Positions 1 to 64,000 of a stretch of DNA of 64,000 bases are shown in pieces (position 1 is the stretch's first letter; every line of letters starts with the position of its first letter). Source of the DNA: Deltaproteobacteria bacterium. Lineage in GTDB: Bacteria; UBA10199; JADFYH01. The position numbers and the translations under genes are program-made. The stretch covers positions 1 through 64,000 of the forward strand of contig JADFYH010000008.1 in assembly GCA_015233135.1 (NCBI GenBank), in the 5' to 3' direction. The notes under the pieces are model-generated. The model searched no databases, had not been told where the DNA came from, and saw only the letters and a program-made list of their open reading frames with translations.

Positions 1-5
1 ATCAT

Positions 6-60
6 AGGCGAGGCTCCTTTCTTGTCCTTTTCAAACCAAGAAATCCTCGCCTTCTTTTTA
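6..60 (+). terminator. possible terminator hairpin of an upstream gene
   Basis: An 8-base arm at 6-13 (AGGCGAGG) pairs with 45-52 (CCTCGCCT) across a 31-base loop and is followed by a T-rich stretch. It could end a gene lying to the left of the window. The loop is long, so support is weak. The remaining bases to 211 show no gene, only the leader of the next reading frame. Confidence 0.25.
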
Positions 61-211
61 TCTCTAAGCAAAATTAAACTTTCCTTACTTTTTGCTCTTT
101 TTTACCCCCAGTAATTAAATGCATCCGCCTTCAAAAGATTTAGCAACTTTTATGGAGGCCTGCCGATAACTCCGGGGTGGGTCCAATGACACTAATACAG
201 AAGGGATTTTT

Positions 212-2110
212 ATGCTGCGTTATCAAGTCCATTTGCTTGGGGGGAATTCATCCTCTCACCCAGTCTCTCCCACTCCACCTCTGGTTGTTCCTGCAGAGAA
301 TACCCCGCACTTGCTTTCAATTCTCGGAGAAGAAGCTTCTTACTTGATGCATGAAATTCGAAACAGAGGCAGCGAGCTTCGCACTTCTTCTTTTTGGACT
401 CATGCCTTGACAGACCTCACGCACACCGTCCGCACAGAGGTTTTGACCTCGGAAATGGCAAAGGAAGTTGGAAAGATGTTTGTGTTAGGCATGGTTGCGG
501 GGGCTGTAGGTTCCTTTGCCAGTCGGCAAGTGCTCACTTCTTTTGGTGTGCAACAGGTGGAGCGTTTGGCGCTGGGGCAACTTTTTAATGCCTCTTCCCG
601 AATTGGAGTTCGGGCCCTGGCTGGCACTGTGGGGATGCTGGCAAATGCTTCTGTGTTTTCTCTTCTCACAGGGGCCCTTTCCTCGGCTAATCCGGGAGCC
701 TCTTTAGTTCATGTGACAGGTTCCGCAACCGATTTCTCGCTGATGCATGCGGGCAACTGGGCCCTGCATCCCTTGATGCAAGCGTTGCCCCTCTATCTTC
801 GGGTTCCCCTGGATGTCTTGTGTGGAGGGCTTCTTTTTTCGGGGGCCTCAGCACTTCGAACAGACCTGTTTAATACCGCCCATCTCAGTCGGGAGGAGGT
901 GGCTGCCCATTTAACAGGGACACAACTTTTCAGAAATATGGGATTTCATGCCGGTAATCGAGCGGTGGGGGGCTTTGCAGAGGCAGGAGTACAGAGAGTC
1001 TCGCGCTTCATGAGTGAAGTAAGGGGGTCAGCAAGAAGTTATTCTCCTTTGCTGGCAAGCCTTGTGCTTCTGGCAGGTTGTGATGAGAATGGGGAAGCCC
1101 CTGTACGGTGGCCGAGTGTTAGTAATCTCGATGATGATGCTCGTGCAATAATAGGAGGGGTCCTAGCATTTTCTGCTCTAGTTGTAGTTGTCATCGCTGG
1201 CCCAAAACTACTCGAACGCATGGCTGAACACAGAGAAGAAGCGCTTATTGAACAGATGGAGAATAGGCCTGAATCTGTGAGTGTTAGAACGATCGAAAGA
1301 TTATTAAAATCGGATTCTCTAAGTAGGAATACGATCCCAGGACTGGTGAGCATAGCTTTAAGAATAGATTCAGATATTTCGGATGAATTGCGGACAAGAA
1401 TTATCAGCCGGATAGCGGCTTCTCTTGGTCCTCACAGTTGCGCGCGTTTGCTTGAATGTTCTCGTTTGACCGAAGCTCAGGTACGACTTTTTCAACATCG
1501 TGCAGATGTTATCGATATTCTACTGAGTCCGGTTCCGTTGGAGGGGGACCATGTTAGAGAGTTGTTCAGGAGGTCCCTAGAACAACAAGAACAAGAAAAA
1601 GGTTCCTCCCTCTATTTAATAAATTTACTCCAGGCTTCTTCGCGTTTAGAGGAAGAACAAAGAGCAACTATTTTGGACCGTATAGCAATTGAAGCAGGAG
1701 AATTAGAACAAAGCTATGAGAGGTCTCGATCTGCAATAGCTGAAGAAGTACGTAATTCTCTCACCGAGAGATACAGAGAATATCTTGATCAAAGAGAAAG
1801 AGATAGGATGGAATACGGCTCGCCCTCTTGGGAGGACGGACCGTGGTTGAGCCCGAAACTAGTCCTGTTAGAATATTTGGATGAGAGATTCACAAGGACT
1901 TTAGAAAGTGAAATGGATGAATCAGTCCTTAACTCATTTAGAGACTTTCTCTCTGCGTACAGACAGTGGGAAGACTTTGTTGATGATGCAAATACAATGA
2001 TTCAAAATTTGGGTTCCAAAATAGGATCTGATGAATTAAGAGCCTTGAGAGGGTTAATTCCTGAAGAAATAAGAAGGGAAGAGAGTTTTAATGACCAACC
2101 GTATGGATAA
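212..2110 (+). CDS. unrecognised 632-residue protein with hydrophobic segments
   Basis: I do not recognise this family. The start is supported by AGAAGGGA just upstream of ATG 212. The N-terminal half is rich in Gly/Ala/Leu and has hydrophobic stretches near residues 90-110, 130-160 and 195-215. Around residues 280-290 there is an internal lipobox-like LLASLVLLAGC followed by an acidic stretch, and then another hydrophobic segment (about 313-333). The rest is charged, probably helical, and rich in Glu/Arg, perhaps with HEAT-like or coiled-coil character. The internal lipobox is not at the N-terminus, so normal lipoprotein processing is doubtful. It is not obviously in an operon: the next gene is convergent. 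Confidence 0.6.
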   Translation: MLRYQVHLLGGNSSSHPVSPTPPLVVPAENTPHLLSILGEEASYLMHEIRNRGSELRTSSFWTHALTDLTHTVRTEVLTSEMAKEVGKMFVLGMVAGAVGSFASRQVLTSFGVQQVERLALGQLFNASSRIGVRALAGTVGMLANASVFSLLTGALSSANPGASLVHVTGSATDFSLMHAGNWALHPLMQALPLYLRVPLDVLCGGLLFSGASALRTDLFNTAHLSREEVAAHLTGTQLFRNMGFHAGNRAVGGFAEAGVQRVSRFMSEVRGSARSYSPLLASLVLLAGCDENGEAPVRWPSVSNLDDDARAIIGGVLAFSALVVVVIAGPKLLERMAEHREEALIEQMENRPESVSVRTIERLLKSDSLSRNTIPGLVSIALRIDSDISDELRTRIISRIAASLGPHSCARLLECSRLTEAQVRLFQHRADVIDILLSPVPLEGDHVRELFRRSLEQQEQEKGSSLYLINLLQASSRLEEEQRATILDRIAIEAGELEQSYERSRSAIAEEVRNSLTERYREYLDQRERDRMEYGSPSWEDGPWLSPKLVLLEYLDERFTRTLESEMDESVLNSFRDFLSAYRQWEDFVDDANTMIQNLGSKIGSDELRALRGLIPEEIRREESFNDQPYG

Positions 2111-2173
2111 GCGTTTAATTGAAAGAGGTTGATGATGGAAGAGCGATTCCACTCCAAAAATAGCTGAAAAAAT

Positions 2174-3175
2174 TCAGGTGTTGTTTTTTGGAACACTTCG
2201 CTGCTGCCAGGAGATGTAAGCAAATCCTATGCCTGCCCAGAGCAAAGTGCGTATCCTCCTGAAAATTTGTACCGAGGTTCCGGTGGCGGGATCCAAAGAC
2301 AGCAGATGAAACGTGGCGGCGTAGGTGCCTTCCATCACACCTACTGCGCCAGGAATGAAGGCGAAAATCATAATTGCAATAGCCGTCACCGAGGCCATCA
2401 GATAGGCCCCCACAAAGGTAATGGGGGCTCCCAAAAAATAAGCCGCCAGAAAAATCTCCATTACCCCTAGAAAGCGGGTCAAAAAATGATAAAAAACCGC
2501 CAGAAAAAATCGACCCTGATGCTGTTTGTAAAACTGGGAAATATAGCCATCTACTTCTTCGGCTTGCTGTAAACTTTTTTCAGAAAAATTTTTCTTGAGT
2601 TTTAGTTTTTGCAGCAAACGAATCAAAAAACTAAACAGACCCTGATGTTGCTGGTGATAAAAATAATAGGTGAGGCCCAACATCAGGAGAACCGAGCCGC
2701 TCAGGCCGGCTTTCACATTCAGGGGAAAATCGAAATCCACCAGCGCAATCAGAATTCCAATCAGCATAAACAAAACCAGGGCAATCGAGGTGAGGGTGCG
2801 GTCTACCACGACACTGGCCGTTCCCTGAGTAGGGGGAACCCAGGGTTTGAGCAGTAAAATCCGTACTGGATCTCCTCCCCCCCAATTGAGGGGGTTGATG
2901 TTGTTGACAGCCTCCCCGGCCGCTTTAATCATGAATAAGCGGGCAAAGCGCAGGGGGTAGTTTACCGATTTTAAAAACTCGTTCCAGGCCTCGGTCTGCA
3001 ACAAAAAGGTAAGCAGGGAAGGGCAGATGAGAGGGATGAAATACCAGCCTAGAATCTTTAAATTGTATAAAATTTCCTGAGGGCCGAGTTGTTTGATGAG
3101 CCAAATGACTAGGCTAATCCCTAAAACCAGAAAGGCATAGCTCAGCAACATGGATTTATTTTTTAGATTTTTCAT
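2174..3175 (-). CDS. flippase-like integral membrane protein (UPF0104 / LPG synthase TM family)
   Basis: 333 residues with about eight membrane segments. The sequence carries the family hallmarks of the lysylphosphatidylglycerol synthase transmembrane domain: EAVNNINPLNWGGGDPVRI near residues 90-110, VVVDRTLT near 125, and a C-terminal FIPGAVGVMEG motif. Family members include the membrane half of MprF and the hopanoid-associated HpnL, and are thought to move lipids or lipid-linked sugars across the inner membrane. The C-terminal aminoacyl-transfer domain of MprF is absent. It is divergently placed from the inositol-type fusion gene at 3416, about 240 bases away. A second family member lies at 21956. 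The substrate cannot be read from the sequence. Confidence 0.8.
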   Translation of the reverse strand: MKNLKNKSMLLSYAFLVLGISLVIWLIKQLGPQEILYNLKILGWYFIPLICPSLLTFLLQTEAWNEFLKSVNYPLRFARLFMIKAAGEAVNNINPLNWGGGDPVRILLLKPWVPPTQGTASVVVDRTLTSIALVLFMLIGILIALVDFDFPLNVKAGLSGSVLLMLGLTYYFYHQQHQGLFSFLIRLLQKLKLKKNFSEKSLQQAEEVDGYISQFYKQHQGRFFLAVFYHFLTRFLGVMEIFLAAYFLGAPITFVGAYLMASVTAIAIMIFAFIPGAVGVMEGTYAATFHLLSLDPATGTSVQIFRRIRTLLWAGIGFAYISWQQRSVPKNNT

Positions 3176-3237
3176 GGTGAGTGGGGCTGGATAACAAAAA
3201 AGGAGAATAAGACAAGTATTCCTTGAGGCATACTTTG

Positions 3238-3265
3238 TTGTTGACGGGAGTTTTTAGGCTATACT
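3238..3265 (+). promoter_or_regulatory. possible promoter upstream of the nucleotidyltransferase fusion
   Basis: TTGTTG at 3238-3243 and TATACT at 3260-3265 are separated by 16 bases, in the divergent gap before the gene at 3416. A better -35 match, TTGACG at 3241, is only 13 bases from the -10 box and was discounted. Weak evidence. Confidence 0.3.
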
Positions 3266-3328
3266 AAGCCTCGCTGTTAATTTTGTAATTCGTATTATGC
3301 AACTCACCTTACACGATATCCCAGTCAT

Positions 3329-3369
3329 CACCCTCTCCCTGCCCTCTCCCGTCAAGAGAGAGGGTGAGG
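3329..3369. repeat. family C palindromic repeat (single unit)
   Basis: A CACCCTCTCCCT..AGAGAGGGTGAGG hairpin in the gap between 3176 and 3415. It belongs to the same family as copies at 18145, 39231, 50824 and 60716. No gene covers it. Confidence 0.7.
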
Positions 3370-3415
3370 AATGAAAATCGCGTAACAGGAGTTAGATAGT
3401 ATTTTTAGGTCCACC

Positions 3416-4846
3416 ATGCCAAAACAAGCCCTTATTCTAGCCGCAGGAAATGGCAGTCGAATTCAGCGTTTTGGGGGAGATATTCCCAAGCCTCTTCGAA
3501 AAGTAGGGGGGCTTTCTCTCATCAAACGCAGCATCCTCACCGCAAAACAGGCGGGCATACGCGATTTTGTCATCGTGGTGGGTTATCGGGGGGAGGACAT
3601 CGTCTCCGCCCTTCAAAATGATGATTCCTTGGGGGTAAAGCTTACCTTTATCAAGAATGACGATTACCACAAAGCCAATGGGATTTCGGTTTTGAAGGCC
3701 AGAGACGCCATCCAGGGAAATTTTATTTTGATGATGGCGGACCATCTGTTTGAAAAAAAGGCCATTGAGAAAATGTTGGAGACCCCGTTTCGCTCGAATG
3801 AAGTTCTTTTGGGCATCGATTACAAGCTGAAAGAAATTTTTGATGAGCCCGATGCCACGAAGGTAAAACTGGATGGAGAGAAGGTTCGGGAGATAGCCAA
3901 GGATCTGGTCGATTTCGATGCCTACGACACAGGTCTTTTTTATTGCCGTCCCAAATTGTTTGAGGTGTTGGAAAATTGCTATCTCAAAAAAGGGGACGTC
4001 TCCCTTTCCGAAGGGATGAAGGCGCTTAGCCTGGAAGACAAATTTGGGGTAGTGGATGTCTCGGAATATTTTTGGCAGGATGTCGATACCCCCGAGGCCT
4101 TGAAACATGCCGAAGATATCCTCTTTGAACGCTTGCGTAAACCGACAGATGGCTGGTTCTCCAGAAATATCAATCGACATATCTCTCTGTTTATCTCGCG
4201 TTTCTTGTGCAAGACTTCTCTTTCTGCCCACCAGGTCACTGCCTTGGTCACGCTGGTAGGCGTTCTTTCCGCTTATTTTGTTTCTTCAGGGGTTTATTGG
4301 CAGGTGGCCCTGGGTGGTTTTCTTTTTCAGATGTCTTCCATTTTGGATGGTTGCGATGGGGAGATGTCCAAGTTAAAACTCAGTGCCTCCAAACTGGGGG
4401 AGTGGCTGGACACGGCCAGCGATAATTTTACTTATTTTATTTTTCTGCTGGGGGTTTGTACGGGGCTCTATCGGCAGACGGGGAGCTCTTTCTACGTTTA
4501 TGAGTCATTTTTCATGCTGGCGGGCGTGTTGCTTACCTTGGGCCTGATGTTTTTGTATCTGGTTCGTTACACCAATTCGGGATCTTTGGTGACGATCCAG
4601 AAAGACATCCAAAAAGAAGAAAAGCAGGAGGCTCGGGCGTTTCTAAAAATTTTTACGAAGTTTGGATTCGTGATGAAGCGTGACTTTTTTGCCCTCTTTT
4701 TTATGGGTCTCACCTTTTTCAACCAGCTTCCCTTAATTCTTCATTTGAGCGCCTTGGGAGCCAACGTCACCTGGGTTTTTCTTGTTTTTTTCAAGAAAGA
4801 AATTTTTAAGCTGGATCCAGCCAAAGTCGCAGTTTCTTCTCGCTGA
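3416..4846 (+). CDS. bifunctional nucleotidyltransferase / CDP-alcohol phosphatidyltransferase (inositol-type)
   Basis: Residues 1-230 form a sugar/alcohol-phosphate nucleotidyltransferase: ILAAGNGSRI at 7-16, and a conserved Lys-Pro (IPKPL). Residues 250-470 are a membrane CDP-alcohol phosphatidyltransferase with the catalytic pattern Dx2DGx2..x8Gx3Dx3D, starting at D311 and ending at D336. This domain order matches archaeal/bacterial IPCT-DIPPS proteins, which make CDP-inositol from inositol 1-phosphate and CTP and then transfer phosphoinositol to an alcohol. The usual Ala-Arg of the motif is Ser-Lys here (318-319). A myo-inositol-phosphate synthase at 36121 could supply substrate. Acceptor unknown: inositol phosphate, diacylglycerol or another lipid. 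Followed 8 bases later by a radical SAM gene. Specificity for inositol is inferred. Confidence 0.75.
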   Translation: MPKQALILAAGNGSRIQRFGGDIPKPLRKVGGLSLIKRSILTAKQAGIRDFVIVVGYRGEDIVSALQNDDSLGVKLTFIKNDDYHKANGISVLKARDAIQGNFILMMADHLFEKKAIEKMLETPFRSNEVLLGIDYKLKEIFDEPDATKVKLDGEKVREIAKDLVDFDAYDTGLFYCRPKLFEVLENCYLKKGDVSLSEGMKALSLEDKFGVVDVSEYFWQDVDTPEALKHAEDILFERLRKPTDGWFSRNINRHISLFISRFLCKTSLSAHQVTALVTLVGVLSAYFVSSGVYWQVALGGFLFQMSSILDGCDGEMSKLKLSASKLGEWLDTASDNFTYFIFLLGVCTGLYRQTGSSFYVYESFFMLAGVLLTLGLMFLYLVRYTNSGSLVTIQKDIQKEEKQEARAFLKIFTKFGFVMKRDFFALFFMGLTFFNQLPLILHLSALGANVTWVFLVFFKKEIFKLDPAKVAVSSR

Positions 4847-4854
4847 AAATTCCT

Positions 4855-5811
4855 ATGGAACTCAATTTTTTACAGCGTCTAAGCTTTGCCCCTCTATTTA
4901 CACAGCTGGTGGTAATCCGGAGATGCAATCTCAGTTGTGGATATTGTAACGAGTACGATAAAACCTCCAATCCCGTTTCGCTCGATTTACTCAAGGCTCG
5001 TGCCAAAAAGCTAAAGGATTTGGGCTCTTTTTCCATCTGTTTTACCGGCGGTGAACCCACCCTGCATCCCGAGCTGACCCAACTGATCCGCTATGCCCGT
5101 CAGGAACTGAAATTTTTAAAGACCACCATGATCAGCAATGGTTTTTATCTGAAACAAGAGCTCATCGAACGTTTGAATGATGCGGGTTTGCAAGACATGC
5201 AAATTTCTATCGACGGCGTAGAACCCAATGAAACCACCGTGAAGGTGTTAGATAGTTTGCGCAAAAAACTGGATTTACTGAAACAATACGCCAAATTTAA
5301 TGTGGTGGTCTCCGGGGTGGTAGGCTCCTGTCCTCCGGAAGAATCTTACGAAGTGATCAAGTATGCCAAGGAGATGGGTTTTAAGCCACGAGTCTTGCTG
5401 ATTCATGGCCCGGATGGACAAGTGAAATTGAACAATGAAGAACTGAAGGTCTATGAACGCATCAAGGCACTCATCCCTAAAAGTTTTCCCGAGTTTACAG
5501 AATATCGGGATGAGATGATCCACAAAGGCTCTGCCCCTTTCAAATGCAGGGCAGGTTCGCGCTATCTCTACGTGGATGAAAACGGCGTGGTCAGCTGGTG
5601 TTCGCAAACCCGATCTGCCTTTAGTAAAAATTTGATGGATTATGCTTATGAAGACTTGAAAAGGGAATTTTATAGTTATAAGAGCTGCCAGGATAAATGT
5701 ACCCTAGGCTGTGTGCGGGCAGCAAGTTCAGTGGATAATTGGAGAAAACAAAATTTCCCTTTAGAAGAATTACCTGTAGAAGTCTTCTCTCCCTTGAGGG
5801 GGAAAATGTGA
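4855..5811 (+). CDS. radical SAM protein with C-terminal cysteine-rich segment
   Basis: The N-terminus carries the cluster-binding motif CNLSCGYC (C24, C28, C31) and the SAM-binding GGEP (about residue 65). The C-terminal third has further cysteines (FKCRAG, SWCSQ, KSCQDKCTLGC), typical of a SPASM/twitch-like auxiliary cluster. It presumably modifies a small molecule, lipid or peptide by radical chemistry; the substrate is unknown. It starts 8 bases after the inositol-type fusion and probably shares its transcript. The last residues (SPLRGKM) are encoded by a dispersed palindromic repeat that also supplies the stop codon. It is not the hopanoid enzyme HpnH as far as I can judge. Confidence 0.75.
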   Translation: MELNFLQRLSFAPLFTQLVVIRRCNLSCGYCNEYDKTSNPVSLDLLKARAKKLKDLGSFSICFTGGEPTLHPELTQLIRYARQELKFLKTTMISNGFYLKQELIERLNDAGLQDMQISIDGVEPNETTVKVLDSLRKKLDLLKQYAKFNVVVSGVVGSCPPEESYEVIKYAKEMGFKPRVLLIHGPDGQVKLNNEELKVYERIKALIPKSFPEFTEYRDEMIHKGSAPFKCRAGSRYLYVDENGVVSWCSQTRSAFSKNLMDYAYEDLKREFYSYKSCQDKCTLGCVRAASSVDNWRKQNFPLEELPVEVFSPLRGKM

Positions 5812-5834
5812 GAACATTTTCGGTTGGGAGAGGG
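5787..5834. repeat. family C repeat (long-stem variant) at the end of the radical SAM gene
   Basis: CTCTCCCTTGAGGG, AAAATG..CATTTT, GGGAGAG form nested arms. A similar variant is embedded in the gene at 30990 (32190-32246). The stop codon at 5809-5811 lies inside it. Confidence 0.65.
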
Positions 5835-5848
5835 CGGTCTTGGATTCA

Positions 5849-5893
5849 GTGAATCCATAACTCCCCCTTCCCCCTCTTATCTTAAGAGGGGGT
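5849..5893. repeat. half copy of family B repeat
   Basis: ATAACTCCCCCTTCCCCCTC then TTATCTTAAGAGGGGG resembles one arm of the larger elements at 15773 and 41996. Confidence 0.55.
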
Positions 5894-5914
5894 GTTGGAA
5901 AATGTCTATTTTTT

Positions 5915-5998
5915 GCCGGTGTGGCGGAATTGGCAGACGCGCACGACTCAAAATCGTGTAAGCGCAAGCTTGTGTCGGTTCGACCCCGACCACCGGCA
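5915..5998 (+). tRNA. tRNA-Leu (anticodon CAA)
   Basis: Acceptor arm GCCGGTG (5915-5921) pairs with CACCGGC (5991-5997), discriminator A at 5998. The anticodon stem CACGA/TCGTG encloses loop CTCAAAA, giving anticodon CAA (reads UUG). A long variable arm (AAGCGCAAGCTT region) and the GGTTCGACCC T-arm fit a class II leucine tRNA of 84 bases. CCA is not encoded. It is the attachment site of the integrative element that follows. Confidence 0.95.
5978..5994 (+). other. attL-like sequence in the tRNA-Leu T arm/acceptor
   Basis: GTTCGACCCCGACCACC in the tRNA matches 7690-7706 at 15 of 17 positions. The pair brackets the integrase, as expected for target-site duplication of a tRNA-integrating element. 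Confidence 0.6.
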
Positions 5999-6034
5999 TT
6001 TTTAAATAGTCCAATAGAGTTCAAAGAAGTCTTT

Positions 6035-6060
6035 AAGCCCACGTAAATGTGGGCTTTTTC
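6035..6060 (+). terminator. rho-independent terminator after tRNA-Leu
   Basis: AAGCCCAC (6035-6042) pairs with GTGGGCTT (6049-6056) across a 6-base loop and runs into a T tract. It lies between the tRNA and the integrase. Confidence 0.85.
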
Positions 6061-6113
6061 TTTATTTCTTGTCCAAGATCATCCGAGAGAATTTATTGAC
6101 ATCCAATAGTTTG

Positions 6114-6163
6114 TGGGGGCAACAGTGGGGGCAACAAAAGATTATAAAAATGAGTTGCCCCCA
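6114..6163. promoter_or_regulatory. left integrase arm-type sites
   Basis: TGGGGGCAAC occurs at 6114-6123 and 6126-6135 (12-base spacing) and inverted at 6154-6163, directly before the integrase start. The same word recurs at the other end of the element (7616-7637) with identical spacing. This is the expected arrangement of integrase arm-binding sites. Confidence 0.6.
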
Positions 6164-6164
6164 A

Positions 6165-7370
6165 ATGTCACTCAACGATGTTAAAATTCGAAACGCCAAA
6201 CCTAGCTCTAAAACCACCAAACTCTTTGATGAAAGAGGACTTTACCTCGAAATTTCCCCAAATGGAGGCAAGTGGTGGCGCCTAAAATATAGATTTGGTG
6301 GAAAAGAAAAACGCCTCTCTTTTGGCGTTTATCCCGATGTCAGTTTAAAGGATGCTCGAGAAAAACGAGAGGAAGCTCGGAAGCTTTTGGCTAAAGAGGC
6401 TGACCCCAGTGAAAATCGAAAAGCTATAAAATCGACAAAGGCAAACCTCGCCGCAAATACCTTTGAAGTGATAACGCGAGAATGGTGTGCAAAGAATTCT
6501 TCGATATGGACGGAACTCTACAGCAGTCGCCTTATACAGCAATTTGAAAAAGATGTTTTTCCATGGATAGGGAGCCGTCCCATTACTGAAATTAATGCAC
6601 CTTTATTACTGACTGTGCTCCGTCGAATCGAAGATCGCGGTGTGGGTTATACTGCACACCGAGTATTGCAAAATTGTGGACAGGTTTTCCGATATGCCGT
6701 CGTGACTGGAAGAGTTGATCGTGATCCTTCGGGCGATTTGAAAGGAGCTCTTTCTCCTGTAAAAGAACGTCATTTCTCTGCGATTACAGAACCAAAAGCC
6801 ATTGGGGAACTTCTACGAGCTATAGATGGCTATGAAGGTTATTTTGTAACCAAGTGCGCGTTACGTTTGGCTCCTTTGATGTTTCTACGCCCAGGTGAAC
6901 TTCGCAATGCAGAATGGACTGAAATCAATCTTGAAAAAGCGGAATGGAATATCCCTGCTGCTCGTATGAAAATGCGAGAACCTCATCTTGTTCCGTTATC
7001 GCGGCAAGCCATAGAAATTCTACAGAAACTGCAGTCGTTAACTGGTCACGGACGCTATGTTTTTCCGGGAGTAAGAACGAATAGCAGGCCAATGAGCAAT
7101 AATGCGGTGTTGGCAGCGCTGCGTCGTATGGAGTTCCTTAAAGAAGAGATGTGCGGACATGGTTTCCGGGCAATGGCTAGAACAGTTTTAGATGAAGTGT
7201 TAGGCGTTCGCCCTGATTTTATTGAGCATCAATTGGCTCATGCTGTTCGTGATCCTAACGGCCGTGCTTACAATCGCACAGCGCACTTAGCAGAACGAAA
7301 AAAGATGATGCAGCAATGGGCGGATTATTTTACGCTTACATCTCCCAGGGCTTATGGACAAAGCCTGTAA
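6165..7370 (+). CDS. tyrosine site-specific integrase, P4/CP4-57 type (DUF4102 arm-binding domain)
   Basis: ATG 6165 gives MSLNDVKIRNAKP, the normal N-terminus of this family; upstream in-frame codons (TTG 6069, ATG 6150) would add an atypical extension through the arm sites. Order: arm-type DNA-binding domain (about 1-90), SAM-like core-binding domain (about 100-185), catalytic domain (about 200-390) with the Arg in FLRPGELRNAEW, HGFRAMART and a late IEHQLAHAV..YNR segment that holds the final His and Tyr. It recombines the element into the 3' end of tRNA-Leu. The last residues (SPRAYGQSL) look out of place: downstream DNA encodes an alpA fragment in another frame, so the 3' end seems to be a deletion junction. 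Probably still catalytically complete. Confidence 0.9.
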   Translation: MSLNDVKIRNAKPSSKTTKLFDERGLYLEISPNGGKWWRLKYRFGGKEKRLSFGVYPDVSLKDAREKREEARKLLAKEADPSENRKAIKSTKANLAANTFEVITREWCAKNSSIWTELYSSRLIQQFEKDVFPWIGSRPITEINAPLLLTVLRRIEDRGVGYTAHRVLQNCGQVFRYAVVTGRVDRDPSGDLKGALSPVKERHFSAITEPKAIGELLRAIDGYEGYFVTKCALRLAPLMFLRPGELRNAEWTEINLEKAEWNIPAARMKMREPHLVPLSRQAIEILQKLQSLTGHGRYVFPGVRTNSRPMSNNAVLAALRRMEFLKEEMCGHGFRAMARTVLDEVLGVRPDFIEHQLAHAVRDPNGRAYNRTAHLAERKKMMQQWADYFTLTSPRAYGQSL

Positions 7371-7507
7371 ACCTAGGAGCACGAGTGGTAGGTTGGCCAG
7401 CAAGCGAAGTATCAAAAATAATAAACGCTCGAATTGCTGGAAAAGAGGATGCAAAAATTCGTGAGCTTGTTATTGAAATGGAAGTTAATCGTAAAATTCT
7501 TGGATGA
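7346..7507 (+). pseudogene. alpA-like regulator fragment (C-terminal half) fused after the integrase
   Basis: A reading frame overlapping the integrase end encodes KPVNLGARVVGWPASEVSKI then INARIAGKED. This resembles the second half of AlpA/CP4-57 excisionase-type regulators (typically FPKPVRLG..AVGW..SEV..WI..RI). The helix-turn-helix first half is missing. It is most simply a remnant left when an internal deletion joined int to alpA. An intact short protein starting at ATG 7316 is possible but would lack the DNA-binding half. Confidence 0.55.
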
Positions 7508-7615
7508 GTAATGTGAATGTAATTTTTAGAAAAATATTTAAACTCAATAAATTCTAAATTTTGCGTACAGAAAAATTCTATTGCGGTGGAAAAGAACCGA
7601 AATGATAGAAAATTC

Positions 7616-7637
7616 TGGGGGCAACTTTAGGGGCAAC
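7616..7637. promoter_or_regulatory. right integrase arm-type sites
   Basis: TGGGGGCAAC at 7616-7625 and TAGGGGCAAC at 7628-7637 mirror the left-hand pair in sequence and 12-base spacing. Confidence 0.55.
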
Positions 7638-7689
7638 AGGCAAAATTAATAAATAATAAAATTAACAAATACAATATATTACGTACATT

Positions 7690-7706
7690 GTTCGATTCCG
7701 ACCACC
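7690..7706 (+). other. attR-like sequence
   Basis: GTTCGATTCCGACCACC is a near copy (15/17) of the tRNA-Leu 3' region at 5978-5994. It marks the right boundary of a 1.7-kb element holding only the integrase and an alpA fragment. Confidence 0.6.
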
Positions 7707-7775
7707 CCAAAAAATGCTCATTTACAGTAGTAAACTCCGCTTTTTTGGACCCTCCGCGCCTTGCTCTTGAGTTGC

Positions 7776-8018
7776 TCACGACGGTTTGAAATTTAATTTA
7801 CTTTTCAGAAAATCCTCAATACTTATTCCAATATCCTTTGCAATTTGCCGTAATAGAAGCGGTGAAAGGTCCCGTCCTGGATGGATAGGCACTGTAGTAG
7901 CACGACCATCTTCGTGACGAAATTGTTTGTGAGAACCTTTCTGTCGTGCCTCGTAAAATCCGAGATTCTCTAGAAGTCGGATCACCTCTTTTGCCTTAAG
8001 TACTGGAATGTTAGACAT
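7776..8018 (-). CDS. hicA: HicA-family mRNA interferase toxin
   Basis: About 80 residues from the ATG at 8018 (MSNIPVLKAKEVIRLLENLG). The dsRBD-like fold is recognisable from KAKEVIRLLENLGF, GSHKQFRH with the catalytic His, and HPGRDLSPLLLRQIAKDIG. The toxin would cleave mRNA and be neutralised by the HicB product encoded just upstream, with which it overlaps by 8 bases. An in-frame ATG at 8042 would add eight residues and a larger overlap; I prefer 8018. The order here is antitoxin first, the reverse of many hic loci. It sits just outside the right end of the tRNA-associated element. Confidence 0.85.
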   Translation of the reverse strand: MSNIPVLKAKEVIRLLENLGFYEARQKGSHKQFRHEDGRATTVPIHPGRDLSPLLLRQIAKDIGISIEDFLKSKLNFKPS

Positions 8019-8247
8019 GGAGAGTGATCGTTTGAGTCCCAATGAATTCGCTTTGCGGAATACAGCGATGATCTTCGAGAATTAAAGAGAGCACTTCTTC
8101 AAGATTAGATTTAAGTTCATCTAAAGTTCGAGCTTGAGTGTGAGCCCCAGAAATGCCCGGAACATGTGCAATATAAAGTCCTGTTTGATTACATTTTTCT
8201 ATTATCGCTGTAAAAGACTGAGTTGGCATCGTTTGAAATTGTAACAT
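8011..8247 (-). CDS. hicB: HicB-family antitoxin
   Basis: About 78 residues from ATG 8247 (MLQFQTMPTQ), preceded by AAGGGA. The RNase H-like HicB fold shows as FTAIIEKCNQTGLYIAHVPG then GAHTQARTLDEL and LEEVLSLILED. No separate C-terminal DNA-binding domain is visible in this short version. Starting at 8283 instead would overlap the lipoprotein gene upstream. Binds and inhibits the HicA encoded downstream. Confidence 0.85.
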   Translation of the reverse strand: MLQFQTMPTQSFTAIIEKCNQTGLYIAHVPGISGAHTQARTLDELKSNLEEVLSLILEDHRCIPQSEFIGTQTITLHV

Positions 8248-8260
8248 GGTCGTTTCCCTT

Positions 8261-9307
8261 TTAAAATAGACATTCTTCTCCATTCACCCACATCTTTTCT
8301 CCATCTGTTTCCAGCTCGATGTTTCCATCCACAATCTGTTCCCCGGCAACAAAACCCCCAGCCCCTTTTTCGGTCAGATATAAAGCGGCTCCGCTTTGTT
8401 TCCAGCGTTCTAAGACGCTTTGATCGGGATGATGATAGTCATTAAAATTACCCACATTAAACAAAACTACTTTGGGTTTTAATGTCTGAATATAAAGGTC
8501 GTTCGAGCTGGTGGAGGATCCATGATGATTGGCATGGAGGGCAGACACCCCTTGCATCTGCTCGGCCAATAAGCTTTCCACATCCAGGGTTTCAAATCCC
8601 CCGGGACTTCCTCCACCACTCAGGTCCCCTGCGCTCAAATAGCTAAAATTTTTGTAACGGATCAAGAGTCCTACACAGCTGGAGTTTTCCTTTTCATAAA
8701 AGCCCTCGCTCAAGAGGTCGACAAAGGAATCCTCAGAAACGGCGCCATTTAAACTGATGATGCTAATTTCCAAAGAGTTTCCCAAATTTATTTTTTGGCC
8801 TAACATCAAAGAGTGTCTAAAATTTTGCACGGCATCCAGATAAGGGCCAAAGGCAGGCGCACTGTCTATCGGATAGGCTCCGCGATCCCACACCCCTTCT
8901 TTGGGAATGAAATCATCACTGGAATTTAACACCCCATCTTCACCCGCGATCAATTCGGGAATGGCTCCGATATGATCATTGTCGTAATGGGTCTCGAGCA
9001 GTAAATCGGGTTGGGAAATATTTTTGCTTTTGAAGAATGGAAGTAAGACCTCTCGCCCTTTACCGGGTTTGCCTCCATCGATGAGCAGGGTCTTTCCCTC
9101 GGGACTTTCAATAAAAGTAGCATCCCCCTGGCCTACATTGAGAATCGTAATCTTGAGTTTTTCCGTGACTGCAGCGGATGAGGATGCGCTTGAATTTGAA
9201 GAATTGTTTTCCCCTGCAGCACGGGAAGAAAAAACGTCGGAATTTGTGGATCCCATGCAGGAGGGGAGGAGTAAGGTGAAAAGAAGAAGGTAGATATATT
9301 TTTTCAT
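8261..9307 (-). CDS. lipoprotein with ComEC-type metallo-beta-lactamase domain
   Basis: 348 residues. Signal peptide with lipobox LLLPSC (Cys17) and a Ser/Asn-rich linker to about residue 48, then an MBL-fold hydrolase: ILNVGQGDATFIESPEGKTL, the metal motif THYDNDHIGA (about 106-115), later SYLSAGD and HANHHGSS. These match the soluble C-terminal domain of ComEC-like nucleases/phosphodiesterases, detached here from the channel. It is likely anchored to a membrane facing the periplasm or outside. The substrate is unknown; a DNA or nucleotide phosphodiester is plausible. Upstream on the same strand is another lipoprotein, separated by a family A hairpin. Confidence 0.8.
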   Translation of the reverse strand: MKKYIYLLLFTLLLPSCMGSTNSDVFSSRAAGENNSSNSSASSSAAVTEKLKITILNVGQGDATFIESPEGKTLLIDGGKPGKGREVLLPFFKSKNISQPDLLLETHYDNDHIGAIPELIAGEDGVLNSSDDFIPKEGVWDRGAYPIDSAPAFGPYLDAVQNFRHSLMLGQKINLGNSLEISIISLNGAVSEDSFVDLLSEGFYEKENSSCVGLLIRYKNFSYLSAGDLSGGGSPGGFETLDVESLLAEQMQGVSALHANHHGSSTSSNDLYIQTLKPKVVLFNVGNFNDYHHPDQSVLERWKQSGAALYLTEKGAGGFVAGEQIVDGNIELETDGEKMWVNGEECLF

Positions 9308-9353
9308 GATGTGGCTCTAAATTTGATTAACGATTGTTTAAATTTCCGTTTTT

Positions 9354-9459
9354 GTAGGGGCGGTGCCTCCGTGCCCGCCCGCACTTTGATGTACTTTGGA
9401 ATTCTGCAAATCCAATTGAAAAGCCATATTGCGGGCGGGCACGGAGGCACCGCCCCTAC
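9354..9459. repeat. family A hairpin repeat, copy 1
   Basis: Perfect 30-base inverted arms at 9354-9383 and 9430-9459 (GTAGGGGCGGTGCCTCCGTG... and complement) around a 46-base AT-rich loop. Two more copies are at 21820 and 35979. It lies between the two lipoprotein genes and may also stop transcription. Confidence 0.9.
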
Positions 9460-9481
9460 GGGAATTCATCAGGTAACGACA

Positions 9482-10363
9482 TTATAAACTCCCCGGGCTC
9501 GGAGTCTCCAAGTCCATAAAATCCGCCGCATTATCATTCGTATTCACGCCAGCCCTTCGGGAGAGGCTGTGACCAGAAGCCACATCAAGCGCTGGATTGC
9601 CTCTGCCTGTCGCAAGCCCGTTGGAGGCCTCTGCCACGCCGCCTTCTCCGTAAGCCAGGGCGTCTTTCAGTTCCCCGCGAGGGGAGAGAAGTTGGATGGC
9701 ATCCGGACCATTTTGAGGATCAAAATTGTCCATGAAATCGGCATTTGAAATATTGGAAGAATTGGAACTGTTGGTGCGCAAATCGGCAATCAGGTAAAGC
9801 CCGTTGGCTCGGGTTTTGGCGCCTTGAGGGAGATTGATCGTATCTATAATTTTTCCATCCGAACCATTAATGATTAAGATCTGATAGCCCGAGATATCCA
9901 TTTCTGAGCTTCCGTACAACTCGATGAATTCGTTGCCATCGGTGTCACTTCCGGTGGCGTCGTAGAGGATTTCATTGAGGACCAAAAAAGTTTCAGCGGG
10001 GGTCGGAGCAGAGCCTGTCGGAGTTGCTGGCTGGGTCTCTGCCCCTGCTCCCTGGGTTCCTGCAGGTTGTGATTCTAGCGGCGTAGAGGTGGGAGTGGTT
10101 GTACTTGTAGGATTTGTTGTGGTGGGATGGGAAGCAGTATTTGTAGAAGCTGTTTTGGAATTTGTGGAGCTAGAGCTGCTGGTTCCCGAGCTAGATCCCG
10201 TAGGAGTAGCACTGGTGGGGCTGTTGTTGTGCGTGGTGCTTGAGCTGGGATTCGCCTGATCCGAATAGTTGGTGCTGATCCCTTCAAAAGGAGTAAGCTC
10301 TGGCATGCCCCCACAGGAAGAGGCGAATAGACCGAGTAAGAGGAATATATAAATATTTTTCAT
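9482..10363 (-). CDS. lipoprotein with lamin-tail-like (LTD) domain
   Basis: 293 residues. Lipobox-type signal (LFASSC), then a long Ser/Thr/Pro low-complexity linker to about residue 125. The C-terminal domain starts VLNEILYDATGSDTDGNEFI and continues with ISGYQI, the usual beginning of bacterial lamin-tail domains, which are extracellular Ig-like modules often joined to nucleases or adhesins. No enzyme domain is present. Its start overlaps the end of the upstream gene by 4 bases, so the two are probably co-translated. Role unknown; surface display is likely. Confidence 0.7.
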   Translation of the reverse strand: MKNIYIFLLLGLFASSCGGMPELTPFEGISTNYSDQANPSSSTTHNNSPTSATPTGSSSGTSSSSSTNSKTASTNTASHPTTTNPTSTTTPTSTPLESQPAGTQGAGAETQPATPTGSAPTPAETFLVLNEILYDATGSDTDGNEFIELYGSSEMDISGYQILIINGSDGKIIDTINLPQGAKTRANGLYLIADLRTNSSNSSNISNADFMDNFDPQNGPDAIQLLSPRGELKDALAYGEGGVAEASNGLATGRGNPALDVASGHSLSRRAGVNTNDNAADFMDLETPSPGSL

Positions 10364-10965
10364 AAAGTCTCCTTTTCGTTTTCCAGCGATTTTAAAAATT
10401 CACCGTCGGTGAGATTGTCCAATTTTGCTTCCAGCTCTTCGAGTCGCAGCTGAAGACTGGCTGGAAATTCGTCGCGTTTTTTGTCGGGATGTTGGCTGAG
10501 GATTTTTTTACGCTCAAAATAGGCCTGATGCAGTTCATCAATAATTTGTGTGGTCACCAACTTGCGGGATCGCGCCTCAGCGGAGACCGCGAGTTCATCG
10601 TGGTTGAAGATCAATTCGTTCAGGTCCCAATAGGCCTTTACCGAGAAGAAACGATTGAAGTCTTCTTCCTGATGCAAACTGGAATCCGGCGGACCAATGC
10701 TCACGCTGGAACTCGTGACCGAGATAGAATCCTGAATGCTGTTGTTAATTTGCACCACCCCTTTTTGCTCGTAGCCCGCAACCACACGGGGGAGTAAGGC
10801 CGACCAGCGGGCACGCTTCTTCCACCTCAAGACTTCTTCGGGGTGCAGCCCCGACTTTTTGAGGGCAATCTGCTCCAGTTGCCTCAAAGAAAGTTCAGTG
10901 GCTTGAAGGGCCTGAAGGGAAGAGAAGAAGGTAAAACCTAGAATAATAAAAATTATTTTTTTCAT
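10360..10965 (-). CDS. secreted protein of unknown function
   Basis: 201 residues with a clear N-terminal signal peptide (KKIIFIILGFTFFSSLQALQA). The mature part has a helical start (LSLRQLEQIALKKSG), a central SALLPRVVAGYEQKGVVQIN stretch, and a charged C-terminus with coiled-coil character. LRQLEQIALKKS recalls the start of TolC-like outer-membrane efflux proteins, but the length is far too short for one. First gene of a leftward unit with the LTD lipoprotein. Function not assigned. Confidence 0.6.
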   Translation of the reverse strand: MKKIIFIILGFTFFSSLQALQATELSLRQLEQIALKKSGLHPEEVLRWKKRARWSALLPRVVAGYEQKGVVQINNSIQDSISVTSSSVSIGPPDSSLHQEEDFNRFFSVKAYWDLNELIFNHDELAVSAEARSRKLVTTQIIDELHQAYFERKKILSQHPDKKRDEFPASLQLRLEELEAKLDNLTDGEFLKSLENEKETL

Positions 10966-11145
10966 AAAAGCTCCTTAATTTGTGTTGGAAAGTAAAAGCA
11001 GGACTTGTGCCAGGAAAAATAGGTTGAAAAAACAGAGGGTTAAAAAATCAGATCAGCAAAATATCTTTTTTTCGAACCGACGGTAGTCTGTAAATCAAAC
11101 TCTTTGACAGACGAGTTTTAGTTGGATTAAGGCAGCTTGCTCATC

Positions 11146-12306
11146 ATGAAAAATATTTCGATTTCTATTTCAAAAATCCTGCTTCTCAGTTTTGTACTGC
11201 AAGTTTTGTTTCCTTATTACGCTTGGGCTCAGGTAACTAATAGACCTACAGAAGAAATTCGTAATCCCAGTTTTAGAACGGGTTCTGGAGGCGGGGCTGC
11301 AGGTACAGGGGTAAACTCTGCTACGTCTATCAGAGATGATACCTTATTGATGGGTTCTTCGAATGCAGGAGGAAGTGGAGGAGGCGCTTCAGGAGGTGGG
11401 GGCGGAACTAGTTTGGGAAGTGCGAGTCTCATCTATCAAGTTCATATTTTGGGAGAAGTCAATCGTCCCGGAACTTACCGAATTCCAGCCTCTTCAAGAC
11501 TTTATGAAGCCTTACAAATGGCTGGCGGTTTAAGACCCAATGGATCGGAGAGAGATATCGCCATCCGTAAACCGGGGACTCAAAAGAAAGTAGATCTCTT
11601 CGCCTATAAATTTCAAGGGAGTTTAGAAGACAATCCCTACTTAATGGATAACGATGTGATTTTTATTCCCATCCGCAAAAAAGTGGTTGAAATTGAGGGC
11701 AGCGTTTATCGTCCGGGGGTCTATGAACTAAAAGGGGAGAAAAATATTGCGGATCTCCTGAAGCTTGCGGGGGGTTATACCCAGGGTTATTCGGCCAGTC
11801 AGCCTTTGAAGGTGATTCGCTATATCGACGAAAAAAAACAACTCCTCGATGTATCGGGGGATGAAGTGGGCCAATTTAAAATTGAAAGTGGGGATGTGAT
11901 CGTGATCCCCCATCTCTTCACCAAGAATAATTCCTTCGATTACAATATCAAACAATTTCCCAGCGATAATCTCTTTTACCCTTCCTTTGAAGATCGGATT
12001 TTTTTGACGGGGGGGGTTCAAACTCCAGGCGCGTATGCCTTTAACCCTAGCTATAAATTGGGCAACTATCTGGCCATCGCCGGAGGGACCACCAAGATGG
12101 CGAAAAAAGAGATTCGAATTGTGGATAACAAGGGAATGGTCAGAAAAGTTAAATCCGATTCTGAATTGATCCTGAATCCGGGAGATGTGGTTTTTATTCC
12201 CGAGAAAAGGTTTACCCCTGAGGGTTGGCTTTCTGTATTCACTTCTATAGTCGGCTTTGGCCTCTCAACTACGGCGACGGTATTATCTCTGAAAAATCTG
12301 AACTAA
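11146..12306 (+). CDS. polysaccharide export protein with SLBB domains
   Basis: ATG 11146 begins a signal peptide (KNISISISKILLLSFVLQVL, cleavage after AWA); a TTG at 11137 is the longer alternative. After a Gly/Ser-rich linker there are three SLBB-type units: YQVHILGEVNRPGTYRIP, VVEIEGSVYRPGVYELKG and RIFLTGGVQTPGAYAFNP. The C-terminus has a hydrophobic helix. SLBB proteins of the Wza class form outer-membrane or periplasmic channels for capsule or exopolysaccharide. The usual N-terminal Poly_export domain is not evident, so it may be an accessory subunit. Followed after 3 bases by the Wzz-like gene. A TTGACA at 11104-11109 could be a -35 element. Confidence 0.8.
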   Translation: MKNISISISKILLLSFVLQVLFPYYAWAQVTNRPTEEIRNPSFRTGSGGGAAGTGVNSATSIRDDTLLMGSSNAGGSGGGASGGGGGTSLGSASLIYQVHILGEVNRPGTYRIPASSRLYEALQMAGGLRPNGSERDIAIRKPGTQKKVDLFAYKFQGSLEDNPYLMDNDVIFIPIRKKVVEIEGSVYRPGVYELKGEKNIADLLKLAGGYTQGYSASQPLKVIRYIDEKKQLLDVSGDEVGQFKIESGDVIVIPHLFTKNNSFDYNIKQFPSDNLFYPSFEDRIFLTGGVQTPGAYAFNPSYKLGNYLAIAGGTTKMAKKEIRIVDNKGMVRKVKSDSELILNPGDVVFIPEKRFTPEGWLSVFTSIVGFGLSTTATVLSLKNLN

Positions 12307-12309
12307 TTT

Positions 12310-13515
12310 ATGGAAAATTCCGATCCCAAAAATTCTGAAACTGTCTTGAATCCTTCGGCCGTTTACCCCCCCTACGCCTGGCCACCCCCTTATGCCTACG
12401 CACCGGAAGAAGAGATCAATTTGCTCGATTGCTGGAAGGTCATTTGTAAGCGCCTGGTTTTTATTTTTATCTTTTGTTTTTTATGTATTTTAGCGGCCTT
12501 ATTTTACGTGCAGTACACGGCTAAAACTTACAAGGTGCAGGCTACGCTGGCCCCGCTTTCTTCTTCCTCCGGGGGTGGATTGAGCGGATTGGCCTCGCAA
12601 TTGGGTTCGCTGCCTTTTGTGGGGGGGCAATTGGGGGGCCTGGCAGGCGGGGTGAGTAAGGGGGGGCAGCTCATTAATATCATGAAGAGTCGCAGTTTTC
12701 TCGAAAAAGTGATTCATGATTTTGATCTGCTGAAGGTGTTATTTCCCAAGGCATGGGAAAAAAGCGGAGATGCCAAGAAACCCAATCTTGAAGCGGCCTT
12801 CACAGAGCTACAGACCAAATTGCTTAGCGTTGAAGAAGATAAAAAAACAAGTTTAGTAAATATTTCACTGCAAATGGAAGACCCTGTGCTGGCGACAGCG
12901 ATAGTGAATCGAATGATCTTTGAACTTCAGGAGACCTTGAATAGCAAGGAACTGACGGATGCTCGTCACAATCGCGTGTTTATTGAGGGGCAGCTGCAAA
13001 AGAGTAAGATTGAATTGTTGGAGCTGGGAAAAAAGTTGAATCAGTTTTATGGTTCAGGGAGGGTGTCGAGTATTAGTCCTCAAGTAGATGTCGATATTGG
13101 AAAAATGCCTGACAGTTCTTCAAAAAGCTTTGAGGAGTTGCAAGTGGATTTGCAGGGCTTGGAGGGTCAGAAAAAAGATTTGGAAGCCAAAATGCAAGAC
13201 AATGAAAAAGAGGGAATTGTTCACAATGTGCCTTCTCAAATTTATCTGCAATATCTCACTTTGCAGCGGGAGTTGTTGGGCAGAGTTTATGGCTTGCTTT
13301 CACAACAGTATGAAATGGCAAAGGTCGAGGAAGCCAAGAACGATTTACGTTTTCAAGTGATCGATCCGGCCTATCCTCCGGTGAAGTACGACAAGCCGCA
13401 AAAAGTAATTGTGCTAGGGGTTAGCGCGGTGGGCTCTTTTTTTCTGGCGATTTTTCTGGCCTTCTTTTTGGAGTTTGTGGGGAGGCAGAAGGAAGAAGTT
13501 AGAAGTGAGAAGTAA
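12310..13515 (+). CDS. Wzz/GumC-type polysaccharide co-polymerase
   Basis: 401 residues. A Pro-rich cytosolic start, EEINLLDCWKVICKRLVFIF opening the Wzz domain, a first membrane segment near 50-75, a large periplasmic coiled-coil region (about 90-350) and a second membrane helix near 360-385 preceded by the Pro-rich PAYPPVKYDKPQK that marks the family. It controls chain length and couples to the SLBB exporter upstream. No Tyr-kinase domain follows. The extreme 3' end overlaps the convergent SDR gene by 17 bases. Confidence 0.8.
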   Translation: MENSDPKNSETVLNPSAVYPPYAWPPPYAYAPEEEINLLDCWKVICKRLVFIFIFCFLCILAALFYVQYTAKTYKVQATLAPLSSSSGGGLSGLASQLGSLPFVGGQLGGLAGGVSKGGQLINIMKSRSFLEKVIHDFDLLKVLFPKAWEKSGDAKKPNLEAAFTELQTKLLSVEEDKKTSLVNISLQMEDPVLATAIVNRMIFELQETLNSKELTDARHNRVFIEGQLQKSKIELLELGKKLNQFYGSGRVSSISPQVDVDIGKMPDSSSKSFEELQVDLQGLEGQKKDLEAKMQDNEKEGIVHNVPSQIYLQYLTLQRELLGRVYGLLSQQYEMAKVEEAKNDLRFQVIDPAYPPVKYDKPQKVIVLGVSAVGSFFLAIFLAFFLEFVGRQKEEVRSEK

Positions 13516-14491
13516 GAAGCGAACGATAATTATAAAATGCCAGACACTCCTTCAACCCATCCTCTAATTTTATTTTAGGTTCCCATCCCAATTCCCGATT
13601 CAATTTCTCATAGCCACATACCCAGGATTTTATTTTCATTTCCTTCAATTTCTCACGGCCAAAAATTTGAGGTTTTTTTCTGAGTTTTGACACGAAATCT
13701 GAGGCAAAGGCAGCGCTATAAAAAAACAGGGTTGGGACGGGAAAGTTCAATATTTTTTTGTTCATCACCCGTCCAATCGCTTCAAAAAATTCCCTCCAAT
13801 TTAAACTGTGCCCATCATCCAAACAATAAATGTCCGATTTCTTTGGCCTTCCCAAAAGGGTGAGGACGGCGTCTGCGACATCTTTTGCGTGGCAGAGGGA
13901 GAAACGATTTTTCCCATCTCCATAAAAGGGGGCAAGCCATTTTGCCGCGAGTTTGAAGGCGGGTAACAATTCAAGATCCCCCGGGCCATAAAGCACGGGA
14001 GGTCTCAGAATGCTGAGTTGCATTTTTCTCTTGAGAATCTGCAAGGTCTCTTCAGCGGCGAGTTTGCTTTGACCATAAAAACTCAAGGGATGACACTTGG
14101 CAGCGGGGATACAGAAATTGCGTCCATCTATTTCGGGATTCATCACCGCCAGGGTGGAAATATGCAGGAAGTGTTTGGGGGGATTTTTTAAGTTTAAAAG
14201 GAGCTGGGCTAGTTTTTCTGTGCCCTTTGCATTAACCTCAAAAAAGGTCTCTCGGCTTAAGGCCTTCACGAGGCCTGCACAGTGAACTAGCGCAGCACAT
14301 TTTTCTAGAATAGAAGCATCAAAATCACATTCGGGGAGACTGCCTTCAACCAATTGAATTTTGGGATGCTGAAGATGATCCCGCCTGGATTTTTTTCGGA
14401 CTAGAACCACCAGTTCATAGCCATCTTGAAGCAGGGCCTGGCTGATGTAAGAACCTAGAAATCCAGAGGCACCGGTGAGGAAGATTTTCAT
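13499..14491 (-). CDS. NAD(P)-dependent epimerase/reductase of the extended SDR type, candidate ceramide pathway reductase
   Basis: 330 residues. Rossmann motif TGASGFLGS at 7-15, catalytic Tyr/Lys in YGQSK and HISTLAV upstream: an extended SDR. In bacteria with ceramides an SDR of this atypical type (CerR of Caulobacter) reduces 3-oxo-sphinganine intermediates. The link rests on order: the next genes on this strand are a GNAT acyltransferase and a serine palmitoyltransferase-like enzyme. Other possible roles are sugar-nucleotide epimerisation or hopanoid/sterol-type reduction. Separated from the GNAT gene by a repeat of about 90 bases. Confidence 0.7.
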   Translation of the reverse strand: MKIFLTGASGFLGSYISQALLQDGYELVVLVRKKSRRDHLQHPKIQLVEGSLPECDFDASILEKCAALVHCAGLVKALSRETFFEVNAKGTEKLAQLLLNLKNPPKHFLHISTLAVMNPEIDGRNFCIPAAKCHPLSFYGQSKLAAEETLQILKRKMQLSILRPPVLYGPGDLELLPAFKLAAKWLAPFYGDGKNRFSLCHAKDVADAVLTLLGRPKKSDIYCLDDGHSLNWREFFEAIGRVMNKKILNFPVPTLFFYSAAFASDFVSKLRKKPQIFGREKLKEMKIKSWVCGYEKLNRELGWEPKIKLEDGLKECLAFYNYRSLLTSHF

Positions 14492-14525
14492 AAGCTCTTG
14501 TTCCCATTACGGAGACCGTGGATTC

Positions 14526-14615
14526 TGTCATCTCGAGAGAAACGAGAGATCCCAGTGAGTTTCTCAATTGTACCCACTGGATCTCTCACTTCGCAAAGCT
14601 CCGTTCGAGATGACA
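14526..14615. repeat. family E palindromic repeat
   Basis: TGTCATCTCGAG at 14526 and TTCGAGATGACA ending at 14615 form outer arms; GAGAGATCCCAGTG and CACTGGATCTCTC form inner arms. It fills most of the gap between the SDR and GNAT genes. Confidence 0.75.
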
Positions 14616-14625
14616 GCCGAGTCAT

Positions 14626-15765
14626 TCAAGATGACACCAATTGTTTTTCATACACCCTCAGCGTCTTATACTTTTTACCCCCCATAAATTCAATGCCGGT
14701 ATTAATTTTTTCATTGTCTTCCAGGGTCCAGGAAAGTTCACCCCATTGATAACCTCGTGCCAAACCGCGTCGATGAATTTCCACATAGAGCAAGACACTG
14801 AGTCCTCCCAAGACAGAACCCCGATATTCATTTTTGATTCCCAACAGGAGGAGTCGGGCGGACTTGTATTTTCGCTGCTTGATTCTCCAAAGCAGTTTGA
14901 AAATTCCCAGGGGGAATAAACGCCCCTTTAACCCTTGAATCAATTCGTACAGATTGGGAACACAAAGACACATGGCGGCGGGTTTGCCGTCTACTTCGGC
15001 AATGAGGGCCATTTCAGGATCTATGAATAATTTTAGATCGGCTGCGGATTTTTCTACTTCTTTGGGGGTGAGAGGGACAAAACCCCAATTTTTATTCCAG
15101 GCCGAATTAAAAATATCCAGGATGATTTCCAGATCCTTCTGGAAATGCTTCTTATCCAAATGTCGAATTTTTAAACCCGGGTATTTGCCTACTTCCGCGG
15201 CAATTTGGGTAGGGGCTTCCGGGACTTCCGTGGCCGGGTAATACCAGCAGAAGAGATCTTTTGCCTTTTGATATCCGGCTTGCTGGAGCAGCGAAGCATA
15301 ATAATCAAAATTATAGGGAATCATCGTCATTTGAGGCTGATCAAAACCCTCCACCAGCAAACCTGTCTCTTCATTGATTGAAAAACTGAAAGGCCCTAAT
15401 ATTTTTTTTGCCCCTTCCTGTTTTACCCAATCTTCTGCTGCCTTCAGCAAGGCTTGAGCGATTGCCGGATCATTTTCAGACTCAAAAAAACCAAAATGGC
15501 CGACTCGCTCTTTGTGAAATTTTTCATATTCAAAATCAATTTGGGCGGAAATTCTTCCGACTACTTTTTCTTCTTTTTTGGCAATAAAAAGTTGTACCTT
15601 GGCGTGCTCAAAAAATGGATTTTTTTTGGGATTTAATAAATCCCTTCGTTCTTGATAGAGCGGGGCTACCCAAGAGGCTGTGTTGCTATAGAGACGGTAG
15701 GGAAGTTCGATGAATTCTTGAAGTTGTTTGGGGGTTTGGACTGGCTGGATAGTGAGTAGAGACAT
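14626..15765 (-). CDS. GNAT-fold acyltransferase, candidate bacterial ceramide synthase
   Basis: 379 residues. It opens with ELPYRLYSNTASWVAPLYQE, then NPFFEHAKVQLFIAKKEEKV and VGRISAQID, the beginning of a large GNAT-like fold, and has a second GNAT-like half (about 200-370). Proteins of this shape are commonly encoded beside bacterial serine palmitoyltransferase, and one (Caulobacter bCerS) N-acylates the long-chain base. Its place between the SDR and Spt-like genes supports that role here. The acyl donor is unknown; no acyl carrier protein gene is seen nearby. A generic N-acetyltransferase role cannot be excluded. Confidence 0.65.
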   Translation of the reverse strand: MSLLTIQPVQTPKQLQEFIELPYRLYSNTASWVAPLYQERRDLLNPKKNPFFEHAKVQLFIAKKEEKVVGRISAQIDFEYEKFHKERVGHFGFFESENDPAIAQALLKAAEDWVKQEGAKKILGPFSFSINEETGLLVEGFDQPQMTMIPYNFDYYASLLQQAGYQKAKDLFCWYYPATEVPEAPTQIAAEVGKYPGLKIRHLDKKHFQKDLEIILDIFNSAWNKNWGFVPLTPKEVEKSAADLKLFIDPEMALIAEVDGKPAAMCLCVPNLYELIQGLKGRLFPLGIFKLLWRIKQRKYKSARLLLLGIKNEYRGSVLGGLSVLLYVEIHRRGLARGYQWGELSWTLEDNEKINTGIEFMGGKKYKTLRVYEKQLVSS

Positions 15766-15772
15766 CGTAGTA

Positions 15773-15877
15773 TCCCCCTCTTAAGCTAAGAGGGGGTCAG
15801 GGGGAGTTATGGTAATTGGAGACAATCGGACATAACCCCTCCTAACCTCCCCTTAGCTTAAGGGGAGGAAAAGGGGG
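15773..15877. repeat. family B repeat, copy 1
   Basis: Two stem-loop arms, CCCCCTCTTAAGCTAAGAGG.. and ..CTTAGCTTAAGGGGAGG, flank ATG..CAT-bounded central sequence. Copy 2 at 41996 is in the opposite orientation. It lies between the GNAT and Spt-like genes. Confidence 0.8.
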
Positions 15878-15878
15878 C

Positions 15879-17123
15879 TTAAATCAATTCCAACTTTTTC
15901 CCTACTTTATGAAACTTGTCCAAGGCAAAACTTAAATGATCTTTGGTGTGGGTCGACATCGTGGAAACCCTCAGCATGGCTTTGTCTTTTCCTACTGCAG
16001 GGTACAAAATAGGATTCACATAAACGCCTTCTTCGAGCAATTCTTTCCAAAGCAGCATGGTGTAAAGGTCGTTGCCAATATGCACAGGGACAATTGGGGT
16101 TTCGGTATTCCCTACCTTCCAACCCATGGCACTCAAGCCTTGGACGATGCTTTGTGCATTTTTGGCGGCTTGTAGTACCCGTTCAGGTTCTGCCCGTAAA
16201 ATTTTAAGGGATTCGCTGGCGGCGGCCAAATTAGCGGGGGTAATGGAGGCGGAAAAAATCATCGAACGGCCAAAGTGTTTGATATAGTCGATGACTTCAA
16301 AATCACCGGCCACACAGCCTCCTGTGGAGGCAAGGGATTTGGAGAAAGTGGCCATGATCAAATCCACTTCTTTACTCAATCCAAAATGCCCGGCCGTGCC
16401 TTCACCGCGTTTACCTAAAATTCCCAATCCATGGGCATCATCTATCAAGAGCCTGGCATTATGCTTTTTGGCGAGGGCAAGCATTTTAGGAAGAGGCGTG
16501 ATATCTCCTTCCATGCTGAAGACTCCATCAATGGCAATCAGCTTTGCCTGGTGCTTCGGGGCCGCCTGTAAAAGCCGTTCTAAATCTTCCGGATTATTGT
16601 GTTTAAAATAGTGGGTGTTGCATCCTGCCATCTTCACAGCGTCTTGCAGACTTGCGTGGTTGAGCTTATCCAGGAAAGCCGAGGTGTTTTCATTCGCCAA
16701 AGCGCTAATGATTCCGATATTGACCTGATAGCCTGTGGTGAAGACCAGGGCAGCTTCTTTTCCTAAAAAATCGGCGATCTCTCGTTCGAAGGTCTCATGA
16801 ATTTCCAAGGTACCATTGAGAAGTCGTGAGCCTGTGGCACTTGTCCCATATTTTCGTATCGCATCGATAGCGGCTTCCCGCACCCTGGGGTCTGTGGTGA
16901 GTCCGAGATAGTTGTTCGACCCCAGCATGATTACTTTCTTCCCTTTGATAATGGCTTCGGAACCCAGATTGCATTCCAAGGCCTGAAAGTAAGGGTACAT
17001 GCCCATTTCACGGACGGAGCCGACAATTTTTTGAAATTCTTTAGTCTTGCTAAAGACATCGCTGTCGCTAGTGTTTTCCAGGTGATGGCGATCGGAAATC
17101 AATTGATCTAATGCGTTGTTCAT
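15879..17123 (-). CDS. spt: serine palmitoyltransferase-like alpha-oxoamine synthase
   Basis: A 415-residue PLP enzyme. The start at ATG 17123 is preceded by AAGGTGG; the longer frame from 17183 has no such site. Family signs: MLGSNNYLGLTTDPRV, YGTSATGSRLLNGT, LDKLNHASLQDAV, DDAHGLGILG, and the PLP-lysine segment TFSKSLASTGGCVAGD. The TFSKS form with GGC/GGF following is the Spt pattern; BioF and Kbl normally have GTLGKA. It would condense serine (or another amino acid) with a fatty acyl thioester to start sphingoid base synthesis. It leads a leftward run with the GNAT and SDR genes. It is divergent from the glycosyltransferase at 17157 with only 33 bases between. Confidence 0.85.
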   Translation of the reverse strand: MNNALDQLISDRHHLENTSDSDVFSKTKEFQKIVGSVREMGMYPYFQALECNLGSEAIIKGKKVIMLGSNNYLGLTTDPRVREAAIDAIRKYGTSATGSRLLNGTLEIHETFEREIADFLGKEAALVFTTGYQVNIGIISALANENTSAFLDKLNHASLQDAVKMAGCNTHYFKHNNPEDLERLLQAAPKHQAKLIAIDGVFSMEGDITPLPKMLALAKKHNARLLIDDAHGLGILGKRGEGTAGHFGLSKEVDLIMATFSKSLASTGGCVAGDFEVIDYIKHFGRSMIFSASITPANLAAASESLKILRAEPERVLQAAKNAQSIVQGLSAMGWKVGNTETPIVPVHIGNDLYTMLLWKELLEEGVYVNPILYPAVGKDKAMLRVSTMSTHTKDHLSFALDKFHKVGKKLELI

Positions 17124-17156
17124 ATCCACCTTAAAAAGAGAAGTAAAGGAAGCCTG

Positions 17157-18173
17157 ATGACATTTTCCAAAAGAATCTGTCAATGTTTGTTTATGGGATT
17201 GGCTCCCAGGTTTTTGATCCTTGACTTTAAGGGGGGCTTAGATAAGAAAGCCGCGGTGAATCTCCTGACTCAAAATTTCAAGGGTTTTCCTTCGTTAGAA
17301 GATCCAATCTCAAAATCCTGGGTGGGGCAGAGTTCACAACGCCCACAAATCTCTATTATCATTCCGGCCTTTAATGAGGCGCGTTATCTGAAAAAATGTT
17401 TGGATTCTGTCTTACGTCAGGAGACAGACATCCCCTATGAAGTGATTGTGGTGGATAACCATAGCCAGGATGCAACTCCTCAGATTGCCCTCCAACAGGG
17501 AGTGCGACTGGTGCAGGAGTCTCATCGAGGTCTCACCCATGCCCGTGAAGCGGGCTATCGTGCAGCTCGAGCTCCGCTTTTAGCTTATGTGGATGCAGAC
17601 TCTATTGTCCCTTATCATTGGGTTGATGCGATCTACGAAGCTTTTCAACAAAGACCTGAAGCGATTGCCTTGTGTGGCTCCTTCCGCTACGTCCTCAAAT
17701 CGACGTTGCATCGTTTTATCTTTTCACTTTATTTTCATATGGTAGAGCCTGTGGCCGATTTCTTTTTGAAAGGGCAGCGCCTGGCGGGTGGAAATTTTGC
17801 TGTGCGAAAAGAAGCCCTCCAGAAAATTGGGGGTTTTAATCTGGAAATAGAATTTTACGGAGAAGACATGGAGCTGGCTTCCCGCCTGAAAAAAGTGGGA
17901 GCTATTGTTCCTATGGGAGCCCGTATATTATCTTCGGGGCGACGATTCGATAAAAAAGGGATTGTCATCCCCGGTTTTATTTATCTCTTCAACTACCTCT
18001 GGCTCTTTATCTTTAAAAAACCCATTTTTTCTTTTTACGATGTGGCCGAAGAGGATGTTAGCTATAGCCATGCCAGTGACCAGGATGTTTCTTCGGAGAC
18101 CCTCACACTTGAGGGGCATCCGGCAGAGGAAGTTTTACCCCAAGTTCCCTCTCCCTTGATGGGAGAGGGTTAG
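17157..18173 (+). CDS. glycosyltransferase family 2
   Basis: 338 residues. After a 60-residue N-terminal extension comes the GT-A fold: ISIIIPAFNEARYLKKCLDS, VIVVDNHSQDAT, the DxD motif in AYVDADS, and GGNFAVRKEAL..GGFN..GEDMELASRL. A hydrophobic C-terminal stretch (about 262-290) suggests membrane contact. It transfers a sugar from a nucleotide donor to an unknown, perhaps lipid, acceptor. It begins a rightward run of genes with overlaps. The C-terminus (PSPLMGEG) and stop codon are encoded by a family C repeat. AAAGGAAG precedes the chosen ATG. Confidence 0.8.
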   Translation: MTFSKRICQCLFMGLAPRFLILDFKGGLDKKAAVNLLTQNFKGFPSLEDPISKSWVGQSSQRPQISIIIPAFNEARYLKKCLDSVLRQETDIPYEVIVVDNHSQDATPQIALQQGVRLVQESHRGLTHAREAGYRAARAPLLAYVDADSIVPYHWVDAIYEAFQQRPEAIALCGSFRYVLKSTLHRFIFSLYFHMVEPVADFFLKGQRLAGGNFAVRKEALQKIGGFNLEIEFYGEDMELASRLKKVGAIVPMGARILSSGRRFDKKGIVIPGFIYLFNYLWLFIFKKPIFSFYDVAEEDVSYSHASDQDVSSETLTLEGHPAEEVLPQVPSPLMGEG

Positions 18174-18183
18174 GGAGAGGGTG
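18145..18183. repeat. family C repeat spanning a stop and the next start
   Basis: TTCCCTCTCCCTTGATGGGA.. then GAGAGGGTTAGGGAGAGGGTG. TAG at 18171-18173 ends the GT2 gene, and the terminal GTG (18181-18183) is the start of the deacetylase with GGGAGAGG just before it. Confidence 0.8.
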
Positions 18184-18834
18184 AAAAGTCAAAAAGGGAC
18201 TTCCGTGCGTGTCTTTAAAAAGCTTAGTCTTGGCGGAAAAAAAATTGCCCTCACTTTTGATGATGGTCCGGATTCTACTCATACCCTTTCCTTGCTTCGT
18301 TTTCTTGAAACCCAAAATGTCCCGGCCTGCTTCTTTTTAATTGCAGAAAAGGTGGCTCGATATGCCGAAATCAGTCTGGAAATTCACAAGAGGGGTTTTG
18401 AGATTGGCAATCACAGTGCTTCCCATCGCTGGGGCACGGCCTTTTCCCCCTTCATTTTAAGGCAAGAGCTTGAAGCCTCCGAGATCATATTCCGAAAAAT
18501 TTTTCGTAAAACCCCTCGCTTGTATCGACCTCCCCGAGGGATTTTGTTTCCCTGGATGAAAACGGTCTTGGCCCAGTCTCACTACGACTTGGTTTACTGG
18601 ACGGAGATGCCAGGAGATTATTGGCCCTGGCATTCCCCAGACAGCATCCGCCAAAAATTGCTTTCTTCTGTTCAAGAAAAATCGATTTGGACCTTTCACG
18701 ATGGTTTGAATTTGTGGGGGCAGGGAAAGGGTTTTGCCCTGGATCTGCTGCGGGAATTGATTCCCTATTATCAGGATCAGGGTTATGAGTTTGTGAGTTT
18801 GAGAGAGGGCTTGGAGGTGGAGGTTTATCGATGA
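18181..18834 (+). CDS. NodB-type polysaccharide deacetylase
   Basis: 217 residues from a GTG start located at the edge of a repeat. All five NodB motifs are visible: TFDDGPD (metal/catalytic Asp pair), HSASHRW (metal His pair), RPPRG, DYWPW and a C-terminal FHDG. It hydrolyses N-acetyl (or other acyl) groups from sugars. There is no signal peptide, so it probably acts in the cytosol on a lipid-linked or nucleotide-linked sugar, like ArnD-type members. It overlaps the GT4 gene by 4 bases. Confidence 0.85.
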   Translation: MKSQKGTSVRVFKKLSLGGKKIALTFDDGPDSTHTLSLLRFLETQNVPACFFLIAEKVARYAEISLEIHKRGFEIGNHSASHRWGTAFSPFILRQELEASEIIFRKIFRKTPRLYRPPRGILFPWMKTVLAQSHYDLVYWTEMPGDYWPWHSPDSIRQKLLSSVQEKSIWTFHDGLNLWGQGKGFALDLLRELIPYYQDQGYEFVSLREGLEVEVYR

Positions 18835-19976
18835 AAACCATCACCATCGTCGCCAACGAGCCCTACCACTCACTCTCCGGAGGCATCCCCCGTTTTCTGC
18901 AAGAAATTGGACCGCGTTTGTCCCGTTTTCTGAATGTGCAAATGGCAGTGATTGGCAACTCCAGAAAAATGAGTATCGAAACCCTGAATCCTCATTTTAC
19001 GCTTTATCATTTTCCTCATTATGCCCTGCCGGTGGGAGACAGTTACCCTCCTCGTTTTTTGAAAAAAGAAATGAAAGCACTCATTCAAGGTAGCGATGTG
19101 GTTTTTGTGCAAACCGTCGATTGTTTTATTCCTCTTTATTACTGTAAAAAATTCAAGAAACCCCTGCTCATGTATTTTCATGGCATCGATTGGGAAACCT
19201 TTCCGCGCGCCCTGGGTTTCCCTTGGCTTGCAAAAAAAATTGTTCCTCTGGTGAAGTCCTATGCGCGCTATTGGTATAATCGCTGTTCTTGTTTGCTTGT
19301 TCCTTCTGCGACGCTTGTTCCCGTCTTGGAGCAGGCCAAAATAGTGTCGCCAAAACATATCCTTCCTTTGGGTGTGGATGCTCAGCAATTTCGGCCTTCT
19401 TTGAATTCCTGCTATTGCAAAGAAAGAATAGGTCTGCAAGAAAGTGATTTGGTGCTGGGTTACACCGGAAGACTGGCCCGCGAAAAAAACATCGATTTTT
19501 TATTGAATGTTTTTGAGCGGCTTCAAAAAGAATTTTCCGCTCTTAAACTTTTACTCGTGGGAAGTGGGGTAAAAGATTTTGAAGCTAAAATTCGGCAAAA
19601 CCCTGCAGTCCTAGCGGTGGGCCAAAAAAATGAGGTGCTGCCTTATCTACAGGCCATGGATGTTTTTGTGATGCCTTCCCAAACTGAAACGAGCTCTCTT
19701 TCTACCATGGAAGCGATGGCATCAGGTCTTCCGATTATTGCCTTTGATGTAGGTTGCTTACGAGACTATGTCCAGAATGGGCAAAATGGATATTTGGTTC
19801 CTTTGGGGAATGAAGAAGATTTTTATTCCAAAATTCGCCATTTGCTGCAAGAGAAGGAGCTCCGACAAAATATTGGAAGAGAGGCTCGCCAGGGTATGGA
19901 AGTTCGTTTCAACTGGGAGGATACAGTGCGTGAGCTTTATGAAGTCATCGAAAAAATAGTGTTCAAAGTAATATGA
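18831..19976 (+). CDS. glycosyltransferase family 4
   Basis: 381 residues with a GT-B fold: Gly-rich N-terminal donor/acceptor loop (SLSGGIPRFLQE), LGYTGRLAREKNIDFLL at the start of the C-terminal domain, LLLVGSG, and the EX7E motif in ETSSLSTMEAM. It belongs to the broad group that includes PimA and PIG-A, which glycosylate phosphatidylinositol, but the donor and acceptor cannot be fixed here. Its neighbours (AUR1-like PAP2, PIG-L deacetylase) make a GlcNAc transfer onto an inositol lipid an attractive guess. Overlaps both neighbours by 4 bases. Confidence 0.8.
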   Translation: MKTITIVANEPYHSLSGGIPRFLQEIGPRLSRFLNVQMAVIGNSRKMSIETLNPHFTLYHFPHYALPVGDSYPPRFLKKEMKALIQGSDVVFVQTVDCFIPLYYCKKFKKPLLMYFHGIDWETFPRALGFPWLAKKIVPLVKSYARYWYNRCSCLLVPSATLVPVLEQAKIVSPKHILPLGVDAQQFRPSLNSCYCKERIGLQESDLVLGYTGRLAREKNIDFLLNVFERLQKEFSALKLLLVGSGVKDFEAKIRQNPAVLAVGQKNEVLPYLQAMDVFVMPSQTETSSLSTMEAMASGLPIIAFDVGCLRDYVQNGQNGYLVPLGNEEDFYSKIRHLLQEKELRQNIGREARQGMEVRFNWEDTVRELYEVIEKIVFKVI

Positions 19977-20938
19977 ATTTTTCATCACAACAGCCTGCAA
20001 GTCCTTTTTTTTCCTGGTTCAAGGTAAGCCTCGTTTTTGTTATTTTTTTGGCAGTCAATTTTATCATGGGAAATTTGCATTATCCCCATGTGCTTTTTAG
20101 TTCTGCTATTTTTATTTTGTTCGCTTTGCATCCTAACACCCGACTATTTCTTGTTTTAGCGATTCCCATTTTATTACAAAATGTTATTTTTGACTCTTTC
20201 CGTTTTGTGCCTTTTCATTGGTATTTGCCCATTCATGTTCGGGAACCTTATCTTTTTGATCAGTATTTCTTTTCGATTTTTTATCAGGGTCGAACTTATC
20301 TTCCCCATGAGTTTTTAATGCATTTCCAGCGACCTCTTTTGGATCTTATTTCGGGTGCGCTTTATAATGTGTTAGATCCCGTGGTCGTATTATTGGTGGT
20401 GCTGTTCTGGAAGATGAAAGATGAATATTTCGCCGCGCGCTACACCTCTGCTTTTTTGCTCATGAATTTCTTTGCCTTTGCCACTTATCTTTTTTACCCC
20501 GCCGCTGCCCCCTGGTATGTGTCCAAATATGGTTTTATTTCTCCTTTGATGCCCGTTCCCGGGAGCCCTGCTGGGCTTGCCCGCTTTGATCAACTTCTGG
20601 GTTTAGGGGTCTCCAAAGAGTTTTATTCCATGAGTCCTGTGGTGTTTGGTGCCCTGCCTTCTATGCATGCTGGTTTTACGATGCTGGGTTTTCTCTATTC
20701 CCTGAAGCTAGGTAAAAGATGGTCTATTCCCATAGGAATTTATAGTTTGGGGATGTGGTTATCGGCCTTGTATTTGGAGCATCATTATGTGATCGATATC
20801 CTCTTGGGTATTTTCTACGCCCTGATTGCCTACATTTTGATGGAAAAGTGTTTTGTAAAGGCCAATGCAAGCATATTGGATTTCCTCAATAAAATGCTTC
20901 TTTATCCCAAGGCACCCTGTTTGTTGGGTAAAAAATGA
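19973..20938 (+). CDS. PAP2-superfamily membrane enzyme of the AUR1 (inositol phosphorylceramide synthase) type
   Basis: 321 residues with about seven membrane helices. Phosphatase-like motifs: ALPSMHAGF (about 228-235) and EHHYVIDILLG (about 269-279), which give the catalytic His pair and Asp in the HHYxxD arrangement found in fungal AUR1 and related bacterial PAP2_3 proteins. Such enzymes move phosphoinositol (or another phospho-head group) from a phospholipid to ceramide. With ceramide genes 3-6 kb away and inositol-phosphate genes in the same window, an inositol phosphorylceramide synthase role is reasonable. It could instead be a plain lipid phosphatase. Confidence 0.75.
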   Translation: MNFSSQQPASPFFSWFKVSLVFVIFLAVNFIMGNLHYPHVLFSSAIFILFALHPNTRLFLVLAIPILLQNVIFDSFRFVPFHWYLPIHVREPYLFDQYFFSIFYQGRTYLPHEFLMHFQRPLLDLISGALYNVLDPVVVLLVVLFWKMKDEYFAARYTSAFLLMNFFAFATYLFYPAAAPWYVSKYGFISPLMPVPGSPAGLARFDQLLGLGVSKEFYSMSPVVFGALPSMHAGFTMLGFLYSLKLGKRWSIPIGIYSLGMWLSALYLEHHYVIDILLGIFYALIAYILMEKCFVKANASILDFLNKMLLYPKAPCLLGKK

Positions 20939-21774
20939 ATGAAGTTTTAATTATTTCCCCTCACTACGATGATGCGGTTTTTTCCTGTGGGGGAATTCTT
21001 TCCAATCCCTCTCAAGACTATCAATTCGAAGTTCTAAATGTGTTTTCGCATTCTGGGAGAAGAACCGCCCAAAGAAAAAAAGAAGAGGCAGCCGCCTCCG
21101 AATATTTAAATTATCAAAGTCATAGTCTCGGGTTTTCTGATTATGAACGACGAGATTTTTTTGGTTTTTTACCCTCTCGCATGCATCGATTTTTAGGTGC
21201 AGAAGATGAAGAGGTTTTCAAGAAAGTCGAAACCGCTTTTCTGGATTTTTTAAAAAATAAAAACTTTCACTCTCTCTATTTTCCACTGGGCATAGGAATG
21301 CATATCGACCACGAAATCTGTTTTCGCTTGGCGAAAAGTTTGTCGAAACAGAATTCCGGCGAGATTTATTTTTATGAGGATTTGCCTTATGCCTTGTTGC
21401 CAGGTTTGACTGAACTTCGTCTTTTCCAGCTTGGAATATCAAGTCCTGAATCTTTAGCTGGCTGGCAAGACATGGCTGATTTTCTCTATACCCGACCTTT
21501 CTGGAAGAGGCTTAAAATTTTTAAAAAAATACTCACTCCACTCATTAAAAACTTTTGGCAAAAACGGCTGCGTGTTCTAGGGCAGCTTCCATTGAAAGCG
21601 AAGTATTTTTATTTAGGGTATTCTCTTGAAATGAAAAACAAGGCGGCTTGTTTGTATGAGAGCCAAGTCAAAGATTTTTTTTCTTCACCGGAAGATTCCC
21701 TGGAGTGTTTTAAAAAATATTCAGAAAAAGTGGGAGTGGATTATCCCAGTGAGAGAGTGTGGCAGTTGCTTTAA
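20935..21774 (+). CDS. PIG-L/LmbE family deacetylase
   Basis: 279 residues. Zinc-site motifs ISPHYDDA (7-14) and MHIDH (122-126) are intact; the C-terminal part is family-variable. Relatives deacetylate GlcNAc-phosphatidylinositol (PIG-L), GlcNAc-inositol (MshB) or other GlcNAc conjugates. It overlaps the PAP2 gene by 4 bases and closes the tightly coupled part of the run. A second deacetylase (NodB type) in the same operon suggests two deacylation steps or two sugars. Confidence 0.8.
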   Translation: MNEVLIISPHYDDAVFSCGGILSNPSQDYQFEVLNVFSHSGRRTAQRKKEEAAASEYLNYQSHSLGFSDYERRDFFGFLPSRMHRFLGAEDEEVFKKVETAFLDFLKNKNFHSLYFPLGIGMHIDHEICFRLAKSLSKQNSGEIYFYEDLPYALLPGLTELRLFQLGISSPESLAGWQDMADFLYTRPFWKRLKIFKKILTPLIKNFWQKRLRVLGQLPLKAKYFYLGYSLEMKNKAACLYESQVKDFFSSPEDSLECFKKYSEKVGVDYPSERVWQLL

Positions 21775-21819
21775 TGATGCAGCTTGCGCGATTTTTTTAT
21801 GAAGTTTGATTGAATTTCT

Positions 21820-21924
21820 GTAGGGGCGGTGCCTCTGTGCCCGCCCGCACTTGGCTACATTTTGCTGCTATGAATTCCAATTGAAAAACCAAATTACGGG
21901 CGGGCACAGAGGCACCGCCCCTAC
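21820..21924. repeat. family A hairpin repeat, copy 2
   Basis: 30-base arms at 21820-21849 and 21895-21924 with one mismatch. It separates the PIG-L gene from the UPF0104 gene. Confidence 0.9.
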
Positions 21925-21955
21925 GAAAAAAAATATTGTGATTGCAATGGCATAA

Positions 21956-22927
21956 ATGAAAAGTACCTTTAAAAAATCACTTCCCTATTTTACTTTTCTG
22001 ATTTCCCTACTTCTGCTCGCCTTTTGTTTCCAAGAAATCTCCTGGCAAGAATTCCGACTTTCTCTGCAACAAATTTCCTGGAAGTTTTTGGCTTTCGCTT
22101 TTATTCCCCTTTTGTCTTTGGTGTTTGTCAAAAGCCTGCAGTGGAAATGTTTTTCCAAAGAGAAACGAGAGATTCCGTTTTCAAGTTTGTTTGAAGCCAT
22201 TTCCACCTGGTTGATGATGGTCAACCTACTTCCCTTCTGGATGGGAGAAGCGTTTCTGATTTATATTCTGGGCCAACGTTTCCAATTTGGAAAAACTTAT
22301 TCCACGTCCCTTCTTACTCTAGATCAAATCTTTGAAGGGCTTTCGTTGATGTGCATTTTTTCATTGTTGATTTTGGCTCATCAAATTCCAACTTGGATGC
22401 AAATCCCCATCCATGTTTTTTTTATAGGGATTTTCTTTTTTTATTTTCTGCTTTTGATTTTGGCCTATCGTTTTCGGCATTCCAAACGCTTGCTTCATGA
22501 AGAGATGAAATTGAAAAATCGAATGTTTCAGGTATTTAAAAACTGGGCGAGTGAACTTTCACTTCTTCATCGTTTGGGGCCTACTCTTTTCTCGCTTTTT
22601 TTTGCCCTCTGTATTAAAGCACTCGAATATTTCTCTCTCACTCTCTTGCAATGGGGTTTAGGTTTAACTCTTCCCTGGTGGGCTCCCCTACTGATTATTG
22701 CGGGGCTCAATTTGGCTTTGATGATTCCTATGGCGCCTGCCAATCTAGGGGTGTTTGAGGCCACGGTATTTTATTTATATCAAAATTTGGGAGTGCATTC
22801 GGGAGACTGTATGGTTTTGGCTTTAAGCTACCATGGCCTGTATTTAGCGGCTTTGGTGTTGCCGGGATATTTTGTGTTTGTAAAAAGAGGGTTTCGTTTG
22901 CCGGGGCCAAACAATGTTTTTAATTAA
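21956..22927 (+). CDS. flippase-like integral membrane protein (UPF0104 family)
   Basis: 323 residues, about eight membrane segments. SLVFVKSLQWKCF and MMVNLLPFWMGEAFLIYILG replace the NPGG region of close relatives, LLTLDQIFEG corresponds to the usual DR-containing helix, and APANLGVFEATV is the C-terminal signature. It is diverged from the copy at 2174. Its position after lipid-sugar genes and before an MMPL transporter suggests lipid movement across the inner membrane. The preceding hairpin may reduce transcription reading in from the PIG-L side. Confidence 0.7.
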   Translation: MKSTFKKSLPYFTFLISLLLLAFCFQEISWQEFRLSLQQISWKFLAFAFIPLLSLVFVKSLQWKCFSKEKREIPFSSLFEAISTWLMMVNLLPFWMGEAFLIYILGQRFQFGKTYSTSLLTLDQIFEGLSLMCIFSLLILAHQIPTWMQIPIHVFFIGIFFFYFLLLILAYRFRHSKRLLHEEMKLKNRMFQVFKNWASELSLLHRLGPTLFSLFFALCIKALEYFSLTLLQWGLGLTLPWWAPLLIIAGLNLALMIPMAPANLGVFEATVFYLYQNLGVHSGDCMVLALSYHGLYLAALVLPGYFVFVKRGFRLPGPNNVFN

Positions 22928-22946
22928 ATGCACGTTGAACAAGCGC

Positions 22947-23044
22947 TTCCCCTCTCCCCTTGTGGGAGAGGGCTGGGTGAGGGGTATTCCGAGTGCACTC
23001 AAGATCACCCTCCCTCTGACTCCCTCCCCTCAAGGGAGGGAGGA
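22947..23044. repeat. family C repeat, double-arm copy 1
   Basis: CCCCTCTCCCCTTGTGGGAG.. and ..CCTCCCCTCAAGGGAGGGAGG arms around a GTGCAC-centred spacer. A second double-arm copy is at 51545. Nothing else is seen in this gap. Confidence 0.8.
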
Positions 23045-23099
23045 TTTTTGAGATAAATTTATTTTTAAAATCTGCGAAACTCAAGTTAGTGAAACCTTT

Positions 23100-25541
23100 A
23101 TGGCCACCTTTCCAAAACTCTATCAACTCTCCGCCCTCCATCCCAAGCTGGTGCTGTTTATCGCCTTGACCCTCACGCTACTTTCCCTGTGGTTCTCTCA
23201 AAAGTTGCACATTGAAAGTGATTTTTCTTCACTCCTTCCTACTCAAACAGAAAGTCTTAAAAATATACACGAGTTGAAAAAATATTTTGGAAATTCTGGT
23301 TTCCTGTATGTCACCCTAGAAGATACCAAGGTCGGTACTGGCAAAAAGAATGCAGAAAGTTTTACCGATCAACTGCTGGGCCGCATCGAAAAAATGCCTC
23401 ATGTCAGTTTTGTGGATTATAAAAAGCCCGTCGATTTCTTTAAAAAAAGAATGTGGCTCTATCTTGATTTGGCAGATCTTCAAGAGATGGAAACCCGCGT
23501 CGACAAAGGTATGCAACTCGAAGCCAATGGCGTGAATCCCATGATGGGAAGATGGATGAGTTTTGCAGATCAAGCAGATCTTCCCGACCTGACTTTTCAG
23601 GATATTATCCAAAAATATGAAAAAAGAAGTGGGGTTCAATTTCAGGATAATTCCGCTCAGCAGCCTGGAGAAAACCCTTTTTCGGTTTTACGCATCAAGT
23701 TAGAACAAACCAAGCACAATCAGGAAACAATGGAGGGGCTTCTCTTTGCGATACGGCGCTCTGAAACGGAAATTAAAAAAGAGAAACCTCAATTTTCTTC
23801 GGTGGAGGTGAATTTTACCGGTGAGTACCAAACCGATTTAGAGCAAACCTCTCATGCCGAAAAAGAAATTCGTAAGTCTTCTTTCTTTGTCGTTTTTCTT
23901 TTGATTTTGGTTTTATTTCTCTATTTTCGTGATGTTAGCGGCATGTTCTTGGTGGGTGTCCCTTTGTTGATTGGTCTGCTCTGGACTGGAGGTTTGGTCT
24001 ATCTCTTCTTGGGTCACCTCAATATCATCACCGGCTTTGCGGGGGCTATTTTGGGAGGGCTGGGAAGCGACTACGGAATTTATCTACTTACCCGTTATTA
24101 TCAGGAACGCTCTTTAGGTAAAAGTTTCACGGAGGCCTTGGACCTTACTTTTTCCAGTGGAGGAACGGCTAAGGCGACTTATGCGTCGATGTTGACGACG
24201 GTCGTTTCCTTTTTGGCCCTTTTGTTTTCCAATTTTGGGATGTTTGTAGAGTTTGGTTTAGTAGGTGCCCTGGGTTTGGTTGCCAATTATGTGGCCATGA
24301 TTACCTTAATTCCTGCCTGTCTTTCCCTGAAGGCTGCAAAGGTTGCACGGAGTCAGGATTCTCGTTTACCTGGTGTCCAGGAGGATTCAAAAGCCCACCG
24401 TTTTATTGCGTTTCTTTGCAGACCCTACTTTCCGCGATTTGTTTTATTTCTCTTTTTTTTACTTTGCCTTTTTTCTTCTACCACCCTGAAAGAAAAATCG
24501 AAGATTTATTTTGAAGATGGAAACATGGAAGATCGCAATCTGCCGGCCACCCAGTTGTATAATAAGGTAAGCCAGATGATGCAGGCCTCCCTTTCCCCTA
24601 CCTTGCTGATGGTGAATGGAAAAGGGAATGAAGAAAAATTATTGGAGGCCTTACAGCATAAACTTAAAAGTGCGGCACCGGATACGCTGGTCTATAACGA
24701 TGTGGCCGGCCTCTCTACTTTTTTACCCAAAGATCAAAATGAAAAAAAAGAAATCTTGGTGCGCCTGGGTGAGAAATATAAACAGATCAATCTGTTCTGG
24801 AATAAAAAGAAGGAAAGTTTTTTGGAAAGTATTCAGGAGAGCCTGAATGTTAAATCGATTAGCCGGGAGGATATTCCCCCAGAAATTCGACGCATGTTTG
24901 AATCGCCCAAAGATCCGGATGTTTTTTTGATTTACTTATTTCCTGCTTTTGGCCGAGGGAATCTGGAAAACATGACCCGTTATTACGAAGGCGTTTTGAA
25001 TCTCAAAAAAGAAATCGCGGTTCCTTTCATTCAGGCCGATGGCTCTTTCATCGAGCATGACATTATCCAGCTGATACAAAAAGAGGCCCCTCGAGGTTTA
25101 TTCCTAATTCTGTTTTGTCTGGGTGGCATTCTGCTTTGGAGTGTAAGACCTTGGCCCCATGCCTTGGCCATTTTTACTTGCTTGGTGACTTCACTCATTC
25201 TTCTTTCGGCGGTTCTTACTTTTATGCATATTCGTTTAAACATTCTCAACATCGGGGTGTTTCCCATTATTTTGGGAACCGGAGTGAACTGTTTTATTCA
25301 TTTGGATCATCGCTTAAAAGAACTGAAAGATATGGATAAAACGCTAAAGAATTATCTCAGTACGATTCTTGTCTGTAATCTTACCACAATCATTGGTTTT
25401 TCGGCTTTACTGATTATCCCCAGCGAAGGCTTGCGCTCTGTGGGCTGGGTGGCGGTGTTGGGTTTGAGCCTTATTACTTTTGTGTGTGCCTTTGTGTTCC
25501 CGAGGTTTTTGGTGTTGAAAAGAGTGGGGACTTTGCGATGA
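23100..25541 (+). CDS. MMPL/RND-superfamily lipid transporter
   Basis: 813 residues. Two halves, each a periplasmic domain and a sterol-sensing-type membrane bundle. The first half holds the proton-relay pattern GGLGSDYGIYLLTRYYQE (about 319-336); in the second half the equivalent is GTGVNCFIHLDHRLKEL, where the Asp-Tyr pair is Asn-Cys. Overall architecture resembles HpnN and mycobacterial MMPL proteins, which carry lipids from the inner membrane outward. With the flippase-like gene before it, a role in exporting a sphingolipid or glycolipid is plausible. Overlaps the next gene by 4 bases. Confidence 0.8.
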   Translation: MATFPKLYQLSALHPKLVLFIALTLTLLSLWFSQKLHIESDFSSLLPTQTESLKNIHELKKYFGNSGFLYVTLEDTKVGTGKKNAESFTDQLLGRIEKMPHVSFVDYKKPVDFFKKRMWLYLDLADLQEMETRVDKGMQLEANGVNPMMGRWMSFADQADLPDLTFQDIIQKYEKRSGVQFQDNSAQQPGENPFSVLRIKLEQTKHNQETMEGLLFAIRRSETEIKKEKPQFSSVEVNFTGEYQTDLEQTSHAEKEIRKSSFFVVFLLILVLFLYFRDVSGMFLVGVPLLIGLLWTGGLVYLFLGHLNIITGFAGAILGGLGSDYGIYLLTRYYQERSLGKSFTEALDLTFSSGGTAKATYASMLTTVVSFLALLFSNFGMFVEFGLVGALGLVANYVAMITLIPACLSLKAAKVARSQDSRLPGVQEDSKAHRFIAFLCRPYFPRFVLFLFFLLCLFSSTTLKEKSKIYFEDGNMEDRNLPATQLYNKVSQMMQASLSPTLLMVNGKGNEEKLLEALQHKLKSAAPDTLVYNDVAGLSTFLPKDQNEKKEILVRLGEKYKQINLFWNKKKESFLESIQESLNVKSISREDIPPEIRRMFESPKDPDVFLIYLFPAFGRGNLENMTRYYEGVLNLKKEIAVPFIQADGSFIEHDIIQLIQKEAPRGLFLILFCLGGILLWSVRPWPHALAIFTCLVTSLILLSAVLTFMHIRLNILNIGVFPIILGTGVNCFIHLDHRLKELKDMDKTLKNYLSTILVCNLTTIIGFSALLIIPSEGLRSVGWVAVLGLSLITFVCAFVFPRFLVLKRVGTLR

Positions 25542-27112
25542 AAATTTCAAAAGAAGAGCTGCATCTGTTTTTGAAAGAAGGCGAAGGGCTCACCCTTGAA
25601 TTCAAAGAGAAGTTTCACTCTCGTATTGACGAAGACCTGGTCGCTTTTGCCAATTCCAGGGGGGGGTGTTTGTTATTGGGAGTTCGAGAGGATTCCTCTA
25701 TTGCAGGCGAAAAGTTAAGTAATTCTTTAAAAGCAAAAATTAATGATATTGCCCGAAATCTCAAACCTTCACTTCAGGTAGAAATTTGCGAAGTAGAAAC
25801 TGTGATTGTCATCCAGGTACCTGAAGGCACAGACAAACCTTATAGTTGTAGTTCTGGATATTACAAACGCCTGAACGGTAACACCCAGAAAATGAATCAC
25901 GAAGAAGTTCGTAGCATGTTTTGTGAAACGGACGTGATTCCCTTTGAAGAAAAAAAAACAAAAGGTTTTGGTGTAACGGATTTATCGCGAACTAAAATTA
26001 ACTCATTTGTTCAAGAAGCGGGGATTAGCATTGGGAAATCCTCCCCACTGAATTTTCTCAAAAGTTTGAAAGTTGCCGATTCGAAAGGAATTAAAAACGC
26101 GGCAGTCCTCTTTTTCGCAAAAAATGCAGGTGATTTTATCCCTCAATCTCAATTGGTCCTACTGGCTTTTAAAGGCGTTGAGAAACTGAATATCCTGGAT
26201 CGTCGCGATGTCCGGGATGATTTATTCACTCAATTTAATGAAGCGCTGCAGTTTATTAAAAAGCACTTAAATGTTCGTAGTGAAATTACTGGACTAGACC
26301 GAAAAGATCTTTACGAAATTCCGCTAGAAGCGCTTCGAGAAGCAGTAGTCAATGCTCTCATGCACCGGGACTACAGCATTAGAGGTAGCCAGGTGAGTAT
26401 TGAAATTTATGAAGATAGACTGGAAATTATCAACCCAGGCGGCTTGGCAGAAGGGCTGTCTCCCAAGGCTTTTGGCAATATTTCTGTCCGTAGAAACGAA
26501 TTGATTTCCGATCTTTTTTTTCGTCTCCACAAGGTGGAACGTATTGGGATGGGAGTTAAGAAAATAAAGGCCATTCTTGCTTTGGCAGGTCTCCGAGCCC
26601 CCAAGTTTGAGTTAGAAGGTTTATTTAAAATTATCCTTTTCCGCCCTAAAAAAACTACCCAGAAAACTACCCAGAAAACTACCCAGAAAATTTTGGAGCT
26701 GATTCAAGAAAATCCACAAATCACCCGTACTGAATTGGCCAAAAATATCGGCTTGAGCGAAGGTGGGGTTAAGTATTATTTAAGGAATCTGCAAAAGAAA
26801 GGTAACATTAATCGTGTGGGGGGAGATAAAGGAGGTATGTGGAGGGTGGTGTTGAATCCAATTTTTTCAACAGAAGATCTATTTAAACCTACCCTGTTTC
26901 AGTCAGACAAAACTACCCAGAAAACTACCCAGAAAACTACCCAGAAAATTTTGGAGCTGATTCAAGAAAATCCACGAATCACTCGAAGGCAAATGGCGGA
27001 AATGCTGGGTTTAAGTGAGGAGGGGGTGAAGTATCATTTAAAGCTACTGCAGACAAAAGGGAAGATTACGCGTTTGGGCTCGGACCGAGAAGGGGAGTGG
27101 AAGGTGCTATGA
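25538..27112 (+). CDS. AlbA_2/ATPase-type transcription regulator with duplicated winged-helix tail
   Basis: 524 residues from ATG 25538 (ATGA overlap with the transporter). N-terminal AlbA_2 domain (LTLEFKEKFHSRIDEDLVAF, GGCLLLGV), then a GHKL-like HATPase_c_4 domain (ALREAVVNALMHRDY, RLEIINPGGL, GIGMGVKKI). The C-terminus has two copies of a module: TTQK x3 linker followed by ILELIQENP and a winged helix (TRTELAKNIGLSEGGVKYYL). The modules are offset by exactly 258 bases, and their first 67 bases are identical while the rest has diverged. Family members are predicted regulators, often horizontally transferred. Target unknown. Confidence 0.8.
   Translation: MKISKEELHLFLKEGEGLTLEFKEKFHSRIDEDLVAFANSRGGCLLLGVREDSSIAGEKLSNSLKAKINDIARNLKPSLQVEICEVETVIVIQVPEGTDKPYSCSSGYYKRLNGNTQKMNHEEVRSMFCETDVIPFEEKKTKGFGVTDLSRTKINSFVQEAGISIGKSSPLNFLKSLKVADSKGIKNAAVLFFAKNAGDFIPQSQLVLLAFKGVEKLNILDRRDVRDDLFTQFNEALQFIKKHLNVRSEITGLDRKDLYEIPLEALREAVVNALMHRDYSIRGSQVSIEIYEDRLEIINPGGLAEGLSPKAFGNISVRRNELISDLFFRLHKVERIGMGVKKIKAILALAGLRAPKFELEGLFKIILFRPKKTTQKTTQKTTQKILELIQENPQITRTELAKNIGLSEGGVKYYLRNLQKKGNINRVGGDKGGMWRVVLNPIFSTEDLFKPTLFQSDKTTQKTTQKTTQKILELIQENPRITRRQMAEMLGLSEEGVKYHLKLLQTKGKITRLGSDREGEWKVL
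26651..27109 (+). repeat. tandem in-frame duplication (258-base period) in the AlbA_2 gene
   Basis: Units begin at 26651 and 26909. Each starts with three copies of AAAACTACCCAG and stays identical for 67 bases, then diverges. Confidence 0.9.
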
Positions 27113-28860
27113 GTTTGTTAAAAACACACGCCTTTGCCACAAAACATTTCCTCTTTATTTTACTTTTTGTTTTATCCGCCATTTTTTTATTTAAGGGCCT
27201 GGATCATACCTTGCTTTGGCAGGATGAAGCCCACAATGCAATTCTGAGCTCGCACATTAATCAATATGGCTTTCCAAAAGTTTGGGATGGGAAAAATCTG
27301 ATTACGGGAATGAACGGGTTAGATTTTGACGAAGACTTCATGCTGAGTTGGGATGGCTTGTTTCCTTATTATTTTACCGCTCCCTTTATATCCATTTTGG
27401 GTAAGACTACCTTTGCTGCCCGGCTTCCTTTTGTTTTAATTGCTCTTCTCAGTCTTTGGGTTGTTTACAATGCAATACTCCAGATAAGTTTAAGAAGAGA
27501 TTACGCCTTATTCACTCTATTCTTTATGGCGACTGCTTTTATCTTTCTTTTACACAGTCGGCAAAGTCGCTATTATTCGATTCTTCCTCTTTGTTCTTCT
27601 TTATCTTTTTTAGGGCTGCAACAAACGAAATCCAAAGGGGGAATTCTATTGGGGGCTGCGGGTCTTATTTTGCTTTATCACTCCAATATGGTTTCATTCT
27701 TGATGGTCTATTTAGGGTTAGCCTTATTTGTGCTTTTTATTGGAAAGGAAAAAGAAAAATTTAAGAGACTATTTTGGATAAGTTTCTGGTGTTTTATTTT
27801 TACCTTTCCGCATTTTTTTTATTTTCAAATGTGGAAGAGAAAAGACGCAATGGGTCTTCAAGAGTTTGACGATTTTACCTTTCGTCTTTTTGGAAACATA
27901 ATTATTTTAAATAAATATTATTTGCCGTGTCTCTTGCTTCCACTTGTTTTTTTTCTAAAACGAAAAATCTTAAAATTTAAAAATGAAATTCATAATCCCT
28001 TATTTAGTTATTCGCTAATTTTAATCGTTGTTTCGTTGATCTTGACCCCTTTTTTTCTTCGTTCCAACATTCGTTATCTTTATCATCTTCTTCCTTTTTC
28101 ATCCTATTTATTGGCTTGGGCTTGTCTAAATTTTGTGGGGAAGAAACGCGCGTTAATGACTCTTATTCTTTTATTTACCCATCTGTTGGACTATTCTCCT
28201 GTATATACCTGTGTGCAGATCTGTAAGTATTCAAAACCCTATTTTTCAAAAGCATTTCAGAAAGATTTGAGCAGCCTTTATTCAGATTTGAGTATATTTG
28301 ATGACGAAGAAGGCCCCCCCCGCCGCTTAATAGAGCAGAAGGTTCAGCCTCTTGGACTTGTCCAAAGGATTATTAAAGGCGAGTATAAGAGTTATTGGAA
28401 TGAAACTACTCAAACTTACCCAGATCCTCTTTTAGAACTGATTGCTTTTTTAAAGGAGCACCGGAAAAAAGAAGAAAAAATATTTTTATCGGTAGGCCAA
28501 TATCCTTTACTCTATTATTATCCCGAAGCGGAACTGGCCTATTCTTTATCGGAAGCCCCAGAATCCAAAAAAATAAGGGAAAAGTTAGATGTGGATCAGT
28601 GGAATTCTGACGCTATTGTCTGGTACATTCCCCGTTACTTTACTCAAGTTCAAGGTCCTACTTTGAAAGAAGATCAATTTTTGCTGAAGACTATCGCTGA
28701 CGGAAAAGATTTTCTTTATTATGAACTAAAAACTCCAGAAATATATTGGGAAGGGAATTGGCCCGAGCATGTTCGATTATACCGTATCAAACACGCTTCG
28801 ATAAGTTGGGAAAGCTTGAGGAGTTCTAGAATCTATAAAGTAGTTCCAAGAAATGATTAA
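27109..28860 (+). CDS. membrane glycosyltransferase, GT39/ArnT-like
   Basis: 583 residues with about ten membrane helices and a soluble C-terminal domain. The first periplasmic loop has the acidic motif LLWQDEAHN, and later there is HSRQSRYYSI, both typical of dolichyl/polyprenyl-phosphate-sugar dependent transferases. It would move a sugar from a polyprenyl phosphate donor to a protein or lipid on the periplasmic side. ATGA overlap with the regulator upstream; converges on the next gene with a 4-base overlap. Confidence 0.75.
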   Translation: MSLLKTHAFATKHFLFILLFVLSAIFLFKGLDHTLLWQDEAHNAILSSHINQYGFPKVWDGKNLITGMNGLDFDEDFMLSWDGLFPYYFTAPFISILGKTTFAARLPFVLIALLSLWVVYNAILQISLRRDYALFTLFFMATAFIFLLHSRQSRYYSILPLCSSLSFLGLQQTKSKGGILLGAAGLILLYHSNMVSFLMVYLGLALFVLFIGKEKEKFKRLFWISFWCFIFTFPHFFYFQMWKRKDAMGLQEFDDFTFRLFGNIIILNKYYLPCLLLPLVFFLKRKILKFKNEIHNPLFSYSLILIVVSLILTPFFLRSNIRYLYHLLPFSSYLLAWACLNFVGKKRALMTLILLFTHLLDYSPVYTCVQICKYSKPYFSKAFQKDLSSLYSDLSIFDDEEGPPRRLIEQKVQPLGLVQRIIKGEYKSYWNETTQTYPDPLLELIAFLKEHRKKEEKIFLSVGQYPLLYYYPEAELAYSLSEAPESKKIREKLDVDQWNSDAIVWYIPRYFTQVQGPTLKEDQFLLKTIADGKDFLYYELKTPEIYWEGNWPEHVRLYRIKHASISWESLRSSRIYKVVPRND

Positions 28861-30218
28861 TTTTTCGTTACTGTTTCGTGCCTTATGGATTTGATAAGGC
28901 TAATAAAGATTGAAAGAAGTATTAAATTTCTGAAACAGAGAAGAAAAATTGCTGATGTTTCCCCAATCATCAAATCCTGAAAGATATTAGGAAAAATAAT
29001 TTGAGTTAAAAGTAGGGCAATTAAGAAGGCTGTCGTCCTTAGCCAGGAACTGGGTGTGCAAATAAATATCAAAGGGGTAAGCCAAATTAAAAATTGAGGT
29101 GAAAGAGCTTTAAAGGTCAAAAGAAAGGCGAGCGGTATTGCCAAAAAAAACCTTAAAGTATTTTCGGAGCTTAAGTTTTTAGAACTCCAGGTTTTTAGGT
29201 AAATAAATCCAATAAATATTAAACAAATAAGAGAAGTATAGGGTTTAAGCCTATTTAAACCCGCGGAAGTAATATTGCTGCAGGTATGGCTACTGTACAC
29301 CCAGATCGGATTCTTGAAAAATAAGTGAGAGAGGTAAGGAATGAGGGCATACATACTTTCGATCTGAAAACCCCGCTCCGCATGATATTGAAAGGCTTCC
29401 CAATATTTTCCATGGGTCCAATATCCTAAAAAAAGATTGATCCCTCCAATAAATAAACCAGAAAATAAAGCCTGTATTGCGCATGGTTTCCATTTTTTTT
29501 CTTTTAGAAGTTTAAAAAATAAAAGGGGCAAAAAAAAGATTGGAAAGCCTTTGCTAATGCTTCCTAAACAAATCCAAAAATTACTAAGAAAATATTTTTC
29601 TTTAATGAAATAATAATAAGCTAAAATAATAAGCAAAGACACCACCACGTCTAATCGTGTGGCATAAAGCTGGCCCAGTAAAATTAAGGAAAGTAAAGAA
29701 AGCTTAAGAACTTTTTCAAAGGCAATTTTAAAGTTTAGAGGTTTCGACTGTATAATTTTAAAAATAAAAAATAAGCACAGGCAATAAAAACAAAATTGTT
29801 GAAAAGCGAAAAGACGCACGTAAGACAAATGATTATCTACTAGTAGTCTAGGCAACAGAATAGGAAGTATCATGGTTGGGGGATATTCAAAATCGATATC
29901 TAAGTACGGCAAATGAGGCGTGGGTGGCAGAGTGAAAAAGTTTCTTAGCTTGCTATCTTCTCCTCTTTTTTCAAAAGGATAATCTGCTTCAAATTTTTTT
30001 CCGAGTACGACTGTACTCCATTCGTAGTAATAAGTTTCATCACCCGGATCTGAAAAGTAAAGTCTTATGGCTCCTCGGATTCCATCATTAAAACTACCTT
30101 TATCCCAATCTTGCATTTTTTGATAACATTTCGAAATCGGATAAGGATTGCCAAACAAACCAACAAAAATGAATAAATGTAGAAGAATAAGTAAAATTGA
30201 TTTTTTGGAAGAGAACAT
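28857..30218 (-). CDS. membrane glycosyltransferase, GT87/DUF2029-like
   Basis: 453 residues with about eleven hydrophobic segments. After the first membrane helix, a periplasmic loop contains LPYLDIDFEYPPT; the YPP sequence after an acidic residue is a hallmark of DUF2029/GT87 mannosyltransferases such as PimE. KGFPIFFLPLLFFKLLKEK is the second recognisable segment. It probably uses a polyprenyl-phosphate sugar. Given the inositol-lipid theme the PimE relation is notable, but specificity is not shown. Confidence 0.65.
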   Translation of the reverse strand: MFSSKKSILLILLHLFIFVGLFGNPYPISKCYQKMQDWDKGSFNDGIRGAIRLYFSDPGDETYYYEWSTVVLGKKFEADYPFEKRGEDSKLRNFFTLPPTPHLPYLDIDFEYPPTMILPILLPRLLVDNHLSYVRLFAFQQFCFYCLCLFFIFKIIQSKPLNFKIAFEKVLKLSLLSLILLGQLYATRLDVVVSLLIILAYYYFIKEKYFLSNFWICLGSISKGFPIFFLPLLFFKLLKEKKWKPCAIQALFSGLFIGGINLFLGYWTHGKYWEAFQYHAERGFQIESMYALIPYLSHLFFKNPIWVYSSHTCSNITSAGLNRLKPYTSLICLIFIGFIYLKTWSSKNLSSENTLRFFLAIPLAFLLTFKALSPQFLIWLTPLIFICTPSSWLRTTAFLIALLLTQIIFPNIFQDLMIGETSAIFLLCFRNLILLSIFISLIKSIRHETVTKN

Positions 30219-30249
30219 TTTTACTGTTTTGTTATCTCAAGAGATCCCG

Positions 30250-30456
30250 TTACTTGCCTCGGGTTTCATCCCAAAATTTTTGAGATTGTTTTAGTGTTAT
30301 TTTTTTTCGGGGTTTAACAATTCTTTGTCTGAAATTTGGAATTGCTATGGAGTTTATTTCTGGTTTCTGTTTCGAAAGAATAGCTGTAGTAATTCGCGCT
30401 TTGGGAGATTCAATTAATATTTTCCGTTTTTGTGAATAATACGTTTCTGTAGCCAT
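30250..30456 (-). CDS. small basic protein, unknown
   Basis: A 68-residue frame overlapping the DUF2442 gene by 43 bases. Rich in Lys/Arg/Ile/Ser with no hydrophobic segment. It may be a third member of the small-gene cluster or a chance frame. No family recognised. Confidence 0.35.
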   Translation of the reverse strand: MATETYYSQKRKILIESPKARITTAILSKQKPEINSIAIPNFRQRIVKPRKKITLKQSQKFWDETRGK

Positions 30457-30731
30457 TTGTTAAGAGAGGCCTGACTTTCTCCAGAACCTTTACCTGCAAG
30501 TAAGTTTTCCATACTTATATCTTCATCAATTGTTTCCCAATGAATGCCATACCCATTTCCAATTAAACGCCAGTTTTTTCTTTCCTTTTGCGTGGAATTT
30601 AGAAGTCGAGGGAACCAAGCCAGGGGGGCCGTTATAGTTCGGCCATCACTTAAGTCTACACTTAGGCTATCTTCGGTAATATTTACATTATCAATTGAAG
30701 GTATTTCTATTTCAATGGCCAAAAAATTCAT
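30414..30731 (-). CDS. DUF2442 protein
   Basis: 105 residues. LSVDLSDGRTITAPLAWFPR and LIGNGYGIHWETIDEDISME are the core DUF2442 segments. Members are small proteins often found directly after DUF4160 genes, in an arrangement suggestive of a toxin-antitoxin or regulatory pair; biochemical function is not established. Overlaps the DUF4160 gene by 20 bases. Confidence 0.8.
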   Translation of the reverse strand: MNFLAIEIEIPSIDNVNITEDSLSVDLSDGRTITAPLAWFPRLLNSTQKERKNWRLIGNGYGIHWETIDEDISMENLLAGKGSGESQASLNKWLQKRIIHKNGKY

Positions 30732-30948
30732 GCCACGCCTCCCTGATTTTTTTCTGGTATTTAAAAACTATTTTTTGAATACGGCCAATTTCCAAACGGT
30801 TGAAGCCCCCACTCTTTTGTAAGCGAACGGGATCAAGCCAAAATTTTGCAACCTTATCCTCACACTCTACATGAATATGTATAGGCTCATTATGATCACC
30901 CGCAAAAAAGAAAAATCGATAAGGTCCTATTTTTAAGACGGTAGGCAT
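30712..30948 (-). CDS. DUF4160 protein
   Basis: 78 residues from ATG 30948 (MPTVLKIGPYRFFFFAGDHN), followed by EPIHIHV and FWLDPVRL. These match DUF4160. The frame is open further upstream to 31092, but that extension lacks family resemblance. It pairs with the DUF2442 gene. Role as toxin or antitoxin is not demonstrated. Confidence 0.8.
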   Translation of the reverse strand: MPTVLKIGPYRFFFFAGDHNEPIHIHVECEDKVAKFWLDPVRLQKSGGFNRLEIGRIQKIVFKYQKKIREAWHEFFGH

Positions 30949-30989
30949 CTCGTAACTTTTTATATGATCTGTATGGACTGCGTCTATAC

Positions 30990-32534
30990 TTATTTCCGGT
31001 GGTAAATTTTGATTTGTTCTAAAGTTTTTTCCAGAAAGTAATTTTGATCCACATAATCTTTTAAACGAGCATACGCTTCTGGAGGAAACCATTGATAGTC
31101 ATGCATATTTGCCTTTGAGGTGTCGATAAAATAAAGCGGCTTGTTTTTTTCCAAATCCCCAAAAAAATACTCCCAGGCCTTGGGATCCACAAATTTTTGT
31201 GCGGCTTCCATTGAGGGATATTGTTTGGCATCCGACGCGGGAATCCTTCCGGTCAAAAAATCGGAGGCAATATAGCGCGTTCCCATGCGACGATTTGCAT
31301 AGGCGTAAATGCCTTGGCCCCAGCCCCAGACGACGATTTTGTCTTCAATATTTGTGTGTTGTTGAATGTAGTCTCCCACCGTTTTATTGAGACTTGCGTA
31401 GTCCTTGGTTGAATCTTCTTCTAGCGTTTTTGAAAGAGTTACATTTTGAAATAAAACCAAAGCCAAGCTCAGCGTAAGACCTGTTTTTGCCCAAAGAGGA
31501 AAATTGATTTTTTTGAGTCCCAGCACGGCGAGCAAAGCCAAAGGAGGAAAGGTTTGAATAAAATAGTGGGGGAAAAATCGAAAGCCGGTGCAGGCGGCGA
31601 GGAGGGCTGACGAAAGATATAGAAATAGGGTGAACTTCCCCTGTCCCCCTCTTAAACGAAGAGGGGGGATAAAGAGTAGAATCCAAAACACTATCGTCTT
31701 CCCAAAAAATAGTCCCAGATTTTCCAAGGCCGTTAGCCAGATGCCGGGTGCCTTTGCTCCATTTTGAATATAGCCCAAATTGTGCAAGATGCCCCATTCC
31801 CAAAAGGCCGGCCAGGCGCCCCAGAGGTAGAGGATGAGGGACATGAGAGCCCAAGTGAAGAAAAAGCCAAAGAACAAACAAATACATGGATTCGACAAGC
31901 TCACCATGTTCCGTCTGATTCCAATTGGGACATGGTGAGGCTCTCGAACCATTTCTCTGAGGATGACAAAGATATATACAAAAAGTTGGATGGCTGCTTG
32001 ATGACGATAGAGAGAGGCCAGGCCGACGAGGACACCGATTAATATCCAATTTTTATTTTTCAAAAACAAATAAAAAGAAGCTACTAAAAACAAATTCATG
32101 AACGATTCACCTGTGGCGGCAAGTGTTCGAAATTCGGGGAGAGCGAAGAGGAGGATATAGAAGAGGCCGGGGAAGAAAGTGAATCCAAGATCACCCTCTT
32201 TTTGCCCGAAAATGCTAGCGCATTTTCCCTCAAGGGAGAGGGGAAGTAAATTTAACAGAAATGCGGTGCAAGCGATCCACACGATATGAAACAAATGCAG
32301 CGCAAAATAATTATTTGTTCCGAATATTTTAAAGATGCCGGCATAAGTCAGATAAAGCAGAGGCGGTTTTTCTCCAATCACGCAAACATAGGGAGGGCAG
32401 CCATTCAGCACGGCGTGGGCAAATTCGGCCCAGAGGACTTCATCGATATCCAGATACAGATGTTGAAGAGTGGGATAGAAGATCAGTAGAGCAAAAAGAA
32501 AGAGTAGAGAGAAATGTTTTAATTTTGAATTCAC
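30990..32534 (-). CDS. membrane glycosyltransferase (GT39-like) riddled with repeat insertions
   Basis: About 515 residues from GTG 32534 (NSKLKHFSLLFLFALLIFYP); an in-frame TTG at 32606 would add a repeat-encoded N-terminus (SFQRRLESS). Typical features: DIDEVLWAEFAH in the first periplasmic loop, GEKPPLLYL, about ten membrane helices and a soluble C-terminal domain. Three different dispersed repeats lie in frame inside it: LPLSLEGKCASIFGQKEGD (32190-32246), EPHHVPIGIRRNMVSLSN (31890-31948) and IPPLRLRGGQGKF (31634-31671). None breaks the frame. Whether the protein still works is unclear. Confidence 0.75.
   Translation of the reverse strand: MNSKLKHFSLLFLFALLIFYPTLQHLYLDIDEVLWAEFAHAVLNGCPPYVCVIGEKPPLLYLTYAGIFKIFGTNNYFALHLFHIVWIACTAFLLNLLPLSLEGKCASIFGQKEGDLGFTFFPGLFYILLFALPEFRTLAATGESFMNLFLVASFYLFLKNKNWILIGVLVGLASLYRHQAAIQLFVYIFVILREMVREPHHVPIGIRRNMVSLSNPCICLFFGFFFTWALMSLILYLWGAWPAFWEWGILHNLGYIQNGAKAPGIWLTALENLGLFFGKTIVFWILLFIPPLRLRGGQGKFTLFLYLSSALLAACTGFRFFPHYFIQTFPPLALLAVLGLKKINFPLWAKTGLTLSLALVLFQNVTLSKTLEEDSTKDYASLNKTVGDYIQQHTNIEDKIVVWGWGQGIYAYANRRMGTRYIASDFLTGRIPASDAKQYPSMEAAQKFVDPKAWEYFFGDLEKNKPLYFIDTSKANMHDYQWFPPEAYARLKDYVDQNYFLEKTLEQIKIYHRK
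31634..31671. repeat. family B-like unit inside the gene at 30990
   Basis: CCCCCTCTTAAACGAAGAGGGGGG hairpin, in frame, encoding PPLRLRGGQG on the minus strand. Confidence 0.7.
31890..31948. repeat. family G palindromic repeat inside the gene at 30990
   Basis: TTCGACAAGCTCACCATGT and ACATGGTGAGGCTCTCGAA form imperfect arms; in frame, encoding HHVPIGIRRNMVSLSN. Confidence 0.7.
32190..32246. repeat. family C repeat (long-stem variant) inside the gene at 30990
   Basis: Nested arms CACCCTCT..AGAGGGG and CGAAAATGC..GCATTTTCC, as at the end of the radical SAM gene (5787). Confidence 0.7.
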
Positions 32535-32540
32535 CGTAGT

Positions 32541-32604
32541 GTCATCCTGGCGCAGGCCAGGGTCCAGTGGTCTGCAACTGGATTCCAGCCTGCGCTGGAA
32601 TGAC
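32541..32604. repeat. family D repeat
   Basis: GTCATCCTGGCGCAGGCCAG and CCAGCCTGCGCTGGAATGAC face each other around a GGTCCAGTGG centre. It separates the glycosyltransferase from the Wzi-like gene and may encode the N-terminus if TTG 32606 is used. Confidence 0.8.
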
Positions 32605-32609
32605 AACCG

Positions 32610-34259
32610 TTAACGGTTATTGGATACCTTTTGAAACCATTGATCGAAGTTGAAATTGAGGGTGACAGATCCCAGGAAATTATTACGAGAATCGCCCGAG
32701 CTAAAATTGAAATTTTTCACGCGTTCGTAACTGAGTTTGGTAGACAGGGAAAAGGGGTTTTCCAATGGGCGATACTGCCATTCCGTGCCAAAACGATAGC
32801 GTTCTTCATTGGGGAGATTGGTTGTTTTAACGAAGTGGGCGTCCGGATCTGTAATATAGGCGTAGACATCATTACTGCGATTTTCATAATCGAGCTGGAA
32901 AGCCAAAGTGTGGAGGGAATTGATATCCCAATTTGAGGAAAGACTTAAACTCTGTGCGTCTCTTCCCAGGTTAGAGCCTAAAATATTTCCATTCTCAGTT
33001 AACCCGGAACTGAATTGTCCGTGGGTGTAAAACCGGACTCCGGTTCGGGAGTATTCCAGACGCAAATCGAGAGTTCCTTGTCTGTTGAGGCGGGGGATAT
33101 AGATTCCGCCTAGGTATCCGGCATCTTGAATAAACATGGTGTCGAGTCGGGAATGGGTATCATCAAAAATCATTTCCCCATACAATTCTGAATTTCTTAA
33201 TTGAGGAATACGCAAACGAAAATCCAGGCCGCCCATTTTATTTCCGATATCATTTTGACTGCCTCCCAAGAGGGCCTGAGAAAAGGGGAAGAGATCTCCA
33301 AACCTTTGTCTAAAAGAACCCTCGGGAGAATTTTCTCCGCCGGAATGAACCATCAGAGCAGCGCCCAATTCAAAAAAACTCCAGGGTTTCAGGCTCCATT
33401 TATAGCCCGCCAGATAGGCCCCCGAGAAGTTTTGCGCAGGGCCCAGATCGGCCAAAAAGAATGAAATTTTATTGGGCCCCAGATACTTGAAAATCCAGGG
33501 CAGAAAGAAAGGGCTTTCGTTCGAAAGTTGAAACATGTCTAAAGAACGAGGGTTGCTGGAAAGCAAAAGGCCTCCATTTTTTCCCTGTCCATAAATCAAG
33601 GCCTGTCTGCCTACCGAGAGGGAAAGATTTTTGTAAACTCCCTTGGCCTGAAAATTTTGCAGGAAGATCTTATTTTCGGGATCCACATCCTCGGCAGGAT
33701 ATTGAAACTGAAAACGGGGTTCGATGAAGATATTGAAATAGGGTGAGATGTTGATCCAATGCTGGCTTTCAAAGGCGCTCTGGGCCCCTTTTACAAAATG
33801 GCGGCCTTCCTGGTAGGAGAGGATGGGATTTATTTCGGAATCAATGGAATCCGCACTTGCTGTGGTAAAGCGGGGAGTCGAATTGGTGAGGACATTACTG
33901 AATTTGAGCTGATGCAAAAAACGGATATCATAGAAATCTTTTTCAGAAGGGAATTCTTTTTTTAATCTTTTGAGGATGTTTTCCACGACTTCTTTTTCTT
34001 CTTCATTTTTCAGACGATCCAGATGGGATTCAGCTTCTGCCGTCAGTCGGGAAAATTCGGTGCGGGAATAAGGCTTTTGTCCGCTGATGTAAATATCGAT
34101 GAGACCGAAGCTAATCAATTTCTCTACGTCGCGGTAGTAAGGGTCTAGCAAAGAGACATTGGGAGATGCATAATCAATGGCTTTTGAAGTGGAGGAAACG
34201 AGAAAAGAAAATAGAAGGGCGAAAAGACAGCACAGTTTTTTGGTCATAGTTTTAGGCAA
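32610..34259 (-). CDS. Wzi-like outer-membrane capsule assembly protein
   Basis: 549 residues. Signal peptide (LCCLFALLFSFLVSSTSKA), a helical N-terminal region (about 30-120), then a beta-barrel with many alternating aromatic strands and the family segment LSVGRQALIYGQGKNGGLLL. It ends with strand LNFNFDQWF. Wzi-type proteins hold or assemble capsular polysaccharide at the cell surface. Fits with the SLBB/Wzz pair at 11-13.5 kb. Could also belong to a related barrel family; the Wzi assignment is by overall pattern. Confidence 0.7.
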   Translation of the reverse strand: MPKTMTKKLCCLFALLFSFLVSSTSKAIDYASPNVSLLDPYYRDVEKLISFGLIDIYISGQKPYSRTEFSRLTAEAESHLDRLKNEEEKEVVENILKRLKKEFPSEKDFYDIRFLHQLKFSNVLTNSTPRFTTASADSIDSEINPILSYQEGRHFVKGAQSAFESQHWINISPYFNIFIEPRFQFQYPAEDVDPENKIFLQNFQAKGVYKNLSLSVGRQALIYGQGKNGGLLLSSNPRSLDMFQLSNESPFFLPWIFKYLGPNKISFFLADLGPAQNFSGAYLAGYKWSLKPWSFFELGAALMVHSGGENSPEGSFRQRFGDLFPFSQALLGGSQNDIGNKMGGLDFRLRIPQLRNSELYGEMIFDDTHSRLDTMFIQDAGYLGGIYIPRLNRQGTLDLRLEYSRTGVRFYTHGQFSSGLTENGNILGSNLGRDAQSLSLSSNWDINSLHTLAFQLDYENRSNDVYAYITDPDAHFVKTTNLPNEERYRFGTEWQYRPLENPFSLSTKLSYERVKNFNFSSGDSRNNFLGSVTLNFNFDQWFQKVSNNR

Positions 34260-34333
34260 CTAAAATGTGGGGATATAAGTGTCAAATGAGATTTCGTTTG
34301 AGAAATATTTAGATTAGATTAAGATTTCGTAAT

Positions 34334-35959
34334 ATGCGCAAGTCCAATCTTAGCCCCCGAGAAGAACTGCTCAAAATCCAACGCCAGATTTTTCTGCAAA
34401 ACAAAAAACGCATTGAAGACTCGGTTTTTGTACGCGAAAAAAGTTTTGAAACCTACCAAAAGAATTATTTCAAAAGATTAAAGAATTATCAAAAGGTTGT
34501 GGACATCGAAACACTTGAGTCTGCTCTCCAGAAAGCCCAGCTCATTTATGTGGGCGATTACCATACCAACAAGCAATCGCAGCGCACTTTTTTGCGCCTT
34601 TTGAAACGTCTCAAAAAGAAGAAGGCTTCTTTTGTGATTGCCCTAGAATTGCTGCATGCTCGCTATCAAAAGCAGATTGAGGCTTACCTGCAAGATAAAA
34701 TCTCAGAAGAATTATTTCTTAAGCAGATTCAATTGAAAAAAAGATGGTACATCGATTTATGGCCACACTTTGCACCCCTTTTTCATTTTGCAAAACATCA
34801 TCAAGTTTCTCTCTATGCCATCGAGGCGGCGCCGGAGAATTCCAGCCTGCGGCAGCGGGATGAAGAGATGGCAGGGCAGCTTTTAAAAATCCATCGTCAG
34901 TATCCCAAACAGAAAATACTGGTTTTGGTAGGTGACCTGCATTTGGCCCCCGAGCATTTGCCACACGAATTCGAAAAATTACTTTCAGCAGAAGAAAAAC
35001 CCTTGGAAACCCTGAGCATTTATCAAAATTCTGCTGATATTTACTGGAAGTTGGCCGAACAAAAAAAGGAAGAGAAAATAGAAGTGGTGCAGTTGGATGA
35101 GCGCTCCTTTTGCATGCTCAACACCCCTCCCATTGTCTGGCAGCAGAGTTACCTCAACTGGCTGGAGCAGGAAGGGGATGAAATCGAATTTGTAGACGCC
35201 AGGTCTCAGGTGTTGAGTTTGGCAGGCCGAATTGCCCGTTTTTTAGGCCTGAAGCTTTCTTCTGCAAAAGACGATCTCGAGGTCTATACCTGCGGAGATT
35301 TGAGTTTTTTAGAACGGCTTAAAAAAGAGGAAGATTTTAGCGCAAAGGAAATCACGCAAATCAAACAGCAAATTTTGGCGAGTGAATCTTACACCATCCC
35401 ACGAAAAAAAATTATTTATTTGGGATCTCTTTCCCTGAACCATGCGGCAGAAGAAGCGGCTCATTTTTTAAAATACCTTTGCTCAGGAGAAGAGTTTGAA
35501 CGGGATTCAGCCGATGCCTTTTATGCCAATATTTTGCATGAAACTTTGGGCTTTTTTGGTTCCAAAATTATTAACCACAAACGCAAATGCATGCAGGGGG
35601 GTGATTATAAAAAACTGATTCAATACTTGAGAAAATTGGGGGGCAACATTCCGCGCGAACGTCAGTTGGAGCTGGAAATTGCTCGTTTGATTCTTCAACA
35701 CATTCAACTCGAAAAGAAAGATCTGACAATTTCAGAGCACTCTCTTTTCAAAAAGCATCTCTTATTTTTCGGAGTAACCCATGGCCTGGGTTATCGTTTG
35801 GGCGATAAACTTTATTATGCGATGATGCAGGGAAAGATTTCCAAAAGTCAGATTCGGGAATTGTTTGTAGATCCCTTTCGACATTCGGGACAAGCGGCCG
35901 AGGTGTATCGCTGGCTGATCAGGAAGGTGGAGGGAGTGAAGTTGCCGAAGAGGGTTTGA
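34334..35959 (+). CDS. ChaN/TIKI-superfamily protein
   Basis: 541 residues. The N-terminal half carries LIYVGDYHTNKQSQRTFLRL, FVIALELLHARYQKQIEAYL and LVLVGDLHLAPEHLP, the pattern of ChaN-like haem-binding/TIKI metallo-domain proteins. There is no signal peptide, unlike E. coli ChaN. The C-terminal half (about 330-541) is an extra region with no recognised motif. Role uncertain: haem handling or a metal-dependent hydrolase. Transcribed alone; divergent from the Wzi-like gene. Confidence 0.65.
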   Translation: MRKSNLSPREELLKIQRQIFLQNKKRIEDSVFVREKSFETYQKNYFKRLKNYQKVVDIETLESALQKAQLIYVGDYHTNKQSQRTFLRLLKRLKKKKASFVIALELLHARYQKQIEAYLQDKISEELFLKQIQLKKRWYIDLWPHFAPLFHFAKHHQVSLYAIEAAPENSSLRQRDEEMAGQLLKIHRQYPKQKILVLVGDLHLAPEHLPHEFEKLLSAEEKPLETLSIYQNSADIYWKLAEQKKEEKIEVVQLDERSFCMLNTPPIVWQQSYLNWLEQEGDEIEFVDARSQVLSLAGRIARFLGLKLSSAKDDLEVYTCGDLSFLERLKKEEDFSAKEITQIKQQILASESYTIPRKKIIYLGSLSLNHAAEEAAHFLKYLCSGEEFERDSADAFYANILHETLGFFGSKIINHKRKCMQGGDYKKLIQYLRKLGGNIPRERQLELEIARLILQHIQLEKKDLTISEHSLFKKHLLFFGVTHGLGYRLGDKLYYAMMQGKISKSQIRELFVDPFRHSGQAAEVYRWLIRKVEGVKLPKRV

Positions 35960-35978
35960 TGAATATTTTCCATTTTTT

Positions 35979-36093
35979 GTAGGGGCAATACCCTGCTGTG
36001 CCCCCGTAGGGGGTGGTCGCCCGCAATTTGGTACATTTCAATTGGATTCAAAGTACACTCATGTGCGGGCGGGCACGGAGGCACCGCCCCTAC
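35979..36093. repeat. family A hairpin repeat, copy 3 (left arm rearranged)
   Basis: The right arm 36064-36093 is identical to that of copy 1. The left arm (35979-36025) carries an insertion and substitutions. It sits between convergent genes. Confidence 0.85.
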
Positions 36094-36120
36094 AGGTCTC
36101 ATAAAACCGAAACAACCCAG

Positions 36121-37440
36121 TTATTCATAATACTCAATTCCCAAATGCGTAATCTGTTCCTCGTTCATCATATAACGCAGGGTGTTTTTCAATTTCATTT
36201 CCTGGATGAAGAGATGGTGTTCGGGATACAGTCCTGCGGCCACCATTGGTGATTTATAGTAGAAGGAGAGCCATTCCTGAATACCCCGCATGCCGGCGCG
36301 TTGAGCCAAATCCATGAACAGTACAAGATCCAAAGCCAGAGGAGCTGCTAGAATAGAATCGCGGCAAAGGAAGTCCACCTTGATCTGCATGGGATAGCCC
36401 AGCCATCCAAAAATATCGATGTTGTCCCAACCTTCTTTGTTATCACCGCGGGGAGGGTAATAATTGATTTTTACTTTATGATAAATACTGCCGTATAGAT
36501 CGGGATAAACTTCAGGTTGTAAAATCGTATCCAGCACACCCAGTTTGCTTTCTTCTTTGGTCTTGAAAGAGCCGGGGTCATCCAACACTTCGCCATCACG
36601 ATTTCCTAAAATATTGGTGGAATACCAACCGGCAACGCCCAAATAACGGGCCTTAAAGCCTGGTGCCAAAATGGTTTTCATCAAGGTTTGGCCGGTCTTA
36701 AAATCTTTTCCAGAGAGGGGGACATTCTTTTCAATCGCGAGTTGTTGCAGGGCAGGAATGTCTGCCGTCAAATTAGGAGCACCATTCGAATAAGAAATTC
36801 CCATTTTCAAGGCGGCGTAGGCATAGACCATGCTGGGGGCAATGGTCGGGTCATTGTTATTTAAGGCCTCTTCAAAGCTCTTTAAGGTTTGATGGGCGGC
36901 GGTAGGGGTAATATAACTTTCGGTGGAACCACACCAGATCATGACCATTCGATTGATGTTGTTTTTGGATTTAAATCCTTCAATGTCCTGGATGACGGCA
37001 TTTGCTAAATCCATCTTGGTTTTTTCGGATTTAACATTGCTGCCCTTGATATTTTTTACATAATTTTGATCAAACACCGCTTTGAAGGGTTTCACACTTT
37101 CCAAAAAAGGCCCAATGCTCTCGATATGTTCTTTGCTGAGAACCCCCGCTTTCAATGCGGCTTCCTTGGCGTTATCAGGAAAAATATCCCAGGCGGCAAA
37201 CACAATGTCTTCCAGTTTTGCGAGAGGGACCAAATCTTTTACCAAAGGATTTCGCTTCTCGGTGCGCTTGCCCAGGCGAATGTGCCCCATTTGAGTCATT
37301 GATCCAATAGGCTTTGACAAACCCCTGCGAATCAATTCCACCCCTGCAACAAAGGTAGTGGAGACGGCACCTAAACCTACTAATAATATTCCAAGTTTGC
37401 CTTCGGCAGGAGCAATTTCTTTTCCGCGTTTCATTTTCAT
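36121..37440 (-). CDS. ino1: myo-inositol-phosphate synthase
   Basis: 439 residues. NAD-binding GILLVGLGAVSTTFVAGV near the start, IWCGSTESYITP, NGAPNLTADIPALQQLA, SGKDFKTGQTLMKT, WYSTNILGNRDG and CRDSILAAPLALDLV match the conserved blocks of INO1/MIPS. It converts glucose 6-phosphate to inositol 3-phosphate (1L-myo-inositol 1-phosphate). AAGGA lies 7 bases before the ATG. It could supply the nucleotidyltransferase/CDP-alcohol fusion at 3416. It stands alone on the minus strand, with a family A hairpin just past its 3' end. Confidence 0.9.
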   Translation of the reverse strand: MKMKRGKEIAPAEGKLGILLVGLGAVSTTFVAGVELIRRGLSKPIGSMTQMGHIRLGKRTEKRNPLVKDLVPLAKLEDIVFAAWDIFPDNAKEAALKAGVLSKEHIESIGPFLESVKPFKAVFDQNYVKNIKGSNVKSEKTKMDLANAVIQDIEGFKSKNNINRMVMIWCGSTESYITPTAAHQTLKSFEEALNNNDPTIAPSMVYAYAALKMGISYSNGAPNLTADIPALQQLAIEKNVPLSGKDFKTGQTLMKTILAPGFKARYLGVAGWYSTNILGNRDGEVLDDPGSFKTKEESKLGVLDTILQPEVYPDLYGSIYHKVKINYYPPRGDNKEGWDNIDIFGWLGYPMQIKVDFLCRDSILAAPLALDLVLFMDLAQRAGMRGIQEWLSFYYKSPMVAAGLYPEHHLFIQEMKLKNTLRYMMNEEQITHLGIEYYE

Positions 37441-37601
37441 ATACGAGTCCTTAATTAAAGTTTTTTTTCAGATCGGAGCCCGGCTATAGCAGGGGTGATT
37501 AGGGATGTAAATTGTGTTTTTTGATGAATCGTAATCGGAGATCGGGGGGCCATTTTTCTTTTTTTGTGCTCGTCTCAATTTTTTTTGTATCATCTCCCTT
37601 G

Positions 37602-37640
37602 ACCATACTCCAAATATATCCGATAAATTTGGAGTATGGT
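37602..37640. promoter_or_regulatory. perfect 14-base inverted repeat covering a start codon
   Basis: ACCATACTCCAAAT (37602-37615) and ATTTGGAGTATGGT (37627-37640) with an 11-base spacer. The ATG of the ATPase (37636-37638) is in the right arm. It could be an operator or an mRNA hairpin limiting translation. Confidence 0.6.
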
Positions 37641-38796
37641 AAACAGACTCATTCATCCCTTAAAAACCAATAGTTTTTTCTTGTTTGGAAGTCGTGGGAC
37701 AGGAAAATCTTATTTTCTAAAAGACTATTTTAAAGCAGATAAAACGCTTTGGATTGATTTGTTGAATCCCGAACTCGAAGACGAATATCAACGCAAACCC
37801 GAGACGCTCAAGCAACAAATTCAGGCTCAAAAGAAAAAAATAGATTGGGTCATTATTGATGAAGTTCAAAAAGTGCCCAAGCTACTCAACATCGTTCACC
37901 AATCCATTGAAAATACCTCGCTTAAATTTGCCTTAACCGGCTCCAGTGCTCGAAAACTGAAAAGAGGCTCTGCCAATTTGCTGGCGGGTCGGGCCTTTGT
38001 TTATCATTTATTTCCTCTCACTCATTGGGAACTTTTGAAAAAATTTGATTTGGATGCAGTTTTAAATTGGGGGGCTTTGCCCAAAATGCTGCAGTTCAAG
38101 AGTGAGGAAGAAAAAAACACTTTTTTGAGATCTTACGCGCTCACTTATTTAAAAGAAGAAATTGTGAGTGAACAAGTGATTCGACAACTAGAACCTTTCA
38201 GAAGATTTTTGGAAGTTTCCGCCCAACTCAATGGAGAAATTTTAAACTATTCTAATATTGCCAGAGATGTTGGGGTGAGTGTGAAAACCGTCCAATCTTA
38301 TTATCAAATTTTAGAAGACACGCTTTTAGGGTATTTTTTACCTGCTTTTCATCAATCGGTGCGCAAACAACAGCGGCAAGCTCCCAAGTTTTTCTTTTTC
38401 GATTTGGGGATTAAAAAGGCTTTGGATCTTAGTCTCCAAAGTTCTATAAAACCTAATACCTATGCCTATGGAAAAGCCTTTGAACATTTTCTGATTTTGG
38501 AAATTTATCGTTTGAATAATTATTTGCAGAGGGATTTTCAATTGTATTACCTGCAAACGAAAGACAATGCCGAAATTGATTTGATTATTCAAAAGCCTGG
38601 CAGAAAATATGCGTTGATTGAAATCAAATCCACCACAAGTGTCGATGAAAGGGATGTGCGGACTCTCAATCGTTTTAGGGGAGATTTTTCAAAGGCCGAA
38701 GTGCTTTGTTTATCTCAGGATGAAAAAGAAAAAGAAATCGATGGAGTCTTGTGTTTGCCTTGGAGAGAGGGAATAAAAAGGGTTTTTGAGAAATAA
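37636..38796 (+). CDS. AAA-family ATPase with DUF4143 C-terminal domain
   Basis: 386 residues. Walker A GSRGTGKS at 18-25, Walker B WVIIDEVQK, sensor LTGSSARKLKRG, then an SVKTVQSYYQILEDTLLGYF segment and a nuclease-like C-terminus with AEIDLIIQ..ALIEIKST. This is the common AAA_14/DUF4143 type, widespread and of uncertain role. The start lies inside a perfect inverted repeat. Placed just before ddl, but an operon is not obvious. Confidence 0.85.
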   Translation: MVNRLIHPLKTNSFFLFGSRGTGKSYFLKDYFKADKTLWIDLLNPELEDEYQRKPETLKQQIQAQKKKIDWVIIDEVQKVPKLLNIVHQSIENTSLKFALTGSSARKLKRGSANLLAGRAFVYHLFPLTHWELLKKFDLDAVLNWGALPKMLQFKSEEEKNTFLRSYALTYLKEEIVSEQVIRQLEPFRRFLEVSAQLNGEILNYSNIARDVGVSVKTVQSYYQILEDTLLGYFLPAFHQSVRKQQRQAPKFFFFDLGIKKALDLSLQSSIKPNTYAYGKAFEHFLILEIYRLNNYLQRDFQLYYLQTKDNAEIDLIIQKPGRKYALIEIKSTTSVDERDVRTLNRFRGDFSKAEVLCLSQDEKEKEIDGVLCLPWREGIKRVFEK

Positions 38797-38848
38797 ACAA
38801 AAATTTTCCACTTGGCGAGCAAGCCTTAGGCATGCCAAAAACCTTTGC

Positions 38849-39832
38849 ATGTCTAACTTAAAATCCAAAAAAATTGCTGTGCTCCTCGGCGGGCTCTCCA
38901 GCGAACGCGAAATCTCTCTCCGTTCGGGGGCTGCCATTGCTTCTGCCCTTGAAAAACTGGCTTATAATGTTGTGCGAATCGATGTCCAAAAAGATGTCGC
39001 ACAAAAATTGCTTGAAGAAAAGGTGGCGCTGGCCTTCATCGCCCTTCATGGAAAATACGGCGAAGATGGAGCGGTTCAGGGTTTGCTCGAGATGATGCAG
39101 ATTCCTTACACGGGGTCCGGAATTCTGGCCTCTGCGCTAGCCATGGATAAGGTGCTGACCAAGCGTTTACTGATGGAAAGGGCTTTTTTGACTCCTGGTT
39201 TTGCGGAGTTGGATTTGGGACAAGTGAATGGACCCCTCACCCTGGCCCTCTCCCTCAAGGGGAGAGGGGATATTTCTTCTTTTGTTGAAAAATTTTCTAT
39301 GAATTTCCCTGTCATCGTGAAGCCAGCCCGCGAAGGCTCCACCATAGGCATGAGTATTGTGCGTGAGAAAGATCAGCTTCAAAAGGCCTTGGAAGAATCG
39401 GCCAGGTTTGATGAAAAAATTTTGGTGGAAGAATTTATTCAAGGAACCGAAGTGACCTGTGGAGTGCTCAATGGAGAGCCTCTGCCTTTGATCGAAGTAG
39501 TTCCCAAAAGTGGTTTTTATGATTTTCAATCCAAATATACCAAAGGGGCTACCGAGTACATCTTGCCCGCTCGCGTTTCAGCAGAGTTGACCCAGGAAAT
39601 TCAGGAGACCACGGTTCAAATTTATCGGGAGTTGGGTTGCGAAGGTTGTGCTCGTGCCGATTACATCATCGATTCCGAAGGCCGATTTTATTTTTTGGAG
39701 ATCAACACCATTCCCGGAATGACCGAAACCTCACTGATTCCCAAGGCCGCTGCCTCTGTAGGTCTTTCTTTTGAGAATTTAGTCGAAAAAATTCTAGTTT
39801 CCTCTCGACTCAAGCTTTCAAAAAATGTATAA
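38849..39832 (+). CDS. ddl: D-alanine--D-alanine ligase with a repeat insertion
   Basis: 327 residues from ATG 38849 (MSNLKSKKIAVLLGG). ATP-grasp features: GGLSSEREISLRSG, HGKYGEDGAVQG, YTGSGILASALAMDK, VIVKPAREGSTIGMS, VEEFIQGTEVTCG, FLEINTIPGMTETS. It forms D-Ala-D-Ala for peptidoglycan. Between LDLGQVN and SSFVEKF a 14-codon stretch (GPLTLALSLKGRGD) is a family C repeat read in frame. It sits in the variable loop between the N-terminal and central subdomains, so activity may persist. First of ddl-ftsQ-ftsA-ftsZ. Confidence 0.9.
   Translation: MSNLKSKKIAVLLGGLSSEREISLRSGAAIASALEKLAYNVVRIDVQKDVAQKLLEEKVALAFIALHGKYGEDGAVQGLLEMMQIPYTGSGILASALAMDKVLTKRLLMERAFLTPGFAELDLGQVNGPLTLALSLKGRGDISSFVEKFSMNFPVIVKPAREGSTIGMSIVREKDQLQKALEESARFDEKILVEEFIQGTEVTCGVLNGEPLPLIEVVPKSGFYDFQSKYTKGATEYILPARVSAELTQEIQETTVQIYRELGCEGCARADYIIDSEGRFYFLEINTIPGMTETSLIPKAAASVGLSFENLVEKILVSSRLKLSKNV
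39231..39270. repeat. family C repeat inside ddl
   Basis: GACCCCTCACCCTGGCCCTC then TCCCTCAAGGGGAGAGGGGA, same family as 50824 and 60716, in frame. Confidence 0.8.
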
Positions 39833-39907
39833 AATAAAATCGATTTCTCGTCGCATTGGGGTCCTCATCAAAAAATAAAATCAGTGCAGCAATCCCTGGG
39901 GGTTTGA

Positions 39908-40690
39908 TTGGCTAAGTTTAAACTGGCCCGCCGAAATGTAAAGACTCAGGCCCGAAGAAAGCGTCTGAAACAACTGGTCCGCATGGGTCTGTTTTTCGCT
40001 TTTAGTTTTGCCTTGCTGATTGGCTTGCGCTACCTTTCGCTTCACCTGGAAAGACTCAAGCTCGACACCATACTGGTGGCGGGGGAATTAAAAAATCTTG
40101 ATTCCAAACAAATTGTCCAGCTGTCCGGGGTGAAGCTTGGCGATCCCCTGTTTTCACTGGATTTGCCCGAAATCGTGCGAAAAATTAAAGAAAATCCCTG
40201 GGTGGCCTCAGTGAAGGTGACCCGAAAATTTCCTCATAATCTGATGATCTCTGTCCAAGAAAAAATCCCTCAGCTTGTTTTGAGTGTGGGGAAGTTTTAT
40301 TGGGTGAGCTCTGAAGGAGAAATTGTCCAAAGTGTGCATGGGCAAGAAGGAGAGGCCGATTTGCCTGTGTTGACGGGCTTTACACGCCAGGAAATGGAGC
40401 AAGATCCTCCGCGTAGTCGTGAAATTCTGAAACGGGCCTTAAAATTGGCTCAAGCCTATCAATCGCAATCTTTTACTCAAAGTTTGGGCCTGTCTGAAAT
40501 TCACTATGAACGTGCGGAGGGCTTTAGTCTCTATCCCGAAAAACAGCCATTTCGGGCCATTGTGGGTTTTGAAGATTTCGAGGTCAAACTTTCTCGCTTG
40601 TCGAATGCCCTGGAGAAACTCAAGACCTTGGGCCGTTCTTTTGCCGCAATTGATTTAAATTACGAGGGCAAGGCGATTTTAACATTGTAA
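39908..40690 (+). CDS. ftsQ: cell division protein FtsQ
   Basis: 260 residues from TTG 39908 with GGGGG upstream. Basic N-terminus, one membrane helix (about 25-45), a POTRA domain (LDTILVAGELKNLDSKQIVQ, PWVASVKVTRKFPHNLMISV) and the FtsQ C-terminal domain (FAAIDLNYEGKAIL). It links the divisome membrane proteins. Followed by ftsA. Confidence 0.85.
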   Translation: MAKFKLARRNVKTQARRKRLKQLVRMGLFFAFSFALLIGLRYLSLHLERLKLDTILVAGELKNLDSKQIVQLSGVKLGDPLFSLDLPEIVRKIKENPWVASVKVTRKFPHNLMISVQEKIPQLVLSVGKFYWVSSEGEIVQSVHGQEGEADLPVLTGFTRQEMEQDPPRSREILKRALKLAQAYQSQSFTQSLGLSEIHYERAEGFSLYPEKQPFRAIVGFEDFEVKLSRLSNALEKLKTLGRSFAAIDLNYEGKAILTL

Positions 40691-40764
40691 ATTCATTTTT
40701 TTTGAATAAGACAGAATCAAAAAAACGGGCCAAAAAAGGGGCCGAAAAACTGGAGAGCCAAATC

Positions 40765-41988
40765 ATGAAAAAAGGCGAACTCATCGTCGGTCTGGATATT
40801 GGAACCACCAAGGTTGCCGCCATTGTGGGAGAAGTGACAGATGATGGAATAGATATCATAGGGATTGGGTCTCATCCCTCTCGAGGCCTGCGTAAAGGCG
40901 TCGTCATCAATATCGAATCTACCGTAGAATCGATCAAAAAGGCTATTTCCGAAGCAGAACTCATGGCGGGCTGTGATATTACTTCGGTGTATGCCGGTAT
41001 TGCCGGCGGGCATATCAAGGGCTTCAATTCTCACGGCATTGTGGCCATCAAAGACAAAGAAGTGCGCACCACCGATGTCGATCGTGTGATAGATGCGGCA
41101 CAGGCCGTGGCAATTCCCTTAGACCGTGAAGTCATCCATGTGATCCCCCAGGAATATGTGGTGGATGGACAAGATGGCATTAAAGAACCCATTGGGATGT
41201 CGGGTGTTCGTTTAGAATCCAAGGTCCACATCGTGACCGCGGCGGTCACGAGTGCGCAAAACATAGTCAAATGTGCGAATCGCTGCGGTCTCAACGTCAA
41301 CGATATTATCTTACAACCCCTGGCCTCGGGGGAATCCATTCTGACCCAGGAAGAAAAAGAACTGGGGGTTGCCTTGGTGGATGTGGGCGGTGGCACCAGC
41401 GACCTGGTGATTTATGTGGGCGGTGCAGTGGTGCATACTTCGGTGATTACGCTGGGGGGAAATCATGTAACGAACGATGTGGCAGTGGGCCTGAGAACGC
41501 CAGCCGCCGAGGCAGAGCGCATCAAACAAAAATATGGTTGTTCTCTGGCCTCGATGGTTCAAAAAGAGGAGACCATTGAGGTGCCTAGCGTGGGGGGAAG
41601 AAAACCTCGTATTTTGTCCCGACAGATTTTAGCTGAAATTATCGAACCTCGGGTGGAAGAAATATTCAGTCTCGTTCAACAGGAAATTATCAAGTCGGGA
41701 TTTGAAGACCGGATTGCCTCGGGCATCGTCCTTACAGGAGGCAGTGTTATCCTCGAAGGAATGCCAGAACTTGCAGAGCAGGTGTTTAATCTGCCTGTCC
41801 GTCGCGGTTCTCCTCGTGGCATCGGTGGTTTGGTGGACGTGGTGAAGAGTCCCATGTATGCGACGGGAGTAGGTTTGGTGATTTGGGGTTCCAAGTGCCA
41901 GGCCTCCAGTCGTTTTAAAGTTCGTGAAACGAATATCTATACGAAAGTGAAAGATAGAATGAAAGAGTGGTTTGGGGAAATATTTTAG
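40765..41988 (+). CDS. ftsA: cell division protein FtsA
   Basis: 407 residues from ATG 40765, preceded by GGAG; an in-frame TTG at 40702 would add a Lys-rich leader. Actin fold: ELIVGLDIGTTKVAAIVGEV, VDVGGGTSDLVIYVGG, IVLTGGSVILEGM. C-terminal amphipathic helix DRMKEWFGEIF tethers FtsZ to the membrane. Confidence 0.92.
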   Translation: MKKGELIVGLDIGTTKVAAIVGEVTDDGIDIIGIGSHPSRGLRKGVVINIESTVESIKKAISEAELMAGCDITSVYAGIAGGHIKGFNSHGIVAIKDKEVRTTDVDRVIDAAQAVAIPLDREVIHVIPQEYVVDGQDGIKEPIGMSGVRLESKVHIVTAAVTSAQNIVKCANRCGLNVNDIILQPLASGESILTQEEKELGVALVDVGGGTSDLVIYVGGAVVHTSVITLGGNHVTNDVAVGLRTPAAEAERIKQKYGCSLASMVQKEETIEVPSVGGRKPRILSRQILAEIIEPRVEEIFSLVQQEIIKSGFEDRIASGIVLTGGSVILEGMPELAEQVFNLPVRRGSPRGIGGLVDVVKSPMYATGVGLVIWGSKCQASSRFKVRETNIYTKVKDRMKEWFGEIF

Positions 41989-41995
41989 TAATGTT

Positions 41996-42092
41996 CCTCC
42001 CCTTAAGCTAAGGGGAGGTTAGGAGGGGTTATGCGCAATTGGATGTAATTTGCCATAACGCCCCCTGACCCCCTCTTAGCTTAAGAGGGGGA
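41996..42092. repeat. family B repeat, copy 2
   Basis: Same element as 15773 but inverted; it fills the gap between ftsA and ftsZ. Confidence 0.8.
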
Positions 42093-42114
42093 GATTTGGT
42101 TTGGAGCAATACTC

Positions 42115-43530
42115 ATGTTTGAATTCGAAGAAGATCTCTCTCAAAATGCAAAAATTAAAGTGGTGGGTGTAGGGGGCGGCGGAACCAATGCAGTCAACAC
42201 CATGATCCGTTCCAAATTGGATGGGGTGGAATTCATTGCGGCCAACACCGATATCCAGGCCTTGCGCTCGAATGCAGCGCCGATCAAGGTGCAAATTGGC
42301 CGGGAACGCACCAAAGGTTTGGGGGCAGGAGCCAATCCCGAGGCGGGTCGAGACGCAGCCTTGGAAGACGAACGTTCGCTAGCTGAGGTGTTGAGCGGCT
42401 CCGACATGGTCTTCATTACCGCAGGGATGGGAGGAGGGACGGGGACTGGCGCGGCGCCTGTGATCGCAAAAATTGCAAAAGAAATGGGAGCTCTTACCGT
42501 CGGCGTAGTGACAAAGCCTTTTGCCTTCGAGGGGAAAAAACGATCCCGACAGGCCGAGGTGGGTATTGAGCAACTCAAAGAAAATGTCGACACCCTCATT
42601 GTAATTCCCAACGAAAAATTATTGCATGTGGCCGGCAAAGAAACCGCCATGGTCGATACCTTTAAAATGGCCGATGAAGTTTTGCTCCAAGCCGTAAAAG
42701 GAATTTCGGATTTGATTACGATTCCGGGTCTCATCAATCTAGATTTTGCCGACGTAAAAACGATTATGGGTGAAATGGGGATGGCGCTGATGGGCGCAGG
42801 CTCGGGCTCGGGTGAAAATCGCGCCATCGAAGCCGCACAAAAAGCCATTTCCTCTCCTCTACTTGAAAATGTGTCTATTAATGGGGCGACGGGAATTATC
42901 ATCAACATCACGGGTCCTTCCAGCATGACCTTGTTTGAAGTGAATGAGGCCTCCAAGCTCATTCAACAAGAAGCCCATGAAGATGCGAACATTATTTTTG
43001 GTGCAGTGATAGATGAAAAAATGAAGGAAGATATCCGTGTGACGGTTATTGCGACCGGTTTTTCCAAGGGGGTGAAAAAGGCGAGTGTTGCTCCCACCAC
43101 TTCCTTGCCTCGCTTCAAAACCCAGCAAACGCCCAGCTACTCGATGCCTGCTGCTCCTGCGCCTGTGGCTGCCAGTTCCAGGGGGGCGACACACAATGCC
43201 TCTTACTCTTCCTCTTCTTCCAGTGCAGGGCATTCCGGCAACTTTACAGATCAATCGGTGGAGCCTAGCAGAAATTCATTTAGCTCCTCCGGAGAAATGG
43301 AAATGGAATTTTCAAGTTCCAATTATCGTCCCAGTGGTAATGCGGCAAAGTTTATTCCTCCCCTTCCCAAAGAAGAAGAACCTCACCCTCATTCTATGCA
43401 ACAACAAAACATGAAGCGAGCGACGGTTGAAATGGATGACATCAAAAAACTGGTCGCCGAAATTGGCATGGTGGAATCGGACCAGGATGAATACGACATT
43501 CCTACTTTTTTGAGAAAGCATGCGGATTAG
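42115..43530 (+). CDS. ftsZ: cell division GTPase FtsZ
   Basis: 471 residues. GTP-binding [33 protein letters not shown], and the T7 region. Globular domain to about 320, then an unusually long Ser/Pro/Gln-rich linker of about 140 residues and the conserved C-terminal peptide [11 protein letters not shown], which binds FtsA and other partners. Polymerises into the Z ring. Confidence 0.95.
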
Positions 43531-43545
43531 TCAAAGGGGTTTGAT

Positions 43546-44103
43546 ATGGGCTATGCTCAGAAAAAGAAAGTCCGATTAAATTATCAAGATTATATTCAAT
43601 TGCCCGAAGACAAGCGCTATGAACTGATTGACGGAGATTTGTATATGGTGCCTGCTCCCATTCCGTTTCATCAAAAAGTTATTATGTATCTTGCTTTTGA
43701 GCTACAGCGCTTTGTAGAAAAACAAAAAATAGGGGAGATTTTTTTTGCCCCAGTGGATGTATATCTTTCAGACGAAGATGTAGTTCAACCCGATTTGCTT
43801 TTCATTTCAAAAAATCGATCAGGAATTATCGAAGAAAAATATATCTGTGGTGCCCCCGATTTGGTGGTGGAGGTATTGTCACCCGCGAGCAAAGCACGCG
43901 ATAAGGGTATTAAAAAACATCTCTACGATAAGTTTGGAGTGCAGGAATATTGGCTGGTCGACCCCGAGGCAAAATCCATCGAAGTATTACAAATGAAAGA
44001 AGCAGGCCTGAAAACCTTCAAGGTCTTTGCGGCAAACAGTAGCTTAAAATCTCCCCTCCTTAAGAAATTAAATCTGTCGCTTAAAAAAATTTTTAGAAGC
44101 TAA
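43546..44103 (+). CDS. Uma2-family (DUF820) putative endonuclease
   Basis: 185 residues. PD-(D/E)XK-like pattern: YELIDGDLYMVPAPIPFHQK, VQPDLLFIS, PDLVVEVLSPASKARDKGIK, YWLVDPEAKSI. These genes are often multi-copy and of unknown role. 15 bases after ftsZ. Confidence 0.8.
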   Translation: MGYAQKKKVRLNYQDYIQLPEDKRYELIDGDLYMVPAPIPFHQKVIMYLAFELQRFVEKQKIGEIFFAPVDVYLSDEDVVQPDLLFISKNRSGIIEEKYICGAPDLVVEVLSPASKARDKGIKKHLYDKFGVQEYWLVDPEAKSIEVLQMKEAGLKTFKVFAANSSLKSPLLKKLNLSLKKIFRS

Positions 44104-44111
44104 GCTTCAGT

Positions 44112-44759
44112 ATGAATGACACAAAATATAAAAGCATTCTCAAAATATGTTGTCTGGTGTTGATTTTATGCTTCTTTCTGCCTTTTACAAAAGGTTGTGA
44201 TCGGACAGAATATCCCCTGGATCACGTCAAGGTTTCACTTTCAAACTTGTTTCTATTCCAAGCAAATACCGAAGGCTATAATGCCATAATGATCGCCTAT
44301 TTTTTTGCTGTCTTGTTATTTTTATGTCAATATTCCGAACAAATTTTCTTATTTAAATTCATTCCCTATCTTGCGATTTATCTTTTTTTTATGACTGCGA
44401 TTGTATCGTTGCGCCAGATAGGTTTTTCCTTTCAACTTAGGGATAGTTGGCCCGCACTACTTATTCTCTTATCTGTCTTGTATGGTGTAACTTTGTTCTT
44501 TTTACGAAAAAGTATTAAAGCCCTCTTTGTGTATTGCGTGCTTGCTCAGCTATTTATGTCTGCCCTTATCCACGGTCTTTTCGCAGTGGATTCAATAGGC
44601 GAGATGAAAAGGGACAGGATGATTTATAGTCCCCCATTTTCTTTTCTTGCCTTAGTCGTTTTACTCTATTGTTTCTATCGGGTGGAAATTTCTTCTTATC
44701 CCAAAGGGTATTTTTTCATTTGGAAAAAGAATGAAGAATTCGAAAAAAATGAGAGCTGA
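44112..44759 (+). CDS. integral membrane protein, unknown
   Basis: 215 residues with about six hydrophobic helices and short loops; PFTKGCDRTEYPLDHV forms the only sizeable polar loop near the start. No family recognised. 8 bases after the Uma2 gene. Confidence 0.6.
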   Translation: MNDTKYKSILKICCLVLILCFFLPFTKGCDRTEYPLDHVKVSLSNLFLFQANTEGYNAIMIAYFFAVLLFLCQYSEQIFLFKFIPYLAIYLFFMTAIVSLRQIGFSFQLRDSWPALLILLSVLYGVTLFFLRKSIKALFVYCVLAQLFMSALIHGLFAVDSIGEMKRDRMIYSPPFSFLALVVLLYCFYRVEISSYPKGYFFIWKKNEEFEKNES

Positions 44760-44779
44760 TTCAGTCTCAATCTTGACCC

Positions 44780-44797
44780 AGCACGTGATTGCGTGCT
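44780..44797. promoter_or_regulatory. possible operator for the RHH/PIN pair
   Basis: AGCACG..CGTGCT inverted repeat with a 6-base spacer, 13 bases before the antitoxin start. Confidence 0.35.
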
Positions 44798-44809
44798 AGT
44801 CTACTTTTT

Positions 44810-45055
44810 ATGAATACCCAAAATATTACCCTAAAATTAGAGAAAGATTTGCTTTTAAAGGTTAAACAGAAGGCCGCAGCTCTGAATACCTCTATGAGTC
44901 AACTCATGCGCGATTCACTCAAGAAGTTTCTTTTGGAGGAAAGTGATTATGAGAAGAGTAAGAAAAGGGCAATAGAACTCATGAGAAAAGCACTTCCTTT
45001 AGGGGGAGGCAGGCCTTATAAAAACCGCTCTGAATTATATGATAGAAACAAATGA
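44810..45055 (+). CDS. ribbon-helix-helix type antitoxin
   Basis: 81 residues from ATG 44810 (MNTQNITLKLEKDLLLKVKQ). The strand ITLKLEKDLL, helix KAAALNTSMSQLMRDSLKK match a DNA-binding RHH fold; the C-terminus is a toxin-binding tail. Overlaps the PIN gene by 4 bases. Confidence 0.75.
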   Translation: MNTQNITLKLEKDLLLKVKQKAAALNTSMSQLMRDSLKKFLLEESDYEKSKKRAIELMRKALPLGGGRPYKNRSELYDRNK

Positions 45056-45474
45056 CTGAGAAAATATTTATTGATACGAATGTCTTGTTTTATGCTTACG
45101 ATGAAAATGGTTCTGAAAAGCATCTCCTGGCTAAAAATAAGTTGGAAGAAATTTGGCAAAATTCATCGGGTGTGATCAGTTTGCAGGTTCTTCAGGAGTT
45201 TTATAACAGTGCTTCCAAAAAACTGATTAATAAACTTCAACACCATAAACTGAAGGAAATTATAGGCCTTTATAAAGCTTGGGAGTTAGTAAAGCTGGAT
45301 ATCTCCGGTTTGTTGCAAGCAATCGATCTCCAACAAGATTACAAAATTTCATTTTGGGACAGTCTCATTGTCCAAGCTGCTCTTTCTGCTCATTGTGTTA
45401 TTTTGCTCACCGAAGATTTAAATCATGGTCAAAAAATAAAAGGCATGAAAATTGTCAATCCGTTTAAATCGTGA
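45052..45474 (+). CDS. PIN-domain toxin (VapC-like)
   Basis: 140 residues. Acidic PIN residues in KIFIDTNVLFYA, LQVLQEFYN, FWDSLIVQAA and LLTEDLNHG. A metal-dependent RNase neutralised by the upstream RHH protein. Confidence 0.82.
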   Translation: MTEKIFIDTNVLFYAYDENGSEKHLLAKNKLEEIWQNSSGVISLQVLQEFYNSASKKLINKLQHHKLKEIIGLYKAWELVKLDISGLLQAIDLQQDYKISFWDSLIVQAALSAHCVILLTEDLNHGQKIKGMKIVNPFKS

Positions 45475-45539
45475 AATAGGGCAAAAATTGCATTCGCTAC
45501 TTGCCGTCCAAACCCCATCTGCATTAATGTCATGCATAC

Positions 45540-47960
45540 ATGGCTTCAAAATCCCGATCCAAAAAAAATAATAATACGCTTAGAACTTCCTTTTTTTCCA
45601 GCACGCATCTGGGAGAAGTGTTGGGAATTTTTTTTCTTACCCTCACCGCTTTTCTAAGTCTCGCGCTCTTTTCCTATTCTCCCTTGGATCCTTCCCTCGA
45701 TTCTTCCAGTCACACCGCGCTGGTGAATAATCTGGGTGGAATCATTGGGGCTTATAGCGCGGATGGCCTGTTCCATCTCTTAGGTGGAGCCGCTTATCTG
45801 TTGCTCATTATTTTTCTCATCATGGGGATTTCTTCTTTTCTTAAAAACAGGCCCCCCCTCCGTTTTTTTCATTTCTGCCTCCTGCTCTTTTTTAGCTGGA
45901 TGGCCTCCATCCTTTTTCAGCTGCGCTCTCAAACTTTTATCATTGCCTCCAAAGAATTTCAGGCGGGCGGTTTTTTGGGGGCCTTGATTGCCGAACCTCT
46001 CAGACATTATCTCAATTTGGTGGGCGCTTATCTGATGGTGGTGTCGCTGGGTTTGCTCACTTTTGTTTGGGGCACCGGAGTTTCCCTGGCCCGTGTGGGA
46101 GGCTTCCTGCAGCGTTTTTTTGTGGCGTTTTATTATAAGACCAAATCTCTGAGCGTGGTTTATTATTCTCGTTTGAAGATTAATCTGGAAGAATACAAAC
46201 AAAAGCGGGCTGCTCGCTTAAGGCTGAAAGAAGAACTCAAAAAACAAAAAGAAAAAATGCCGCCCGCTCCTGTGCCCGTCAAGATTAACATTCCAAAAGC
46301 TGTGCCTTCGGAAGAAAATAGAATAGAGAAGATTTTAAAACCCCTGGCCCCCGAAAAAATTCAAGCTCCTGTTTCCGAAAAGATACTGATGGAAGACAAA
46401 GGAGATGGCGAACCAAAAGTTTTTCAACGACAAGATGTGGGGCGCGAGAAGAAACTGGAAGAGCAAATGTCTTTTACCGAAATGATGAAGGGCTTCATTC
46501 TTCCCCCTTTAAGTTTGCTGGATACCCCCGAAAAGCAGCAAGTGACCATCGATGAAGAGTCACTCAAGATGAATTCCAAAATCCTGGAGAAAAAGCTTTT
46601 GGATTATGGTGTCGAAGGCCGCGTGACAGAAATTCATCCGGGGCCCGTAGTCACCATGTATGAATTTGAACCTGCTGCCGGCGTGAAAGTATCACGTATT
46701 GTGGGTCTTCAAGATGATCTTTCGATGTCGATGGGAGGGCGATCGGTGCGCGTCGTTTCTCATCTTCAGGGGAAAGCAGCCGTGGGGATTGAAATTCCCA
46801 ATCACGATAGAGAAATTGTTTATTTTAAAGATTTGCTAGTCGATGCCAAGTTTCAAAAATCAGAATCGAAACTCAATCTGGCCTTGGGAAAAGATATTGA
46901 GGGATTGCCTTCTTTTTCAGACCTTCAAAAAATGCCGCACCTTCTGGTTGCCGGTGCCACCGGAACGGGTAAATCCGTGGGTTTGAACGCGATGATTCTC
47001 TCCATGCTCTTTCGCGCGACACCGGAAGAGGTCCGTTTTATTTTTGTCGATCCCAAAATGCTGGAGCTTTCCATCTATCAAGGCATACCGCATCTTTTAT
47101 TGCCCGTGGTGACCGATAACAAAAAAGCGGCGGTGTCTCTGCGTTGGGCAGTGGCCGAGATGGAACGGCGCTACAAATTGCTCTCGCATGCCCAGGTGAG
47201 AAATATCGCCAGCTACAACAAGAAAATTAGCAGAGGGGAACTGGATCTGCAGGAAGTCATTGAAGCGCCTATTCATGCCGACGCCCAAGCCCTCAAGCAT
47301 GGTGAGAAACTTCCTTTCATTGTCATCATTATTGACGAATTGGCCGATCTCATGTTGGTCGCCGGTCGCGAGGTGGAAGAATACATCACCCGTCTTGCCC
47401 AGATGGCGCGCGCCGCGGGAATCCATCTGATTCTGGCCACTCAACGCCCTTCGGTGGATGTCATCACCGGTGTCATCAAGGCCAACTTTCCTGCCCGTAT
47501 TTCTTTTAAGGTTTCCTCCGCCCATGACTCCAGAACCATCATCGATACGCGCGGTTCCGAATCTCTTTTAGGGATGGGGGACATGCTCTTCCTTCCACCC
47601 GGAGTTGCCAAACTGATGCGCCTGCACGGCGCTTATGTGTCCGATGCCGAAGTAATGCGGGTGGTAGAGCACCTCAAAAAACAAGGTCAGCCGATTTATG
47701 ATGAAAGTATCTTGAATTTTAACGATACCAAAGAGGAAGATGTTTTTGAAGAAGACATGGATGATGAACTGTATGATCAAGCAGTTTCAGTGGTTACAGA
47801 AACCCGCCAGGCCTCAATTTCTATGGTTCAGCGACGCCTACGAATTGGTTATAATCGTGCCGCACGAATGATTGATCGGATGGAGGCGGAAGGCGTAGTA
47901 AGTGCGCCTAATGGTTCAAAAGGACGAGAGGTATTGGCAAGGAGTATGGCGGATACATAA
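45540..47960 (+). CDS. ftsK: DNA translocase FtsK
   Basis: 806 residues. Four membrane helices in the first 190, a charged Pro/Lys linker, then the RecA-like motor: VAGATGTGKSVGLNAMI, FIFVDPKMLEL, IVIIIDELADLM, HLILATQRPSVDVITG, ARISFKVSSAHDSRTI. The C-terminal gamma winged helix (ASISMVQRRLRIGYNRAARM) reads KOPS sites. It pumps chromosomal DNA at the septum and activates dimer resolution. Confidence 0.95.
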   Translation: MASKSRSKKNNNTLRTSFFSSTHLGEVLGIFFLTLTAFLSLALFSYSPLDPSLDSSSHTALVNNLGGIIGAYSADGLFHLLGGAAYLLLIIFLIMGISSFLKNRPPLRFFHFCLLLFFSWMASILFQLRSQTFIIASKEFQAGGFLGALIAEPLRHYLNLVGAYLMVVSLGLLTFVWGTGVSLARVGGFLQRFFVAFYYKTKSLSVVYYSRLKINLEEYKQKRAARLRLKEELKKQKEKMPPAPVPVKINIPKAVPSEENRIEKILKPLAPEKIQAPVSEKILMEDKGDGEPKVFQRQDVGREKKLEEQMSFTEMMKGFILPPLSLLDTPEKQQVTIDEESLKMNSKILEKKLLDYGVEGRVTEIHPGPVVTMYEFEPAAGVKVSRIVGLQDDLSMSMGGRSVRVVSHLQGKAAVGIEIPNHDREIVYFKDLLVDAKFQKSESKLNLALGKDIEGLPSFSDLQKMPHLLVAGATGTGKSVGLNAMILSMLFRATPEEVRFIFVDPKMLELSIYQGIPHLLLPVVTDNKKAAVSLRWAVAEMERRYKLLSHAQVRNIASYNKKISRGELDLQEVIEAPIHADAQALKHGEKLPFIVIIIDELADLMLVAGREVEEYITRLAQMARAAGIHLILATQRPSVDVITGVIKANFPARISFKVSSAHDSRTIIDTRGSESLLGMGDMLFLPPGVAKLMRLHGAYVSDAEVMRVVEHLKKQGQPIYDESILNFNDTKEEDVFEEDMDDELYDQAVSVVTETRQASISMVQRRLRIGYNRAARMIDRMEAEGVVSAPNGSKGREVLARSMADT

Positions 47961-47984
47961 GGATGCCGAAGATTTGTTTCTATA

Positions 47985-48014
47985 TTGACGCGGGCCCTTT
48001 TTTTAACTTAGTTT
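47985..48014 (+). promoter_or_regulatory. possible promoter of the Phd/VapC pair
   Basis: TTGACG at 47985-47990 and TAGTTT at 48009-48014, 18 bases apart. Weak -10. Confidence 0.3.
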
Positions 48015-48020
48015 AATTTT

Positions 48021-48260
48021 ATGACTAAACTCAATATACACGAAGCAAAAACTCATCTTTCCAAATATTTACCTCTGATACAAAGAGGAGAGACTATTCT
48101 GCTTTGCAAGAATGGCGTTCCCATTGCCCAGATTACCCCATTGCCCAAGAAGAAGCGTTCTATAGAAAAACTTTTTGGAATCGCTAAAGATAAGGTGATT
48201 GATATGAGTCATTTTGACGATCCCCTTACAGAGAAAGATCTTCCTGGAATGGGTTTATGA
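48021..48260 (+). CDS. Phd/YefM-family antitoxin
   Basis: 79 residues. MTKLNIHEAKTHLSKYLPLI, GETILLCKNGVPIAQITP: the DNA-binding Phd fold; the C-terminal helix would cover the toxin. ATGA overlap with the PIN toxin. Confidence 0.85.
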   Translation: MTKLNIHEAKTHLSKYLPLIQRGETILLCKNGVPIAQITPLPKKKRSIEKLFGIAKDKVIDMSHFDDPLTEKDLPGMGL

Positions 48261-48643
48261 AGTTACTTTTGGATACTTCTGTATTGCTTTGGATAATTTT
48301 TGAAGAAAGGAAAAAGCTTTCTGCAAAGGCTCTTGAAGCCTTGAATGCGTCCGAAGAAGTTCTCTTGAGCGTGGTTTCTATTTGGGAAATAAGTATTAAA
48401 TATTCTATTGGAAAATTGAAACTCAAAGAAAACCCTAAAAAATGGATTCCTTCTTTAATTCCTCAATTGGGTTTTCAAATTCTTCCTGTTCTTGAAACTC
48501 ATGCTTTGACTATTCTGGATCTTCCCCTTCACCACAGAGATCCCTTTGATCGTCTTTTAATTGCTCAATCGAAAAGCGAAAATATACCTCTCATTTCTTC
48601 CGATGGGATCTTTAAAGAATATGATGTGGAGTGTGTTTGGTGA
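48257..48643 (+). CDS. vapC: PIN-domain toxin VapC
   Basis: 128 residues. KLLLDTSVLLWIIFEE, SIWEISIKYSIGKL, HHRDPFDRLLIAQS and SSDGIF give the four acidic PIN residues. Probable RNase, partner of the Phd-type antitoxin. Confidence 0.87.
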   Translation: MKLLLDTSVLLWIIFEERKKLSAKALEALNASEEVLLSVVSIWEISIKYSIGKLKLKENPKKWIPSLIPQLGFQILPVLETHALTILDLPLHHRDPFDRLLIAQSKSENIPLISSDGIFKEYDVECVW

Positions 48644-48649
48644 AAAATT

Positions 48650-49327
48650 ATGAGTTATTTCCCCACTAAAAAAATTTGCTTTTTATTTCTTCTGTTTTTT
48701 TTAATTCTGCCTTATGGACTCCGAGCTAGCTCTCTCGAACAAAGCATCCAGCAAATCCAGGCCACCTACGAAAAAGCTACAGATGTTTCCTCAGAATTCA
48801 CCCAAAAAATCCAGGTGCAATCTATAGGTCGAGAAATCGAAAAAGCGGGAAAAACTTTTTTTAAAAAACCTGGAAAGTTTAAAGTTTCCTACGACGGCGA
48901 AGAAGGTCGTGACTATATCAGTAACGGAAAAAAACTTTGGGTCTACGATAAAGGAGACACTCAGGTAAATGTCTATGGTGTCAGTGCCAAGACCATTCCC
49001 GAAGAGGCGCTTTCTTTCTTGGGCGGTTTGGGAAATCTCCGTGCTCAATTTCGTGTGAGTGCCGTCACTCAAGAAGAACAAGCCAGGCTTAACGTGAAAG
49101 ACGATTTGGATTGGCTTTTGCTTATCCCCAAAAATGAACAAAGTAAATTGGATGAATTGATCCTGGGTTTCGATAAAAAATCACATCTGGTGAGTGAAGC
49201 CTTCCTCAAAAACGAATCGGGCAATACCAGCCATTATTTTTTTAAGAATGTAAAAACAAACTCTGGAATTGCTGAAGAAGTGTTTGAGTTTAAGTCGGTG
49301 AAGGGTGTGAAGGAAATCAAGCATTAG
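48650..49327 (+). CDS. lolA: outer-membrane lipoprotein carrier LolA
   Basis: 225 residues. Signal peptide (ICFLFLLFFLILPYGLRA), then TDVSSEFTQKIQVQSIGREI, FFKKPGKFKVSYDG, GKKLWVYDKGDTQVNVY: the LolA half-barrel. It ferries lipoproteins through the periplasm to LolB or its substitute. No lolB-like gene in the window. Confidence 0.85.
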   Translation: MSYFPTKKICFLFLLFFLILPYGLRASSLEQSIQQIQATYEKATDVSSEFTQKIQVQSIGREIEKAGKTFFKKPGKFKVSYDGEEGRDYISNGKKLWVYDKGDTQVNVYGVSAKTIPEEALSFLGGLGNLRAQFRVSAVTQEEQARLNVKDDLDWLLLIPKNEQSKLDELILGFDKKSHLVSEAFLKNESGNTSHYFFKNVKTNSGIAEEVFEFKSVKGVKEIKH

Positions 49328-49352
49328 ATTTTAAAAAAATGAGGGAGAAATT

Positions 49353-49964
49353 GTGAAAAAAATAATGGGAATTCTGCTACTCCTCTTGTCGTTTACAACT
49401 CCTCTAAAGGTGGGTGCCCAGGAATCTGCCAGCCCTTTTGGAATGGCTGTCTTTTATTCGAAACATGTTCGTGTGGAGGTGAAGCTTAATGACAGTGTCA
49501 TTAATAATTTCTCTGCACCTTGCACGATGAATGAATCCAAATTTAATGAGAAAACCCAGAAGCAGGAAGAGATCAATATTGAATTGGAAAATTGCATGAA
49601 CTTGCTTCCCTTTGCCAAGGTGTCCCAACATCTCAAAAAAGGTGAAAATATTCTAGAAGTCCTCATTTCTCCGCTGATGTACAAAGGGAAAAATCTCATT
49701 GAATATTTGAATGACGATCCGAAAGACGAATATTTTGGCAAAAAAACTACGGCTGTTTTGGTTTCGGTGCTGGACATTAATCCAAAAGTTTCTAGCAACC
49801 CCATGCCCTGGACCCAATATCGCAAAAATGCCCAGGGAAAGATGGTCGTCGAGACGGCCATTGATCCCAAAGATTACAAAATTCTCATTTCTTTAGAATG
49901 GTATTGGCAAAAAGAAGGCGATGCTTTGCAGCCCGTCACCTTGACTAAGAAATTCAATTATTAG
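49353..49964 (+). CDS. secreted protein of unknown function
   Basis: 203 residues from GTG 49353 with GGGAG upstream. Signal peptide (MGILLLLLSFTTPLKVGA). The mature part is beta-rich with two cysteines (PCTMNESK, LENCMN) that could pair. No family recognised. 6 bases before lipA. Confidence 0.6.
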   Translation: MKKIMGILLLLLSFTTPLKVGAQESASPFGMAVFYSKHVRVEVKLNDSVINNFSAPCTMNESKFNEKTQKQEEINIELENCMNLLPFAKVSQHLKKGENILEVLISPLMYKGKNLIEYLNDDPKDEYFGKKTTAVLVSVLDINPKVSSNPMPWTQYRKNAQGKMVVETAIDPKDYKILISLEWYWQKEGDALQPVTLTKKFNY

Positions 49965-49970
49965 CTCACT

Positions 49971-50864
49971 ATGAAACCCTCTTGGCTTAGGGCAAAAATT
50001 CCCTCCGGAAAAAACTTTCATGAACTGAAGGGGCTGTTGCGCGAATCGGGTTTGCACACGGTTTGTGAGGAGGCGCAATGCCCCAATATCGGTGAATGTT
50101 GGGATAGGCGATCTACTACCATCCTAATTTTGGGAGACACCTGTACCCGTTCTTGCGGGTTTTGTGCGGTGAAGACAGGAAGGCCTTTGGTGACCGATTG
50201 GGATGAGCCCCGGCGAGTGGCAGAGTCAGTTTCCAAACTGGGGCTGCGACATATTGTGATTACTTCGGTGGATCGGGACGATTTGCCCGACGGCGGGGCT
50301 GAAATTTTTGCTCAAACCATCGAAAAAGTGCGAGAAAAAGATCCTAACTTAATTTTAGAAGTGTTGATTCCTGATTTCAAAGGTCGTGAAGAATCGCTGC
50401 AGCGCGTATTTGAAGCAGGGCCTAACATCCTCAATCATAATTTGGAAACAGTTTCGCGTCTGCAAAAGACGGTGCGACCCCAGGCGAATTATGAGCGGTC
50501 TCTCTTTGTACTCCAAAAGGCCAAAGCGTTTGGTTTGATTAATAAATCAGGCATCATGCTGGGCTTGGGTGAAAGTTGGGAGGAGATTTTAGAAACTTTG
50601 AAAGATCTTCGTGAACAGACTCAGTGCGATATTTTAACTGTGGGTCAATATCTGCCTCCGACCCAAAAGCATCTGCCTATCGATAAATATTATACGCCAG
50701 AGCAGTTTGAAGAAATTGGGCAATATGCCAAAAAATTGGGTTTTCCACATGTGGCTTCAGGTCCTTTTGTAAGGTCTTCTTATTTTGCGGAGCAGCAGTT
50801 TGATCAAGAGTTGTTTCAAAAATCCCCTTTCCCCTTGCGGGAGAGGCTTAGGGAGAGGGGTTAA
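49971..50864 (+). CDS. lipA: lipoyl synthase LipA
   Basis: 297 residues. Auxiliary cluster Cys32, Cys37, Cys43 (CEEAQCPNIGEC), radical SAM Cys58, Cys62, Cys65 (CTRSCGFC), SVDRDDLPDGGA, and the late RSSYFAE serine region. It inserts sulfur into octanoyl groups. The last residues (SPFPLRERLRERG) are encoded by a family C repeat beyond the normal family end. Confidence 0.93.
   Translation: MKPSWLRAKIPSGKNFHELKGLLRESGLHTVCEEAQCPNIGECWDRRSTTILILGDTCTRSCGFCAVKTGRPLVTDWDEPRRVAESVSKLGLRHIVITSVDRDDLPDGGAEIFAQTIEKVREKDPNLILEVLIPDFKGREESLQRVFEAGPNILNHNLETVSRLQKTVRPQANYERSLFVLQKAKAFGLINKSGIMLGLGESWEEILETLKDLREQTQCDILTVGQYLPPTQKHLPIDKYYTPEQFEEIGQYAKKLGFPHVASGPFVRSSYFAEQQFDQELFQKSPFPLRERLRERG
50824..50862. 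repeat. family C repeat at convergent gene ends
   Basis: CCCCTTTCCCCTTGCGGGAG.. GAGAGGGG hairpin; it holds the end of lipA and the stop of the CPBP gene (TTA at 50848-50850). Confidence 0.8.
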
Positions 50865-51477
50865 CCGTGAACAGAGTACACAAATTATTCAGCAAATGCG
50901 CCAGAATGCAGAGCCACAAATTCTGTTTCCATTCTTTCAATCCTGCCAAAAATAATCCCAGTAAAAAATAGAAGTGGAAATACAGAAAATTGCCATGGCA
51001 GAGGGCGAAGAAAAAGGTAGCCAGGAGTATCCCTTTCTGGCCGAGATCCTTTTTCCACAAAGGTTGCAGAAAACCTCGAAAGAGCATCTCCTCACAAATA
51101 GCGGGAGTGAAGGTTAAAATAATCGTCTTGGCAATGGTTTCGCTTGTACTCTGCATTTGCATTAATTTTTCAAAATGTTGTTCCAGGGCTTGTGGCATAG
51201 GGTAGAAATTTTCCTGTATGCTCATCAAAATGTTGATGAGCCAAATCGCAAAAAAAGTGAGTAATAAAGTAAGTAAAACATCCTTAATGTTTGGAGTTTT
51301 GAATTGTTTTTCAGCAAGGTGTTGCCTTCCCCAATAAGCGGGAAGGGCCAAACAGCCCAGCTGAGCCAGGCTGATTCCCCATAATCCGAAAGGTTTTTGA
51401 AGGAGAGAGGCGAAGAGAAAATAGAGTCCCAAAGGCACCACGAAGTAGATTAAATTTTTAGGAAAATGGAGCAGCAT
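50848..51477 (-). CDS. CPBP-family membrane protease (CAAX/Abi)
   Basis: 209 residues, about six membrane helices. Motifs ICEEMLFRGFLQPL, FFALCHGNFLYF and LAHLLNNL are the three metal-binding blocks of glutamic-type intramembrane proteases. Substrate unknown. Its end overlaps lipA by 17 bases inside a repeat. Confidence 0.85.
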   Translation of the reverse strand: MLLHFPKNLIYFVVPLGLYFLFASLLQKPFGLWGISLAQLGCLALPAYWGRQHLAEKQFKTPNIKDVLLTLLLTFFAIWLINILMSIQENFYPMPQALEQHFEKLMQMQSTSETIAKTIILTFTPAICEEMLFRGFLQPLWKKDLGQKGILLATFFFALCHGNFLYFHFYFLLGLFLAGLKEWKQNLWLCILAHLLNNLCTLFTVNPSP

Positions 51478-51544
51478 CTTAAAATTTCTTTACAAGGCTT
51501 GTGAGTCTGTGTTTTTCACTCTTATTACAATTACTTAATCGATA

Positions 51545-51638
51545 TCCCCTCTCCCTTGAGGGGAGAGGGTTAGGGAGAGGGTGGCTCCAAATGGATTTAC
51601 ACCCTCCCTCCAACTCCCTCCCCTCAAGGGAGGGAGGA
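51545..51638. repeat. family C repeat, double-arm copy 2
   Basis: CCCCTCTCCCTTGAGGGGAG..GGGTG and CACCCTCCC..AAGGGAGGGAGG arms; the terminal GGGAGG is the nearest ribosome-binding-like sequence to hisG. Confidence 0.8.
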
Positions 51639-51652
51639 TTTATGTGTGCACT

Positions 51653-52528
51653 ATGTCCAAACCACTCAAACTCGGTCTTCCCAAGGGTTCTCTCCAAGAA
51701 TCCACCTTTCGTCTATTTAAAAAAGCAGGTTGGTCTATCAATTTAGGTTCTCGTGCTTATGTGCCCAGTATCGATGATCCCGAGTTGTCCGGTTTACTCA
51801 TTCGTTCTCAGGAAATGAGCCGTTATGTTGAAAATGGGGTGTTGGATGTGGGTTTATGCGGACGGGACTGGGTGATGGAAAATGATTCCAACGTGCATGA
51901 AGTGTGCGAGCTGAAATATTCCAAGGCGACTCTAAACCCCATTCGCTGGGTGATAGCGGTGCCCAATGATTCCAAAATCAAATCCTCCAAAGATTTGGAG
52001 GGAAAACGCGTGGCGACCGAACTGGTGGGCTACACCAAACGCTATCTGAAAAAGCAGGGCGTCAAGGCCGAGGTGGAATTTTCCTGGGGGGCCACCGAGG
52101 TAAAACCTCCGCTATTGGCCGATGCGATTGTTGAACTCACTGAAACCGGATCTTCTCTTCGTGCAAATAATTTAAAAATTATCGAATCTATTTTAGAATC
52201 CGTTACCGTGCTGATTGCCAACAAAGAGGCTTGGAAAGATGGATGGAAACGTGAAAAAATCGAAAACATTGCCTTGATGTTGAACGGGGCCTTGATTGCC
52301 GAGACCAAGGTGGGTTTGAAGTTGAATGCCCCTCGAAAGAAATTAGATGAGATTGTCTCCAAACTCCCTGCGCTGCATACGCCCACAATCTCCGGGCAAT
52401 CAGATAGCGAATGGGTGTCGGTTGAAATCATCCTCGACGAGAAAAAAGTGAGGGATATTATTCCTGTCCTCAAACGGGCCGGTGCGGAGGGGATTGTGGA
52501 GTATCCTTTGAATAAGGTCATTTATTGA
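51653..52528 (+). CDS. hisG: ATP phosphoribosyltransferase HisG (long form)
   Basis: 291 residues from ATG 51653 ([20 protein letters not shown]). GTG 51644 is an alternative nearer to the repeat-borne GGGAGG. Catalytic domain with [25 protein letters not shown] and the PRPP loop [18 protein letters not shown]-terminal regulatory domain (about 210-291) with [20 protein letters not shown]. It starts histidine synthesis. No other his genes are nearby. Confidence 0.92.
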
Positions 52529-54501
52529 TGAAAAAAAGTCTCACTATTTTTTTGCTTTTGGCTTTACTTTTTTTTTCACCAACTCTCCATGCGGGATTGA
52601 AGGAAGCCTACGAGGCTTTTCAAAATAAAAATTATTCATCCGCTATGATGCAAGCCCAGCAAGGTGCTATCCCCGCCAACTTGCAGGATTACCCGCTTTG
52701 GATTTTGGGGAAGTCTGCCCTGGAACAAAAAGATTGGCCAGTCGCTCAAAAAAATCTGGAAAATCTCACTAAAAATCATCCTGCCAGTCTCTTTTGGCAG
52801 AGGGCAGTCGTTTCTTTGGGCCGTGTTTATTGGGAACAAAAACAAAGTCAAAAAGCCAAAGAATATCTTTCAACTCAATTGGGCAAGCTTACAAAAGATG
52901 CACGCGGTGAGGCCCTCTATTATTTAGGAAAGTCAGAAACTGAATTAGGTGAGAATGTGGCAGCTCAGGCCTATCTCAAAGAGGCGTACGTATCTTATCC
53001 TAATGCCTTGTCCTTTTTGAATGAAGATGTCTCTTTGCTCATCCCCGAGCTGACTGCCGAGGAGTACAAGCAGCGTGGCGATGCGTTATTTGAGGTAAAG
53101 AATTTCTTTGGTGCCGAGCGGGCGTATCAGAAAAGTTCTTTGACCGAGGCAAAAATAAAAAGAGGCCGCGCGCTTTATGCCCTCAAAAAATACAGCGAGG
53201 CCATTCCCTTATTAAACGAAGCGACGCAGGCAATGCTGGATGAAGAAAATGCCTTAGCCCTGATCGATTTAGGCCAGGCGAACGAAAAGTTGGGATTTAA
53301 ATCGGAGGCGGATGCTATTTATCAGGAGATAGAAAAAAAATATCCGACAAGCCCCCAGGCGGCAGAAGCCTGTTATCGCCGGGCCAAACAGAATGGGGAA
53401 GCTGCAAGTTCAGAAGTTTTGAAATCTTGTGTGAGGAAGGGTTTTAAAAATGACTTGAGAGATAAATTGCTTTGGCAGGTGGCCTGGGCTTCCTACGAAA
53501 ATAAGCAATATGGGCAGGCTCAAGAATTTTTGAAGGATTTACAAGAGGGCGCTTCTGATTTTCCCACTCAGGCTAAGGCTGCCTATTGGTATGCTCGAAG
53601 TTTTGAGAAGATGAATGAAAATAAAAAAGCCTCAGAGGCTTTTGTTCAAGCTTCGGAACTAGCTCCCTTCACCTACTATGGTTTTTTGGCCTTAAAGAAA
53701 GTTCAGAATCTGGGTAGCTTTCAAGTTGCCCCAAAAATGCCTGCAGGCTGGAAGCAGGGCTTGCTAAACAACTGGCCAGGCAACACTGAAAAAATTACTC
53801 GAAAAAATATACGTGTTCAAAAAATTGAAACCCTCTACGACAATGACATGGGGCGCTGGTTTCGGGATGAATTGAATTTTGCCATCGATGAAGCAAAAGC
53901 AAATCCTGAAGTGCTCAAAACTTTTTTGGCTCAATCCAAATCGTCTGCGGCCCCTTTTCTAAAGGTACTTATTGCCCAAAAATACTGGGACAATTTTAGG
54001 CCCCTCTTCGCAAGCCCCCGCGCTGCTGAAGATGCGCGCAATTCCCTTCAGTTTCCATTTCCCTTTAAAAAAGAGATAGAAAAGGCTGCTGGGGAATTTG
54101 CCTTGGAACCTCAATTGATTGTTGGGCTCATGCGTCAAGAATCTGCCTTTCAACCTTGGGTGACTTCTTCTGCCAATGCGCAAGGCCTGATGCAGTTGCT
54201 TCCTGCTACTGCGAGATCCCGTGCAAAGGCAGCCGGTTTTGTTTTGGGGAATTTGTTTAACCCCGCCGATAATATCCAGGCGGGTTCAGCGGAGCTCTCG
54301 GCTTTGCTGGTTCGTTTTTCAAACAATTGGGTTTATGCCATCGCCGGTTACAATGCAGGCCCAGGGCGCCCTCCCCAATGGGCAGCTCAGTTTCCTGGTT
54401 TGGATTCCGATGAATTTGTGGAAGAAATTCCTTTTTCGGAGACCAATCTTTATGTGAAATTGGTTCTGCGAAATTATTGGAGTTATAAGAATTTGTATTA
54501 A
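52528..54501 (+). CDS. slt: soluble lytic murein transglycosylase
   Basis: 657 residues from ATG 52528, one base overlap with hisG. Signal peptide (LTIFLLLALLFFSPTLHA), TPR-like helical superhelix (about 20-480), then the SLT domain: IVGLMRQESAFQPWVTSSAN with catalytic Glu, AQGLMQLLPATA, IAGYNAGPGR. It cleaves peptidoglycan glycan strands. Confidence 0.9.
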   Translation: MKKSLTIFLLLALLFFSPTLHAGLKEAYEAFQNKNYSSAMMQAQQGAIPANLQDYPLWILGKSALEQKDWPVAQKNLENLTKNHPASLFWQRAVVSLGRVYWEQKQSQKAKEYLSTQLGKLTKDARGEALYYLGKSETELGENVAAQAYLKEAYVSYPNALSFLNEDVSLLIPELTAEEYKQRGDALFEVKNFFGAERAYQKSSLTEAKIKRGRALYALKKYSEAIPLLNEATQAMLDEENALALIDLGQANEKLGFKSEADAIYQEIEKKYPTSPQAAEACYRRAKQNGEAASSEVLKSCVRKGFKNDLRDKLLWQVAWASYENKQYGQAQEFLKDLQEGASDFPTQAKAAYWYARSFEKMNENKKASEAFVQASELAPFTYYGFLALKKVQNLGSFQVAPKMPAGWKQGLLNNWPGNTEKITRKNIRVQKIETLYDNDMGRWFRDELNFAIDEAKANPEVLKTFLAQSKSSAAPFLKVLIAQKYWDNFRPLFASPRAAEDARNSLQFPFPFKKEIEKAAGEFALEPQLIVGLMRQESAFQPWVTSSANAQGLMQLLPATARSRAKAAGFVLGNLFNPADNIQAGSAELSALLVRFSNNWVYAIAGYNAGPGRPPQWAAQFPGLDSDEFVEEIPFSETNLYVKLVLRNYWSYKNLY

Positions 54502-54609
54502 TTCTCCTCTTTTTTTTCCTTCTGTTTTTTCCTTTGTTTTTTTAGGACAAAAAAACCCTATAAAATTTGGCTATTTTCTCTCTTTTTTGTTTTTCTTTAC
54601 TATCCTCTA

Positions 54610-54670
54610 TTGACACTTTCCTTTCCGGTGGTTTACTCTCCCAAATAGTGGGATAAAGTGGTAAAAAAGT
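54610..54670 (+). promoter_or_regulatory. dcw promoter with MraZ-box-like GTGG repeats
   Basis: TTGACA at 54610-54615 and TTTACT at 54632-54637 (16-base spacer). GTGG occurs at 54628, 54648 and 54658, all in 10-base register, as in operator repeats bound by MraZ. It lies 25-85 bases before mraZ, implying autoregulation of the division/wall operon. Confidence 0.55.
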
Positions 54671-54694
54671 CTTGTAATAAGGTCAAAATCAATT

Positions 54695-55135
54695 ATGTTT
54701 CGCGGACGCTTCGAAAATACCATCGATGCCAAGGGGAGGACCTCGGTTCCTGCCAAGTTCCGTGAAGTGCTCTCCACGAATTACGACGACCGCTTGATTG
54801 TGACCAATTTTGATAATTGTTTGTGGGCCTATCCAGTGAAGGAATGGCAGGCGATCGAAGAAAAAGTGTCGGTCTTGCCGCAGTTTAAACCCGAAGTAAA
54901 GGCCCTGCAGCGGGTGTTTATTTCGGCTGCTCAGGAGTGTCTGGTAGATAAGCAAGGACGAATTTTGGTGCCCCCTTCGCTTCGAGATTATGCCGGAATC
55001 GAAAAAGACATTGTTTTTGTGGGGATGATCAGGCGTGTTGAAATCTGGTCGCACGAACGCTGGGTAAAAGAATTTGAGCGTTCTCAGCAACAAATAAGTG
55101 AATCGATGGAATCTTTAGCCAATTTAGGAATCTGA
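54695..55135 (+). CDS. mraZ: transcriptional regulator MraZ
   Basis: 146 residues. Two SpoVT/AbrB-like halves: TIDAKGRTSVPAKFRE and LVDKQGRILVPPSLRDYA. It forms rings and binds tandem repeats before the dcw operon. First gene of the cluster. Confidence 0.93.
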   Translation: MFRGRFENTIDAKGRTSVPAKFREVLSTNYDDRLIVTNFDNCLWAYPVKEWQAIEEKVSVLPQFKPEVKALQRVFISAAQECLVDKQGRILVPPSLRDYAGIEKDIVFVGMIRRVEIWSHERWVKEFERSQQQISESMESLANLGI

Positions 55136-55136
55136 C

Positions 55137-55490
55137 ATGATGCAATTAAATGAATATGAAGATGTTGCGGTTCTCGATTTAAACGGTGATCTGGGCCCCG
55201 AAGAAGTTCGTGGCTTGGAGCAGGCTTTATTTTCATTGCTGCGAACTCATCACCGGAAAATGGTGCTTAATTTTAGTGAAGTGGATCACGTGCATTATCC
55301 CAGTGCAGAGGTTTTGATGGGAGCCGTGAGGAAAATGAAAAATTATCATGCCGATTTAAAATTTGCGGCCATGAGCGATTATACTCAGAAAATTTTTCGT
55401 TTTGTAGGGGCTCAAGAATCCGTTGAAAATTTTGAAACCGTTCCGGATGCCGTGATTTCGTTTAGTTCAAATTGGAGAACTTGGCATTAG
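55137..55490 (+). CDS. STAS-domain protein inserted in the dcw cluster
   Basis: 117 residues. AVLDLNGDLGPEEVRGLEQA, MVLNFSEVDHVHYPSAEVLM, FAAMSDYTQKIFRFVG follow the STAS/anti-sigma-antagonist fold. At the position of the usual phosphorylatable Ser there is HYPSAEVL. It starts 1 base after mraZ stops and abuts rsmH. Role unknown; a partner-switch regulator is possible. Confidence 0.7.
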   Translation: MMQLNEYEDVAVLDLNGDLGPEEVRGLEQALFSLLRTHHRKMVLNFSEVDHVHYPSAEVLMGAVRKMKNYHADLKFAAMSDYTQKIFRFVGAQESVENFETVPDAVISFSSNWRTWH

Positions 55491-56368
55491 TGCAACACAT
55501 TCCTGTTCTTTTAAATGAAGTGATAGCAGGCCTTCAGGTTAAGCCCGCTGGAGTTTATGTGGATGGGACCTTGGGTGGAGCAGGGCATGCGGAAGCCATA
55601 TTGAATGCCTTGTCTCAAGAAGGGAAATTGATTGGAATTGATCGCGATGCCTTTGCCCTCTCGTATGCCAAAAAACGCTTGGAGAGATTTGGGGAGCGTT
55701 TTTTGGCGTTACGGGGGATTTATCCAGAAATTCAGGATCTTTTAAAAAAAAATGGGTTTCAGAAAATTGATGGGATCTTGCTCGATTTGGGGTTTTCAAG
55801 TTTTCAGATTGACGAGGCCCGGCGTGGTTTCAGTTTTGTCAACGAGGGCCCCCTCGATATGCGCATGAATGAAGAAGAAGATACTTGGACCGCGGCAGAT
55901 TATGTGAATGAAAGTTCCGAAGAGGAATTGAAGGAAATTTTTCAAAAGTTTGGGGAGGAACGGTTTGCAGGGCGAATTGCTAGAAATATTACTGAAGTTC
56001 GCTCTGCAAGGCCGTTTCAAACGACGAAAGATTTGGCACAAGTCATTGAACGCAGTGTCCCTGGCAAATTCAGGCATGGACGGACTCATCCGGCAACCAA
56101 GGTTTTTCAGGCTCTGAGAATTGCGGTGAATCGAGAGCTGGAGTGTTTGGATCAGTTTTTAAAACAGGACTTTTCATATTTGAATACAGGGGCTCGGGTT
56201 TTGATCATTAGTTTTCATTCGCTAGAAGATCGAAAGGTAAAATGGGCCTTTCGGGGTCGAGAGGATTTTAAGATTATTACCAAGAAGCCCTTAGAAGCGA
56301 GCGAGGAAGAACTTGTGATTAACCCGCGAGCACGAAGCGCAAAGCTAAGAATATTTGAAAAAAAATAA
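55490..56368 (+). CDS. rsmH: 16S rRNA m4C1402 methyltransferase RsmH
   Basis: About 292 residues from GTG 55490 (TAGTG junction); TTG 55472 is an alternative start that overlaps the STAS gene more. SAM motif YVDGTLGGAGHAEAIL, GILLDLGFSSFQID, FRHGRTHPATKVFQALRIAV, ISFHSLEDRKVK. Methylates C1402 of 16S rRNA. Confidence 0.93.
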   Translation: MQHIPVLLNEVIAGLQVKPAGVYVDGTLGGAGHAEAILNALSQEGKLIGIDRDAFALSYAKKRLERFGERFLALRGIYPEIQDLLKKNGFQKIDGILLDLGFSSFQIDEARRGFSFVNEGPLDMRMNEEEDTWTAADYVNESSEEELKEIFQKFGEERFAGRIARNITEVRSARPFQTTKDLAQVIERSVPGKFRHGRTHPATKVFQALRIAVNRELECLDQFLKQDFSYLNTGARVLIISFHSLEDRKVKWAFRGREDFKIITKKPLEASEEELVINPRARSAKLRIFEKK

Positions 56369-56376
56369 GGTGATTT

Positions 56377-57111
56377 ATGTCCGTTGCCAGCTCCACATGG
56401 GGTGCTTCCCAACGTTTTCGAGTGAGGCCTACATCCGCGAAGGTGGAGCGAGTGAAGGGAGTTTTGTTTTACTACTTGCTTGCGTTAGTCTTTGTAGTTT
56501 TTTTCTGTTCCCTTTTCTACATCTGGTCCCGAATTCAAATCGTGAATTTGGGTTATTCCATTAATCGAGAAATCACTCTCAAAGAGCAATTGCAAGATGA
56601 GAATAAACGCTTGAGTTTGGAAGTTGCTTCTTTGAAATCCCCCATTCGATTGGAGAACATGGCAAAAAATGAATTGAAGATGGATTTACCCCAGAAGAGC
56701 CAGGTTCTTTCTGTTCAAGCGGTGAGTACAGAGTTCGCCAAGACTGAAGTGAATCCTGAAAAAGGCAAGTCTGTTACAGAATTGAGCAAGAAATCTGTCC
56801 CTGCCGCGGTAAAAAAAGTAACTGCCCAAAAGGGTGGTTTGTTGGCCAAAAACTCTTCCAAAATAAAATTAGAACCCAAGAAAATAGGCGTGGTTGCTAA
56901 AAAAGAATTGGCTCTAAAGAAAGTTTCCAAGCTTGCCAAAAGCTCAAAAGCAAAGGTTGCACAAAAAAATTCCAAGGTAAAATCGATAGAAAAGCCTGTT
57001 CTAGCTAGTCAGGCAAGCCATTCTAAAATTTCCTCAAAAAAGCTAAGTACTATTTCCGATAAGAAAACGCAAAAAATTGCGAGCATTGCGGGTATTTCCC
57101 CTCATCGCTAA
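56377..57111 (+). CDS. ftsL: FtsL-like division protein with long Lys/Ser tail
   Basis: 244 residues. Short cytosolic start, one membrane helix (about 29-50), then a leucine-zipper-like periplasmic coil (EQLQDENKRLSLEVASLKSP) that identifies FtsL by place and shape. Residues about 110-244 form a low-complexity tail rich in Lys, Ser, Ala and Val, absent from ordinary FtsL (about 100-120 residues). The tail may bind peptidoglycan or nucleic acid-like polyanions; unknown. Confidence 0.75.
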   Translation: MSVASSTWGASQRFRVRPTSAKVERVKGVLFYYLLALVFVVFFCSLFYIWSRIQIVNLGYSINREITLKEQLQDENKRLSLEVASLKSPIRLENMAKNELKMDLPQKSQVLSVQAVSTEFAKTEVNPEKGKSVTELSKKSVPAAVKKVTAQKGGLLAKNSSKIKLEPKKIGVVAKKELALKKVSKLAKSSKAKVAQKNSKVKSIEKPVLASQASHSKISSKKLSTISDKKTQKIASIAGISPHR

Positions 57112-57116
57112 AATTC

Positions 57117-59192
57117 ATGAGGAGTTCTCCAAAGCGTTTTAATCCCCCCGTGTTTTCAGAAAAAAAAGTCCGACGCCGTATTTTGCTGGTGGCAATGGGC
57201 GCTTGTCTTTTTTTTGCTGTGATTGTGGGTAGAGCTTTCATCTTGCATTTGATGGACAATGCGAAGCTTTCAAAATTAGCGGAATCGCAGTATCAAAAAA
57301 AAATAACCTTGGTCTCCAAGCGGGGGAATATTTACGACTCTAAAGGGGAAGAGCTGGCCATCGATGTGAAAGTAGATTCGGTCTACGTTAACCCCAAGCA
57401 GGTTTCTGACACGAAGGAATTTGCCAAAAAAATATCCTCTCTTTTGAATGTCGACAGTGAAAAATTACAAAAAGATTTGGAAAAAGATAAACGTTTCGTA
57501 TGGATTAAGCGTCGAATGAGTCCGGAAGAATCCCAAAAAATTCAGAATTTTCACCATGAAGCCTTGGGCATAGTCAAAGAATGCAAACGCTTCTACCCCA
57601 ACAAGAATTTGGCGGCGACTATTTTGGGAGCGGTGGGTTTTGACTCGGTTGCTCTGGGGGGCTTGGAGCTTTTCTATGACAAGGAGCTACGTTCTGCTGC
57701 GGAACCGGTGGTGGTGAGTCAAGATGCGCGAGGGCAAAGTTATCTGCCTCTTTCCTTTGTTGAACTCGAAAACCCGAACAATGTGGTGTTGACGTTAGAC
57801 AAGACGATCCAGTTCATCACCGAAAAGGAATTGAATGTTGCGCTCGAGAAAACTCAAGCCAAAAGCGCCATCGCTTTGGTCATGGATGTACATACGGGTG
57901 AAGTTTTAGCGATGGCCTCGGTGCCTGATTTTGACCCCAATCAATATTTCAGCACAGACCTTCAAAATTGGAAAAACAGGGTAGTAAGCGACAACTTTGA
58001 ACCCGGCAGTATCTTCAAGGCCATTACCGCTGCTGCGGCCTTGGAAAGCGGCAAGGTGAATTTGCAGCAAAAGTTTAATTGTGAAGGAGGTTCGTATCAC
58101 ATTGATAAATTTACCATCAAGGACCATGGAGCCGGTTATGGAATGATGGCCTTGCCGGACATTATCCGCGTCTCCAGTAATATTGGGTCGTTGAAAGTGG
58201 CTCAATATGTGGGGAAGGAATTTTTTTCAAAAACGGTGCAGGGTTTTGGCTTTGGTTCCAAGACAGGCATTGATGTCCCGGGAGAAGTGAGCGGAATTAT
58301 TGGTTCTCCCAAAAAATGGTCCACCCTGCAAATGAGCACCATTGCCTTTGGCCAAGGGATAGGCGTGACTCCTATCCAAGTTGTGACCGCTTATTCTGCT
58401 ATTGCCAATGGTGGCAACTTGATGAAGCCGTATATCGTGAAAAAAATTGTGGATTCCAAAGGGGTGGTTTTGAAACAGACAGAGCCCCAGGTTCTGCGGC
58501 GGGTGATGAAAGAGGAAAACGCAAAGATACTTCGAGAGTTGTTGAAGCTGGTGGTGGGTCCAGGGGGTACCGGAACGGCCGCACAGGTAGAAGAATACGG
58601 TACGGCTGGAAAAACCGGAACGGCTCAGAAAGTTTCCGAAGGCAAAAAAGGTTATGCCGAAGGAAAATACATTGGGAGTTTTGCGGGGATTGCTCCGGCG
58701 GATGATCCTAAAATTGCCGTGTTGGTGTCCATCAACGAACCCAAGGGGCAACATTTTGGAGGGGTGATTGCTGCACCGGTCTTTCGGGATATTGTTCGCC
58801 AGACCTTGCCTTATTTGGGGGTCGCACCTAAAAATGATTCTATGCCTGTGATGATGACCAAGGCGGATGAGCCCAAGGAGGCTAAGAAAAATCCTGAAAC
58901 GAAATCTACCCATCCGCTGAAGGAGAAAAAAGAAAACAAAAAAGAAAAAACCGCTGTCTCCACTGCCCCGGATTTTCCTCAAGATTTAGTGGAAGTAGAC
59001 AGTGGTTCGTATCGCTTACCCAGTTGCAAAGGGAAAATGTTGAGGGAATTACTGAGAGAGTGGCGGAGACCTGAATTTGAGATTGTGGTTGAGGGTTCTG
59101 GCGTGTGTGTGGGGCAAAGTCCTGCAGCTGGTGAAGTGGTTCGTCGTGGAGAAAAAGTAAAATTGATTTTTAAGGCGCCTGTGGCGCAGTGA
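57117..59192 (+). CDS. ftsI: division transpeptidase FtsI/PBP3 with a C-terminal PASTA domain
   Basis: 691 residues. One membrane helix near 20-42, PBP dimerisation domain (KRGNIYDSKGEELAIDVKVD), transpeptidase with EPGSIFKAIT (SxxK), SSNIG (SxN) and AGKTGTAQK (KTG). After a Lys/Glu-rich linker, a single PASTA unit closes the protein (SGVCVGQSPAAGEVVRRGEK). It cross-links septal peptidoglycan. PASTA tails are more common in Gram-positive PBPs and SpoVD. Confidence 0.92.
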   Translation: MRSSPKRFNPPVFSEKKVRRRILLVAMGACLFFAVIVGRAFILHLMDNAKLSKLAESQYQKKITLVSKRGNIYDSKGEELAIDVKVDSVYVNPKQVSDTKEFAKKISSLLNVDSEKLQKDLEKDKRFVWIKRRMSPEESQKIQNFHHEALGIVKECKRFYPNKNLAATILGAVGFDSVALGGLELFYDKELRSAAEPVVVSQDARGQSYLPLSFVELENPNNVVLTLDKTIQFITEKELNVALEKTQAKSAIALVMDVHTGEVLAMASVPDFDPNQYFSTDLQNWKNRVVSDNFEPGSIFKAITAAAALESGKVNLQQKFNCEGGSYHIDKFTIKDHGAGYGMMALPDIIRVSSNIGSLKVAQYVGKEFFSKTVQGFGFGSKTGIDVPGEVSGIIGSPKKWSTLQMSTIAFGQGIGVTPIQVVTAYSAIANGGNLMKPYIVKKIVDSKGVVLKQTEPQVLRRVMKEENAKILRELLKLVVGPGGTGTAAQVEEYGTAGKTGTAQKVSEGKKGYAEGKYIGSFAGIAPADDPKIAVLVSINEPKGQHFGGVIAAPVFRDIVRQTLPYLGVAPKNDSMPVMMTKADEPKEAKKNPETKSTHPLKEKKENKKEKTAVSTAPDFPQDLVEVDSGSYRLPSCKGKMLRELLREWRRPEFEIVVEGSGVCVGQSPAAGEVVRRGEKVKLIFKAPVAQ

Positions 59193-59206
59193 TAGACCTT
59201 TAAAAT

Positions 59207-60766
59207 ATGAATTTAAACCCTTTCCTCCCCCATCTTAAGCCCCTTCAAGTCCAAGGCCCCTTGGACCAAGCCTTTGCGCAGATTTGCTATGATAGTCGAA
59301 AGGTAAAAAAGGGAGACCTCTTTGTGGCCTTGAGGGGGCTGCAAGTGGATGGGCATGTGTTTATTTCCAAAGCCCTTCAGCAAGGGGCCTCGGTGATCGT
59401 TTGTGAATCGCTTCCAGCGGGCTTTCCTTCCGGTCCAACTTTTGTACAGGTGCAAAATACGCGTCAAAGTCTGGCGATTCTCGCCTCCCATTTTTATCAG
59501 TATCCCAGTTGCAAGATCCTCAGTGTGGGCATTACGGGAACCAACGGAAAAACCAGCAGCAGCTATCTTTTGGAATCTATTTTGGAACTGGCTGGATATT
59601 CTCCTGCTGTTTTTGGCACCATCAATTATCGTCATGGTCAACATTTTATTGAAGCAAGCCACACCACTCCGGAATCTTTAGAGCTTCAAAAGATGTTGCG
59701 TGATTTTGTGAATGAAGGTGCAAAGTCTCTGGTGATGGAGGTGTCCTCTCATGCCCTCCTACAACATCGAGTGGATGAGATTGATTTTGACGCAGCACTT
59801 TTTACAAATCTGAGCCCCGAGCACCTCGATTTTCACAAGAATATGGAAGACTATTTTGCGGCCAAATGTCTTTTGTTTGAGCGCTTGCTGAACGAAAGTA
59901 AAAAAGAAAAAAAATACGGGATTTTTAATCTGGATGATCCCTATGGGAAAAGGCTTGCTGAAAAGAAATATTCTTATGTGCCTTGCACCTTCTCTCTCAG
60001 TAAAAATTCAGGCGCTCAGCTTTATCCCTCTCAGGTCTCCATTACCCTGAAAGGGATTGTCGCCGAGATCGAGAGTCCACAGGGAAAAATCCGTTGTGAC
60101 AGTGCTTTGGTGGGGCAATACAATTTGTCGAATTTGTTAGGGGTGGTGGCTACATCACTTTCCTTGGGAATACCTAAACAAGCAATCGAAGAGGGGATAC
60201 GGGTTTTTAAGAAGGTTCCCGGTCGTCTTGAAAAAATAGAGAATACCCAAGGAGTGACTGTCGTTGTGGATTATGCGCACACTCCGGATGCCTTGACCCA
60301 GGTGTTAGAATCCCTCAAAAGCCTGCAAGGTCAAGAAGAGCGCCTGAAGCGGGGGAAATTGCTGGTGCTTTTTGGTTGTGGCGGTGATCGCGATTCTCTC
60401 AAGCGCCCTTTGATGGGCCAGGCCGTTGCAAAGCTGGCCGATTTTGCGTGGGTCACCAGTGACAATCCCAGAACCGAAGATCCTAAAAAAATAGTGGATC
60501 AAATTTTGCCGGGTTTGAAGCAGGAAGGCTGGCAGGAAAATTCCAATTATTGTATTGAGCTGGATCGTGCAGCGGCTATTCGTTCCATTTTGCAATGCTC
60601 CAAGTCGGGGGATATTATTTTAATCGCTGGCAAAGGGCATGAGGATTATCAAATCATCGGAAAAAAGAAGATTCATTTTGACGATAGGGAAGAAGTGGAG
60701 AAGTTTTTTAAGATAGTCCCCTCTCCCCTTGAGGGAGAGGGTCAGGGAGAGGGGACCGTAAAATAA
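59207..60766 (+). CDS. murE: UDP-MurNAc-L-Ala-D-Glu:meso-DAP ligase MurE
   Basis: 519 residues. P-loop SVGITGTNGKTSSSYLLE, EVSSHALLQHRVD, and TSDNPRTEDP; the DNPR signature indicates meso-diaminopimelate as substrate. The end (PSPLEGEGQGEGTVK) is encoded by a family C repeat, extending the protein by about 14 residues. Confidence 0.94.
   Translation: MNLNPFLPHLKPLQVQGPLDQAFAQICYDSRKVKKGDLFVALRGLQVDGHVFISKALQQGASVIVCESLPAGFPSGPTFVQVQNTRQSLAILASHFYQYPSCKILSVGITGTNGKTSSSYLLESILELAGYSPAVFGTINYRHGQHFIEASHTTPESLELQKMLRDFVNEGAKSLVMEVSSHALLQHRVDEIDFDAALFTNLSPEHLDFHKNMEDYFAAKCLLFERLLNESKKEKKYGIFNLDDPYGKRLAEKKYSYVPCTFSLSKNSGAQLYPSQVSITLKGIVAEIESPQGKIRCDSALVGQYNLSNLLGVVATSLSLGIPKQAIEEGIRVFKKVPGRLEKIENTQGVTVVVDYAHTPDALTQVLESLKSLQGQEERLKRGKLLVLFGCGGDRDSLKRPLMGQAVAKLADFAWVTSDNPRTEDPKKIVDQILPGLKQEGWQENSNYCIELDRAAAIRSILQCSKSGDIILIAGKGHEDYQIIGKKKIHFDDREEVEKFFKIVPSPLEGEGQGEGTVK
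60716..60756. repeat. family C repeat inside the 3' end of murE
   Basis: GTCCCCTCTCCC and GGGAGAGGGGAC arms; read in frame as PSPLEGEGQGEG. Confidence 0.85.
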
Positions 60767-60770
60767 ATTT

Positions 60771-62156
60771 ATGCAATTTTCACTCGCAGAAATATTAAAG
60801 ATCACCCAGGCGCAAATCCTCTCTGGAGAGGGAAGTCCCAATCTTACTTCTCTTTCTACCGACAGCCGCACTGTGCAAAAAGGGGATTATTTTCTTTGTC
60901 TGGTCGGTGAAAAATTTAATGCCCACGATTATATGGAAGAAGTGGCTGGCAAAGGAGCCGCGGCCCTTATTTTAGAAAAAAAATATTTTAAGCCCGCGCA
61001 ACATCAAAATCTTCCCCTCCTATTGATTGGGGTGGAAGACACTTTGAAGGCCCTGGGAGATCTTGCCCAGGCCTGGCGGGCCAGGTTTTCAATCCCTGTT
61101 TTGGGTATCGGTGGCAGCAATGGCAAGACGACGACGAAAGACATGTGTGCGGCTATTCTTTCAGAATATTATAGCACCCTGGCTACTGAGGGAAATCTGA
61201 ACAACCTCATTGGGGTGCCCAAGATGATTGCCAAGCTGGATGCCAGACATCAGGCGGCGATCTTCGAGTTGGGAATGAACGATTTTGGAGAACTGGCGCG
61301 TTTAACCGAAATTGCCCAGCCTACGCTGGGCTTGCTCACCAATATTGGTTTTGAACATCTGGAAAAATTGAAAAGTCTGGAGGGTGTGGCCCAGGCAGAA
61401 GCTGAACTCTTCGAGACGCTACCTTCGGGTTCTTTAGCCCTAGTAAATGAGGATGATCCCTATATCTCAAAAATGAAGACGAAGGCCTACCGTCTGACTT
61501 TTGGCTTGGAAAATCCTGCCGATATTTTTTGCTCGGCCTGGGAGATGGAGGCCCAAAAAATAATTTTTGAAGTTTGTTATTTAGGTAAAAAATACTCTTT
61601 TTACTGTGAGGCCCTAGGTGAAGCAAATCTGCGCAATGCCCTGGCCGCGGTGGCTGTGGGTTTTGCTTTGGCACTTCCTTACGAGGCGATCAAAAGAGGT
61701 TTGCAAAAGTTTAAGGCCCGCGCCATGCGCATGGAATTGATTAGCCTCGGTAAAAAAACCCTACTCAACGATTGCTACAATGCCAATCCTTCCTCGATGG
61801 AAGTGGCCTTGCAAAGTCTGGCCGGATTGAAAAAAGGAAAAAAGGCCTTGGCTATTTTGGGTGAGATGCGGGAGCTGGGTCATTTTGCAGCGGAAGGTCA
61901 TCGGCGTGTGGGAAAGATCGTGGTGAAAAATCAAATCGATTATCTGGTGAGCATCGGCCCCTATGCCCAAGAGATGCTGCAAGCAGCGGTGGCTAGTGGT
62001 TTGGAAGCTTCGCATGCCCTTGCAGCCAGCAATCTTGAAGAGGCCGAACAAAAAATAAAAGAATGGGCCCAAGAAGCCAGTTTCATTATTGTCAAAGGAT
62101 CCCGCGGAGCCAAGATGGAGCGGGTAACAGAGTTGTTGAAGAAATCCCCCCTTTAA
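60771..62156 (+). CDS. murF: UDP-MurNAc-tripeptide--D-Ala-D-Ala ligase MurF
   Basis: 461 residues. LGIGGSNGKTTTKDMCAAIL, EGNLNNLIGVPKMI, IFELGMNDFGEL, NDCYNANPSSMEVAL. It adds D-Ala-D-Ala, made by the ddl product encoded at 38849. The stop lies inside the following GC-rich palindrome. Confidence 0.94.
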   Translation: MQFSLAEILKITQAQILSGEGSPNLTSLSTDSRTVQKGDYFLCLVGEKFNAHDYMEEVAGKGAAALILEKKYFKPAQHQNLPLLLIGVEDTLKALGDLAQAWRARFSIPVLGIGGSNGKTTTKDMCAAILSEYYSTLATEGNLNNLIGVPKMIAKLDARHQAAIFELGMNDFGELARLTEIAQPTLGLLTNIGFEHLEKLKSLEGVAQAEAELFETLPSGSLALVNEDDPYISKMKTKAYRLTFGLENPADIFCSAWEMEAQKIIFEVCYLGKKYSFYCEALGEANLRNALAAVAVGFALALPYEAIKRGLQKFKARAMRMELISLGKKTLLNDCYNANPSSMEVALQSLAGLKKGKKALAILGEMRELGHFAAEGHRRVGKIVVKNQIDYLVSIGPYAQEMLQAAVASGLEASHALAASNLEEAEQKIKEWAQEASFIIVKGSRGAKMERVTELLKKSPL

Positions 62157-62188
62157 TTCCCCCCTTAATAAGGGGGGTTGGGGGGGAT
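62142..62188. repeat. family F palindrome between murF and mraY
   Basis: AATCCCCCC..GGGGGGATT outer arms and CCCCCCTTAATAAGGGGGG inner hairpin. Confidence 0.75.
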
Positions 62189-62202
62189 TGGGATACTTTA
62201 TT

Positions 62203-63297
62203 ATGTTCTACACCCTCTACGAATATTGTCGAACACACGCCAATTGCGAAGCACTGCTTCCCTATTTGAATATCTTCAAATACATCACCTTCCGCTCCTT
62301 TGGCGCCTTGATGACTTCCTTGTTTATTTTTCTTATCTTTGGGCAACGCTTTATCAATTATCTGGTACAGAAAAAAATTGGTCAGTACATTCGCGAGGAA
62401 GGGCCCAAGAGTCATCAGGGAAAATCGGGAACGCCCACCATGGGGGGTGCGCTCATTATTATTGCAGGTGTTTTTTCCACCCTTCTTTGGGGAAATTTCT
62501 CTCAGGAATATTTGTGGTTGTGCCTGGGCGTGTTGCTGGCCTACGGGGCCTTGGGATTTGTGGACGATTACAGAAAGCTGCTCAAAAAACAAAACGAAGG
62601 ACTCAGTCCCAAACAGAAAATATTGCTGCAGAGTTTGATCGCGTGTGTGGCAGGGGCCATCTTGATTCATTTTTCACACATCGATACCCAACTGCATTTC
62701 CCATTTTTTAAAAATCTTCATCCGGAGTTAGGCTGGTATTATTTGATTGTAGTCTCTCTGGTAATTGTGGGGGCATCGAATGCGGTGAATTTAACCGATG
62801 GATTGGATGGTCTTGCTGCAGGGCCTTCCATCGTGGCCTATTCCACCTATGCTATTTTTTCTTATGTGGCGGGCAATATCATTATCTCCAATTATTTGCA
62901 GGTGGCTCATGTGCCGGGCGCGGGAGAATTGACGGTTTTCTGCGGGGCATTGGTAGGAGCTTTACTGGGATTTCTCTGGTTCAATACCTATCCAGCCCAG
63001 GTTTTTATGGGAGATACCGGCTCTTTGTCTTTGGGCGCTTCTCTGGGGTTGATTGCTGTTATTACCAAAAATGAGATCTTGCTCATTATGGTGGGTGGAA
63101 TATTTGTCATTGAGGCCTTGTCGGTGATCAGCCAGGTGACGTCCTTTAAACTCACCGGCAAACGCATCTTTCGCATGGCGCCTATCCACCACCACTTTGA
63201 ACTCAAAGGTTGGGCAGAGCCCAAAGTGATTGTGCGTTTCTGGATTATGAGTTTGATCTTGGCGATTTTGTCACTGGCGACTTTGAAGTTGAGGTAG
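62203..63297 (+). CDS. mraY: phospho-MurNAc-pentapeptide transferase MraY
   Basis: 364 residues from ATG 62203; a TTG at 62188 would start within the palindrome. About ten membrane helices. GTPTMGGALII, FVDDYRKLLKK, NAVNLTDGLDGLAAG, VFMGDTGSLSLG and PIHHHFELKGWAEPKVIVRF are the catalytic blocks. It makes lipid I. Confidence 0.95.
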   Translation: MFYTLYEYCRTHANCEALLPYLNIFKYITFRSFGALMTSLFIFLIFGQRFINYLVQKKIGQYIREEGPKSHQGKSGTPTMGGALIIIAGVFSTLLWGNFSQEYLWLCLGVLLAYGALGFVDDYRKLLKKQNEGLSPKQKILLQSLIACVAGAILIHFSHIDTQLHFPFFKNLHPELGWYYLIVVSLVIVGASNAVNLTDGLDGLAAGPSIVAYSTYAIFSYVAGNIIISNYLQVAHVPGAGELTVFCGALVGALLGFLWFNTYPAQVFMGDTGSLSLGASLGLIAVITKNEILLIMVGGIFVIEALSVISQVTSFKLTGKRIFRMAPIHHHFELKGWAEPKVIVRFWIMSLILAILSLATLKLR

Positions 63298-63303
63298 CTT
63301 CCT

Positions 63304-64000
63304 ATGAATCTTCAAAACAAAACCATCCTTGTCCTCGGCCTAGGCGCCACCGGTCTCGCGGTCTGCGAATTCGTGAGCAAGCGGGGTGCAGTCGTTATTG
63401 GTGTAGATGATTCCCCCTTGGAAAGGCTTTCCGAAAAAGCGCAAAGTTTTTTTTCTAATCATTTGTTTTCTAATACTGAAGATGAAACCCTTCTGGAAAA
63501 TAAGATTGATCTGATTATTACCAGTCCGGGTGTTCCCTTGTTTCATCCTTTGCTTAGCGAAGCGAAGGAAAGAAAAATTCCTATCACCGGCGAACTGGAA
63601 TTTGCTTCGCATTTTACGTCGGCTCCCGTGATTGCCGTCACGGGCACCAATGGTAAATCCACCACCACTGAACTCGTCGGCGCCATGCTGAAAAATGCAG
63701 GGAAGCAAGTAATGGTAGGCGGAAACCTGGGTGAACCCTGGCTTTCCCTCATTCAAAAAAATGATCAACCTGATTTTTTTGTGTTGGAAGTGAGCAGTTT
63801 TCAACTCGAAACCGTGGAACACTTCCATGCCCACATCGCTGCGCTCTTGAATATCACAGACGATCACTTCGAGAGGCATCAGCACATGAGGGGCTACATC
63901 GATGCCAAGGCCCGGATCTGTCTCAACCAAAACGAAACGGATTTTTTTGTCTACAACTCGGGCGATATTCACGTGTTGGAAATGCTTGAATCGGTGCAGG
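63304..64000 (+). CDS. murD: UDP-MurNAc-L-Ala:D-Glu ligase MurD (cut by window end)
   Basis: At least 232 residues are visible. TILVLGLGATGLAVCEFVSK, ITSPGVPLFHPLL, VIAVTGTNGKSTTTELVG, EVSSFQLETVEHF, NITDDHFERHQHM. Starts 6 bases after mraY. The rest of the dcw cluster presumably continues to the right. Confidence 0.95.
   Translation, partial: MNLQNKTILVLGLGATGLAVCEFVSKRGAVVIGVDDSPLERLSEKAQSFFSNHLFSNTEDETLLENKIDLIITSPGVPLFHPLLSEAKERKIPITGELEFASHFTSAPVIAVTGTNGKSTTTELVGAMLKNAGKQVMVGGNLGEPWLSLIQKNDQPDFFVLEVSSFQLETVEHFHAHIAALLNITDDHFERHQHMRGYIDAKARICLNQNETDFFVYNSGDIHVLEMLESVQ

Follow-up and report, generated by a model that had tools for sequence, protein, structure and literature searches.

A predicted inositol-sphingolipid locus with coupled glycosyltransferase and deacetylase genes in a deltaproteobacterial genome

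The window analysed here, a stretch of 64,000 nucleotides from a member of the Deltaproteobacteria (contig JADFYH010000008.1), is by homology a well supported candidate for an inositol-sphingolipid locus. We further propose, at about even chances, that the locus makes and exports an inositol-phosphoceramide with an amino-sugar head group. The type of the lipid is the well supported part of this proposal, the formation of inositol phosphate, of ceramide and of phosphoinositol-ceramide being assigned by homology. We infer the identity of the sugar, its acceptor, the order of the steps and the export, and the sugar step on the lipid is drawn from the gene order; the sequence data fix neither donor sugar nor acceptor for the two glycosyltransferases (GT2, GT4) and the two deacetylases (NodB, PIG-L). 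The amino sugar was proposed because the window repeats a gpgSDF-like layout, with an AUR1-like gene between the GT4 gene and the deacetylase gene. In favour of the proposal, the succession GT4, PAP2, RND pump and flippase recurs in a second genome (G031), and a gene for MIPS and a CDP-inositol fusion gene are located within the same window. The GT2-NodB fusion of a third genome (G003), the gpgSDF-like arrays of two genomes of the class (G018, G043) and the fold neighbours of GT4 and PIG-L count in its favour as well. Against it speak the uniqueness of the full gene order, the luminal active site of AUR1 as opposed to the cytosolic look of GT4 and PIG-L, the polysaccharide genes nearby and the scores of AUR1, GT4 and Spt, which are all below the curated NCBIfam cut-offs.

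Five co-directional ORFs on the forward strand (17157-21774) encode, in this order, a GT2 glycosyltransferase, a NodB-type (CE4) deacetylase, a GT4 glycosyltransferase, a PAP2 protein and a PIG-L protein. ORFs, order, strand and families had been given in a preliminary description and were borne out by the ORF calls and by Pfam matches for all five. Of the four junctions, which had been described as four-base overlaps or as bridged by a repeat, three are indeed ATGA overlaps (NodB/GT4 at 18831, GT4/PAP2 at 19973 and PAP2/PIG-L at 20935). The fourth is a gap of 7 nt between the GT2 stop at 18173 and the GTG start of NodB at 18181, bridged by a palindrome which forms the 3' end of GT2 and belongs to a dispersed repeat family (8 matches in the window, 0 expected). 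The ATGA overlaps support co-expression but are silent on the chemistry, because such overlaps are common within bacterial operons. Scans for sigma-70 promoters and for terminators gave scores no better than those of shuffled sequences. The gap between the PIG-L gene and the following flippase gene contains a 38-nt inverted repeat, and therefore co-transcription past PIG-L is uncertain. The G+C content, 44% in GT4 as in the window overall, drops to 39% in PIG-L and is 40% in the flippase gene, a weak hint at a different history of that end. The Spt gene is divergent from the five genes. With the TTG called as its start it would share 27 nt with GT2; an in-frame ATG within the ORF (MNNALDQL...) is the likelier start. 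The assembly of the source genome comprises 64 contigs.

The PAP2 protein (19973..20938, forward strand; PAP2_3, 64 bits) had been called AUR1-like, and this assignment is confirmed by a match to the yeast inositol-phosphorylceramide synthase AUR1 (E 3.7e-17), which includes the stretch GSPxGLARxDxLLG, and by the active-site residues H232, H271 and D275, which are conserved in 14 homologues. On the model for PI-dihydroceramide synthases (NF052609) it scores 167 bits, under the curated cut-off of 480 bits, which is presumably a naming threshold set on closer relatives from Bacteroidota.

The window was compared with the neighbourhoods of 80 AUR1-like loci in other genomes, most of which are MAGs of Bacteroidota. 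A relative of Spt, CerS, CerR or MIPS with 100 bits or more is found near 61 of the 80 loci; among the 37 loci whose flanks are complete, 33 have one. Such a frequency greatly exceeds chance and, as far as homology can tell, fixes the lipid class; together with the AUR1 match it is the reason for regarding the window as an inositol-sphingolipid locus. GNAT relatives are located within 10 kb of 43 of the 80 AUR1-like genes, and epimerase-like (CerR-like) relatives within 10 kb of 42-45 of them. Homologues of GT4, NodB or PIG-L were found near none of the 80 loci, and these genes are therefore the unusual part of the locus described here. A search for the same five-gene order elsewhere, suggested earlier as a check, did not find it again in 45 other genomes of the class, in which PIG-L has no match, in 384 other genomes, searched with PIG-L and GT4, or at the 80 AUR1-like loci. 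Nor is Spt always adjacent, a point that had been put forward for testing. Among the strong AUR1-like matches in the class, Spt is the neighbour in the window and in two genomes (G027, G003), while it is located on another contig in three (G031, G017, G005) and replaced as neighbour by MIPS in three more (G001, G008, G034).

Next to the five genes the reverse strand encodes a serine palmitoyltransferase (Spt, 15879..17183; SerpalmtaseCFB 476 bits, below the curated cut-off; E 3e-112 to a solved Spt), a bCerS-like acyltransferase of the GNAT type (14626..15765; GNAT 30 bits) and a CerR-like, NAD-dependent epimerase-like reductase (13499..14491; Epimerase 106 bits). The names of the latter two rest on gene neighbourhood, that is, on their relatives near AUR1-like genes. 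The three enzymes would together lead to dihydroceramide; the bacterial enzymes Spt, bCerS and CerR, and the sequence in which they act, have been described (PMC11087976). For the inositol part, a myo-inositol-1-phosphate synthase (MIPS, 36121..37440, reverse strand; inositol-3-phosphate synthase 7nwr, E 8e-164; NAD_binding_5 329 bits) would make inositol-1-phosphate. A fusion of CTP:inositol-1-P cytidylyltransferase and CDP-alcohol phosphotransferase (3416..4846, forward strand; 4mnd, E 2.7e-49; NF041135 255 bits), which holds the CDP-OH-P motif DGCDGEMSK...GEWLDTASD, would convert it to CDP-inositol and further to an inositol phospholipid, CDP-inositol having been proposed as a route to inositol lipids in other bacteria (PMC9246714). 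The AUR1-like PAP2 protein would transfer phosphoinositol to dihydroceramide. Finally, an LPG_synthase_TM/UPF0104 flippase-like protein (21956..22927, forward strand; 114 bits) and an HpnN-like MMPL/RND lipid exporter (23100..25541, forward strand; HpnN 210 bits, below the cut-off) would carry the product outward. A further, HpnL-like flippase (2174..3175, reverse strand; LPG_synthase_TM 120 bits) is part of a flippase-IPCT-radical SAM module that also occurs in other genomes of the class.

The GT4 protein (18831..19976, forward strand; Glyco_trans_1_4, 120 bits) is a retaining glycosyltransferase and a predicted lipid-head-group GlcNAc-transferase. Its catalytic residues R214, K219 and E286-x7-E294 are intact, and no hydrophobic segment was seen in the protein. 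In sequence comparisons BshA and PimB' come closer to it than PimA does, and the folds most similar to its AF2 model (pLDDT 90.5) are those of sucrose-phosphate synthase, MshA, BshA and PimB'. MshA and BshA are UDP-GlcNAc enzymes. A domain search up to an E-value of 10 did not report the PIGA domain (PF08288), and with a low PimA score as well, membership of the PIG-A/PimA group was rejected. Only one close relative, with about 37% identity, was found among 384 other genomes (in G031). It is encoded directly 5' of AUR1, followed by the RND and flippase genes, with no PIG-L nearby. In an unrooted tree that covers GpgS-like and MshA-like groups, the two proteins form a separate lineage (100/100) between these groups. 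Of the two findings named beforehand as refuting the GPI parallel in combination, a gene order confined to this genome was observed, whereas a position of GT4 in an O-antigen or capsule clade did not emerge from this tree of GpgS-like and MshA-like groups. The GT4 protein is plausibly a GlcNAc-transferase acting on lipid. Working on the cytoplasmic side, it would attach a HexNAc, probably GlcNAc, to the head-group inositol.

The PIG-L protein (20935..21774, forward strand) is a divergent PIG-L/LmbE-family de-N-acetylase, with 34 bits on the Pfam model against a cut-off of 28, and keeps the metal and catalytic residues H10, D13 and H126. By sequence as well as by fold the nearest PDB entry is the teicoplanin (pseudoaglycone) deacetylase Orf2, and the fold neighbours are glycan N-deacetylases, the structure model having a low mean confidence (58) and being usable in its core alone. 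No hydrophobic segment was seen in this protein either, and the 384 other genomes gave 9 weak matches. It plausibly acts as a de-N-acetylase on lipid, and would remove the acetyl group from the HexNAc added by GT4 to yield a zwitterionic lipid.

An alternative, which we regard as rather unlikely, is that GT4, PIG-L, flippase and RND pump form a gpgSDF-like unit which makes and exports a glucosaminyl glycerophospholipid (e.g. GlcN-phosphatidylglycerol), AUR1 being merely co-transcribed. The best NCBIfam match of GT4 is indeed the N-acetylglucosaminyl-PG synthase (GlcN_PG_synth), and two genomes of the same class (G018, G043) contain a similar array of GT4, DUF2334 deacetylase, flippase and RND pump; their GT4s score 199 and 239 bits on the GlcNAc-PG synthase model, and the G018 deacetylase 133 bits on the GlcNAc-PG deacetylase model. 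However, the GT4 of the window reaches 140 of the 480 bits of the cut-off and is placed outside the GpgS-like group, its deacetylase is not of the DUF2334 type, AUR1 overlaps each neighbour by 4 bases, and the sole close GT4 relative is also located directly 5' of AUR1.

The remaining two enzymes are the GT2 glycosyltransferase (17157..18173, forward strand; Glycos_transf_2, 100 bits) and the NodB/CE4 polysaccharide deacetylase (18181..18834, forward strand; Polysacc_deac_1, 89 bits). The CE4 motifs TFDDGP, HSASH, RPPRG and HDG of the latter are intact, and no hydrophobic segment was found in it. In genome G003 a relative of GT2 is fused to a CE4 deacetylase (L036:5188-6684), and the fusion gene adjoins CerS/Spt and RND/PAP2 (AUR1) genes. 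Therefore each deacetylase probably belongs to its own transferase, NodB to GT2 and PIG-L to GT4. The presence of two unrelated deacetylases in one operon, pointed out earlier as unusual, is correct as such and would be explained by this pairing. GT2 would add a second sugar, which NodB would deacetylate. As GT2 and CE4 are a common polysaccharide pair, and as genes for SLBB export (11137), Wzz (12310) and Wzi capsule assembly (32610) are found to both sides at distances of up to about 12 kb, the glycosyltransferases and deacetylases might instead build a surface polysaccharide or a lipid-carrier oligosaccharide, with the sphingolipid genes as neighbours by history. This is also improbable, since a non-exhaustive search recognised no Wzx, Wzy or initiating transferase near the five genes, and since other genomes, too, combine GT4 with AUR1 and GT2-NodB with Spt. 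A sugar-thiol pathway is very improbable, for although GT4 and PIG-L families make up the bacillithiol/mycothiol pair (BshA/BshB, MshA/MshB) and the fold neighbours of GT4 include MshA and BshA, the GT4 scores 103 of 274 bits for BshA and 79 of 462 for MshA, under both cut-offs, is placed outside the MshA-like group and is coupled to the membrane protein AUR1, while the genome encodes its second PIG-L within a NeuB-type sugar cluster; bacillithiol synthesis was rejected on the low scores and this second PIG-L.

Within the proposed synthesis of an amino-sugar inositol-phosphoceramide the order of the steps may vary. The active site of yeast AUR1 is luminal and GT4 and PIG-L look cytosolic, therefore GT4 may act on the inositol phospholipid before the transfer to ceramide. 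Caulobacter carries out the Spt and bCerS reactions in the cytoplasm and the CerR reaction in the periplasm (PMC11087976). If the topology of yeast and Caulobacter holds here, glycosylation may precede the transfer to ceramide, which is a GPI-like order. In such a tentative and rather doubtful route, GT4 would place GlcNAc on a PI-type lipid in the cytosol, PIG-L would deacetylate it, and after flipping the AUR1-like enzyme would transfer glucosaminyl-inositol-phosphate to ceramide, giving glucosaminyl inositol-phosphoceramide.

Most of the known bacterial inositol sphingolipids come from Bacteroidota, and in the literature searched no report of one with a deacetylated amino sugar was found. 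If the proposal is true, bacteria build glycosylated inositol ceramides with components of their own, as a counterpart to the glycolipids of plants and of the GPI type, and the gpgSDF logic, in which amino sugars alter the charge of lipid head groups, extends to sphingolipids.

The inositol-lipid cluster BT_1522-1526 of Bacteroides thetaiotaomicron, which occurs with bacterial sphingolipid genes (PMC9246714), shares MIPS, the AUR1-like PI-dihydroceramide synthase and Spt with the window. Two features of the PI-DHC pathway are found here, namely an AUR1-like PAP2 protein with the H/H/D site, and MIPS and Spt in genome and locus. In contrast to BT_1522-1526, the activated form of inositol here is probably CDP-inositol, and the window adds GT4, PIG-L, GT2 and NodB. 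The gpgSDF genes of P. aeruginosa make GlcNAc-PG and then GlcN-PG (glucosaminyl-phosphatidylglycerol) (PMC12713373), and hexSDF of C. difficile is analogous to them. Common to gpgSDF and the window are a GT4, a deacetylase and a UPF0104-type flippase downstream. The window differs in the inserted AUR1, in the RND pump that follows, in the sphingolipid context, in a GT4 of a separate deep lineage and in PIG-L and CE4 enzymes instead of the DUF2334/COG3233 deacetylase. By analogy gpgSDF nevertheless appears to be closer to the logic of the locus than GPI synthesis, whose first two steps (PIG-A, PIG-L) the preliminary description had seen paralleled. What stands of that parallel is an AUR1-like PAP2 in an inositol-sphingolipid locus, with a GT4 and a PIG-L-family enzyme with the metal triad, plausibly GlcNAc-transferase and de-N-acetylase, beside inositol-lipid synthesis. 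The likeness to PIG-L holds at the level of the family, the enzyme being nearest to teicoplanin deacetylases; the GT4 is not of the PIG-A type, no other GPI-transferase subunits were recognised, and the context is one of ceramide. A literature search on bacterial origins of GPI found nothing. Inositol-containing ceramide lipids are typical of fungi and plants. Plant glycosyl inositol phosphoceramides carry glucuronic acid next to the inositol, whereas the product predicted here, made by bacterial enzymes, would be an inositol-phosphoceramide bearing HexN or HexNAc.

The module at 2174-5811 comprises the HpnL-like flippase, the CDP-inositol fusion and a radical SAM protein, and is also present, complete or in part, in four of the other genomes compared (G003, G037, G025 and G031). 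The tRNA-Leu(caa) and the integrase-like ORF which follows it (5914-7370) probably mark an integration site. The other PIG-L deacetylase of the source genome is encoded within a NeuB-type sugar cluster on another contig (L047:9257-9964).

The palindrome CCCTCTCCCTTGATGGGAGAGGG is dispersed in the window (eight matches against none expected), with copies at 3342-3364, 18147-18169, 22950-22972, 39246-39268, 51547-51569 and 60719-60741. It is translated into the C-terminal tail of the GT2, PSPLMGEG, and likewise encodes that of the ORF at 59207-60766, PSPLEGEG. The ORF at 25484-27112 contains the repeat TTQKTTQKTTQK twice, each copy being followed by a similar helix-turn-helix-like segment.

Another dispersed inverted repeat, GTAGGGGCGGTGCCTCTGTGCCCG, is intergenic (21815-21929, 9354-9459 and 36070-36093; five matches, none expected) and MITE-like.
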